64,000 nucleotides of DNA, from positions 7,054,073-7,118,072 of the forward strand of contig NC_087378.1 in NCBI RefSeq assembly GCF_963675165.1, in the 5' to 3' direction. The notes below the pieces were generated by a model. It saw only the letters and a program-made list of their open reading frames with translations. It searched no databases and had not been told where the DNA came from. The DNA comes from Halichondria panicea. Lineage: Eukaryota; Porifera; Demospongiae; Suberitida; Halichondriidae. Position 1 is the stretch's first letter. Every line of letters starts with the position of its first letter. Below are positions 1 to 64,000 of the stretch, one piece after another. A program made the translations under genes and the position numbers.

Positions 1-445
1 ATCATTGTGATTCCGTTCTGGAACGATCAAGGGGACGTTGGTGCCAGACTGCAACACAGTGGAGCTGGAATTCAAATCCTTCGACACCACCTGTCAACTG
101 GTACTATTCTGGCTGCTATTCTGCAAATACAAAGAGGTGAGAAAGTTGCTTTTAGCTTTGTTTTTATTGTTTCCTTTGTACCCAGGTAGCTTGGATGCTG
201 GCCTGGCTCGCCTGCAGAGAATATTCGTAAGAGCAGGAGGAGTGGAGAGAGCTGCTGATTTGGTGGAGCACTACTGGGAGGTTGGCTACTCTCATCTTGT
301 CCCCTCTTATGCTACATACAACTGGAGCTGGGTGCAGTACTACAATACTGATGTCAAGGCATTGCTCATATTATCTGTGGTGTTATCAATTATTTTTGTG
401 AATAGAATAGTTTTTTGTTCAACTTCAAAACAAAAACACAATTAA
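1..445 (+). CDS. UDP-glucuronosyltransferase, C-terminal end (partial)
   Basis: Two exons, 1-136 and 186-445, joined across a 49-nt GT-AG intron; the gene begins before the window. Exon 1 encodes the sugar-nucleotide-binding stretch (PFWNDQGDVGARL, then a GAGI-type motif), which matches the donor-binding signature of family-1 glycosyltransferases. Exon 2 encodes the C-terminal part: a YNWSWVQYYNTDV segment like the family's HDLTWFQYHSLDV, one hydrophobic membrane span (ALLILSVVLSIIFVNRIVF), and a short basic tail ending KQKHN. That tail has lysines at -3 and -5, a K-x-K-x-x ER retrieval signal. Family knowledge: these enzymes sit in the ER membrane and conjugate lipophilic compounds with sugar from UDP-sugars. 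The acceptor cannot be told from this fragment. Confidence 0.9.
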
Positions 446-709
446 AACTAGTTTATAGTTCCGCTACTACTAAAATTGATATTCTTTGCTTGTTTGTTGG
501 GATGGGTCTCTGGGAACTCATGACATGAGTCATGTATAACCGGGTAACTGTTGACAGTAAACTTCTCTGGATAGATGCTCCCTTCCCCATACTAAGATTG
601 TACATGTAGTCATAGGTGTCTTCAAATCTGGTATATATAGGAAGTATTATACATTGTTTGTGCTGCATGGTGACAGTTGTGTCAGACTCGTGTGTGTGCA
701 AGAGTTATT
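446..709. other. spacer between UGT and a minus-strand gene
   Basis: An open frame of 82 codons lies on the minus strand (701-453) but has no family match that I recognise and does not join in phase to the exon upstream of it. Nothing else is seen. Confidence 0.4.
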
Positions 710-1426
710 TTATAGCATAAGTTTACATATGATATGCCGCCTGTACAGGCAAAAAAACGACAGTACGTAGTCGTGCATGCTAATTACCTGTCAAACATAT
801 CATTCACAACATCTTCAAAGCTTGCCAGAGGTTGGAATGGTTTGTCTCCTTCTTTAAACCAGCTTTGCCTTTGGGTGTGTTTTACTTCAAGTTCAATGTG
901 AAATATTTCAATTTGTCGTTTCCATTGTGTAAACTTTAACGAACGTCACTTCAAAACTATCCTTCAGACTAGCTTCAATAGTTTCAACTTGCCAGTTTGA
1001 CAATTGGTGTTCTTGACTACTGCAATCCATGTATTATAGAGAAGTGTGCGCACTGCTTCACTATCATCACCCCGCAAGTATCGCATGACAGACGTATATG
1101 ATCCAAATCGATCCAGAGTGTAACTCATTACCACCTCAAAATCATGCAAGAACAAATTGGAAGCGACAAAAGCATTAATTTGTTCTTCTGGCTAATTCAG
1201 ATTGGGGGTTTGGGATTCGAATACAGTTGTCGACGACATCTGCAAATGTCATTGCAAAGTAGGTCTAGTAGGGAATTAACTGCATTCTCTTGCGCACTGG
1301 AACTGTTTCGTCTGAGCAAAGAAGTTGTGCCGGGAAATTGTTTCCCTTCTCTGATAACATCAATGACATCTTGAAATAACTTCCTCATTACAATGACCTT
1401 GGAAAACAGCTGCATCTCAATTTCCA
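710..1426 (-). CDS. hypothetical multi-exon protein (3' part)
   Basis: Minus-strand blocks look like exons of one gene, but the model is incomplete. One block near 1426-1220 reads QLFSKVIVMRKLFQDVIDV and is rich in hydrophobic heptads. A second starts near 1189 after a ttag acceptor and reads EEQINAFVASNLFLHDFEVV. A third, ending at 788, contains QWKRQIEIFHIELEVKH and QSWFKEGDKPFQPLASFEDV, and is followed by a good gtaatt donor. A 47-nt intron with a strong pyrimidine tract leads to a short last exon, 740-710, ending in TAA. I do not recognise the family. The joins among the first three blocks are uncertain, and the 5' end is not resolved; it could lie near the frame at 1723-2319. Confidence 0.4.
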
Positions 1427-1722
1427 CTTACTCCAACTGTGCATCTCATTTGCTCAATTTGGCCGTGGAGTATACAAAGCATCATTGTAAATCGAGTTCC
1501 ATACACGACACTACGCCTTCCTCATCAGTGCACATGCTAAAAGATCTATTGAGCCAGCACACCAAGAACAATGGCTAGTTGTAGGAGATGTGAGAGCCCC
1601 ATTTTTCTACCTCTAAACAGTGTGTATTTTCCCACTACATGTAGACTAGATCATACTCTGCTCACTGTAAAGTCTACTGCGCATGCTCAGACTATAATTA
1701 TAGTAAAGTTATGCAATAAATT

Positions 1723-2319
1723 TCACTGCATGCTTTTCATCCATGATTCACATTTATGATTCATTTTACGCTTCTCAAATGTCAGTCTTGATTCACAGCT
1801 GTTACTAAACCTCTTTTTTCTGAGATAGGGGCTGTGCATCCATTCACTCCATTCACTGTAGCTCCTTTCGAGTGACGTTTTCTCATTCGGTACAGGCTTT
1901 ATAGATCTGTTCCATACCCATGGCTTTTGGACCTTTTCAACAGGTGGAAATTTGTACATACTAGAAGATGACTTCTTTGTATTATCGTTATTATTTGTCT
2001 GTGTAGACGTACCCGTTACAGGCACACTACCTGGTGATCTACACAAAAAGCTTGGCATCCAGAGAAATCCATTTGGGTCACAGAATGCTCCTTTCTTGTA
2101 TGAATATGGTAGAGATGATTTTAATCTTGTTAATGGTTGGCTTTGCGAGATTCGTACCTTACAACAGCTTGTTTTTGAGTGGTACTGAAGTGTTTCATTG
2201 ACACTCAATGGAAAATATCCCTGGAGGTAAGATGCACTATAAATTCTCCTTGAATTGCTTTCTTGTTTCTCTTCAGTACTCAAATCCCTAGAAAAGGATT
2301 CTTGTTCTTTACTGCACAT
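1723..2319 (-). CDS. hypothetical 198-residue protein or first exon
   Basis: One open frame from ATG at 2319 to a stop at 1723. The product is basic and rich in Ser, Lys and Arg, has several Trp, and has no membrane segment or domain that I recognise. It lies head-to-head with the phosphodiesterase gene, whose start is about 270 bases away. It may be an intronless gene or the first exon of the minus-strand gene at 710-1426. The antisense frames are short, so the length of this frame mildly supports coding. Confidence 0.4.
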   Translation of the reverse strand: MCSKEQESFSRDLSTEEKQESNSRRIYSASYLQGYFPLSVNETLQYHSKTSCCKVRISQSQPLTRLKSSLPYSYKKGAFCDPNGFLWMPSFLCRSPGSVPVTGTSTQTNNNDNTKKSSSSMYKFPPVEKVQKPWVWNRSIKPVPNEKTSLERSYSEWSEWMHSPYLRKKRFSNSCESRLTFEKRKMNHKCESWMKSMQ

Positions 2320-2586
2320 TATTCTGTATGTTGGCTGTTGTCTTGATTTATGGTGAGGTGTGGAATCCTTGTTTTAACTTATTAGCACAAAATCAATAAT
2401 TAGAGCCAATTTGTAATTTGAGATAGAGATACAAAATTTGTTACTTATAATAGCTAGATCTAGCTAAAGTATTTAATTATTGTATCTAGATCTACCTTTG
2501 AGGAAGCTGTGCCTGTGGTCATACTATCGGCTCATAGCAACTGACATTCAAAACGTGAAATCTTTGTCTTTACAAGACAAGACTGA

Positions 2587-4971
2587 ATGGGAATAGCAGC
2601 CTCAATGGAAGGAAGCCATCAAAGTTGCCATTCGCTGCAACCACCAGCGAGCCCCACCTCCCTACAAAAGCAGCTGAATAATTTCTTCATGAAGCTTATT
2701 GGGTAGGTTAAATTGCTGTCTGGCACTCTAGATACCTTTCCTACAGCTCAGCACTCTCCGATGATCCACACAAGGATGCATTCCAAATTGTAGAGGTACA
2801 GTAAAGTAGATCTAGATATCCACTCATATAATTATTGTAATTTGCAGACAGCAATAAAGGAGCTCCTTGATGCTGACAGGGCTTCACTTTTCCTCCTTGA
2901 TAAACAAACTCAAGAGCTGCACGCTTGTATATTCAGCGTGACCAATGAAGAATCAGCTGACGTTAATACTGTGCATTTAGACCAAGACCCAACAACCCCA
3001 TCACATATAGAAGACCATATTTCAAACCTTGGAAAGAAACCACTTGACATTGTTTCATATAGAGGGAAACGCGTGAGGTATGTCAATTTTAATGCATGCA
3101 AGTACAGTACCACAGAATGTGATGATCATACAGCCTCCCTATGAGCAAGGGGGTCATTGGATTCGTAGCAAGGACAGGCAATTTTTTGAATGTCAAGAAT
3201 ACAAAGAAAAATGAGTACTTTTGTAGTGAAATCGATAAATTCACTGGATACAAGACAGAAACATTGCTCTGTGTTCCTCTAATTGTGGATGGAAGGTAAG
3301 TAATTAGCAAGGGTAGATCATGCAGTATACTAGTGTGACTTGAATCTTTATAGGGTGATGGGGGTTCTTGAAGCACTCAACAAAAAAAGAGGGCACTTCT
3401 CAAAGATAGACGAGCAGATTATTCAATCCGTTGCCCTCGTTTGCGGTCTGTATTTGAGTCACTCACATCTGAAGAGGGAATGCAAAAGATTAGAGACCAA
3501 GTGCAAGGTACTTCCTATAATACTCGTAATCCACAAGTACACTATATACATGCATACACACAGGTTGCTAATGAGCTACTGCAATACCACAGAGTGTGTT
3601 CTGTACAACATTTAAAGGAGGTAGAAGAAATACCAAGAGCATTAATTCAACAACACAACATTGATAGGTACATGCTAGATACAACTGTCTATTATCGATG
3701 GCTTCAACCACTCGTACCCATTCAGTTTTTTCTGTGACACTGATCTCATCCCTGGCGATATTAAGGCTCACCTGCTTGTCAAAATGGTGTCCAACCTTGT
3801 TGACAGCTCTCTATTCAACTCTCAACAACTTCTCAAGTTTGCCTTAACAGTATCTAAGAACTATCGATCCAACCCATACCACAACTGGGACCATGCGTTC
3901 CATGTGGCGCATTGTATGTACTGCATCCTGAAAGGTGCCCCAGGCTATTTCAACAGTGTGGAGGTGAGCTACATAATATGGAATTGTACGGAATTCATAA
4001 TTATCTTTACAGAAATTGTCGCTTGTGCTTGCTTGTCTTTGCCACGATCTTGACCACCGTGCTCTCAATAATTGCTACATGGCGTCCACCAACCACCCTC
4101 TCTCACAACTCTACTCTACCTCAACACTGGAGAACCACCACTTCAGTCAAACCATTGAGCTGCTACAACTGGACGGACTCAATGTGTTCACACTGTTAGC
4201 AGAGTCACAGTACAAAGAAGTACGTTGCCTCAAATTATGCTAATGCTATAATTATATACCACACATGCACAGGCTTTTGAGATCACACAGAAGGCAATAC
4301 TGGCCACAGACCTTGTTAATTTCTTCAAGAATAGATCTGCGCTGGCTAATGTATTGGACTCTAAAAGTTTCAGCTGGGAGATTCCTCGACACAAGTAATA
4401 ATTGCATGGCTAACGTTGTTTTGCACCCATTACCTGTATGTGTATGTATACATGTATAGAGATCTTGTCAGATGTCTAATGATGACTGTGAGTGATGTGT
4501 GCTCTTCTTGCAAACCTTGGGACATTCATGTCAAGAATGTCACGAGTTTATTCCAAGAGTTTCATGTACAGGTGAACGAGCATGCATGTAGTAACATAAA
4601 CAATGGATAAGTATGCTCGCAGGGAGATATGGAAAAAGCTCAAGGATTGAGCCCAACTGAAATGGTGGACAGAAATTTCAAGTACAAGCTACCAAGCATT
4701 CAAGTAAGTACTGAAACGTGTATAAATAATTATTTCAATCATGCTGTATGTCCCAAAGGTTGGTTTCATCAAGGGTATTACTGAGCCTTGCTGTCAGTTG
4801 CTAAGCACTGTAATGCCTCATGTCGATTTCCTACTGCAAGCCGCAAAGTAAGCCCCTTAAGAATTCCCATGCAGGACAATTATGGCACCATGTTTACACA
4901 GGTCAAACAAGGAAATGTGGCAAGATATTGCTGACAAAAAGACTGAATTACCAACATCATTAAAAGATTAA
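2587..4971 (+). CDS. GAF-domain 3',5'-cyclic nucleotide phosphodiesterase, PDE10-like
   Basis: Thirteen exons: 2587-2702, 2747-2795, 2848-3077, 3134-3295, 3354-3507, 3564-3667, 3726-3963, 4013-4219, 4273-4394, 4460-4571, 4623-4703, 4759-4847, 4902-4971. All junctions are GT-AG and in phase, giving 577 residues. One GAF domain covers about residues 40-235. The HD-type catalytic domain follows, with HNWDH at 324-328, CHDLDHR at 361-367, and the invariant purine-clamp Gln (LPSIQ) at 525. HPLSQLYSTSTLENHHFSQT closely resembles PDE10A. The enzyme should hydrolyse cAMP and/or cGMP using two metal ions. Vertebrate PDE10A and its relatives carry two GAF domains; I see only one here. ATG at 2587 gives MGIAAS, which fits an N-myristoylation signal; a second in-frame ATG lies at 2605. 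Confidence 0.93.
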
Positions 4972-5088
4972 AAACAAGAGACAACTACTGCTAGCAGCAT
5001 AAAAACACACACACTAATCAACTGTAAAATGATTCATAATTTTATACTATCATGCTAAGTCATTTTGAAAAGTCCTACAATACTAAGT

Positions 5089-6456
5089 TTAGACAATAAG
5101 GGCACCGTCATAATCGTCCTCAAATCCAGACTCTTCCCCATCTCTGTTGACATCTGCCACTTTTGAAAAGTTCCGCATGTTCAGCCTACTCCTCATTTTC
5201 TCTAGACTACACCTGAGCACTGATTGTAGACTGTCTGGGTCGTCTGCTTGAAAATCAGTCATGTTTTTGGTTTCCACATGGCGTAATGTGTTTCGTCTGA
5301 ATGTGTTGATCTCAAAGAGTAGCTGCCCTTTATTCTTTGTGGAAGGAGGTTTCGGGAGAGTCTTGCTTGACGAGCCAACCGGTCGAAGGAAAATCCCACG
5401 CTTCAACTCTTCAGCGATGGAGCTAGCATTACCACTCGAAGAACCTGGCGCAGCGGAAGACTTGAGTGCCACACCTTTGAGCAGCTCATCCTGTAGAGAC
5501 ATTCCAGGGAGTGGCTGTGCACCCATTTTCTTGAGAGTATCCATAGCCGAGGGTGGCGGTGGCGGTGGTGGTGGCGGTGGTGCAATGGGTGGTGGAGGGG
5601 GAACGGCACTGCTATCAGGACCAGGTTCAAGGACCTCTCCAAAGGAGAAGGTTGACTCTGTACCACTCTCGCGATGGGTTGGTGGTGGTCGTGGTTCACT
5701 TGACATGCCCACGGAATCTTGGCCCACACTTGCTGTCATTGATTTTGAAAGCTGGACCACGGAAGTGTCATCTCCAACATGAGAGATGTGTCGAAAATTG
5801 GAGGGTTCAGAAATAGTGAGTGGGCTGTTTGATCGAGATCCTGATTTCCTTCTCAAAGTGTTTCGGCGAAATATACCAGGAGAGTCGACATCTTCAGTAC
5901 CACCAGCATCTGTTTTTGCATCTTCTTGTTCAATCATAACCCATTCATTGTCGCCATTTGGATCGCTTTCACCTTCAATGGAGGACTGGGATAGTTTAAT
6001 TCGTTTGGGAATACTGCCTTCATCAGGTTTGGGTGTGAGGAGATTTGGAACGACTAGAGAAATTAAAGATGTGATTTTCCCAGCAATAGCCTCGTCTGAA
6101 AAACTTAGTCCAAAGTAGGTTCCATTGTGAATGCCAATTACAGTGAAGTATTCGCTAGTTTGTACAAGTTGTGTCGTGCTGCTGATTGTGATTTCGTGTC
6201 CAGGTAAGTTTTCATCAAAGTCTGAAATGCAGAGTGTAACTTTTGACTTGGTTGCCAATACAGTAGGAATTCCATAACCAACCACGGTCCAGTCTGCATC
6301 GGGTGTCTGGCCATCGGTTTCATCGTTATTTTGTTTTGGATTGTGCTGATATACAGTTGCAATCGTTTTGAATAGGACGACAAGACCTTCATCACTGTTA
6401 CACAGTTTGGAAATGATGTCTTGTCGTATCGTATCCTCGGCTTTGGAGGCTGACAT
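5089..6456 (-). CDS. WAS: Wiskott-Aldrich syndrome protein (WASP/N-WASP) homologue
   Basis: Intronless coding frame of 455 residues. The start is ATG at 6456; an acceptor-like ctgcag lies just upstream, so a 5'UTR intron is likely. Domains in order: a WH1-like region about 22-137; a basic patch (RRKSGSRS) near 201-208; a perfect CRIB motif at 215-228 (I-S-E-P-S-N-F-R-H-I-S-H-V-G) that should bind Cdc42/Rac-GTP; polyproline at 286-302; three WH2-like actin-binding motifs near 321-336 (ELLKGVALK), 346-361 (ELKRGIFLR) and 378-395 (LLFEINTFRRNTLRHV); an amphipathic C segment about 409-430; and an acidic tail (ESGFEDDYDGALIV). The role would be GTPase-gated activation of Arp2/3 actin nucleation. 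Oddities: the acidic tail has Phe/Tyr where Trp is usual, and FRRNTLR occurs twice (196-202 and 386-392). It is divergently arranged with EB1. Confidence 0.93.
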   Translation of the reverse strand: MSASKAEDTIRQDIISKLCNSDEGLVVLFKTIATVYQHNPKQNNDETDGQTPDADWTVVGYGIPTVLATKSKVTLCISDFDENLPGHEITISSTTQLVQTSEYFTVIGIHNGTYFGLSFSDEAIAGKITSLISLVVPNLLTPKPDEGSIPKRIKLSQSSIEGESDPNGDNEWVMIEQEDAKTDAGGTEDVDSPGIFRRNTLRRKSGSRSNSPLTISEPSNFRHISHVGDDTSVVQLSKSMTASVGQDSVGMSSEPRPPPTHRESGTESTFSFGEVLEPGPDSSAVPPPPPIAPPPPPPPPPPSAMDTLKKMGAQPLPGMSLQDELLKGVALKSSAAPGSSSGNASSIAEELKRGIFLRPVGSSSKTLPKPPSTKNKGQLLFEINTFRRNTLRHVETKNMTDFQADDPDSLQSVLRCSLEKMRSRLNMRNFSKVADVNRDGEESGFEDDYDGALIV

Positions 6457-6781
6457 TTTGGCCAATTCTGCAGTGGAAAAAAGTGTAACTAGTTAATAAT
6501 ACAGTGTCATTATATGCAGTGTCACATTATAATTATATATAAACAGATGATTAGGTGCAAACAGAAGTACTACAATGTATATAATTGGCTACGTACCTGT
6601 ACTGTACTGTGTCCACAGCGACTGCTTTCTTTTTCAGTTGTTTCCTCACGAGATTTTCATGTGATAACCACGTGTCCATAGTATTTTTGTGTGTGAAGCA
6701 ACCACCAAAAGCTGTTTTAGAAGGTCGTCTGGAAGCGTCTTCTCTCCTCTACTCGTTCGTCTTGTGGAGCCGGTGATTGTG
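6457..6781. promoter_or_regulatory. head-to-head promoter region between WASP and EB1
   Basis: The 325 bases separate the ATG codons of two divergent cytoskeletal genes, so both promoters must lie here or in 5' introns. A likely WASP 5'UTR splice acceptor lies about a dozen bases upstream of its ATG. I see no convincing TATA box. Confidence 0.5.
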
Positions 6782-9428
6782 ATGGCAGTAAACGTGTTTT
6801 CAACTTCTGCTACCACTGAGAACCTCAGTCGACATGACATGTTAGCTTGGATCAATGGCACCTTGCAGTGTAATTATACAAAAATTGAGGAGCTCTCCTC
6901 AGGTACATATATACCTCTGACTATAAACACTATTTTTAAGCCATCCGACGTTAGACATATACATTACCAGTCTGTGGCTAGTCAATTTACTGAAGAGACA
7001 ATTTCCTGGTGAAGGGGGTGTGGGTGGTTTGGTAGCATCGAACATTTGGCAAAGAGGGGGGTGTTGGTTGTTTAATACGGAATGTAGTTGTGTTGAGGGG
7101 TGTGGGTGGGTTGCTATGGGATTTAGTTGCATTGAAGGGGGGGGGGGTGGGTTGGTTGGTTCTGATCTGTGTGTATTACATTGTTGCTTTTCCAGGTGCT
7201 GCCTATTGTCAGTTTATGGACATGCTCTTTCCGGGTAAGTATGCTCGATTCACATAATTATTATTCACTTTCCTTAATGACTGCCACAGGGTGTTTGTCG
7301 TTGAAGAAAGTCAAATTCGCCACCAGACAGGAGCACGAATACATAAGCAACTACAAAATTGCTCAAAACTCTTTCAAGAAAGTTGGTGTTGACAAGGTAT
7401 GTGATAAGGTGCTAGAGTGATTTTTTCCATACACATACGTGATGACGTATAATTATTATTATGTACATGTTCTGATACTACTTACGTTATGATGGTCATG
7501 CATGATGATCGAATGTGCTTACTTACGCTATTCTTTATTCTACAGATTGTTCCCGTTGAGAAGCTGGTAAAGGGTAAATTTCAAGATAATTTCGAGTTTA
7601 TCCAATGGTTCAAGAAGTTTTTTGATGCCAACTACGATGGCAGTGAGTATGATGCTGCTGCAGCAAGAGATGGTCAACCATTGGCCACTGGGAATGCAGT
7701 TAACCAAATGAAAAAGGCTACCAGTAAGTCAACTATTGGGCTAGTAACAAACTATTGTATCTCGTAATCGTAGTCTAGAACGTAGCATCAATGTTGAATT
7801 AATTTTGTTGTTTTATAAGGGCCAATTTTTGGGCAGGAAAGGGCTTTGTGATAACTTTGGTACAGACTATTAAACATGCATATTGTAGTAGGCGGGGTCA
7901 GGAATTGCAATTAATCATGTCACCATTTTTAGGGCACTCGTGCTAACTATAATTATTGCAGCGCCTAGCAAATTTGGAGCAGCTAAGCCTGTTGGTGTAA
8001 GAAAAGTGCCCTCAAAGATCCAAACAACCAGACCTGCGGCAGCAACTAGGGCTCCTGTCAAGACAACTGTCGCTAAGCCTTCAACAAAGCCTGCTGCTCG
8101 ACCCGTGGGCTCAGGAGGGGGAGCACAGGCACCAGGAGTCAGTAGTGCAAAGTTGAAGGCTGCTGAGGCTACGATTAAAGACTTAGAAGCTCGAGTGAGA
8201 AATACTTCAGTACATGCGATAAAGTGTGCCGTAAAGTCACTTTACCTAACCTTGCACGTACATGTACTGTGTGTGTTAATTTTATACTGTTGCAGGTAGG
8301 GGAATTGGAGGTGAGTGTGAGTGGACTGGAAACAGAGAGGGACTTCTACTTTGGCAAGTTGAGAGATATAGAGAACACTTGTCAGGAGAACGAGTATGAT
8401 GATAATCCTTTGGTAAAACCTCTGCTGGATATCATGTATGCCACCCAGGTATGTCAGCATTGTACATACTTTTTCTTGTAGTGTGTTGAAAAGTTCTGTG
8501 TTGGGCCAAAAAACCCAATAACGAAACAAAAGGCTTATTTACCATTTTCCAGTGCGTATAACCAAGGGCGTATACAGAGAAGAGGGTATGCAACTCACTA
8601 TGTATCCTACGTACTCATCCGACTTCGTATCAGAGACCGGATATGCTAAAAATAGAATCCAGTATACGGATGTGAACAAGTGGGCGGTGTTGTTTACGGA
8701 GTTATAATTATGGGCGTGTACATCAGAGCTGCCTAGCTAGCTAGCTAACAGTGCAGTAAAATTTTAGAGAAGTGTCATGACCAGTCCTAGTCCAGCCAGG
8801 TCCAAGACAACCCCTTCGAGCATGAAGTTGAGTGCTGGGCGCATTGTTAAGAAGTACCAGAGACTCAGGAAGACAGATTATTGTACCTAGGTTTCATCTT
8901 CTTGGAGTTGCAACTGTTGGATGGTTTGCCTTTGCCTTTGACACTGCTAGTACAAGCCATACTGCTGCTGAGAACTAGTTTTACTATGCTGCAATCGAGC
9001 TAGCTAGCTGGCACAGATATAAAAATACTTTGATTTACCTTGTGCGGTCAAAGGTTACGCGTGGGCGTTTTTGTGGGCAGTTCTAAAAATAGCTCAATAC
9101 GAAGTCGGATGATTCTGAGAATGGGGCGAGTTGCATGCCCTCTTCTCTGTATACGCCCTTGGTATAACTTATGATTTGTTAGGGAACTTTCTGTATTAAA
9201 GGAAATATGCGCCTCGTAATCAATCACCACCCTCTACCACAGGATGGGTTTGAAAACCCTGACGAGGAGCCAGAATTAGTTGAACCCCTTGAGGATCCAC
9301 AGTATGAAGATCAGCTGTATGAAGATCCCCAGTACCAAGATCCCCAGTACCAAGATCCGCAGTACGAAGACGAGCAAGGCTATGCAGCGGAGGAGTATAA
9401 CTATGAGGATGAACAAGAGGAATATTAG
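6782..9428 (+). CDS. MAPRE1: microtubule end-binding protein EB1
   Basis: Seven exons: 6782-6902, 7196-7234, 7290-7396, 7546-7723, 7962-8194, 8296-8448, 9243-9428. All are in phase, giving 338 residues. Residues 1-130 form the calponin-homology domain that binds growing microtubule plus ends ([55 protein letters not shown]). A basic Ala/Pro/Thr linker follows. The coiled-coil/EBH domain lies near 205-277 ([20 protein letters not shown]), the site that receives SxIP partners. The tail ends EDEQEEY, the EEY motif read by CAP-Gly proteins. The tail is unusual: before EEY there are about five near-repeats of (P)QYxDP/QLYEDP that vertebrate EB1 lacks. The last intron holds a DNA-transposon-like element. 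Confidence 0.96.
8561..9163. mobile_element. non-autonomous DNA transposon in EB1 intron 6
   Basis: Long imperfect terminal inverted repeats: ACCAAGGGCGTATACAGAGA at the left end is matched in reverse complement at the right end. The similarity continues for about 70 bases, through a shared CATCCGACTTCGTAT block. Flanks carry ATA on both sides, so the target duplication is 2-3 bp. The only internal open frame is a 37-codon one at about 8777-8890 ([10 protein letters not shown]...). No transposase is visible. Confidence 0.8.
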
Positions 9429-9691
9429 GGTTGCATTATTATAAACAAACTCTCATTATACTGTGTGTTCTCGATCCCACTGTGTTTGCACTTATAGACT
9501 GTTGTACTATAGAGTTCTATAGCCTCTTATAATTAGCCGCGACAATAAAAACTGGTGCGAGTGGTGGTCATAGGTCATTTGAGAGGTGCCACGCCCATAA
9601 ACCTAATTGGCATTGGTGCAGGAGAAAGTCACATTGCTGTTGGATCTAGACTTACTAGACCGTCCAAGGTGCTAAAGCATAGATAGTAAAG
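9429..9691. other. spacer between EB1 and the peroxiredoxin-like gene
   Basis: Holds the EB1 3'UTR, with an aataaa at 9545, and the upstream region of the next gene. No further coding signal is seen. Confidence 0.5.
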
Positions 9692-12600
9692 ATGTCCAGT
9701 AACGAAGAGCCACAAGTGACTCCTCAGGAGACAGAGGAGCAAGAAGAAACATGCCCATGTGAGTGCAAAAGCATGCTGTGGAGATACCTCCACGTCTCCA
9801 GGTGTTCATACAACCCACATGTTGCATTCTGGTCCATAATCTTCTCTCTCTGCCTGCCCAGTGTCAAGCAATGCTCCCCAGACTGAGTACGGGACAGCTC
9901 CAGCTGCTGAGGTTGCTACTAGTCAGACTCCTGAAGACCTGATTGCCTGGTGGAACTCTGCCATCAAGGACTACGATGCCATGTTCATCATCTACTACCG
10001 TGGGGTCTGGTGACCCTACTGTAAGGTGAGCAGGGGAGAGGGGTAGCATTAATACAACCTATACGATATATGCAACTGTACTGTATTTATAAATTTGTGA
10101 TATGAGAGGTGAAGCAATTTGTGTTAAATTTACGGCTAGATAAACAAGGTGGTTTTGTACCCAGTAACACAATGGCTGCTCCAAGGTTCCAGTAGTACAT
10201 GTAGTGTGTGACAAACTGGTTGTACGACTACAGCTTATTACACAAGAGGTGTGTACCTTATTCATTGCGGTTATAATTATTAGTTTTGCTAATGAGTTAT
10301 TATATAATAGTGCACAATGGATGCATGCCCTGACTTCCTGTGAAGACATTATCTCCACTGTCCAGATATCCTTTTTGCTCCTTTGTCTGCTGACTGTATA
10401 CTGCATGCACATATCTGTTAGGCAGATCTTTTATATATTTATAGGTCAGCTATTTTAGCTCTCCTTTGTACTAATTATAGACATTAGTAATTCTAGTATT
10501 TTACTCAATTTTTCCAGGCAGTTAATCATCAGTTATTTTTTGATCTGTGTGTATTCTCCTCATGTGATGTGATACCCGGGTAACCCCTTGTCAACAAAAC
10601 ACCTTACCCTCCTCCCCCCTCCTCTGCAGGCTTACCTCAAGGAGTTCAATGATCTCCTTGGTGAGCTTAAGGGTAAGAATGTGGGTATCTTTGGCATCAC
10701 TGCTCAGAGTCAGGCTGACGCAGATAAGGCAGTGAGGGACTGGGGACTTCAATTTCAAGTGAGTCAAGTGTTAATACTGTGATTGTGTTGTCATCATAAA
10801 AGTAAACTGCTTGATGTATTCATTGCAGAAGAGTAACCCTCTAGTTGTGTGCTGTTAGGTTTTGTGTGTTATTGTTTTCCTTTACAAGACTGATAATTAT
10901 ATCTCACCCATTAAATTAAGCTGTGTATGTCGCAGTACTGTAAAAAATAGCCACTGGTATAATTTGTGTATTCCATGTACCTTAATGTTACTAAATTATA
11001 GACAGGTAGTAATTTTAGCGTTTTCAGATTTTTCTCTGTTTTAGGGTACTAATTTTGGCTGATTTGCAAATTCATTAGCACAATATTTGTCAAAAGATGT
11101 ACAAGTGATGAGTTTTAACGTTGAATGGAAAGTTTGGAGTCAGATACAGATGAAAAAAGGGCTAGCTTGCTTAGCATACTCTCAAAAGTACATTATACAA
11201 AATTACATTAGAAAAAGAGTTTTTTGAATTTTTTTAACGGGTACTTAATTTAGCGTTAATTAAATTAGTACCCGTTTATAATAGTAACAATAAGGTATAC
11301 ACTTCACCAGGAGTGCATCCTGACTTCACTAGCCTCAGTCCCAAGCCAAATATAACGGAAGGAGACAAATATAGCCTGGTATCTATTGCATGGGTGATTG
11401 ATTGCACATGTGTGTATTTATTTTTCAGAATCTGGGGATCCCTGTTCTCTAATGTATGCTTCTATCGAAGCAACTTAGCTCTCTATTGCGTTGGTCTAGA
11501 AAGCTTGCACACTAGTCTGAAGCGAGAAAGACTTTCATCTACCTCTATAATGGTCGTATGATATGGTTGGGATATCTGAGCTTGGTTCCGTACAGGCTAT
11601 GGCAAGTCTATGGTGCTTCCAACCGCTGCTTTTGAAGACAAATTGACCATACGGCCATCGTAAAAGTAGATGAGAGGCTGGCTTTAGACTAGTGTATAAG
11701 CCTACTAGACCAACGCAAAATAGGACGTAAGCTACAGCTTCACGTAACTCATTCACAGAGATTAAGTGAGTTTTAACAACGTTTTACTTTCGTTAGTACG
11801 ATTACCTATATTCTAGGTCATTTGAAGCGCATGCGCACTATCACCCATGCAATAGGTTCCAGGTCCTCTTTTCGACCTAGCGTTCAATTAGAGAAAAGTC
11901 AGGTGGGGAACTAGGCTTACACTACACACAGCCATCATGACACGTTCTAACCTTCCCCTGCAGGCATGGTCTGATCCTCAACACAAGTTGCGCAACTATC
12001 TCAACGATGAGGGTCTGATTGATATCAAGATATCAGGAGGCGAAAATTCCACCGACTCCGGCTTCTACAAGGTCCATCCCAAGATCAAAGAATACAAGTG
12101 GGGCGTTGCTCAGCCAGGTGTGCTCTGTGTGAATTCTGACAGGAAGCCTCTCTACGCTTGGGCCATCAATCCTTCTTTCGTGAGTTGTACTGACCATGAG
12201 CAATTTCTTGGTCATTGTTGCTTAGTTACTTTATCCACTACTGTGCTATTATGAATTGTGTAGTTTACTGTGTGCCCTTTCTGATGGCACATCTTATGTC
12301 TTCTGTCATCTATTTGACAGCTTAGTTTATCTACTCAGCTAGCTACTTATCGCTCTATCTAAATGCTCATTTACTATCGTATAAAATTAGTCATGGGGAT
12401 GCTCCTCACATAACTTATATAGAATATTAATAAAAGATGACGTCCTGTCAGAGGTAACCTAGTTCAGTTGTGTTAGGTGATTCTTTTAATTTTGTAACAC
12501 TTCTGGTCATGTTGTTTCTATCACGTAGCCTCACGTAGCCTCGTTTGGCTGCAGTTTTGCACATCAATATTGTTATTTCAGCTGGTGAATGGCTTCTTAA

Positions 12601-13737
12601 TTAGTCAGGTACGCTCAGCTAGCTCCTTGTTAATTAAATACTTCTATTAGCCTTGGTCAGGTAGGATCAGGTATTCAAGTAGCTGGGTCAGGTATCCCCA
12701 TGTTTTGTTTGTCTGTGGTCACGTAGTCTCAGGTAACACCACACGCTTCATGCATTGTCTAAGGCTTCAGGTCAGGTAGCCCCATATTTAATGAGTGTTT
12801 GTAATGTCTCTTGTCATGTATCCCTTGTTTCAAAGAATGTTTCTATTGCCTCAGGTCAGGTAGATGCATGCACACACTTGCCACTTCCTGCTCAGTTGCA
12901 CAGTTGCTATAGTATTGCTATGGACACATTGTGTGTGTACCTGACAGGAAGCTCAGCAACTAATTAGTAGTCTAAAGGAGCCTAGATGTCAATGATAACT
13001 ATTTAAGCCATTTGTCATTTTTGACTGGTGTAAAATTAATGTGTTAAGATAATTACGAGAAGCTAGCTACATAGTTTTAGAAGCATACTCCCTCCATGTA
13101 CAGTGGACAGTTTGGGAGTAGAGCTTTTGTCCTCTTTTTGGAGGTTGTCCTCTGGTGGGAGGTTCATTCAAATTTCATAGCATATATCAAAGACTTATAG
13201 ATAGCATGTTCATGTATGGTCTGTATACAGACCCTATTTCTAGCTAAGGAACTTTGAAATCAAAGAAGCAATATAAATTATTATGCGCAATGGCAGTATG
13301 ATTCGCATAACATTACAAATGACCTCTACCATATTGGACATAAACCGTGGGTATGGTTTCCTGTTTGTCCGTAATAAGCAAAGAGTTAGTCAGTTAGGAG
13401 CACGAAGCAGTTAGCTTGTCCGCTGTCTGGAATCAAGAAGGTCCGCTTGTGAGAGGTTGCTTAAAGTGTGTACTTAGATAGTGATTTCAATCCGTGCCAT
13501 AGCTAGTGTACTTTATAAGAAGTTGTCCTCGTACAATCCTTAGAAAAGCTAATACTGTGGTTGTGCTTGTGATAACAACACTCCTCCGTTTAGATGAACG
13601 TTGGTGGTGCCTCGGATCGTCCTGTTCCCCCGGACATCTGGACCATCGTCCAAGCAAAGATGATCGACCCTGATAGCCAGGATGTGCCAAGACGTTTACG
13701 CACCAGAGGAGTTTGCTCCCTCTGTAACATTCTTTAA
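9692..13737 (+). CDS. peroxiredoxin-like (AhpC/TSA) protein with UGA at the active-site cysteine; probable selenoprotein
   Basis: Five exons: 9692-9758, 9862-10025, 10630-10758, 11964-12179, 13594-13737. All are GT-AG and in phase, giving 239 residues if TGA at 10011-10013 is read as selenocysteine (residue 73). The region reads YYRGVW-U-PYCK. Bacterial and eukaryotic relatives have RGxWCPYC here, so the TGA replaces the first active-site Cys while the second (Cys76) is kept. Downstream come KAYLKEF, DPQHKL, GVAQPGVLC, YAWAINPS and NVGGASDRPVPPDIW, all hallmarks of the peroxiredoxin-like family. The C-terminus carries a CSLC motif. The likely role is a thioredoxin-fold peroxidase or thiol oxidoreductase. 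Apart from the TGA, exons 1 to 5 are free of stops and splice in frame. The alternative, a nonsense mutation in a dying gene, would have to hit exactly this codon. Confidence 0.82.
11237..11277. repeat. AT-rich palindrome in intron 3 of the peroxiredoxin-like gene
   Basis: Inverted arms beginning AACGGGTACT and ending AGTACCCGTT around an AT core. A truncated arm, gggtactaattttggct, lies near 11044, which suggests the palindrome is one end of a small element. Confidence 0.55.
11375..11862. mobile_element. nested inverted-repeat (MITE-like) insertion in intron 3
   Basis: Outer arms CCTGGTATCTATTGCATGGG and its reversed, slightly diverged partner ending near 11862. An inner pair of long arms runs about 11488-11718 (GCGTTGGTCTAGAAAGC at the left, reversed at the right). 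The later array units have much shorter introns at this position and lack this block, so it inserted in unit 1. No coding frame of note. Confidence 0.65.
12600..12865. repeat. cluster of TCAGGTA motifs in intron 4
   Basis: Seven exact TCAGGTA words occur within about 260 bases of intron, with several GTAGCCTCACGTAGCC relatives just upstream. The same block is present in the homologous intron of each array unit (near 15460-15730, 18060-18330, 20900-21160, 23450-23700). TCAG|GTA is a 3' splice site fused to a 5' splice site. Confidence 0.75.
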
Positions 13738-14361
13738 CAACTGCACATGCTGTATAAATCTTTACTAAGTTTTAATTTTGGACTTTGTTCTTTTGTGTAG
13801 TCAGGTAGTGTTATGACGGAAGATGTGCTAAACCAGTATTACTGAGGTACACTTCCCGAGGCCAGTGCTATGCGCTGTGTTCACACCTAACTGCTGAATT
13901 GTCATTGTTCTCTTGAATTTTATTTTGTTCAAATGCTGAATTTTTATACAAATTGACAAACACTGTACATAGGTACATTATTAAGTATACACAGTAAACA
14001 GACACACAAGCAGCTTTTTGCGTACGCCTCCTGCATGCGGCTATAATTATAGATCTACGCCCTGAGGCATAAGTTGCATGTCCTAAATGGTTTCGTACAC
14101 CACTATAAGAGTCAGCTTGTCCATTCATTTTTACCAGCTCCTGTCCTCCTGCAACATACTTTCAGCTTATAGTTATAATAACTGAAAGAAACAGGCCATA
14201 CTTTACTAATAAATTATAAATTTATTTAGTGGAATACGGTATTCCTTTACCCAATAAACTCAAGTGTTTTGCTCGGCCCTGTGTATTCTCCTCATGTGAT
14301 GTGATACCCGGGTAACCCCTTGCCAACAAAACACCTTACCCTCCTCCCCCCTCCTCTGCAG

Positions 14362-16352
14362 GCTTACCTCAAGGAGTTCAATGATCTCCTTGGTGAGCTT
14401 AAGGGTAAGCATGTGGGTATCTTTGCCATCACTGCTCAGAGTCAGGCTGACGCAGATAAGGCATGAGGGACTGGACTATTTTAAGTGAGTCAAGTGTTAA
14501 AATTGTGATTCATTGTTGTTATCATAACTTTAAAGAAGGTAAACTGCTGCTGAGTATGTACATTCATTGCAGAAGAGTAGGTTTTTGTTTTCTCACCTAT
14601 ATTAAACTGTGTATGTGCTTATAATTATATAATTATGTCCAAATAGCCATTGATATTCAATTATATCAAGTTCTTCCATGCGTGTATACACTACACACAG
14701 CCATCATGACACGTGCCAACCTTCCCCTGCAGGGATGGTCGGATCCTCAACACAAGTTGCACAACTATCTCAACGATGAGGGTCTGATTGATATCAAGAT
14801 ATTAGGAGGCGAGAATTTCACCGACTCCGGCTTCTACAGGTCCATCCCAAGATCAAAGAATACAAGTGGGGCGTCGCTCAGCCTGGTGTGCTCTGTGTGA
14901 ATTCTGACAGGAAGCCTCTCTACGCTTGGGCAAATCCATCCTCCTTCCTTTGTGAGTTGTACCGACAATTGTATTGATAGCAATTTAGTCTTAGTTGCTT
15001 ATATTATATACAGCTATACTTTATCTGCACGTAGCCACTATACTGTGTTGATGAGATGTTGTGTCTAGTTGAATTGTGAAATGGCAACTGCTAAATATTT
15101 ACTGTGTGCCCATTCTATTAAATGGAACATACACGTACACTTAATGCGTCTTTTATGTGCTATCTATTTTACATTACAGCTAAGTGTCTCAGCTTTTATA
15201 AGGCACGTTTTAAAACCATGGGGATGCTCCTCACATAATTGATGTAGGTTATTAATAAAGATGACGCCATGCAGGGGTATAACCTAAGCTCTTGAATTCT
15301 TGTAACACTTTTGCTCAGGTAATCGCAGGTAGCCCTTGTTTACATGACACTTCTATCATGTATAGCCTCACGTAGCCTCACGTTTTCAATTGCTTTGGCT
15401 GCAGCCATGCACTAAGTACCATTGCATATTGTTATTTCAGCTGGTGAATGGCTTAATTAGTCAGGTACTCTCAGCTAGTCCTTTGTTAATTAAATACTTC
15501 TATTAGCCTTGGTCAGGTAGGATCAGGTATTCAAGTAGCTGGGTCAGGTATCCCCATGTTTTGTTTGTCTGTGGTCACGTAGTCTCAGGTAACGGCACCA
15601 CATGCTTCATGCATTGTCTAAGTCTTCAGGTCAGGTAGCCCCATACTTAATGAGTGTTTGTAATGTCTCTTGTCATGTATCTCTTGTTTCAAAGAATGTT
15701 TCGATTGCCTCAGGTCAGGTAGATGCATGCACACACTTGCCACTTCCTGCTCAGTTGCACAGTTGCTATAGTATTGCTATGGGCACATTGTGTGTGTACC
15801 TGACAGGAAGCTCAGAAATTCATTGTGACTAATTAGTGGTTTAAAGGATCCTAGATGTCAATGGTATCATTTGCCATTTTTGACTGTTGGCATTAGTGTA
15901 AAATTAATGTGTTAAGATAATTACGAGAAGCTAGCTACATAGTTTTAGTATTGCTATGGACACAAACATTGTGCAAATTTGTGTGTACCTGACAGGAAAT
16001 AGCTCAGATGATATTTAGCCATCTTTGACTGTTGGTTAGCGTAGATACTTATGCGAAGCTAGCTACATCGTTTTAGAAGCATGACATTGTACTGACATTG
16101 TACTACATAGGATCTAAGTACAATTATGTATCCTTAGAATAGCTAACACTGTGGTTGTGCTTGCGATAATAGCACTCCTCCTCTGTTTAGATGAACATTG
16201 GTGGTGCCTCGGATCGTCCTGTTCCCCCGGACATCTGGACCATCATCCAAGCAAAGATGATCGACCCTGATAGCCAGGATGTGCCAAGACATTTACGCAC
16301 CAGAGGAGCTTGCTCCCTCTGTAACATTCTTACAACTGCACATGCCGTATAA
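14362..16352 (+). pseudogene. array unit 2: exons 3-5 of the peroxiredoxin-like gene
   Basis: Copies of exon 3 (14362-14484), exon 4 (14733-14951) and exon 5 (16191-16352), with their introns, follow the parent gene in the same orientation. The catalytic exons 1 and 2 are absent. Exon 3 has a single-base loss in the AAGGCAGTGAGG stretch and a shortened end; exon 4 has a single-base loss at the TACAAGGTC stretch. The unit cannot continue the parent reading frame. Between the parent's last exon and this unit (13738-14361) lies the 3' flank, which is repeated with each unit. Confidence 0.85.
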
Positions 16353-16794
16353 ATCTTAAAATTTTGGACTTCGTTCTTTTGTGTATAGTCAGGTAGTATT
16401 ATGATGGAAGATGTGCTAAACCAGTATTACTGAGGTACACTTCCCGAGGCTAATGCTATGCACTGTGTTCACACCTATAACTGCTTAATTGTCATTAATC
16501 TTTTGAATTTTATTTTTGTTCAAATGCTGAATTTTTATGAATCTATATGATATATATATTTTGACAAAAATTGTGCATAGGTACATTATTAAGTATACAG
16601 TAAACAGACACACGAGCAGCTTTTTGCATATGCCTCCTGCGGCTATACAGATCTACACCCCGAGGCATAAGTTACATGTCCTAAATGGTTATACCACTAT
16701 AGGAGTCAGCTTGCATGTTCATTCATTTTGCACATATTCCAGCTCTGTCCTGCAACATTTAATCAGTTATATAACCAGGCCATGGTGAATTTAA

Positions 16795-19205
16795 GGGTTG
16801 TGGGTAACTGCTCAGAGTCAGGCCGACACAGATAAGGCAGTGAGCTTCAATTTCAAGTGAGTCAAGTGTTAATACTGTGATTGTTGTCATCATAAATTTA
16901 AAGGTAAACTGCTGAGTATATGTATATTCATTACATACTCCTACTTAGGTTTTTCTGTGTTATTGTTTTCTCACCCATAGAACGGCCATAACTTTAGTTC
17001 CGATGGTCCAATTACGTTAATTTTATGATTTTCTGAAAGCTTAGAGAGAGGCCTTTCAGATAATGAGTTAATTAAAATCAAGCTGTGTATGTGCTAATAA
17101 TTATGTTCAGTACTGTACAAATAATTATAGCCACTGACATTTCAATTACATTTATGTCTTCCATGCATACATGTATACACTACACACAGCCATCATGACA
17201 CGTTCTAACCTTCCCCTGCAGGCATGGTCTGATCCTCAACACAAGTTGCGCAACTATCTCAACGATGAGGGTCTGATTGATATCAAGATATCAGGAGGCG
17301 AGAATTCCACCGACTCCGGCTTCTACAAGGTCCACCCCAAGATCAAAGAATACAAGTGGGGCGTTGCTCAGCCAGGTGTGCTCTGTGTGAATTCTGACAG
17401 GAAGCCTCTCTACGCTTGGGCCATCGCAATCCTTCCTTTGTGAGTTGTACTGACCATGTGTATTGATAGCAACTATTTCTTGGTCATTGTTGCTTAGCTA
17501 CTTTATCCATTACTGTGCTATTATATCAGATGAATTGTGGTTTTACTAGTTTACTGTGTGTCCTTTCTGATGGCGCATCCTATGTCTTCTGTAATCTATT
17601 CGACAGCTTAGTTTATCTACTCAGCTAGCTACTTATCGTAAATGCTCATCAGGGTGTCATACAGGGGGGGGGAGGGGGGATATCCCCCCCTAGCTCCAAT
17701 TTCCCCCCCCCTTTCAATTATGACTGAGTGTCCATAGCTGGGTATTGAAATAACAGTTTACCTTTTTTTAGCAACATTTTCTGGTTACTTTTCTCATTTC
17801 CCCCCTCTACTTCAAAATCCTGTATGACACCCTGCTCATTTACTATCGTATAAAATTAGTCATGGGATGCTTCTCACATAACTTAATGTAGAATATTAAT
17901 AAAAGATAACGTCCTGTCAGAGGTAACCTAGTTCAGTTGTGTTAGGTGATTCTTTTAATTTTATAACACTTCTGGTCATGTTGTTTCTATCACGTAGCCT
18001 CGTTTGGCTGCAGTTTTGCACATCAATATTGTTATTTCAGCTGGTGAATGGCTTCTTAATTAGTCAGGTACGCTCAGCTAGCTCCTTGTTAATTAAATAT
18101 TTCTATTAGCCTTGGTCAGGTAGGATCAGGTATTCAAGTAGCTGGTCAGGTATCCCCATGTTTTGTTTGTCTGTGGTCACGTAGTCTCAGGTAACACCAC
18201 ACGCTTCATGCATTGTCTAAGGCTTCAGGTCAGGTAGCCCCATACTTAATGAGTGTTTGTAATGTCTCTTGTCATGTATCTCTTGTTTCAAAGAATGTTT
18301 CTATTGCCTCAGGTCAGGTAGATGCATGCACACACTTGCCACTTCCTGCTCAGTTGCACAGTTGCTATAGTATTGCTATGGACACATTGTGTGTGTACCT
18401 GACAGGAAGCTCAGAAATTCATTGCGACTAATTAGTGGTCTAAAGGAGCCTAGATGTCAATGATAACTATTTAAGCCATTTGTCATTTTTGACTGTTGGC
18501 ATTAGTGTAAAATTAATGTGTTAAGATAATTACGAGAAGCTAGCTACATAGTTTTAAAAGCATACTCCCTCCATGTACAGTGGGCAGTTTGGGAGTAGAG
18601 CTTTTGTCCTCTTTTTGGAGGTTGTCCTCTGGTGGGAGGTTCATTCAAATTTCATAGCATATATCAAAGACTTATAGATAGTATGTTCAGACCCTATTTC
18701 TAGCTAAGGAACTTTGAAATCAAAGAAGCAATATAAATTATTATGCGCAATGGCAGTATGATTCGCATAACATTACAAATGACCTCTACCATATTGGACA
18801 TAAACCATGGGTGTGGTTTCCTGTTCGTCCGTAATAAGCAAAGAGTTAGTTAGGAGCACGAAGCAGTTAGCTTGTCCGCTGTCTGGAATCAAGAAGGTCC
18901 GCTTGTGAGAGGTTGCTTAAATTGTGTACTTAGATAGTGATTTCAATCCGTGCCATAGCTAGTGTACTTTATGAGAAGTTGTCCTCGTACAATTGTCTAT
19001 ATCCTTAGAAAAGCTAATACTGTGGTTGTGCTTATGATAACAACACTCCTCCTCCGTTTAGATGAACATTGGTGGTGCCTCAGATCGTCCTGTTCCCCCG
19101 GACATCTGGACCACCGTCCAAGCAAAGATGGTCGATCCTGATAGCCAGGATGTGCCAAGACATTTACGCACCAGAGGAGCTTGCTCCCTCTGTAACATTC
19201 TTTAA
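16795..19205 (+). pseudogene. array unit 3: truncated exon 3, exons 4 and 5
   Basis: Only the tail of exon 3 remains (about 16795-16857). Exon 4 (17222-17439) is nearly identical to the parent but has small insertions at its 3' end that shift the frame before the donor. Exon 5 (19062-19205) is full length and open, ending at the same CSLCNIL stop as the parent. Its intron 4 carries an extra MITE at 17650-17834. It is closest to unit 1 in sequence, whereas unit 2 resembles unit 4, so an early two-unit block was probably duplicated as a pair. Confidence 0.82.
17650..17834. mobile_element. MITE with CAGGGTGTCATACAGG termini, 5-bp target duplication
   Basis: Termini CAGGGTGTCATACAGG and CCTGTATGACACCCTG are exact inverted repeats. 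The flanks are CTCAT on both sides. The homologous intron of unit 1 (near 12366) has a single CTCAT and no insert, a clean empty site. A relative lies in an SF1 intron at 56800-56973 in the other orientation. The interior is C-rich and non-coding. Confidence 0.88.
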
Positions 19206-19826
19206 CAACTGCACATGCTGTATAAATCTTTAATTTTGGACTTTGTTCTTTGTGTAGTCAGGTAGTGTTATGACGGAAGATGTGCTAAACCAGTATTACT
19301 GAGGTACACTTCCCGAGGCCAGTGCTATGCACTGTGTTCACACCTAACTGCTCAATTGTCATTGTTCTCTTGAATTTTATTTTGTTCAAATGCTGAATTT
19401 TTATGAATAATTATATACAAATTGACAAACACTGTACATAGGTACATTATTAAGTATACACAGTAAACAGACACACAAGCAGCTTTTTGCGTATGCCTCC
19501 TGCATGCGGCTATATAGATCTACGCCCTGAGGCATAAGTTGCATGTCCTAAATGGTTTCGTACACCACTATAAGAGTCAGCTTGTCCATTCATTTTTACC
19601 AGCTCCTGTCCTCCTGCAACATACTTTCAGCTTATAGTTATAATAATTGAAAGAAACAGGCCATACTTTACTAATAAATTATAAATTTATTTAGTGGAAT
19701 ACGGTATTCCTTTACCCAATAAACTCAAGTGTTTTGCTCGGCCCTGTGTATTCTCCTCATGTGATGTGATACCAGGGTAACCCCTTGCCAACAAAACACC
19801 TTACCCTCCTCCCCCCTCCTCTGCAG

Positions 19827-21590
19827 GCTTACCTCAAGGAGTTCAATGATCTCCTTGGTGAGCTTAAGGGTAAGCATGTGGGTATCTTTGCCATCACTGC
19901 TCAGAGTCAGGCTGACGCAGATAAGGCAGTGAGGGACTGGACTATTTTAAGTGAGTCGAGTGTTAAAACTGTGATTTATTGCTGTTATCAAAACTGCTGC
20001 TGAGTATACATTCATTGCAGAAGAGTATCAGGTTTTTGTTTTCTCACCTATATTAAACTGTGTATGTGCTTATAATTATGTCCAAATAGCCATTGATATT
20101 CAAGTTCTTCCATGCGTGTGTATACACTACACACAGCCATCATGACACGTGCCAACCTTCCCCTGCAGGGATGGTCGGATCCTCAACACAAGTTGCACAA
20201 CTTTCTCAACGATGAGGGTCTGATTGATATCAAGATATCAGGAGGCGAGAATTTCACCGACTCCGGCTTCTACAGGTCCATCCCAAGATCAAAGAATACA
20301 AGTGGGGCGTTGCTCAGCCTGGTGTGCTCTGTGTGAATTCTGACAGGAAGCCTCTCTACGCTTGTGCCAATCCATCCTCCTTCCTTTGTGAGTTATACTG
20401 ACAATTGTATTGATAGCAATTTAGTCTTAGTTGCTTATATTATATACAGCTATACTTTATCTGCACGTAGCCACTATACTGTGTTGATGATATGTTGTGT
20501 TTAGTTGAATTGTGAAATGGTAACTGCTAAATATTTACTGTGTGCCCATTCTATTAAATGGAACATACACGTACACTTAATGCGTCTTTTATGTGCTATC
20601 TATTTTACATTACAGCTATAAGTGTCTCAGCTTTTATAAGGCACGTTTTAAAACCATGGGGATGCTCCTCACATAATTGATGTAGGTTATTAATAAAGAT
20701 GACACCATGCAGGGGTAGAGCCTAAGCTCTTGAATTCTTGTAACACTTTTGCTCAGGTAATCGCAGGTAGCCCTTGTTTACATGACACTTCTATCATGCA
20801 GCCTCACGTAGCCTCACGTTTTCAATTGCTTTGGCTGCAGTCATGCACTAAGTACCATTGCATATTGTTATTTCAGCTGGTGAATGGCCTTAATTAGTCA
20901 GGTACGCTCAGCTAGTCCTTTGTTAATTAAATACTTCTATTAGCCTTGGTCAGGTAGGATCAGGTATTCAAGTAGCTGGGTCAGGTATCCCCATGTTTTG
21001 TTTGTCAGTGGTCACGTAGTCTCAGGTAACACCACATGCTTCATGATTTGTCTAAGGCTTCAGGTCAGGTAGCCCTATACTTACGAGTGTTGTAATGTCT
21101 CTTGTCATGTATCTCTTGTTTCAAAGAATGTTTCTATTGCCTCAGGTCAGGTAGATGCATGCACACACTTGCCACTTCCTGCTCAGTTATACAGTTGCTA
21201 TAGTATTGCTATATGGACACAAACATTGTGCAAATTTGTGTGTACCTGACAGGAAATAGCCAGTGCATGTCAATGATTTTAGCCATCTTTGACTGTTGGT
21301 TAGTGTAGATAATTACGAGAAGCTATATAGCTACATCGTTTTAGAAGTATGACATTGTACTGACATTGTACTACATAGCAGTACAATTATGAAAAGCTAA
21401 TACTGTGGTTGTGCTTGTGATAACAACCCTCCTCCTCTGTTTAGATGAACATTGGTGGTGCCTCGGATCGTCCTGTTCCCCCGGACATCTGGACCATCGT
21501 CTAAGCAAAGGTGATCGACCCTGATACCCAGGATGTGCCAAGACGTTTACACACCAGTGGAGCTTGCTCCCTCTGTAACATTCTACAACT
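19827..21590 (+). pseudogene. array unit 4: exons 3-5
   Basis: Exon 3 copy 19827-19950, exon 4 copy 20169-20387, exon 5 copy from 21445. Exon 4 shares the single-base loss (TACAGGTCC) and the HNxLNDEG variant with unit 2, showing common descent. Exon 5 carries a CAA-to-TAA change (ATCGTCTAAGC). Flanking introns follow the same order as in the other units. Confidence 0.83.
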
Positions 21591-22213
21591 GCACATGCTG
21601 TATAAATCTTAACTAATTTTTAATTTTGGACTTTGTTCTTTTGTGTAATCAGGTAGTGTTATGACGGAAGATGTGCTAAACCAGTATTACTGAGGTACAC
21701 TTCCCGAGGCCAGTGCTATGCACTGTGTTCACACTTAACTGCTCAATTGTCATTGTTGTCTTGACTTTTATTTTTGTTCAAATGCTGAATGAATCTATAT
21801 AGATATAATTATACAAATTGACAAGAATTGTACACAGGTACATTATTAAGTATACAGTAAACAGACACACAAGCAGCTTTTTGCATATGCCTCCTGCGGC
21901 TATACAGATCTACGCGGACCCCGAGGTATAAGTTGCATGTCCTAAATGGTTATATATACCACTAGGAGGTTTCAGCTTGTCCATTCATTTTGCACATAAT
22001 TATTCCAGCTCTGTCCTGCAGCTTATAGTTATATAACCAGGCCCCATACTTTACTGTATCTAGACATTTATGTGGAATACGGTATTCCTTATACATTTAC
22101 CCATTAAATTCTAGTGCTTTGCTCGGCCCTGTGTGTATTCTCCTCATGTGATGTGATACTCGGGTAACCCCTTGCTAACAAAACACCTTACCCTCCTCCC
22201 CCCTCCTCTGCAG

Positions 22214-24242
22214 GCTTACCTCCAAGGAGTTCAATGATCTCCTTGGTGAGTTTAAGGGTAAGAATGTGGATATGTTTGGCAATCACTGCTCATGCAGAGT
22301 CAGGCTGACGCAGATAAGGCAGTGAGCTTCAATTTCAAGTGAGTCAAGTGTTAATACTGTGATTGTTGTCATCATAACTTTAAAGGTACTGCTGAGTATA
22401 TAAGCATACTCCTAGTTAGGTTATTGTTTTCTCACCCATAGAACGGCCATAACTTTAGTTCCAATGGTCCAATAACGTTAATTTTATGATTTTCTGAAAG
22501 CTTAGAGAGAGGCCTTTCAGATAATGAGTTAATTAAAATCAAGCTGTGTATGTGCTAATAATTATGTTCAGTACTGTACAAATAATTATAGCCACTGACA
22601 TTTCAATTACATTTGTGTCTTCCATGCATGCATGCATGTATACACTACACACAGCCACCATGACACGTGCTAACCTTCCCCTACAGGCATGGTCTGATCC
22701 TCAACACAAGTTGCGCAACTGTCTCAACGATGAGGGTCTGATTGATATCAAGATATCAGGGGGCAAGAATTTCACCGACTCCGGCTCCTACAAGGTCCAT
22801 CCCAAGATCAAAGAATACAAGTGGGGCGTTGCTCAGCCAGGTGTGCTCTGTGTGAATTCTGACAGGAAGCCTCTCTACGCTTGGGCCATCAACCCATCCT
22901 TTGTGAGTTGTACTTACCATGTGTATTGATAGCAATTTAGTCTCAGTTATATAGCTACTTTATCCTTTATCTGCACGTAGCCACTATATACTATGCCGAT
23001 GAGTTGTGGTGTATAGTTGAATTGAAATGGCAGCGACTGCTTTTACTAGTTAAATATTTACTGTGTGCCCATTCTATTAAATGGAACATACACGTACACG
23101 CGTCTTTTATGTGCATCTATTTTATATATAGCTAAGTAACTCAGGTTTTATAAGGCTTTTATCTAAATGCTACTATAGTATGCTTTGCACGTTTTAAAAT
23201 CATGGGGATGCTCCTTATATAATTGATGTAGGTTATTAATAAAGATGACGCCATGCAGGGGTATAACCTAAGCTCTTGAATTCTTGTAACACTAGTACTT
23301 TTCCTTAGGTAATCGCAGGTAGCCCTTGTTTACATGACACTTCTATCATGTAGCCTCACGTAGCCTCACGTTTTCAATTGCTTGTTTGGCTGCAGTCATG
23401 CATGCACTAAGCACCTCAATATTGTTATTTCAGCTGGTGAATGGCTTAATTAGTCAGGTACGCTCAGCTAGTCCTTTGTTAATTAATTAGCCTTGGTCAG
23501 GTAGGATCAGGTATTCAAGTAGCTGGGTCAGGTATCCCCATATTTTGTTTGTCAGTGGTCACGTAGTCTCAGGTAACACCACATGCTTCATGCATTGTTT
23601 AAGTCTTCAGGTCAGGTAGCCTGTACTTGTAATGTATCTCTAGATCTTGTTTCAAAGAATGTTTCTATTGCCTCAGGTCAGGTAGATGCATGCACACACT
23701 TGCCACTTCCTGCTCAGTTGTCATGCAAACATTGTGCAAACTTGTGTGTACCTGACAGGAAATAGCTCAGAAATTCAAAGGAGGCTTTCATTTAGTGTCA
23801 ATGATATTTAGCCATCTTTGACTGTTGGCATTAGTGTAGTACGAGAAGCTAGCTATAAGCATGGCATCGTACTGTAGTACAATTGTGTATCCTTAGAATA
23901 GCTAATAATTATTGTGATGTTGCTTGTGATAACAACACTCCTCCGCTCAGATGAACGTTGGTGGTAATTTGGATCGTTCTGTTCCTCCGGACATCTATTT
24001 GGTAAGAAATCTATGAGCACTCAATTACCAAGGCAATACCAAGAAGAATGCCCAAGGCTAAACCTGACCCATCGTCCAAGCAAAGATGATCGACCCTGAT
24101 AGCCAGGATGTGCCAAGACATTTACGCACCAGAGGAGTTTTCTCCCTCTGTAACATTCTTTACAACTGCATGCCCTAATTTTGACTTTGTTGTTTTGTGT
24201 AGGTAGTGTTATGACGAAAGGTGTGCTAAACCAGTATTTAAT
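22214..24242 (+). pseudogene. array unit 5: exons 3-5, disrupted
   Basis: Exon 3 copy 22214-22338 has an extra base in its first codons. Exon 4 copy 22687-22902 is full length, in frame and bounded by good splice sites, with a few amino-acid changes. Exon 5 copy starts at 23951 and is interrupted after about 50 bases by a 60-70 base insertion before resuming at CCCATCGTCC. The start of the 12-kb segmental duplication lies inside this unit. Confidence 0.8.
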
Positions 24243-25845
24243 ACTGAGGTAAACTTCCCAAGGCCAGTGCTATGCACTGTCTTCACACCTAACTGCACAA
24301 TTGTCATCGTTCTCTTGACTTTTATTTTGTTCAAATGCTGACTTTTTATCAATCGAACATCGTTCATAGGCACATAAAAAAAATTAAGTATATATACATG
24401 CAGTGAACAGATACACGAGCATTCCTGCGGCTATATATGCCCCGAGGGATAATAATTATTGTTGCATGTCCTAAATGTTTCCACCACTAGGAGGTATCAG
24501 CTTGTCCATCCAATTCTGCACATACTCCAGCTCCTGCATGAACATACTTTCATGATTACCACGGCTTAGTTACAACTGAAGCTAGAGCATGAAGTGCAAA
24601 CCCTCGGCGTTAATTTGGGGTTTAGTATAAAGTCTGGCGGGCAGATATCTTTTCGGGGGTAACAATTCCTCGCTTAGTGGATCTAAAATGTGGTATGGTG
24701 TTACAGTAATTATCTAGAAATGTACGTCAAAGCTCCGGATTACAGCCACTTCTGACTCTTGCTCTAATATATCATTGCTTATGCGCTGACGTACTTTTCT
24801 TGACTAGAGCCTTACAATTAGCATTACTAGTTAAAACAGGGCATGTGCTGTAGATGTTTGCCCACATGCACTTAATTTGATAATGCGCTCTGGTTGTGGT
24901 TAAAATTACAGTGATTGGTCAGGTCAGAGAATGTTTGACTATAAAAGGTGGATTACTGAGGAAATGTTCAGACATTCAGCTGGTGCTGGTTCATGAAAGA
25001 CTGCTGAGTTGCCACAATCTCTATTGTACTTGACCACATGATGGATACCTCAGTGTCGGGATATGGACCTCACCCTCACAATTGGAGCATGTATTTATGA
25101 GCTGCATTTATTATCCTTCTTCAAGAGTCTAGTCTTGTAAACTTCTGGACCTGGTAAAGGAATCCACGTGGTCTAGTGCAACATGAGTGTGTGCTTTTGG
25201 AATCACTTCCAACTATAGCCTCGGTCCCAGCCCGATTTTTTTTTAATAGAACGAAGTTGAAAAATACTAGTTGTTGGCCTAGCTAGAAACAACTCGGCCT
25301 GAAATCGAAGCTATTCCAACTATTGAGGGACTCGATCCACTCCAATCAACAGTTGAAGACAGCCTCGAGTCAAAGTCGCGTGTAGATATAGCCAGCCAAC
25401 GTACAGGTTAGCTTTTGCTAGCTCGTGTTTAGTCGGCAATAAAGTTTTGAAAAATTTACTTGTTATGTAGAGGCAAGTTTGTACAGGTAACTTGCCTCTA
25501 CATAACAAGTAAAAAGCCAACCCATGGTACAAACGCTGCTATGGCAGCCAGGTGAGCAGACTCAGAATACAGACAGACTGACCAACTGCTATAACTTGTG
25601 GCACCGGGAGTTAAAAAAACAGGTCATACTCTACCCGATCTCCGTTACAACCACAGGAAGCTGTATGTTTTAATGGTGATCGCTTTTGGATGTTCAGACC
25701 GACTGTGGCTGTAATCGAGGTGGTATGCTAAATGGAGACATGCATTGGAGCCTATAATCTAACTTTTACAGTTATATAGAGGGTGACAGCTAGTACTGTT
25801 ACAGTAGCTTCTGCTGAATTAATGGTAATAGCAACAGTCACTGTG
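24243..25845. other. non-coding stretch with array flank and a hairpin
   Basis: Contains the repeated 3' flank of the peroxiredoxin array to about 24540. Then follows unique sequence shared only with copy 2 of the segmental duplication, with no supported exon. A near-perfect hairpin lies at about 25448-25513 (arms TTTACTTGTTATGTAGAGGC). In copy 2 this place is rearranged. A possible last LYPLA exon could lie here, but I cannot place it. Confidence 0.55.
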
Positions 25846-28957
<3,112 letters not shown>

Positions 28958-29271
28958 TTTCCCCCCAGACAAAAGTGGGAGGGGTTAGGGTGGGGATGCC
29001 TTTTTGCAGAGTCCCTTTTGTAGCCGAGGATAAAAGCCAGGGCATGGAAGCTCCTCCACTCCATCACAATTCCTTTCCAGTGATCTACCTTAGCATTGCA
29101 GTGAAAGGCTTGTACTAGCACTGTTACAATATGTAAGGGTAGATCTAATGATCACACTAGACATTGCTAGATATAGATATATATCAGTGCTGAGTGTTTT
29201 GTGGTAAATATATATATATATATATAGTATGCTTCTAAAAACTAATTGATGTGATTTTCTGTCCTCGTTAG
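28958..29271. promoter_or_regulatory. head-to-head interval between LYPLA and the unknown-family gene, copy 1
   Basis: Lies between the LYPLA start and the first supported exon of the plus-strand gene, and should hold both 5' ends. Contains an (AT)n tract near 29209-29226. The first exon of the plus-strand gene is not identified. Confidence 0.45.
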
Positions 29272-30654
29272 GTCCAATGGTGCGACCATCAATCCACCCT
29301 GCAGGAGACACAGTCAAGAGATTGAAGATAAGGACTAGAGCGTTTGCTAGCCGATTCTTTGAGCTCAGCCATTGTCATGACAAAACTTCGGATGAACTAT
29401 TCTGAGTGGATTCATAATCTAGAACCTAGGTAACACTGTAGCCATGTCACAATGTCTTATGACCATACAGATCTTAAATATTTGTTATTGCATGTCTTAC
29501 TTTCTCCAAATGCTAAATTCACAACCAACCAATCAACTTGTTATTCAGGGGGCCGAGCGGACCTCCACTGCCACCTACAGATGCTGAGAGTTCAAACATT
29601 TCCTCATCGAAATACTTTGTAAGTAGACGTCTATTTTGGAATCTTTTTCGTGTTATTTGCATGCTTGTATATTATAGGCATATCATCATATTTCTGCTGC
29701 TGATCGTGAGATGACTTCAGTCCTGTGTCTAGAGAGTGGCCAACCACCCAGTTTGGTTCCATTTATCCCTTCCACAGTGTCCGCCTTTAAAGGTGACATT
29801 TAATAATTACAATTCGGTCATAAACTTAATCAGCGTGCTTTTACAGAATGCACACAACTCATTAAACGGGATTTTAGATCCAACCAAGAAGGAGTAGAAA
29901 AAGCCAATCTGACAAGCCATGCATTTGGCATGATCATTCTTTGTTACACTGATGACGAACCAAAGGCCTCATCATTGAATGTTATTTCTGAGGTATGTAT
30001 AGTATTTAGGTATCTCACTCATGCATGTACATGCAACTATTATATTTTGCAGGAAGCCATGAAAAGCGGAGTAAAGACAGAAGGCTATACTCAATCGTGC
30101 ATCAACATAGAGATAGATGATCGAAAACCTCAAGATGAAAACAACACTGCTCTTTACTTTAAAACAGACCAATTCTACTACTATATCCATGTACGAGATT
30201 CAAATCGACCAACTCTTGAACCTAGATATGTAAACGTAAAGGACCACACATCTGACGAAGTTTATAACCATCTCCAATTCAGGTCAGTATATACCCTGAC
30301 AAACTTAATCTCAGAAAAGAAGATGGAACTTTAGTAGAGACATCCAAAAATGCTGCTACAAGGATTCGTAATGGAGTAACAGATGCAATGAATAGCTATG
30401 TTCAAGATAATAGCCATGGTAACCAGGCAACTGGAAGTTCACAACCTAAAGTAAGTTTGCAGTGACTGCTTTTTTTCTGTATTATCTGATATTTTCAGGT
30501 TTTGAACGACTGTGAAGAGAAAGAAGTCACTAATGGAGGTTTTCACTGTTGCCAGTTTCTATTAAAGATTCTTGTTTTTCCATGTAAATATCTAGATAAA
30601 AATATTATTGTTGAAAGTATAATACATGACTTTAATTTAATTGTGAGTGGGTAG
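29272..30654 (+). pseudogene. unknown-family gene A, copy 1 (damaged)
   Basis: Exon-like blocks 29272-29428, 29549-29618, 29678-29792, 29847-29992, 30053-30449 and 30499-30654, matching gene A of copy 2. The first block has lost one base (GAAGATAAGGAC versus GAAGATAATGGAC), which breaks its frame. A later block differs by small insertions around GTCAGTATATACCCTG. The last two blocks join in phase (CAACCTAAA to GTTTTGAAC) and end at TAG 30652-30654. I do not recognise the family. The core motifs are YHHIS near its start and ALYFKTDQFYYYIHV, both shared with gene B next door. Expression cannot be judged from sequence. Confidence 0.6.
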
Positions 30655-31314
30655 TAGACTAGGCTGGGTGGATCTCGGGAATCAAGCGCATGCGCTAACA
30701 TCAGATTTGTGGCTACAAAAAGAGCTACAATGCTGCTAGCACTGTTATTGGACTGCAGTACGTACAACCTCTCTGCTTTCATCTCTAGTAAGCTAAGGTG
30801 AGTTATATGAGTTATGAGATATCTATACCAGGTCGTAACTGTGTTAAACTACTGCATTTGCATGTCTGGTATACTGCATGGTTGATATTATAGATATTAA
30901 AGCTACATTGTGTTTGTACCTCAAAATGGTTTCTATTGTGTGCTCCCAATTAATCACCAATAAAGTTATAGTTATAGTTTATGTCTATCGTAATTTGATC
31001 CAAGCCAACATAACTGTGTATATTCAGTAGAACATAATTATATTTGTGTGGATGCAGCTATTAGCTACTTGCTGTGGCAACCAGATTTAGATGAAACCTT
31101 ACAACATTTGCAAACATATGCCCTACAGCTATCTACCTTACTTTGCGGTGGTTATTCCCTAATACAACTGTATTTAAATTGTTGCGAATTGAAGAAGCCA
31201 CATTTTACTCAATTGATAAAACAGATATCACTACAAATGTTATAGTACCCTGCTATACTACACACTCCATGTGTTAGTTTATAATGCAAGTATTTTGTCC
31301 TAATCCCAGCAACA
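30655..31314. other. spacer between genes A and B, copy 1
   Basis: Probable 3' flank of gene A and 5' region of gene B, with a splice acceptor just before the gene B ATG, suggesting a 5'UTR intron. A 65-codon frame at 31048-31245 is present in both copies but is shorter in copy 2 and matches nothing I know. Confidence 0.4.
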
Positions 31315-33011
31315 ATGGAGTCCCATGGCATCTTTATCAAACCAACTAGCAATGAATTCTTTGCCGTTAGTAAATTGTTAATGAAATTTGCTGAGAGTAC
31401 TCAGTTTGGCGATGAGGATAGTTCAAATGGACTGATCATACCTCAGGCTATCAGGTAAGACCAATGCTACATAAGTGCACTGTCATACCAACCCTGGAGC
31501 AGATAATCTTTTTTGCATGTGTGTTTTGGTGGTGGTGTTTCATAGCAGTAATGTTAGTAGTGTCAACATAACAAAGGAAACACCATGGATTCACAAGAGA
31601 AAATATTTTGTATACTCTGTTTATCTGTATAATTATAGATGCGCTTTCAGGTAGGAAAAAGAAAACAACAGAAAACTTACACTGTCTGGTTCCCCTGCAC
31701 AAAATATAGTACAGCCTTGAATAAACAATAAGCACTGAATGATTGCACCACAACCAATACGTAGCTCCAAGTGAATGTACAATGGTAAATTGAAGTACTC
31801 TTCCCCCTCCTCTCATGCATACATAGCCCTGAACGTACTCAGCGTGTCCAGAAGAATGGTCCAGGAGGGAAAGGAAAGACCAATGCTCCACCTGTAATGT
31901 CTCTACGGTCTGTTAATGGAGAACTTTACGTTGTTGACAATGGACAAATGGTTGAAAAGGGATATTTTGTAAGAATTATGTTCCTTACGTAATGACTAAA
32001 TATTTTTACATGCTACAATGTCACGCATGACTAATGAAATTGCTACAGGAATATCATCACATCTCTTCGGCTGAAATGATCTCAATCCTGAAACTTGGCA
32101 ATGATCCAACCCACGAGTCTCCAACTCTGGTGCCTTTAGTGGATAGTTATCACCCTGATGGTAAGAAGCATTTAAAGCACATGCACGGTTGCACTTTCAC
32201 ACTATTCTCTTTACAGGTACCAAGCTCAGTAAACATAATTACCCCAAACAAGAGACGCCCACTTCAGAAACAGTGAACTTGCTGGGTGTTGAGTATGGTA
32301 ATACACTGGCTCTGGAATACAGTGATGACCCCAAGGACACTCACGCCAAGCTAGTCATTCTATCACAGGTAAAGCACAACAACGTATACACCAGTGACTA
32401 TCTTATATCCCCTGCAGCATGAGTTGAAACAGATCATGGAAGATATGGAGAAAGGAAAGAAGATGAGTTTCAAGATAAATCCGGTAATCAAGATTCGCAC
32501 ACTGGTGGAAATGGCCAATCCGTCAGCCTCCAGTGATACTCCAAACAACATTGCTCTCTACTTTGAGACCTCTCGGTTCTACTACTACATCCACGTGGAT
32601 TCCACTGTGAATCCACCCATACTAGACCTGAAGCCGACAGAGAAGACAAAAGCATTCGATCCTCACAAAGATTTTGTGAGACATTTACAATTTGTAGAGC
32701 GAGCAATAGTGAAAAAAGAGGATGGGAAGCTTGCAACTCTTGCAGAAGACCAAAAAGACGGGCCAGAGATAGATGATCTGCCTGATATCAACAGTCTCAA
32801 TTTAGTCAGCCGCTCTGAGAGTGACCCTGTTGCAAGCATACCAACAGTTCTGCAATTTCTGTCTGAGCCAAGCAACCACAACGACCGAAATTTGAAGGAA
32901 AAAGAAAAAGAAATCATCACGAATGACTCGACAATCAAGAGTAATGGAAATGATCTCATAGAAGAGTCAGAGTCGTCAGTTGAAACTGGACCTGTCACAG
33001 TGGATGTGTGA
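31315..33011 (+). CDS. unknown-family gene B, copy 1
   Basis: Five exons: 31315-31454, 31827-31968, 32049-32160, 32217-32368, 32418-33011. All are GT-AG and in phase, giving 379 residues. It starts MESHGIFIKPTSN. The second exon encodes a Gly/Lys-rich loop (KNGPGGKGKTNAPPVMSLR) and NGELYVVDNGQ, the third EYHHISSAEM, and the last the signature ALYFETSRFYYYIHV followed by HKDFVRHLQFVERA. The last about 100 residues are acidic and low in complexity. No signal peptide or membrane span. Exon phases and the YHHIS and FYYYIHV motifs match gene A, so A and B are tandem paralogues. Both copies of B are intact over all five exons, which suggests that the function is kept. Function unknown. Confidence 0.8.
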
Positions 33012-33566
33012 AAGTGTCAAGTAACAACTCCCTAAAACTGAAACTATAATTATCATGACTCATAATAGATCATTTTTGTAGCATAAATTATCTAAAGGTA
33101 CGTGTATAATTGCACCCGTATTCATTCTTATTAGCTATACAGGAGTATATTAATCTTATTCATGGCTAACAGTAATTTACTTAATTGTATATACATGTAC
33201 TCCTGGCTATGTCCATACATGTAGCAGCCCACACAGACATGCTAATTAGTCCATATTGGGGGTGGGGGAAAACCCAGAGCACGTTATTAATTATAGTCTC
33301 CTAATTGGCTTAACTTGTACACTGACAACACAGCATTTGAGATCATCAACAACAGTAACAAACATGCTGACACAAGTAATTTACTTCCCCAAACATGCAG
33401 ACCATAACATAGAGCAAAAATAGCAAATACATATATACTACAAACACCAGTGATGTAATTCGTATTTCACAACAAAAAATAACTTTATGTTCACCATAAA
33501 AATTCAGAGACTGTACGTCCCACTTGTTTCAAGCCTTGTGTGAGTGCCATGACGATGCATCAGTCT
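33012..33566. other. convergent 3' region between gene B and PhyH, copy 1
   Basis: Holds the 3'UTRs of two convergent genes. No open frame of note. A matching region lies at 51202-51753 in copy 2. Confidence 0.5.
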
Positions 33567-35699
33567 TCAGAGAGGCAGTGTATCTGTTGGGTGTGTGTTC
33601 TCCCAACGCAGCATCCATGGGCCGTGAATGGTCGTGTCAAACTCATTAGCGTCATTGTAACCCACGTCCTCAGCTTGGAGCTTGTTCCGATCGATAGCCG
33701 CAAAGTCTAGAAAGATAAGAAAGTGATAGTATACAAAGATCTATTATTTTGTTAAGCTACACGTAAAACTGAAACCTTCTACATTATCAAAATCTCTCAC
33801 GCATACTATATAGCAAAAAACTGTTAAGATTCCCAAAGCATATAATCATTGAAAGTGATAAAAGCTACAGGAGTAGTGCCAATCCTAGTTAAAGCCTACT
33901 GGCTTAACAATAGCGACAATAATTATGTATAAGGGTCAACTAACTCGCTAGAGGTGAACTCCTAACTAGTGACCATAGATCCAATCTTGAATTCGCACAT
34001 TTGCTATACCTTCCCAATTGATATTGTAGTCAGGCTGTCCTTCCTTGCGCATTGGTAGGGCATCTTTCAGTCCGTGGAAGCCAACAGGTTTACTGGGGTC
34101 TTGCCAGCGAAGGTCAAGGCTCCAGCGAACCTTGTCAGAGAAGTTCTCCAAGCTTCGATGTGGAATACAGTTGTTGGGGAAGACAAGTCCTCCAAAAGGC
34201 ACTTCACAGTTTACAGCTGCTTTTTGGGCGTTGATATTGTATGCTTTCCCGATTTCACTCTCTGGCAGATCCACATACCACGTGTCCCCGGCACAGTAGG
34301 TGTGTGTGAGGGTTGTACCGACCTTGTGACCTTCAGGGATCATCTAAGGGAAGAGGCAAATGTTTGCTATTATGCAATATAGCACTGCAAGTCATGTGTT
34401 ATGGAGAGCCTTCATGCTCAAAGGACAACTGCCTTGTAAGGAAAGGAAACACATAAGAATAGCACAAAGGACAGACCACACACACACATCTACTAAGGAA
34501 ATTAGGAAACACATAAGAATAGCACAAAGGACAGACCACACACACACACATCTACTAAGGAAAGGAAACACATAAGAATAGCACAAAGGACAGACCACAC
34601 ACACACATCTACTCACTTGCATACATCCATTCAGTGTGTTTGCGTCCAGCAGGGGAATCCAGGCCGTGGGCATGAGCGTACCCAGTGCGTCCTGGTCCAG
34701 GTAGGCATTGTCCTGGTGCCAGGGAACAGTCGTCTGTTCGTTCTGTGGTATCTTTGTCCTCAAGTTCCACACAGGATGACCTGTATCACCACAAAGACAA
34801 AAATTGTAAATAGCAAGTACGACTGTATATGGCTTATTGTGTGGAAACATGGGAAATTGACATTGTTTGTTAGGATTCAAGTAGACTAAATTTGATTAAC
34901 TAGGGCTGGAGGAAATTAGGTGGGCCATGGGACGATTTCAAGTTTGGGAAAGTTACATATGCACATAGTACTATCACAACCTCAAAGAAATTGAAAGAAG
35001 TAGACAAAGTGACCCAACCTGACCATACATCCACCCTAGAACAACAACCTTACCAGAAATATTGGGTCCAATGAACTGCTCCACCACATTCAAGAGTCTG
35101 TCTCCAGACCAGAGGTCTCGGAATGCCTTAGGGAGGTACCCCATCTTATGCAGTATAACTGTGGAGCCTTTGAACTGGTTCTCGATCAGAGTAAGCCGCT
35201 CGTAAAAGCCGGCGTTCTCATGCTTGTTGGTGATTTTACCGCCCTTGTACAGCTTATTAGCCAGTATATCCACACACTCCTCCACAGCCTGAGTACAGAG
35301 CACAGGTTAAAGTCACAGCATTTATTACGTTACACACAAACCGTATGTATAACAGTGCACTGCTGATCTCTAATGACATAGACATATTTATACTCACCCT
35401 AGACATACATACAGTCATGGTCTACAAATTAAAATTTGTTTGTGCGAAGGTAATGATTCTAAAACTGAATGGTGTCATTTGAACTAAGAAGGCAGCCCCG
35501 AATCATAACAATGTTATCTAAAGAAGGAATCCCACCTTAATGACTGGCTCCAGCTCACTCTTCTTAAAAAAGTTGGGGACGACCAGAAAGCCTTTATCAA
35601 AGTACTGCTCCACCTGCCATCTCTCCAGCTGGCCAGGCTTCTTCTCCCGGGGCTGTGGAGGCACTGTTGTGTACACCTCAGGCACAGGGACTTGTGGAC
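33567..35699 (-). pseudogene. phytanoyl-CoA dioxygenase-family gene, copy 1 (lacks exon 1)
   Basis: Exons 2-6: 35699-35536, 35288-35054, 34780-34617, 34343-34010, 33706-33567. All are in phase and end with TGA at 33567. Fe(II)/2-oxoglutarate oxygenase residues are visible: PWHQDNAY (His and Asp iron ligands, exon 4), IPHRSLENFSD (second His, exon 5) and RWSLDLRW (a probable 2-oxoglutarate-binding Arg). All splice sites look sound, including the gtaagg donor of exon 3. The first exon is missing: the duplication junction falls in intron 1, where sequence changes to a peroxiredoxin array fragment. Without a new promoter and start it should be silent. The normal family role is hydroxylation of lipid or acyl-CoA substrates. 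Confidence 0.82.
34437..34612. repeat. about 60-bp tandem repeat in PhyH intron 4, copy 1
   Basis: Three near-identical units containing GGAAACACATAAGAATAGCA and (CA)n. Copy 2 has one unit followed by unrelated sequence, so the array expanded or contracted after duplication. Confidence 0.85.
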
Positions 35700-35879
35700 C
35701 TGCATGATTATTAAACTAAAGGGGATGAGATTAAATACATGTAACTGAAATAAACATGCATGCAGGCTATCTATAAACATTTTAGTTAGTGGAATACTGT
35801 ACCTTTAGCTTAAATTCTAGTGTTTTGCTCAGCCCCTCATGTGATGTGATATGTACCCTTGCCAACAAAACACGTTACC

Positions 35880-36100
35880 CTCCTCCCCTCCTCTGCAGGC
35901 TTACCTCAAGGAGTTCAATGATCTCCTTGGTGAGCGGGTAAGAATGTGGGTATCTTTGCCATCACTGGTCAGGCAGACGCTGATGAGGCAGTGAGAGACT
36001 GGAGACTTGAAGTAGGGCGTTGCTCAGCCTGGTGTACATGTGCTCTGTGTGAGTTTTGACAGGAAGCCTCTGTATATACGCTTGGGCAGCAGTGCCTAAT
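35880..36100 (+). pseudogene. array unit 6: exon 3 fused to part of exon 4
   Basis: The usual tctgcag acceptor and GCTTACCTCAAGGAGTTCAA of exon 3 are present. After a shortened exon 3 (to GACTGGAGACTTGAAG) the sequence runs directly into the second half of exon 4 (GGGCGTTGCTCAGCCTGGTG) with no intron. Intron-4-like sequence follows to about 36400. This is either a large internal deletion or a processed intermediate patched into the array; the flanking intron sequence favours deletion. Confidence 0.75.
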
Positions 36101-36469
36101 GTACTCCTGGCTTGGGCTATAAATCCATCTTTTGTGAGTTGTACTGGCAATCACCAATTTAGTATTATAGTTGCTTATAATTATAGCTACTTTATCTGCT
36201 CGTAGCCACTACTGTGCCGATGAGTTGTAGTGTATATAGTTGAAGCAACTGCTTTTATTAGCTAAATATTTACTGTGTGCTCCGCTCAATCTATATGGAA
36301 CATGCTACTCTCTATATACACGTGCATGTGCACTTAATGTGATTTTATATGCTCTCTATACTGGTTCCCGAACACAGTGAGGGTTTTACTAGCCCTGAGG
36401 GCTTCTAAATCATGTGGAAACTTCCTAAACTATTATGTATATATAATTATTATAATGGGTCATGGACTT

Positions 36470-37195
36470 AGGCCTTGCCCAATTATATATGCTCAAAAAT
36501 TTGCCTATTAGTCTAGTCTCCAAGTCTCTTGCATTGTACCTAATATTAGTCTTTAATTATATTACCCATTAGTCTCAATAAAAATCACCAACGAGAATTA
36601 TACTGCAACATCACAGACGCTTCTACATAATCTTCTAAGGAACTATATTGGTCTTAGAATTAAGAGTTAACTGTACTACTATAGCACCTTCCATACGTAT
36701 ATACGTACTCAGTATTAGCATTTATATACTCAATCATGCTATTGAGGCTATAGCTATAGCTATAAAATCATATACTTTCTACCAAAATTTGGTAAAAATT
36801 GCCTAATAGTTTTTTGCCTATTAGTATTAGGCTGGCATAAGTATTGCATGAGCACGAGTGGGAGAAGCTTAGTTATTATATATATTCATGCATTCTGCAT
36901 TCCTTATTTTCATACCACGTGAGTTGTAGGAACAATATAAAAGAGATCATTCCAACTTTCGTCCAAGCTTTCTGGCTGTGCACATATATGGCATATTGCA
37001 CTGCAGTGACTTGTTAGCTTTGATGTGCCTGGCTTCACTGTGGCCATATAATTATTTGCACTGTGGTTTCTTTGATCTTTTGCTCAAACATGCATAATGC
37101 CCAATGCTCCACCGCACCATAGATAGTAGAGTACTCTACTCTCTACTAACTATGACCGCACCTATTAGTTTCAAAGCATAATTGGGCAAGGCCTA
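36470..37195. mobile_element. non-autonomous DNA element with TAGGCCTTGCCCAATTAT ends
   Basis: Left end TTAGGCCTTGCCCAATTAT and right end ATAATTGGGCAAGGCCTA are inverted repeats about 725 bases apart. The interior has repeated cctattagt phrases and no coding frame. It lies in the remnant of array unit 6. Confidence 0.75.
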
Positions 37196-37201
37196 CTAAT
37201 G

Positions 37202-37270
37202 GTTAGACTGGCGGCGATAGCCGCCCGAGCGCGACTCGCGCACGCGAGCGGCTGTCGCCGCCAGTCTAAC
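37202..37270. repeat. GC-rich perfect-arm hairpin
   Basis: Arms GTTAGACTGGCGGCGA and TCGCCGCCAGTCTAAC, extending with one mismatch to 23 bases each, around a CpG-rich core (GCGCGACTCGCGCACGCG). It stands in strongly AT-rich surroundings. Confidence 0.9.
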
Positions 37271-37395
37271 TCATGGTGGTCATAATTATATATATGAAAC
37301 TAGATATAAAAATTAATAACATTACATGCAAGACAGCAAAGAGATCTAGTCATGTGTAGCTGTACAAGCACAGGAAAAAAGGAGGGATTCTGTTC

Positions 37396-37620
37396 CTATC
37401 CTAGCTGCATCTTGGCTATTCTAGTTTGGCACAGTACAGAGCTATAGAGAGGATCTATACCTTTCACAAGGTCAAGAGGGAAAGAGTAGACATTTTCCAT
37501 GAAGAAAATGAAAACATCATTCAGCCCATTTCTTTCCCTTGTGTCAATGTATGCTGAACGAACAACAAAATCTACCATTGGTGGCGTGTTATTGGACGGC
37601 TTTTTAATAGACAGGTCCAT
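37396..37620 (-). other. open frame of unknown origin beside the copia fossil
   Basis: A 74-codon frame beginning MDLSIKKPSN, with no similarity that I recognise to copia proteins. It may be an exon fragment brought in by rearrangement, or chance. Confidence 0.25.
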
Positions 37621-37662
37621 TGTAACGTGTAGTTGTTTCAGGTTTCACTTCTGTTGATTTTG

Positions 37663-40600
37663 TCAGGTTCTACCGTCTTCGTTTTCAGCTGCTTGGGTGA
37701 GTTTGGAGCTGATGTCAACTGGAGTGTTCACTGGCTTAAAATCTTGATTCTTTAGGAGACTCTCAGTATAAGCTGCATGGTTGCCCAATCCAGCCTTCTC
37801 GTTCTGCTCGACTTTCATTCCAAGGAAATAGTTTAGAGCTTTCAAGTCCTTGATGTTGAACTTTTTCGCAAGAGCTTTCTTCTCCTGCTCGAGTTTCGAT
37901 TCTGTTTTTGGTGCCAGTATTATGTCATCGACATACACACCCATATAGACCATTTCTTCACCTTTTCCTTTGTAGTAGATGCATGGGTCACCATTGGATT
38001 GACTAAATCCCATTTGTTTCAGGTGAGAATCGAGAGCGACATTCCAACATCTGGGCGACTGCTTGAGTCCATATATGCTTTTGTTAATTGAGCTTGCATA
38101 CCAGGTGCTCTTTTCCTTTAGTAGCAAAGCCTTCCGGTTGTCGCATAAAAACCTCCTCCTCAAGGGTGCCGTTCAAGAATGCGGTGGTGACATCAATCTG
38201 GTGGAGTTTTAGGCCGTAGTGGACTGAGAGGCCGAAGAGAGCACGTAGAGATTCTTGTCTCACGACTGGGCAGAATGTCTTGTCGTAATCTGTCCCGTAC
38301 TTTTGGGTATAACCTTGAGCGACCAGTCTTGCTTTGTATCTCACAACAGATCCGTCAGCTCCTGTTTTCACCTTGAAAACCCACTTGCTCCCAACTGTTT
38401 TTCTATCAGGTGGAAGGTCGACCAGGTCCCAAATTTTGTTCTCTTTCAGCGACCTCATCTCAGACTCCATTGCTCCTTTCCATTTTGATTCGTCAGGACT
38501 AGAGGTAGCCTCTCGAAATGATGTGGGAGTTTCTGACAGGTTGCATTCCACTCTGCCATAGTAGTCAGGTTTTCGCGTTTGTCTCGTTGACCTGCGAATT
38601 TCGTCTGGTACAGTAGGACTTCCAGTCTGTGTGTCCACTTGACTTTCTGGTTCCGTTTCAGGCTCTTGGGTGCTAGACAGATCGAGGATCAAGTGGTAAT
38701 CACCATTAGGGTTCATATCACTTGTAGCACCTTCTGCAGGTTTTTCTGCTTGCTCACAGAAACTCACATCACGACTGTGTATCACTTTTTGTTGAGTTAA
38801 ACTGTACAGCCTGTACCCCTTGGTTTCCTGACCATATCCTACCAAGATACATTTTCGTGTCTTTGAATCGAATTTGGATCTTTCATCCTTTGGTATGTGC
38901 GAATAGGCGTCACATCCAAACACGCGTAGATGTTGTACTTTGGGTTTACATCAATGCCACAACTCGTATGGGGTCTTGTTGTCATCGATGACTCTGGTTG
39001 GGCTCCGGTTCTTTAAGTAGATAGCTGTAGACACTGCCTCAGCCCAAAACTTGTTTGGTAGTTTGGCATCAATCAAGAAGTGGTGCTGAGCTCCCTTTTT
39101 CTTTTTTTGACCTCTAACTTGGCAGTAAACTGCTCTGTGCATGAGAGCCGCGTGTGTGTAGTCCAGACTTTCGTTTAATATGAGGTTGTAGAGGGTTTGT
39201 TTGGAGGCAGAGTGGGCCGAGTGTGACAGAGTTGTTGGGTTGATAACCCCTATTCCACCTAACATGGAACGTGACATTTCAACAAGAGTGCGATTTAGTC
39301 TCTCGGACACCCCATTTTGTTCCGGTGTCTAGGGTACGATCAGTTCATGTCGTATTCCTTCGCTCTTGAGATAGTTTGTGAATTGAGTTGAGGTGTACTC
39401 GCCACCATTATCGGTTCTCAGTGTTTTCACTTTGTTCTTGCTCGATTTCTCAACAAGTGCCTTCCACTTCACGAAACAGTCGAACACTTGATCCTTGGTT
39501 TTGAGTATGTACACCCAGGAGTATCTTGACTTGTCGTCAGTGAAGGTAAGGAAATACTGACCTCCTCCTAGGGATTTCTCACTGATTTTCCCACAAACAT
39601 CTGAGTGGACTAGTTCAAGTGTCTCCTTTGATTGTCTCTTACTGCTGTTGAACGGGGTTCGGTGTTGTTTCCCTCCAATACACGTTTCACAAAAGCCGAT
39701 GTTGTTTGACATGCTGTAATCAAAATCTTCTACTAGTTGATTCTTTGCAATCTTTTGGAGGTTCTGTTCACCAATGTGTCCGTACCTTCTGTGCCATAAT
39801 CGCTCTTTGTTATTCTCAGCCAGGTGGACTGTTTGGGTCTTTCGACAATGCTCGACATAGTATAGGTTTCCGACCCTGGTTCGTTCAAGTTACATTTCTT
39901 GGTGCTGCCATCTGGCAAGAGTGTCTCCAGTGTCACCGTACCTTTGGCTTTTGCTTGTAATGGGTGTCCATCACCGAGAGTTACTTCTTGCGGCGTTTTT
40001 AGAAATTTAATTTCGCTGAAGAGTTCTCTGTCGTTACACATGTGGCATGTGGCCCCTGAATCGACAATCCAGTTACCTCTTGAAGCAGCAGACAACGCAT
40101 GAGTTGTTACTAGGGCCTCGCTATCGCTCTCTGGGCTCGATACTTCATCCGTTTTTGCGGTGCTAGCTGATTCACCTTGTTTGCCCTCCTGAGTCGCTAA
40201 AAACTTTCTGCAATCACGTTTAAAGTGTCCAGGTTTCTTGCAAAAGTGGCAGGTTAGTGGTGGTTTCCTACCCTTCCTTTGACCATTAGCAGCAAGTGCT
40301 CTTCGTCCGTCACTTGCAGGTAACTTTTCCTTGAGTTTCGTTCCTCGTGCAAAAGTCTTTCTGTGACAAGTTCCCATTTTGGAACATTCTCCGACTGTGC
40401 TTCTAGTGCAGTGACCAGCACATTATACGATGCAGGCAAACCAGCAAGCAGGTGCACCACTCGGTCTTCTTCAGTTACAGGGTCACCAATGACCGCAAGT
40501 TCTTCGAACAACTCTGTCATAGTCTTTATATGCTCGTGGACAGGCTCTCCGTCTCTTAGCTTCAATGAGAAAAGCCTTCTTCTGAGTTGCAGCTTGTTGG

Positions 40601-41291
40601 ACCATGTTTTTCTCTGAAATTGATCCTGTAGCCTTCTCCACACTTCGGTAGGGTCTTCCGGATCTCCAAGCATATACAGCAGTGTCGGGTCTACGCCGAG
40701 CACAATTATTGCCAAAGCACTGTCCTTCCTCGACATGTACTTCACAAAGGCTTCTGCATTGCCTTCATCTGGTGCTACTTCTGTTCCACTTACTATCCCC
40801 CAGAGACCGTCTTTCATCAGTGCCATTCTGCACTGAATCTTCCAGGTAGGATAGTTCTTTCCGTTTAGTGGTGCGATCGAAACCTTGACATTCGCCATAC
40901 CAGTTGATGAGACTTTTATACAGTATAGTTGCTAGTAGAGTCGATTCGTTCGATTGAGTTCTTAGTTCTTTCTAGCTATATATCAGTCCTGGGCCCATAA
41001 CCTGTTGGCTAGAGTAATCAGCACGGCACACAACCAGTTGGCTAGAGTAATCAGCACGGCACACACAGTTGGACAGCTAGAAAGTTAGACACAAGACAAA
41101 GCACATGGACGGACTGACACACAGCTATAAATAGACAAGTTATAAAAAGAAGAGACACGCAGGGCCTCCTTACAATAGAACAATAGAACAAAAGCACACA
41201 TGCAGGAAACAGTTAAGGGCTAATCATACATTCCTAACAAACACCATAGTAACTAACTAATAAGAATAAGTACAAGTGTTAAGTTTTTACA
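37663..41291 (-). mobile_element. old, broken Ty1/copia retroelement
   Basis: A fossil copia-type element on the minus strand. Parts in order from its 5' end: one LTR (about 41003-41291, TG...CA in element orientation), a primer-binding site next to it (GGTTATGGGCCCAG, the kind copia takes from initiator tRNA-Met), a gag region with a CCHC knuckle, a protease region (WIVDSGAT), an integrase core, and a reverse transcriptase with YVDD. It is broken, with a handful of interruptions, and I see neither an RNase H region nor a second LTR. It lies in the junction between the two segmental copies and is absent from the matching place in copy 1. Confidence 0.88.
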
Positions 41292-42248
41292 ATAAAAAGA
41301 ATGCCTGAGGCTAAACCTGACCCATCGTCCAAGCAAAGATGATCGACCCTGATAGCCAGGATATGCCAAGACATTTACGCACCAGAGGAGCTTGCTCCCT
41401 CTGTAACATTCTTTACAACTGCATGCCCTAATTTTTGACTTTGTTGTTTTGTGTAGGTAGTGTTATGACGGAAGGTGTGCTAAACCAGTATTTTAATACT
41501 GAGGAAAACTTCCCAAGGCCAGTGCTATGCACTGTGTTCACACCTAACTGCACAATTGTCATTGTTCTCTTTGTTCAAATGCTGACTTTTTATCAATCGA
41601 ACATCGTTCATAGGCACATAAAAAAATTAAGTATATATACATGCAGTGAACAGATACACGAGCATTCCTGCGGCTATATATGCCCCGAGGGATAATAATT
41701 ATTGTTGCATGTCCTAAATATTTCCACCACTAGGAGGTATCAGCTTGTCCATCCAATTCTGCACATACTCCAGCTCCTGCATGAACATACTTTCATGATT
41801 ACCACGGCTTAGTTACAACTGAAGCTAGAGCATGAAGTGCAAACCCTCGGCGTTAATTTGGGGTTTAGTATAAAGTCTAGCGGGCAGATGTCTTTTCGGG
41901 GGTAACAATTCCTCGCTTAGTGGATCTAAAATGTGGTATGGTGTTACAGTAATTATCTAGAAATGTACGTCAAGGCTCCGGATTACAGCCACTTCTGACT
42001 GTTGCTCTAATTATTATATATCATTGTTTATGCGCTGACGTACTTTTCTTGACTAGAGCCTTACAATTATAGCATTACTAGTTAAAACAGGGCATGTGCT
42101 GTAGATGTTTGCCCACGTGCACTTAATTTGATAACGCGCTTGGTTGTGGTTAAAATTACTGTGATTGGTCAGGTCAGAGAATGTTTGACTATAAAAGGTG
42201 GATTACTGAGGAAATGTTCAGACATTCAGCTGGTGCTGGTTCGTGAAA

Positions 42249-43404
42249 CCATAGATACTATAAATTACATGGATATGAAACTACCGTAGTTTACGGTTCG
42301 TATGCGGACATTTTCTGGGACACTCACTGCCACGCTGTCAATGAGTTAGACAGAGTTGAAAAAAGAGCTATAGCTGTATGAAAAGAGCTGCAAATTCAAC
42401 TAAAATACGACTGACTCTGCAACTAACTATCTGAAGTAAGTTTTGTCTGTGATTAGCTCGCTTAGTGCTTTTACAGCTGATTAATTAGGATGTTTTACTG
42501 TAAATGTGTGTTTCAACCTATGTGACTCGAAATCTTGGCTTATAAGAGGATTGCTGTGTTTGTTTTACATCAAGCAGTTAGCTAATACATATTGTTGTGC
42601 CTTCCATATGGTTTGGTTTTGTATCTGCCGTAACTTTATGGATAAATTGTCACAATAGGTGCTGTCAAGTAGGTCTCTTTGTGTCACTTAATTTATATGA
42701 CCATCAACTTTCAATGCCTACAATTGTTTTTATCAGGTAGTTTAAAGGCATCTTCATGCCTTGCAGAAGGTTTTAGTATTGCAGTTGTCTCATTGTGGCT
42801 AGAAATCAACAAAATGTTTTTCACCTTCAATGAATATTTGTGGTTGATTTATAATTATTATAAACTGAAGTAGCTAGAGATTATTCTTTCGTAATGTTAC
42901 AATGTCATGCTGTTGACTTCGTTTATGTTTTCTTTTACAGCCAGACTCTCGCCTCACAAGAAAAAAGAAGTTGGCGAGATTAAGAAAAGAAGGAAAACCA
43001 TTCATTGATCGGCAAAAGAACGACATGAGAAAGTGATGTCCACTGTCCATGTCGTTTGAGTTCAAAGCCGCTACTCCATGTCAACAATTACGACAGCCAA
43101 GCATACTCGTCATTCATTCATGTATAATAATTGTAGTAGAATCTATATTAAATTCTGAGATCTATATACATGTAAAATGCATCCTTGTCATGACTCAACA
43201 TCATCATTATTCTCATTCATAAATTCGTCAAAACTCTCTCAAATAACACTTTCAGTGCTGGAACAACTAGTGACTCTTTGAGTAGCCATTTTTATTTGGA
43301 ATAATCGTATACTATACTGTAAACTTCCGCTACATCCGATGCAATGAGTGGGACAGCCAAAACACCGGAAACTACCATATCCATGTAATTTATAGTATCT
43401 ATGG
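42249..43404. mobile_element. 1.16-kb DNA element, 5-bp target duplication, empty site in copy 1
   Basis: Terminal inverted repeats of 29 exact bases (CCATAGATACTATAAATTAC at the left end, reversed at the right). Flanks are TGAAA on both sides; copy 1 has one TGAAA and no insert near 24998. The interior has an acceptor-like tttacag followed by a 33-codon basic frame (about 42942-43037) ending in TGA. No transposase is seen. Confidence 0.9.
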
Positions 43405-44011
43405 TGAAAGACTGCTGAGTTGCCACAATCTCTATTGTACTTGACCACATGATGGATACCTCAGTGTCGGGATATGGACCTCACCCTCGCATGTATTTAT
43501 GAGCTGCATTTATTATCCTTCTTCAAGAGTCTAGTTTTGTCAACTTCTGGACCTGGTAAAGGAATCCACATGGTCTAGTGCAACATGAGTGTGTGCTTTT
43601 GGAATCACTTCCAACTATTGAGGGACTCCACTCCAATCAACAGTTGAAGACAGCCTTGAGTCAAAGTCGCGTGTAGCCAGCCAACGTACAGGTTAGCTTT
43701 TGCCAGCTCGTGTTTAGTCGGCAATAAAGTGTGTGTTGAGCTAGAGTCAAGTTGCCTCTACAACATAACAAGTAAATTTTTGAACAATTTACTTGTTCAG
43801 TTTCAAGCCAACCCATGATACAAATGTTGCTATGGCAGCCAGGTGAGCAGACTCAGAATACAGACAGACTGACCAACTGCTAGTTTAATCGAGGTGGCAT
43901 GCTAAATGGAGACATTGGAGCCTATAATCTAACTTTTACAGTTATATACAGGGTGACAGCTAGTACTGTTACAGTAGCTTCTGCTGAGTGGTAATAGCAA
44001 CAGTCACTGTG

Positions 44012-47119
<3,108 letters not shown>

Positions 47120-47444
47120 TTTTCCCCAGACAAAAGTGGGAGGGGCTAGGGTGGGGATGCCTTTTTGCAGAGTCCCTTTTGTAGGGCCGAGGATAAAAGC
47201 CAGGGCATGGAAGTTCCTCCACTCCATCACAATTCCTTTCCAGTGATCTACCTTAGCTTGCATTGCAGTGAAAGGCTTGTACTAGCACTGTTACAATATG
47301 TAAGGGTGGATCTAATGATCACACTAGACATTGCTAGATATAGATATAGTGCTGAGTGTTTTGTGGTAAATATATATATATATATATATAGTATGCCAAT
47401 TTGTTTTCTAAAAACTAATTGATGTAATTTTCTGTCCTCGTTAG
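47120..47444. promoter_or_regulatory. head-to-head interval between LYPLA and gene A, copy 2
   Basis: Divergent arrangement, so both 5' ends should be here. Holds an (AT)n tract at about 47370-47390. No clear promoter motif. The initiating exon of gene A is not identified. Confidence 0.45.
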
Positions 47445-48620
47445 GTCCAATGGTGCGACCATCAATCCACCCTGCAGGAGACGCAGTCAAGAGATTGAAG
47501 ATAATGGACTAGAGCGTTTGCTAGCCGATTCTTTGAGCTCAGCGATTGTCATGACAAAACTTCGGATGAACTATTCTGAGTGGATTGATAATTTAGAACC
47601 TAGGTAACACTGTAGCCATGTCACAATGTCTTATGACCATACAGATCTTAAATATTTGTTATTGCATGTCTTACTTTCTCCAAATGCTAAATTCACAACC
47701 AACCAATCAACTTGTTATTCAGGGGGCCGAGCGGACCTCCACCGCCACCTACAGATGCTGAGAGTCCAAACATTTCCTCATCGCAATACTTTGTAAGTAG
47801 ACGTCTATTTTGGAATCTTTTTCGTGTTATTTGCATGCTTGTACATTTATAGGCATATCATCATATTTCTGCTGCTCATGATCGTGAGATGACTTCAGTC
47901 CTGTGTCTAGAGAGTGGCAAACCACCCAGTTTGGTTCCATTTATCCCTTCCATAGTGATCGCCTTTAAAGGTGACATTTAATAATTACAATTCGGTCATA
48001 AACTTAATCAGTGTGCTTTTACAGAATGTACACAACTCATTAAACGGGATGTTAGATCCAACCAAGAAGGAGTAGAAAAAGCCAATCTGACAAGCCATGC
48101 ATTTGGCATGATCATTCTTTGTTACACTGATGACGAACCAAAGGCCTCATCATTGAATGTTATTTCTGAGGTATGTATAGTATTTAGGTATCTCACTCAT
48201 GCATGTACATGCAACTATTATATTTTGCAGGAAGCCATGAAAAGCGGAGTAAAGACAGAAGGCTATACTCAATCGTACATCAACATAGAGATAGATGATC
48301 GAAAACCTCAAGATGAAAACAACACTGCTCTTTACTTTAAAACAGACCAATTCTACTACTATATCCATGTACGAGATTCAAATCGACCAACTCTTGAACC
48401 TAGATATGTAAACGTAAAGGACCACACATCTGACGAAGTTTATAACCATCTCCAATTCAGGTCAGTATACCCTGACAAACGAAAAGAAGATGGAACTTTA
48501 GAGACATCCAAAAATGCTGCTACAGGGAGTCGTAATGGAGTAACAGATGCAATGAATAGCTATGTTCAAGATAATAGCCATGGTAACCAGGCAACTGGAA
48601 AAGTTCACAACCTAAAGTAA
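47445..48620 (+). CDS. unknown-family gene A, copy 2
   Basis: Exons 47445-47603, 47723-47792, 47853-47970, 48025-48170, 48231-48620; a 5' exon is probably missing. All junctions are in phase. The first block contains LERLLADSLSSAIVMTKLRM, then a Pro-rich linker (GPSGPPPPPTDAES), AYHHISAAHDREM, a LIKRDVRSNQEGVEKANLTS segment, and NTALYFKTDQFYYYIHVRDS followed by YNHLQFRSVYPDK. It has the same exon order, phases and core motifs as gene B, so it is a tandem paralogue. Two extra bases near the end (GGAAAAGTTC versus GGAAGTTC in copy 1) cause an earlier stop, so the C-termini of the two copies differ. Function unknown; no signal peptide or membrane span. Confidence 0.65.
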
Positions 48621-49506
48621 GTTTGCAGTGACTGCTTTGTTTCTGTATTATCTGATATTTTCAGGTTTTGAACGACTGTGAAGAGAAAGAAGTCACTGAT
48701 GGAGGTTTTCACTGTTGCCAGTTTCTATAAAGATTCTTATTTTTTTCATGTAAATAAACTAGATCTAGTATTTGATACATACTATAAAAATAATATTATG
48801 AAAGTATAATACACGACTTTAATTTAATTGTGAGTGGGTAGTAGACTAGGCTGGGTGGATCTCGGAAATCAAGCGCATGCGCTAACATCAGATTTGTGGC
48901 TACAAAAAGAGCACAATGCTGTTATATAGCACTGTTATAGGACTGTAGTACGTACAACCTCTCTGCTTTCATCTCTAGTAAGCTAAGGTGAGTTATATGA
49001 GTTATGAGATATCTATACCAGCTCGTAACTGTGTTAGCTATTAAACTACTGCATTTGCATGTCTAGTATACTGCATGGTTGATATTATAGATATTACAGC
49101 TACATTGTGTTTGTACCTCAAAATGGTTTCTATTGTGTGCTCCCAATTAATCACCAATAAAGTTATAGTTATAGTTTATGTCTATCGTAATTAATTTTGA
49201 TCCAAGCCAACATAACTGTGTATATTCAGTAGATCATAATTATATTTGTGTGGATGCAGCTATTAGCTACTTGCTGTGGCAACCAGATTTAGATGAAACC
49301 TTACAACATTTGCAAACATATGCCCTACAGCGGTCTACCTTACTTTGCGGTGGTTATTCCCTAATACAACTGTATTTAAATTGAAGAAGCCAAATTTTAC
49401 TCAATCGATAAAACGGATATCACTACAAATGTTATAGTACCCTGCTATACTACACACTCCATGTGTTAGTTTATAATGCAAGTATTTTGTCCTAATCCCA
49501 GCAACA
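48621..49506. other. spacer between genes A and B, copy 2
   Basis: Mirrors 30655-31314, with small indels. Nothing supported beyond probable UTR sequence. Confidence 0.4.
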
Positions 49507-51201
49507 ATGGAGTCCCATGGCATCTTTATCAAACCAACTAGCAATGACTTCTTTGCCATTAGTAAATTGTTAATCAAATTTGCTGAGAGTACTCAGTTTG
49601 GCGATGAGGATAGTTCAAATGGACTGATCATACCTATCAGGTAAGACCAATGCTGTGCACTGTCATACCAACCCTGGAGCAGATAATCTTTTTTGCATGT
49701 GTGTTTTGGTGGTGGTGTTTCATAGCAGTAATGTTAGTAGTGTCAACATAACAGTTGTTTTTTATGGAAACACCATGGATTCACAAGAGAAAACATTTTG
49801 TATACTCTGTTTATCTGTATATTTTATAGATGCGCATGGTTTACTTTCAGGTAGGAAAAAGAAAACAACAGAAAACTTACACTGTCTGGTTCACCTGCAC
49901 AAAATATAGTACAGCCTTGAATAAACAATAAGCACTGAATGATTGCACCACAACCAATATGTAGCTCCAAGTGAATGTACAATGGTAAATTGAAGTACTC
50001 TTCCCCCTCCTCCCATGCATACACAGCCCTGAACGTACTCAGCGTGTCCAGAAGGATGGTCCAGGAGGGAAAGGAAAGACCAATGTTCCACCTGTAATGT
50101 CTCTACGGTCTGTTAATGGAGAACTTTACGTTGTTGACAATGGACAAGTAGTTGAAAAGGGATATTTTGTAAGTTATGTTCCTTACGTAATGACTACATG
50201 CTATACAATGTCACGCATGACTAATGAAATTGCTACAGGAATATCATCACATCTCTTCGGCTGAAATGACCACAATCCTGAAACTTGGCAATGATCCAAC
50301 CCACGAGTCTCCAACTCTGGTGCCTTTAGTGGAGAGTGATCACCCTGATGGTAAGAAGCATTTAAAGCACATGCACGGTTGCACTTTCACACTATTCTCT
50401 TTACAGGTACCAAGCTCAGTAAACATAATTACCCTAAACAAGAGACGCCCACTTCAGAAACGGTGAACTTGCTGGGTGTTGAGTATGGTAATACACTGGC
50501 TCTGGAATACAGTGATGACCCCAAGGACACTCACGCCAAGCTAGTCATTCTACCACAGGTAAAGCACAACAACGTATACACCAGTGACTATCTTATATCC
50601 CCTGCAGCATGAGTTGAAACAGATCATGGAAGATATGGAGAAAGGAAAGAAGATGATTTTCAAGACAAATCCGGTAATCAAGATTCGCACACTGGTGGAA
50701 ATGGCCAATCCGTCAGCCTCCAGTGATACTCCAAACAACATTGCTCTCTACTTTGAGACCTCTCGGTTCTACTACTACATCCACGTGGATTCCACTGTGA
50801 ATCCACCCATACTAGACCTGAAGCCGACAGAGAAGACAAAAGCATTCGATCCTCACAAAGATTTTGTGAGACATTTACAATTTGTAGAGCGAGCAATAGT
50901 GAAAGGAGAGGATGGGAAGCTTGCAACTCTTGCAGAAGACCAAAAAGACGGGCCAGAGATAGATGATCTGCCTGATATCAACAGTCTTAATTTAGTCAGC
51001 CGCTCTGAGAGTGACCCTGTTGCAAGCATACCAACAGTTTTACAATTTCTGTCTGAGCCAAGCAACCACAACGACCGAAATTTGAAGGAAAAAGAAAAAG
51101 AAGTCATCACGAATGACTCGGCAACCAAGAGTAATGGAAGTGATCTCATAGAAGAGTCAGAGTCGTCAATTGAAACTGGACCTGTCACAGCGGATGTGTG
51201 A
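49507..51201 (+). CDS. unknown-family gene B, copy 2
   Basis: Five exons: 49507-49640, 50027-50168, 50239-50350, 50407-50558, 50608-51201. All are in phase, giving 377 residues, two fewer than copy 1 (an in-frame six-base difference at the end of exon 1). The motifs match copy 1: EYHHISSAEM, ALYFETSRFYYYIHV, DFVRHLQFVERAIV and an acidic tail. Differences from copy 1 are scattered single residues and no frame is broken, consistent with both copies being functional or the duplication being recent. No family assignment. Confidence 0.8.
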
Positions 51202-51753
51202 AAGTGTCAAATAACAACTCCCTAAAACTGAAACTATAATTATCATGACTCATAATAGATCAAGAGTGCTTATCAGTTATTTTTTGTAGCATAAATTATC
51301 TAAAGGTACGTGTATAATTGCACCCGTATTAATTCTTATTAGCTATACAGGAGTACATTAATTTTATTCATGGCTAACAGTTTACTTAATTGTATATACA
51401 TGTACTCCTGGCTATGTCCATACATGTAGCAGCCCACACAGACATGCTAATTAGTCCATATTGGGGGTGGGGGAAAACCCAGAGCACGTTGTTAATTATA
51501 GTCTCCTAATTGGCTTAACTTGTACACTGACAACACAGCATTTGAGATCATCAACAACAGTAACAAACATGCTGACACAAGTAATTTACTTCCCCAAACA
51601 TGCAGACCATAACATAGAGCAAAAATAGCAAATACATATATACTACAAACACCAGTGTTGTAATTCGTATTTCACAACCTTAATTACAAAAAAAATAACT
51701 TTATGTATAATATGTTCACCATAAAAATTCAGAGACTGTACGTCCCACTTGTT
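51202..51753. other. convergent 3' region between gene B and PhyH, copy 2
   Basis: Counterpart of 33012-33566. No coding signal apart from UTR sequence. Confidence 0.5.
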
Positions 51754-54563
51754 TCAAGCCTTATGTGAGTGCCATGACGATGCATCAGTCTTCAGAGAGG
51801 CAGTGTGTCTGTTTGGGTGTGTGTTCTCCCAACGCAGCATCCATGGGCCGTGAATGGTCGTGTCAAACTCATTAGCGTCATTGTAACCCACGTCCTCAGC
51901 TTGGAGCTTGTTCCGATCGATAGCCGCAAAGTCTAGAAAGATAAGAAATTGATAGTATACAAAGATCTATTATTTTGTTAAACTACACGTAAAACTGAAA
52001 CCTTCTACATTATCAAAATCCCTCACGCATACTATAGCAAAACACTGTTAAGATTCCCAAAGCATATAATCATTGAAAGTGATAAAAGCTACAGGAGTAG
52101 TGCCAATCCTAGTTAAAGCCTACTGGCTTAACAATAGCGACAATAATTATGTATAAGGGTCAACTAACTCGCTAGAGGTGAACTCCTAACTAGTGACCAT
52201 AGATCCAATCTTGAATTCGCACATTTGCTATACCTTCCCAATTGATGTTGTAGTCAGGCTGTCCTTCCTTGCGCATTGGTAGGGCATCTTTCAGTCCGTG
52301 GAAGCCAACAGGTTTACTGGGGTCTTGCCAGCGAAGATCAAGGCTCCAGCGAACCTTGTCTGAGAAGTTCTCCAAGCTGCGATGTGGAATACAGTTGTTG
52401 AGGAAGACAAGTCCTCCAAAAGGCACTTCACAGTTTACAGCTGCTTTTCGGACGTTGATATTGTATGCTTTCTCGATTTCACTCTCTGGCAGATCCACAT
52501 ACCACGTGTCCCCGGCGCAGCAGGTGTGTGTGAGGGTTGTACCGACCTTGTGACCTTCAGGGATCATCTAAGGGAAGAGGCAAATGTTTGCTATTATGCA
52601 ATATAGCACTGCAAGTCATGTGTTATGGAGAGGCTTCATGCTCAAAGGACAACTGCCTTGTAAGGAAAGGAAACACATAAGAATGGCACAAAGGACAGAC
52701 CACACACACACATCTACTAAAACCCCCCACCCTAGGTGTATGTGATTTCCATACTTGGTTACTAATTGCATTAAACTATTCAAAGGACTTGCACCACACA
52801 AGGAAGTCTACTCACTTGCATACATCCATTCAGTGTGTTTGCGTCCAGCAGGGGAATCCAGGCCGTGGGCATGAGCGTACCCAGTGCGTCCTGGTCCAGG
52901 TAGGCATTGTCCTGGTGCCAGGGAACGGTCGTCTGTTCGTTCTGTGGTGTCTTTGTCCTCAAGTTCCACACAGGATGACCTGTATCGCCACAAAGACAAA
53001 AATTGTAAATAGCAAGTACGACTGTATATGGCTTATTGTGTGGAAACATGGGAAATTGACATTGTTTGTTAGGATTCAAGTAGACTAAATTTGATTAACT
53101 AGGGATGGAGGAAATTAGGTGGGGCATGGGATGATTTCAAGTTTGGGAAAGTTACATATGCACGTAGTACTATTACTATCACAACCTCAAAGAAATCCCA
53201 ACCTGACCATACATCCACCCTAGAATAACAACCTTACTGGAGTTTGCAGAATCTTTGCAACACATGAATAAAAGTGTTGAGCACTGTGGTTCCTTATGTG
53301 GGAAATCCTCATACATTTAAGTAGTAAAACAGACCACAGTGTGTACACAAAATCCATATAAGGAACGGGTAACGCTCTACGCTTTTACTGGTGTGTTGCA
53401 AAGACTCTGCAAACTCCAGTACCAGAAATATTGGGTCCAATGAACTGCTCCACCACATTCAAGAGTCTGTCTCCAGACCAGAGGTCTCGGAATGCCTTAG
53501 GGAGGTACCCCATCTTATGCAGTATAACTGTGGAGCCTTTGAACTGGTTCTCGATCAGAGTAAGCCGCTCGTAGAAGCCGGCGTTCTCATGCTTGTTGGT
53601 GATTTTACCTCCCTTGTACAGCTTATTAGCCAGTATATCCACACACTCCTCCACAGCCTGAGTACAGAGCACAGGTTAAAGTCACAGCATTTATTACATT
53701 ACACACAAACCGTATGTATAACAGTGCACTGCTGATCTCTAATGACATAGACATATTTATACTCACTCTAGACATACATACACAGTCATCGTCTACAAAT
53801 TAAATTTGTTTGTGCAAAGGTAATGATTCTAAAACTGAATGGTGTCATTTGAACTAAGAAGGCAGCCCCGAATCATAACAATGTTATCTAAAGAAGGAAT
53901 CTCACCTTAATGACTGGCTCCAGCTCACTCTTCTTAAAAAAGTTCGGGACGACCAGAAAGCCTTTATCAAAGTACTGCTCCACCTGCCATCTCTCCAGCT
54001 GGCCAGGCTTCTTCTCCCGGGGCTGTGGAGGCACTGTTGTGTACACCTCAGGCACAGGGACTTGTGGACCTGCATGATTATTAAACTAAAGGGGATGAGA
54101 CTAAAATTAATGTAGAAACTCATTATTATCCATAAGCTAACGGGTACAGTAGTGTTTGCATGAAATGGACAATGTATTGATTTAGCTATCTACCATAAGA
54201 TATCGATTTAAGGTGACCACACCCTCAAGCTTAGGCAAGTTTTAATTAAGCGGCTTGATATCCGACACTAGGACTTAAGAAGCGACCTCTGGCTTCGTAA
54301 TTATTTATAAAAGTGACGCCTTAAATCAAGGTCTTAATAATTATGCAATGGTATCAATTATTAATTATGCAATGGTATCACAGTGTACAGTATTATAGTT
54401 CCGAGGGATATTTCAGCCTTGCATTCCCTTAGATTTTGAACCACTCACATGCTGTACTCTGCTGGCACCTCACAAACACGGCTGCCTGCTGCAGGGGCCG
54501 TGCAAACCTGGAGCTGGAGCTGGAGAAGCGAAAAAGACCTGTGACCTTGCTCAGTGAAGCCAT
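51754..54563 (-). CDS. phytanoyl-CoA dioxygenase-family protein, copy 2 (with exon 1)
   Basis: Six exons: 54563-54449, 54069-53906, 53657-53423, 52979-52816, 52567-52234, 51932-51754. Exon 1 gives MASLSKVTGLFRFSSSSRFA, an Arg/Ser-rich, acid-free start like a mitochondrial presequence; SRFARPLQQA only partly fits a peroxisomal PTS2. Iron ligands: His193 and Asp195 (PWHQDNAY) and His288 (IPHRSLENF). Two changes relative to copy 1. A 183-bp MITE sits at intron position +4 of the exon 3 donor, turning gtaagg into gtactg. A one-base insertion near the end replaces the last residues (PTDTLPL) with a longer tail (NRHTASLKTDASSWHSHKA). Read-through at the damaged donor would end soon after GPNISG. 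The gene may be weakly spliced or dying. Confidence 0.8.
53237..53419. mobile_element. 183-bp TA-flanked MITE in a PhyH splice donor
   Basis: Inverted termini CTGGAGTTTGCAGAATCTTT and its reversed partner (one mismatch), flanked by TA on both sides. Copy 1 shows the empty site (CCTTACCAG near 35050). TA duplication plus size suggest a Tc1/mariner-type MITE. Confidence 0.9.
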
Positions 54564-55088
54564 AATTGTTTGTTTGAGCTGTGACCTTTTCTTTGTTGAC
54601 CTTTGGCCTTTCTGTGATAAGAAAAAAGCTTAAACTTTAACCTTTCCCCTATTTATCCGGAAGATAGTGAAATTTCCAAGAATATTATGCATGATCAAGT
54701 GGCTACAATCTTTTCTATGATCTGAAGACAATCTTACTTTATATATGTACGTGGGGAGTCTATCAAATGACATTTTAGCTATTTGTACTTTCTCCAGAAA
54801 TTAAGCAACTTCCTAGGTGAGATATTGTATATTTTCTTATTGATGCACACTGTCATTGCACACATGGACTTCATTGCACTGTAGGTGTTATATGTACGGA
54901 TTAGTTTTACTGCACTTATAAAGACGACCCTCTATATTTAGACATTTCACCCATACAGCATCATAAATTCTGTTATAGATCTACATCGCCGAGTCTTGCA
55001 AAACGTAATTATTTTTTTAATAGTGTCACCTTTAATTAATCAGTGAACACTGTGTGTATCAATATTCTAGATTAACGCTACAGTAACT
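54564..55088. promoter_or_regulatory. head-to-head interval between PhyH copy 2 and SF1
   Basis: About 525 bases between two divergent ATG codons. It should contain the only original PhyH promoter and the SF1 promoter. No open frame or TATA box that I would defend. Confidence 0.5.
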
Positions 55089-58000
55089 ATGGCGACGGGT
55101 GCCAACACTACACCAATTTCTCGTCTACATCCTATCCTTGCAGCCAAAATGTCCGGAAGGTATGTATTTATAATTAAATAATTACTTAGGGGATTTTTTA
55201 GATTAATCTTCTAACCTCACTTTGACCCTGTTGTACTACCCCACCCCCCACACATCTACACGTACATGTACACGTACGTATAGTGATGGAGGAAGTAAGG
55301 ACCCAGAGCTGCAGAAACACCTCCTAGCAGCCAAAAGAGCAGCGTCAGCGCTTTTCCCTGGGGATCAGCCTAAGAAGAAGGCACGCAAGAGTCGTTGGAG
55401 TGAGGAGAGCACTAAGATGGTCCTCCCTGGTCTGCCCACCGTCCTGCCCGCTAACATGAAGGAGGACGAACAGAAGCTCTATCTGAGTGAGTGTGTGTGT
55501 TGTGTTGCCTCGTGGCTATCTCAGAGAGTAGGTACCTTGCAATCTGCTTGCAGGAATAGCCTCGGGGATTTTTCCGAGTTATGATTGTGCAATTAACTCC
55601 TTCAGGAGTTGTCATTAAGAGGGATTACTGTATAAGAAGTTGCTCGCTGCAACCCATACTGTAGTGTACTGCAGGCTAAGATTGTTCCGATGCCACTTGC
55701 TTATCTGTCCCTGTATATGTATGTGTGTGTGTGCAGTGCATTTAAAGATTGAGTCTATTAGCAGACAGCTGAGGACGGGAGAGTTTGACCTTTCACTGGA
55801 CCCTGCTGAAAGGTAAGACACGAGAAACTAGGATAGGAGCTAGATATCTTTAGAAGCCGATTTTTGGGTTCATGTACTTCCATTGACCTACACAAAAAAT
55901 ATGATTTCTTGAGGCGTCTATTATGACCAGCATTTACATACCGTATAGTGAGTAATTTTCGGGGGTCAAAACATTCGTGGTTGGGCACTTTAGTCAGTTG
56001 TGGATATTATTTTTCGTGGTTGCTTGCACTGCAGGTAAAGGTAGTCAAGGTCACTTCATTCATGGGTATAATATTCGTGCTCAGAGATTCAACCACAAAA
56101 TCATGAAATGTTTACACCCTGAAACTACCCGCTATATATACGGTAGTCTCACGTACAATGTACACTGCTATGTCATTGTAACTCCTCCCCACTGCCCCCC
56201 CTCAAGGTCCCCGTCCCCGGAGCCTATCTATAGCCACGATGGTAAGAGGCTTAACACTCGCGATGTTCGTGCGAGGAAGAAGCTGGAGGAGGAGAGACAC
56301 GAGCTAGTGCAGCAGGCCACCAACCTCAACCCAGAGTACAGGCCACCTGTAGACTACAAGTACGTCGATATTGTTAGAAAATTCACTTGTTCCAAGATCC
56401 AAGACTATGTATGGGCCACGTCTAATTCTGATGGTGTAGTTTCTTCCTAGTGTTCACAGCGTAATAATAAATATACGGTGGCAATTAAAGCTTTGAGCTC
56501 TGCAATAATTTGTTGAACTGTTTCCTCTCCAATGTACAGAACGCCCACTAAGAAGTTTGAGGACAAGGTATTCATCCCCCAAGATGACCATCCTGAGACC
56601 AACTTTGTGGGTCTGCTCATCGGCCCTCGAGGACACACACTCAAGCAACTGGAGAGAGATGTGAGCCAGTAGTAGTGTTACTGACTGTAGCTGGGTCTGT
56701 GTTATGTAGCTTCAGTGCAGTGAAAATAGACCCAATCACTCTCCCACTATTCAGTACTGGTACTGAACAGTGGGAGAGTGATTGGGTCTATTCCCTGGTC
56801 AGGGTGTCATACAGGATTTTGAAGTAGAGGGGGGAAGTGAGAGAAGTAACCAGAAAATTTGCTAAAAACAATACCCAGCTATGGACACTCAGTCTACAAC
56901 TAGTACATGTACTTGAAAGGGGGGGAAAATTGTAGCTAGTTGGGATATCCCCCCTTTCCCCCCTGTATGACATACGCATTATTTCATCAAGTGGTTAACT
57001 TTAAGCCTAAAGCATGCGATTTCAAATGATTGGTACATGTGCTTATTCTTTGTTCAATACCCTCTCAGTCTGAGACCAAGATAATGATCCGTGGTAAGGG
57101 GGCAACAAAGGACGGGAAGGTGGGACGCTCCCTGCTCCCTCAGCCAGGCGAGGACGAACCACTCCACGCACTAATTACAGGGTACACCCCCGAGACCGTC
57201 AAGAAAGGCGTTGATCTGGTGGGTGTGGTTGTTTGAAATTTCAATGTGTACTCTCTCCATACAGACACACGTGTAATCTGGATATTATTAACTTTCCTCT
57301 TGCACAGATCAATAACATCATTCAGAGTGGCATAGATGTTCCGGGTAACGACAACGACCTGAAGAAGTTGCAGCTGCAACAGCTGGCAGAGCTCAATGGA
57401 ACCTTCAAACCTCTCGACATAATCAAGTAAGTAGATTCATCCATGCACAGCATATATTCATTCTGGGTGCGTTTCATCAACTCTGCGTATTGTGACTATA
57501 CTAGTGGTACGTAATCGGTATCACATGACTATCACATGACTCTCTCATGACTCTCTCAGGTGCCGTAACTGTGGTATGTCAGGACACAGAGACTGGGAGT
57601 GCTCTACTGGCACCAACGTCACCTCTAGTGTCATCTGTGAGCGGTGTGGGGGCGGGGGGCACATTGCATCAGACTGCAGGGTCGACTTGTAAGTTTAATA
57701 TAATTACGTGTACCCCACAAGAAGTAAAAATTACCGTTTGCCACAGGTCTACCGTTGCTCCTAGTGCCACTACTGTCACTGACAAAGCCAAGATGGACAG
57801 TGAGGTGAGAGACATACAGGGAAGGCAGTCATGTGCTCAGAACTTTCCAAGTGGTGACCATTTACAATCCTCGATATGAATTCAACACACATTTTCGTTT
57901 TTTATAATAAAAATTATAGTAAACTAGGTCTAAGAGTTGGTTATTTTCGTCTAGAGGTGTACAACCCAACCACCACCGACCAGTGTGGGCACATCTTTGG

Positions 58001-59613
58001 GAATGTACTGTATTTAGCCCTAACATCATGGGTGACTAAAACCATCAGTAACATGGTGTGCTTGCTTGTCTCCCCCTCCTCCTCCAGTATCTGTCTCTGA
58101 TGAAGGAGCTGGGAGAGTCAGTACCAGGGTCTGCAAAGCCAGCCGCCAAACCTAGTGGTGATAATATGGTGAGTCTAACACTACTTCTATGTTGTGTGTT
58201 TTGTGACCTGTCTAGCTTGTGTACTGTATTTAGATACTGTATGAACTGACTCAGTGTTGTATGCATTGCAGCATTTTTATATCAGTTGCAATCTTGTCTT
58301 ACTAACTGTGCTGATCCTCACAGATGAATAGGAACCGCCATCACCACTCTGGTATGGGCTCTCAGCCTCCCTGGATGCAGAACCCTATGAGACCACCTCT
58401 CCCTGGGTTTCCAGGACAAATGCCAATGGGACAACCCTTCATGCCTCCAGCAGGTCTGTCAATAATGTATGAAACTTTCCTAGTATAATTATTCAAAGCA
58501 GTCTATAAGTTTCTGTTTTAGTGTGAGCCTCATTGCAATGCTATTACAGTAGAAGTTCACCCACAGAATAGACTACTACACATACCAATTGTATTTCTCC
58601 TCAGGCCACTTCCCTATCCCCTGGGCCATGCCTCAAGCCCACGCTCCCCTCCTGCCAATACCACAACCAGCGATGGGTGAGTTTGTCTATTGTCACAGTA
58701 GTACTATTGCTTTAATTGTCTCGTTAATGATGATTGGACATTTTAAATTTTGTATTGTATGCTACATACATGTACTTTAATCTGTATTGCACTGTATTTG
58801 CAGGTGCTCAGCTGCCTACTGCCGTGTCCAGTGCAGACTCTGCCCCTCCCACCTCAACTCAACCATGGCAACAAGCAGTCTCACAAGGTTCAGCACCATG
58901 GCAACAAGCGGCCATGCAAGTTGCAACACCATGGCAACAAGCAACCTCACAAGTTGCGACACCATGGCAACAAGCGACCCCACAAGTTGCAGCACCATGG
59001 CAACAGGCCCCTCCTGGAATGTTCCAGCCTCCTATGATGAGTACTCCTGCTCCTCCCCTCCCGGCTGGAGCCCCTCCCCCTCCCCCTCCTGAACAGGCAT
59101 GGGTAAGTTGTTACTCAATGCATTTACTGTAACAGTGTAGCTGCAGTGTTTGATAGATCTCTAGGTACATGTAGGGTTCCATGTTGTGCCTACTGTGACT
59201 TTCTGTTTAGTATATCTAGTGTTTGGTAGATCCCTAGGAACCTCTCTCAATGTTGTTCCTACCAAGCATTTCTAATTAGTATGTCTAGTGTTTGGTAGAT
59301 CCCTTCTGGGTAGGAACCTCTCTCTGTAAGGCTCAATTGTTGTTCCTACCAAGCATTTCTGTTTAGTATGTCTGGTGTTTGGTAGATCCCTAGGAACCTC
59401 TCTCTGTAAGATTTTATTATTGTCTGTCTACATGCACATGCATGCCTTTATGTTTATTCTGTCATTAGATTCATTGTGTACATCTCCTCCATGCATTCAC
59501 TGAATCACTAATTATATGTTCTTCTTGTACATATTTTCACGCACCCTCTGTCCCTGCAGAGCACGGCTGCCCCACCCCCTCCTCCGCCACCACCATCAGA
59601 CTCAACGTCATGA
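55089..59613 (+). CDS. SF1: splicing factor 1 / branchpoint-binding protein
   Basis: Fourteen exons: 55089-55159, 55284-55486, 55737-55812, 56207-56359, 56540-56660, 57069-57218, 57308-57426, 57560-57688, 57747-57804, 58088-58168, 58324-58453, 58605-58676, 58804-59102, 59560-59613. All are in phase, giving 571 residues. N-terminal U2AF-ligand motif [18 protein letters not shown] phosphorylation motif; helix-hairpin region ([17 protein letters not shown]); KH-QUA2 with [18 protein letters not shown]; two CCHC zinc knuckles at 299-312 and 324-337; a Pro-rich tail with five PWQQA repeats. The protein recognises the intron branch site and hands over to U2AF/U2 snRNP. The introns contain a 68-bp hairpin and a MITE. 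Confidence 0.96.
56725..56792. repeat. long hairpin in SF1 intron 5
   Basis: Arms AATAGACCCAATCACTCTCC and its reverse complement, about 33 bases each with one mismatch, and almost no loop. Confidence 0.92.
56800..56973. mobile_element. MITE of the CAGGGTGTCATACAGG family in SF1 intron 5
   Basis: Left end CAGGGTGTCATACAGG, right end CCCTGTATGACAT (last bases diverged). The interior matches 17650-17834 in reverse orientation (CCAGCTATGGACACTCAGT shared). Confidence 0.85.
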
Positions 59614-59801
59614 CAGTAATATGGACATTGTTATAGCCTTTATATACAATGTTAACCCACATTGGTTGCTTCTCTTTCTGTCTTTGTATATTTAATATAT
59701 GTACGTGTACATGTACTTCTTACTGTATTGTTGAAGAATCATACTGTTTGCTTGACTGATATAATAATTGAAATTAATCATGTCACACTAACAGAGAAGA
59801 G

Positions 59802-60563
59802 CTATTGAAATTTCTTGAGTCCACTTTGAAAGGAGAGACCATCTCCAAGAGTAGCCAGCTGTAGGAAGAAATAGACAGTAAATATTTGGAGCATGGCTAG
59901 CTATTATATATATAGAAACAGACAAACAGGGAGAGATTGATTTCTTGGGGTTGTGCATGCCTTGTTTATTGCTTTGTGCCTGTCCCTGCTCACTATCTCT
60001 TCAACAATCTCTCCATCACCTTTAACCAGCCTGCATACGCGACACAAACCAATAGATCACAATTAACAATGACAACAACAGTGTAAGCTTATAGAGGCAG
60101 TACCTGTGTCTCCCTGTTTCTGGATCCAACACTCGTCTAACAACGCTTTGCTGCTTCTCATAATCCTCACGAGTCATCGGTCCTCGGGACTTACTAGGGA
60201 GTGGGGGTGGGAGAGTGGAGGTACAGTAATGAATCAGTGTTCATACCTTGCAGGTGGGGGTGGTGGAACGTCTCTATTGACAGAGGTCACTTCTGTAGTC
60301 CTAGCAACGACAGGTTTCTCTTTCTTTATGCTATCATGATGTGAACGCTTCTTATTGTGATTGTGTTTCTTTACTTTTGGCTCCTTATGTGAGTGCTTCC
60401 TTTTCTTCTTTGATTTGTGTGAGCGTTTGTATTCGCTAGAGTCGGTACTATCCTCACGATCACTCAATTCCGAGCTACTACAGCTGCTCGAGTGTCGTCT
60501 CTTTCTCTTCTTTGGTTTCTCCGAGTGCTTGGAGTCTCGCCCTTTACGCTTCACAGCCTCCAT
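59802..60563 (-). CDS. ARL6IP4: ARL6IP4-like nuclear protein (SR-like, spliceosome-associated)
   Basis: Four exons: 60563-60247, 60193-60104, 60030-59961, 59858-59802, giving 177 residues. The N-terminal half is a Lys/Arg/Ser/His-rich, SR-like basic region with a PPPPPAR linker. The C-terminal half is the conserved ARL6IP4 block: [45 protein letters not shown] and [10 protein letters not shown]. The last intron (59960-59859) starts GC, not GT (AAG|gcatgc), and joins INK to LATLGDG exactly as in relatives. Without that splice the frame would run through unrelated residues, so a GC-AG intron is the better model. Family knowledge: a nuclear-speckle protein linked to splicing. Its neighbour SF1 is convergent. 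Confidence 0.88.
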
Positions 60564-60711
60564 TGGTGGTGGTCACTGCACGCAATAAAGGGATCAAGAC
60601 ACGTACGTACGTAGACTCTACACACTATTAAAAAGCTGTTAATAGTTCATCGTGTGGAATATAACACTAACCCAATCTGTTCAATCCATTTACTAGATCT
60701 ACACAGTACAG

Positions 60712-61070
60712 GAGGAACTGCAGGGGCCTGGAGGACAGTGCAGTCTAGACGACCAGCAGAATGCAGTGAAGGCTTGTCGTTGAATGGTAAAGATCCTCTA
60801 GTTTACAATGCATAATAGACGTTCTTCTTAGGCATTTTATAACTTTATTGTCCCTATACCATTTTCCTAAAATCAACACATCTGAGTGTAGGATTGGACA
60901 GGTCCTCTCTAGATGTACTGCTGAAGTATGTGAGAGGTAGACACTAGGCTATTAGTAAGTATTTTGATCACATCATGATCCCTGCCATTTTTATCCACCC
61001 AGCTAAAGAGATTGACATTGACGAAAAGAACCACCTAACCGAGTTGAGTGGCAGTGGAAGTGATCAGTAG
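60712..61070 (+). CDS. small hypothetical protein, 3' exons
   Basis: Three exon-like blocks, 60712-60786, 60892-60936 and 61003-61070, join in phase. They encode EGLSLNG, LDRSSLDVLLKYVRA and an acidic tail (KEIDIDEKNHLTELSGSGS) ending DQ at TAG. The 5' exon and start are not found. The LDVLLKYV helix vaguely recalls ARPC5, but this is too weak to name. It ends about 50 bases before the POLR3G start. Confidence 0.45.
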
Positions 61071-61121
61071 TCACCAGTACGTTGGGTGTACGTGTTTGTC
61101 CGTTAACTTGTCAGTGTGAGC

Positions 61122-61865
61122 ATGAGCAGAGGAAGGGGGCGGGGCAGAGGGAGGGGGAAACCCTTCGCGAACATGGAGGGTATTGGGCTCGCACCAGGCG
61201 CAGCCGCTCCTCCACCCATTCTGAAACCACCACCACTTTACCCAGTTCTCGAACGGAAACCTATGGAAATGAAAATTGATGATGTCAGCAAATATCTGTA
61301 CTCGATCAAGCAGGAATTTCGACAGCACATGAAGCAAAGCCCATTTCATCTTAAGAAAGATCGTGTGAAGGCTTCGATTGATCGCTACTCTGATAAATAT
61401 CAGGAGGCTACAAATGACAAAGCAGAAGAAACGTTACCATGGAAAACAGAATGGTCTTACTTCCCTGAAGAACTACAACTCAAAAAAAAGCGAAAAATTA
61501 TTAAGAGAGTCGTGAAAACCAAACTGAGTACCGTAAAACGCAAAAAGAGAAAAATAAAGCAAAAAATTGAGTCTGAGAGTGACTCTGATTCTGCTACTCC
61601 TTTGAAAAAACGAAAGGTGACTTTTGAAGATTCTGACGTTGTCACACCCAAAGACAAAGACGTGTTGAAAAAGCTGAAAGAACTTGAGAAAACGGAGGGT
61701 AGTGATGACAATGCCTCAGGGGAGGAGGCAATTAGTGGAGACGAGGAATATTACGACGAAGTGATTGAAGAGGAAGGAACTGACTACAACCAGACGTACT
61801 TTGATAATGGAGAGGATTTTGTAGAGGAGGACAATTTGGAAGAGAACGAAGGACCTTATTACTAG
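61122..61865 (+). CDS. POLR3G: RNA polymerase III subunit RPC7 (POLR3G/POLR3GL)
   Basis: Intronless frame of 247 residues from ATG 61122. It opens with an RG-rich start (SRGRGRGRGRGKPF) and NMEGIGLAPG. Then come PPPLYPVLERKP, a YLYSIKQEFRQHMKQSPF helix and DRYSDKYQ, the family signature. The middle is Lys/Arg-rich, and the acidic tail contains GTDYNQTYFDNGEDF, which matches the ETDYxxSYFDNGEDF end of human RPC7. It forms part of the RPC3-RPC6-RPC7 initiation subcomplex of Pol III. Lack of introns is notable beside multi-exon neighbours. Confidence 0.93.
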   Translation: MSRGRGRGRGRGKPFANMEGIGLAPGAAAPPPILKPPPLYPVLERKPMEMKIDDVSKYLYSIKQEFRQHMKQSPFHLKKDRVKASIDRYSDKYQEATNDKAEETLPWKTEWSYFPEELQLKKKRKIIKRVVKTKLSTVKRKKRKIKQKIESESDSDSATPLKKRKVTFEDSDVVTPKDKDVLKKLKELEKTEGSDDNASGEEAISGDEEYYDEVIEEEGTDYNQTYFDNGEDFVEEDNLEENEGPYY

Positions 61866-62013
61866 TTGTTGTTGTGTTTTTGATTTGAAATCAGACTTTT
61901 GTACCAATCTCATCAATTATTGAACCAAACTGAATTTTGTCCTGACTAAAGTACATGTATAATAGGAAGATCCTTTCTTTTCATTAATTCCTGTTTATTT
62001 CTTTCACCTACAG

Positions 62014-63525
62014 ATGGAGACAGATGATATTGAGGCCATGGATACGGTTGATGACACTCAACCCACCACCCCTCCCCTAATGCACATCACCCTCAAAACG
62101 GGGGACGACGGAGAGCCCGTGTTGTTGTCCTACACTCCCCTCCACTCTCCTTTCTGTCAGCAGATCTCTATGCAAGAGTACAAGGAACAGGCTACCAGCT
62201 ACACTCAGCAGTCTGTCAAGGAGCTGAAGGCTTCACAAGAGTACAAGAGACACGTGGAGAGATGTCACAGGTAACAAAATAACAGCTCAAGAATTACAAC
62301 AACTCAGGCTTTCTTGTCGTCCTTCCTCAGTATAAAATTACTAGGCTTTTTTTGCATGCTGTTAATTGATATTGCTCTAAATATTGTTTTCTCAGTCGCA
62401 GAAGATAATTATTTTAAGTGCCATTTACCCCCCCCCCCCCGGTAGTTGTGGAGTGGTGTGGTACGATGGTCATGTGACTCAGGGTTGTAAGGAATGTGGA
62501 GGGTATGCCATGACTCGAGAGTGCCCCATCTGCCGAGGCGTGTGTGGGAAACGATGGAGAAGAACAGTGGACATGGTGAGCCTGTAATAGCTGTCCATTG
62601 ACATCTATCATTTCAAGGATGTCCAAACACTATACATGTGCACTTTATCTGCTCATGGTCCCACCTAGCCTCATTCCCAGGCCGATTTGTCAACAAATCG
62701 GCCTAGTTGTCGACCTAGCATTATTTTAAAGACAAATCGGCCTGGGAACGAGGGTAGGTCCCACTTAGTCTCATGAATCAGCTGCACCTTTGGTGTCCGT
62801 CTGAGCACTCTTTACGTGAACTCATGGGCCACGGTGGATTTCCAACGTGCCAATGGGATTGCTCACAAGCATCAGGTGACTTGAATAGGAGGCAGCAAAT
62901 AGTGAAACTTTACATGCAGTTGAGCAGCAAGCAGTGATGTGGCTGAGCAGAGATAGCGGATGTGGTTGCATTTTTATGGTTTTGTTAGCTTGTACAGTGA
63001 CGTAATACATTCCATTGTGAAATGACTTCACGTAAAGAGTGCTCAGACGGACACCAAAGCTGATTCACGAGACTAGGTCCCACCATGCCGCCCCCCAACC
63101 CCGTGGAATGATTGATACACAAACAAGAAATGAAGCATTCAAGGAAATACGTGTTCTATCTAGGAGTTTGTAGGGGAAGACGAATAAGGGGTCCTGTGGG
63201 TCTTCTCGTGGGAAAAAGTTCTTTTAGCAGCTTCTCAGAATGATATTTGAATGCCATACGTAGTAGATTGTAGACCTTAGTCTCTAGTTTTGAATTTGCA
63301 GAATAGTGGGGGGGGGGAGAGAGAAACTCTTTGCCCCACCCCCCCTCTCACTGGATAGAACCCTGCATAATTAAATGCATTGTCCATGTATCCTTCTTAC
63401 AGAGTCACAGCATGGCCGATGCTCACTGGGAGGGGGAGTGTGGACACAAGGAAGCAGCTGCCAAATTGAAACAGTTATTACATATTCACAGTATAACAGA
63501 TGCTATGGAAGATTTGCAAACATGA
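62014..63525 (+). CDS. small cysteine-rich, probably zinc-binding protein
   Basis: Three exons, 62014-62270, 62446-62575 and 63403-63525, in phase, giving 169 residues. An acceptor directly precedes the ATG, so a 5'UTR intron is likely. Exon 2 is a compact Cys-rich module: GCKECGGYAMTRECPICRGVCG, then W-R-R and VDM. Exon 3 adds HSMADAHWEGECGHKEAAAK. The spacing C-x2-C-x8-C-x2-C-x3-C plus later C/H residues suggests bound zinc. I do not recognise the family with confidence. The second intron carries two hAT-like MITEs. Confidence 0.72.
62664..62753. mobile_element. palindromic hAT-like MITE
   Basis: Arms CCTCATTCCCAGGCCGATTT and the reversed, slightly diverged partner. Flanked on both sides by GGTCCCAC, an 8-bp target duplication. 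Confidence 0.8.
62763..63075. mobile_element. hAT-like MITE adjacent to the first
   Basis: Inverted ends of about 50 bases (TAGTCTCATGAATCAGCTG at the left, reversed at the right, with AAGAGTGCTCAGACGGACAC shared). GGTCCCAC lies on both sides and is shared with the neighbouring element. Confidence 0.85.
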
Positions 63526-63622
63526 TTGTGATTTTAATTTTGCTTGCTAGATCTTTTTTATGTTGTGTTGTGATTCATTGGAATGTGTGACGTTCGTTTT
63601 GCAAACCACTAAATCCGTTCTA

Positions 63623-63961
63623 TTAGGGAAAAATCAGCATGTGAACCCACAGTATGAAGAAAGGAGGTGTGGCAGCTAGCTGCAGTATGAACTCCCGGAT
63701 CTCTGTAGCAAATGCTACTAGATCAGAGCTGCTGCGATCTGGCTTGGTATGCCATTGCTTGGTAACAACAGATGGCTGTGGGTGGTCCTCTTGCTCTCCA
63801 CCAACCTCCTCACTGGTCTCTTTGTCTTCATCAATCTGAAGGACACTGGTGAGAAATCTTGTGGCCAGGGTAGCTGCCGACCAATGGCGACCATGTGGGC
63901 TGACTAGACTTACTGTACATCTACTGTAGCTGGCTAGAGAGAAGTGCATGGACTCAATCAA
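63623..63961 (-). CDS. hypothetical protein, fragment at window edge
   Basis: Open frame of 112 codons ending at 63623; the middle (QIDEDKETSEEVGGEQEDHP) is acidic and the ends hydrophobic. It may be the last exon of a gene entering from beyond the window. No family recognised. Confidence 0.35.
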   Translation of the reverse strand: MIESMHFSLASYSRCTVSLVSPHGRHWSAATLATRFLTSVLQIDEDKETSEEVGGEQEDHPQPSVVTKQWHTKPDRSSSDLVAFATEIREFILQLAATPPFFILWVHMLIFP

Positions 63962-64000
63962 TCAGCCTCCCTATTTAAGTAGGTAGATCCATAGATGTTA

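Follow-up and report, generated by a model that had tools for sequence, protein, structure and literature searches.

AphC-like selenoproteins of animals were described by Jiang et al. in 2012 (PMC3473315) in Amphimedon queenslandica (three genes), Oscarella carmela, and Suberites domuncula; according to the passages of that paper devoted to this family, they are found, among animals, in sponges only. The same passages report that Aq.AphC.like_c is divided into five coding exons and maps to a different scaffold from genes a and b, and that the SECIS elements of Aq.AphC.like a, b, and c are classed as GUGA_AA. Outside animals, an algal survey records an AhpC_b selenoprotein with a UxxC motif in one alga, the diatom Thalassiosira oceanica (PMC7539508, in the part on AhpC_b). 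Bacterial UxxC Prx-like selenoproteins with the PF00578 domain appear in excerpts of PMC9312934, PMC13188914, and PMC2398784.

The window analyzed here, a stretch of 64,000 nucleotides, harbors a gene resembling these systems. Like the Aq, Oc, and Sd.AphC.like proteins, as portrayed in the relevant passages of PMC3473315, its product is a predicted thioredoxin-fold AhpC-like protein with Sec, encoded by UGA with a putative SECIS behind the gene; it also shares the five coding exons of Aq.AphC.like_c. With the T. oceanica AhpC_b, likened by its description in the survey (PMC7539508), it has in common a eukaryotic AhpC/TSA protein, a UxxC motif, and a SECIS, here a candidate one. The AhpC-TSA domain and the UxxC motif are also those of the bacterial Prx-like selenoproteins, which, in contrast to the five-exon gene of the window, consist of a single reading frame. 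Unlike the GUGA_AA elements of Aq.AphC.like a, b, and c, the core here is AUGA; GUGA_AA is a trait of three loci, not stated in those passages (PMC3473315) as family-defining, and this difference leaves identity with Aq.AphC.like_c unproven. Compared by description only, the gene may be Aq.AphC.like_c itself, an orthologue from a different sponge, or a paralogue that the paper does not list. The initial annotation had presented an animal gene of this type as a notable selenoprotein; such a protein is not new, sponge members having been published in PMC3473315. The selenoprotein kind is thus already known, and what the present analysis contributes is the candidate SECIS together with an array of partial copies. 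The window adds raw-sequence support, with a candidate SECIS, to a kind recorded among animals from sponges in those passages (PMC3473315), and the locus is a place for the direct testing of Sec insertion.

A five-exon gene with an in-frame TGA

The gene lies on the + strand and comprises the following features:

9692-9758, + strand: exon 1 of the predicted selenoprotein gene, from the spliced frame and a gt donor, with a presumed start codon
9862-10025, + strand: exon 2, with the in-frame TGA; ag and gt borders, frame open except for the TGA
10011-10013, + strand: TGA read as putative selenocysteine (U of UPYC), codon 73; Cys in 6/6 fetched bacterial homologues
10630-10758, + strand: exon 3; ag and gt borders, the AhpC-TSA match covering exons 2-4
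11964-12179, + strand: exon 4; ag and gt borders
13594-13737, + strand: exon 5, with an ag acceptor and the TAA stop

The five joined exons, with ag|...|gt borders, form a spliced frame of 240 codons that closes with TAA at 13735-13737. The encoded protein is 239 residues long, the Sec site included, and codon 73 is the sole internal TGA, in the context YYRGVW-TGA-PYCK. Read directly on the + strand, 10005-10025 is GTC TGG TGA CCC TAC TGT AAG. The initial annotation had described a frame open across five exons, a TGA falling on the reactive Cys site, and a second Cys encoded by a normal TGT; these observations are borne out by the canonical splice borders, by the Cys that faces the TGA in all six fetched bacterial homologues, and by the TGT of the stretch just given. 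Taken as a stop, the TGA would terminate the protein at residue 72. Omission of exon 2 (164 nt) was computed to cause a frameshift with stops shortly after, so that no in-frame skipping of the TGA is possible. The 17-base motif containing the TGA has one mismatch-free match in the window and six further allowed matches, each with 3 mismatches, against a chance expectation of 2.67 matches.

The protein matches Pfam AhpC-TSA (PF00578; 1.4e-11, 44.8 bits versus a gathering score of 26) and Redoxin (3.9e-06), both above cut-off. NCBIfam yields five weak matches, all far under their cut-offs; the SelL-related redox protein model (NF040769) stays under its curated cut-off of 120 with 16.3 bits. A tblastn search against plasmids returns 35 records, the best being 29% identical across 88% of the query length. 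Among the 20 listed of these 35 rows, 10 are annotated as peroxiredoxin-like family protein, 3 as other redoxins or alkyl hydroperoxide reductase, and 7 are unannotated. The site corresponds to the motif RGxWCPYC, whose second Cys is retained in the six fetched homologues, taken from the 35 plasmid records. A search of genome contigs with a single protein query found no relative. Matches in the PDB are weak, the best being protein disulfide-isomerase A4 (E 0.0002, in two stretches, each above 1), with ResA at 0.021; in these two weak alignments, the Sec site falls on the first Cys of the CxxC of PDI and ResA.

Classical peroxiredoxins display the motif PxxxTxxC at the peroxidatic Cys (PMC9925728, in the part on this motif). 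This motif is absent here, where the site reads YYRGVWUPYC, lacking its Pro and Thr. The label "peroxiredoxin-like" of the initial annotation holds insofar as proteins of the "peroxiredoxin-like family" align, and does not extend to classical peroxiredoxins. Judged from its sequence, the protein is very likely a selenoprotein of the UxxC type, Prx-like and not a classical peroxiredoxin. Since the PDB alignments, weak as they are, are of the CxxC type and PxxxTxxC is absent, it likely acts as a Prx-like thiol:disulfide oxidoreductase whose nucleophile is a selenolate.

The TGA is in all probability a selenocysteine codon, and the gene would encode a 239-residue AhpC/TSA (Prx-like) selenoprotein with a Sec-Pro-Tyr-Cys motif; this reading follows from the position of the reactive Cys in the relatives and from the apparent SECIS 3' of the gene. 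The eukaryotic Sec machinery comprises SBP2 and EFSec with Sec-tRNA. In the mechanism that we infer for an expressed gene, the SECIS of the 3' UTR, 576 nt past the UGA, would recruit this machinery, and UGA 73 would be decoded as Sec. The selenolate would then attack a hydroperoxide or disulfide, resolution of the intermediate would fall to the Cys at position +3, and a thioredoxin-type reductant would regenerate the enzyme.

The candidate SECIS and its array of copies

The element behind the gene and the partial copies that follow it are all on the + strand:

13804-13870, + strand: SECIS-like element, AUGA_AA type, form-II-like, from Rfam SECIS_1, scanner, and shuffles; scanner core 13813-13859
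14362-16468, + strand: partial copy 2, exons 3, 4, and 5 with SECIS, exons 3 and 4 frameshifted; from blastn, alignment, and Rfam (16.5 bits)
16807-19337, + strand: partial copy 3, an exon 3 remnant, exons 4 and 5, SECIS core intact; from blastn and alignment
19827-21728, + strand: partial copy 4, exons 3-5, the last of which contains a stop, and a SECIS with intact core; from blastn and alignment
22214-24280, + strand: partial copy 5, a shifted exon 3, an open exon 4, an interrupted exon 5, and a SECIS with CGA changed to CAA; from blastn and alignment
35899-36133, + strand: remnants of exons 3 and 4; from blastn, tblastn, and alignment
41322-41537, + strand: remnant of exon 5 and a SECIS with a broken core; from blastn and alignment

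The gene's element is composed of AUGA at 13813, an 11-bp helix, an AAA bulge, a mini-stem, and CGA, and its AUGA starts 75 nt past the stop codon. The initial annotation had made its selenoprotein depend on a SECIS in the mRNA, and a SECIS-like element is present at the proper place, as indicated by Rfam (under cut-off), a scanner, and shuffles. Rfam SECIS_1 matches 13804-13869 over its model positions 1-64 of 64, with 16.8 bits, under the gathering score of 35; AUGA, the bulge AAA, and the GA on the 3' side of the core are all preserved in the alignment. Over 801 bases and 4227 families, this match has an E of 3.6, two snoRNA families scoring better (2.2 and 2.4), and it is the sole match, with an E of 0.55, in a scan of 121 bases. 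A scan of 8.4 kb up to E 10 did not include SECIS among its matches, the shorter stretches having revealed it, and the whole-window scan at gathering scores gave no match. A 45-base version of the stem-loop has a folding energy of -14.1 kcal/mol (z -2.98). In an 81-base fold (z -1.49), the UGAC of the core pairs elsewhere. Helix I is weak and missing from the constrained fold.

Because it accepted a single simple loop only, a first SECIS scanner came up empty on both strands. The second, designed when the Rfam match was already known, asked for AUGA or GUGA, at least 9 pairs, an unpaired AA, and a 3' GA, and admitted an internal bulge and a mini-stem. Over both strands of the whole window (128 kb), it yields 9 hits for the + strand and a single one for the - strand. 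The top four comprise the gene's element and three array copies, from -13.3 to -13.0, the next hit being at -10.1; no hit in the window surpasses the gene's element, which shares first place with two array copies. Dinucleotide shuffling of the window (400 shuffles, one strand each) produced 32 hits of -13.0 or better, spread over 28 of the 400, giving a chance rate of 0.000625 per 500 nt. No tRNA gene was detected in the window.

Exons 3-5 and the SECIS are repeated in the partial copies at 14362-24280, as revealed by blastn; exon 2 does not recur in the window, and the sole match to exon 1 spans 23 bases (E 0.010). Alignments read by eye indicate that none of copies 2-6 is intact, the damage consisting of frameshifts, deletions, a stop, or an insertion. 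The SECIS core is intact in four of the six copies, the gene's own counted, and in the two others CGA is changed to CAA and helix II mispairs. Rfam scans copy by copy covered copies 2 and 5: the SECIS of copy 2 scores 16.5 bits, and that of copy 5 goes unmatched up to E 10. A covariation analysis of the six SECIS copies reveals no two-sided change, so that the copies are no proof of the SECIS structure. The drawn structure, derived from these same sequences, pairs in 97.0% of cells, versus at most 50.0% when slid.

From their sequence, the copies are best interpreted as remnants left by partial tandem duplication. Their use as alternative 3' cassettes was also considered and ranked low, since copies 2-6 are broken. 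The SECIS appears to have been duplicated along with the exons, part of the downstream copies having it intact and part broken, and these copies form a small natural series for probing SECIS requirements. The part of PMC3473315 on the Aq.AphC.like genes makes no mention of such an array, nor was a title or abstract reporting a partial-copy array at a locus of this kind found in searches of the open-licence literature, which addressed tandem or partial duplication only narrowly. Within partial copy 3, a hairpin of a G-run and a C-run lies at 17661-17715, with chance-level Rfam matches on both strands.

TGA in bacterial relatives and the competing readings

Bacterial and archaeal genomes were scanned for DNA encoding YRGxW-TGA-P(Y/F)C, and at least 119 bacterial stretches carry a TGA in this motif, 80 of which are named among the listed matches. 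With the window's protein as a tblastn query (up to E 1), the TGA falls on the Sec position in 116 of the 119 stretches listed, a count that is by itself no test since the scan pattern requires the TGA; the three others (L034, L085, and L094) have no match to the protein up to E 1. In a small database of the listed matches, 70 of the 116 aligned stretches reach an E of 1e-3 or less. Beyond the TGA, the reading frame remains open for 100 codons or more in 109 of the 109 listed stretches where it closes within the fetched DNA, and it runs off the end of this DNA in the remaining 10 of the 119. The listed loci share little identity with the window's protein, 17-50% across their best local stretches.

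Among the matches listed, TGA in this motif is widespread in bacteria, Poribacteria included. Five of the 80 named Sec-form matches (L007, L009, L039, L054, and L075) are Poribacteria, a group known from sponges, and another (L052) is Desulfoluna spongiiphila. A tree of 109 Sec rows, 6 Cys rows, and the window's protein, from which the 10 scan rows running off the DNA were dropped, does not place this protein, which sits on a branch 2.87 changes per column in length. Poribacteria contribute four rows to this tree, and these cluster together, with the window's protein outside. Acquisition by the animal lineage of a bacterial gene already in Sec form, with the UGA kept and the bacterial signal swapped for a eukaryotic 3' UTR SECIS, is conceivable and rather unlikely.

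The broken state of the adjoining copies 2-6 might suggest that the gene is itself a decaying pseudogene, its TGA being a plain nonsense mutation in a locus dying like the partial copies downstream. However, five exons, splice borders, and frame are intact but for one codon, this codon lies at the redox Cys site, where bacterial relatives carry TGA too, and a SECIS-like element stands downstream; such a decay is very improbable. A sequencing or assembly error, the real codon being TGT or TGC in an ordinary Cys protein, would require a chance hit on exactly the redox Cys codon, and would leave the SECIS-like element without use; such an error is the least probable explanation of all.

The identity of the element may also be disputed, as 13804-13870 holds, by direct reading, an open frame ending in TGA after a possible splice acceptor; it would then be a last coding exon (S-G-S-V-M-T-E-D-V-L-N-Q-Y-Y-stop) instead of a SECIS, and its conservation would be coding. 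Yet the frame of the gene has already been ended by the TAA at 13735-13737, and the identity between copies extends beyond the TGA of this putative exon, across the 3' half of the stem. Furthermore, Rfam aligns the SECIS_1 model over its full length, and the drawn structure pairs far better in place than slid, albeit on the sequences from which it was derived. A coding exon at this position is accordingly even less credible than a pseudogene, and a selenocysteine codon served by a 3' SECIS is the preferred reading.

Neighborhood of the gene

Beyond the array, the window contains a direct repeat of about 9.5 kb with 94% identity (25712-35053 and 43886-53237), flanked by the repeats 24041-24998/41294-42248 and 35051-35735/53420-54105. 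This direct repeat reflects either segmental duplication on a large scale or a pair of collapsed-apart haplotypes. Upstream of the selenoprotein candidate, a neighboring gene on the + strand (about 6783-9428) has an N-terminal piece with a calponin homology domain (Pfam CH, 2.2e-14). By eye, its C-terminus reads ...EDEQEEY, an ending that we take to resemble those of EB1/MAPRE proteins. Its last intron holds at about 8560-9165, also by eye, two inverted copies, each some 35 bases long (ccaagggcgtatacagagaagagggtatgcaactc and its complement), which enclose approximately 600 bases in an arrangement resembling a non-autonomous DNA transposon.
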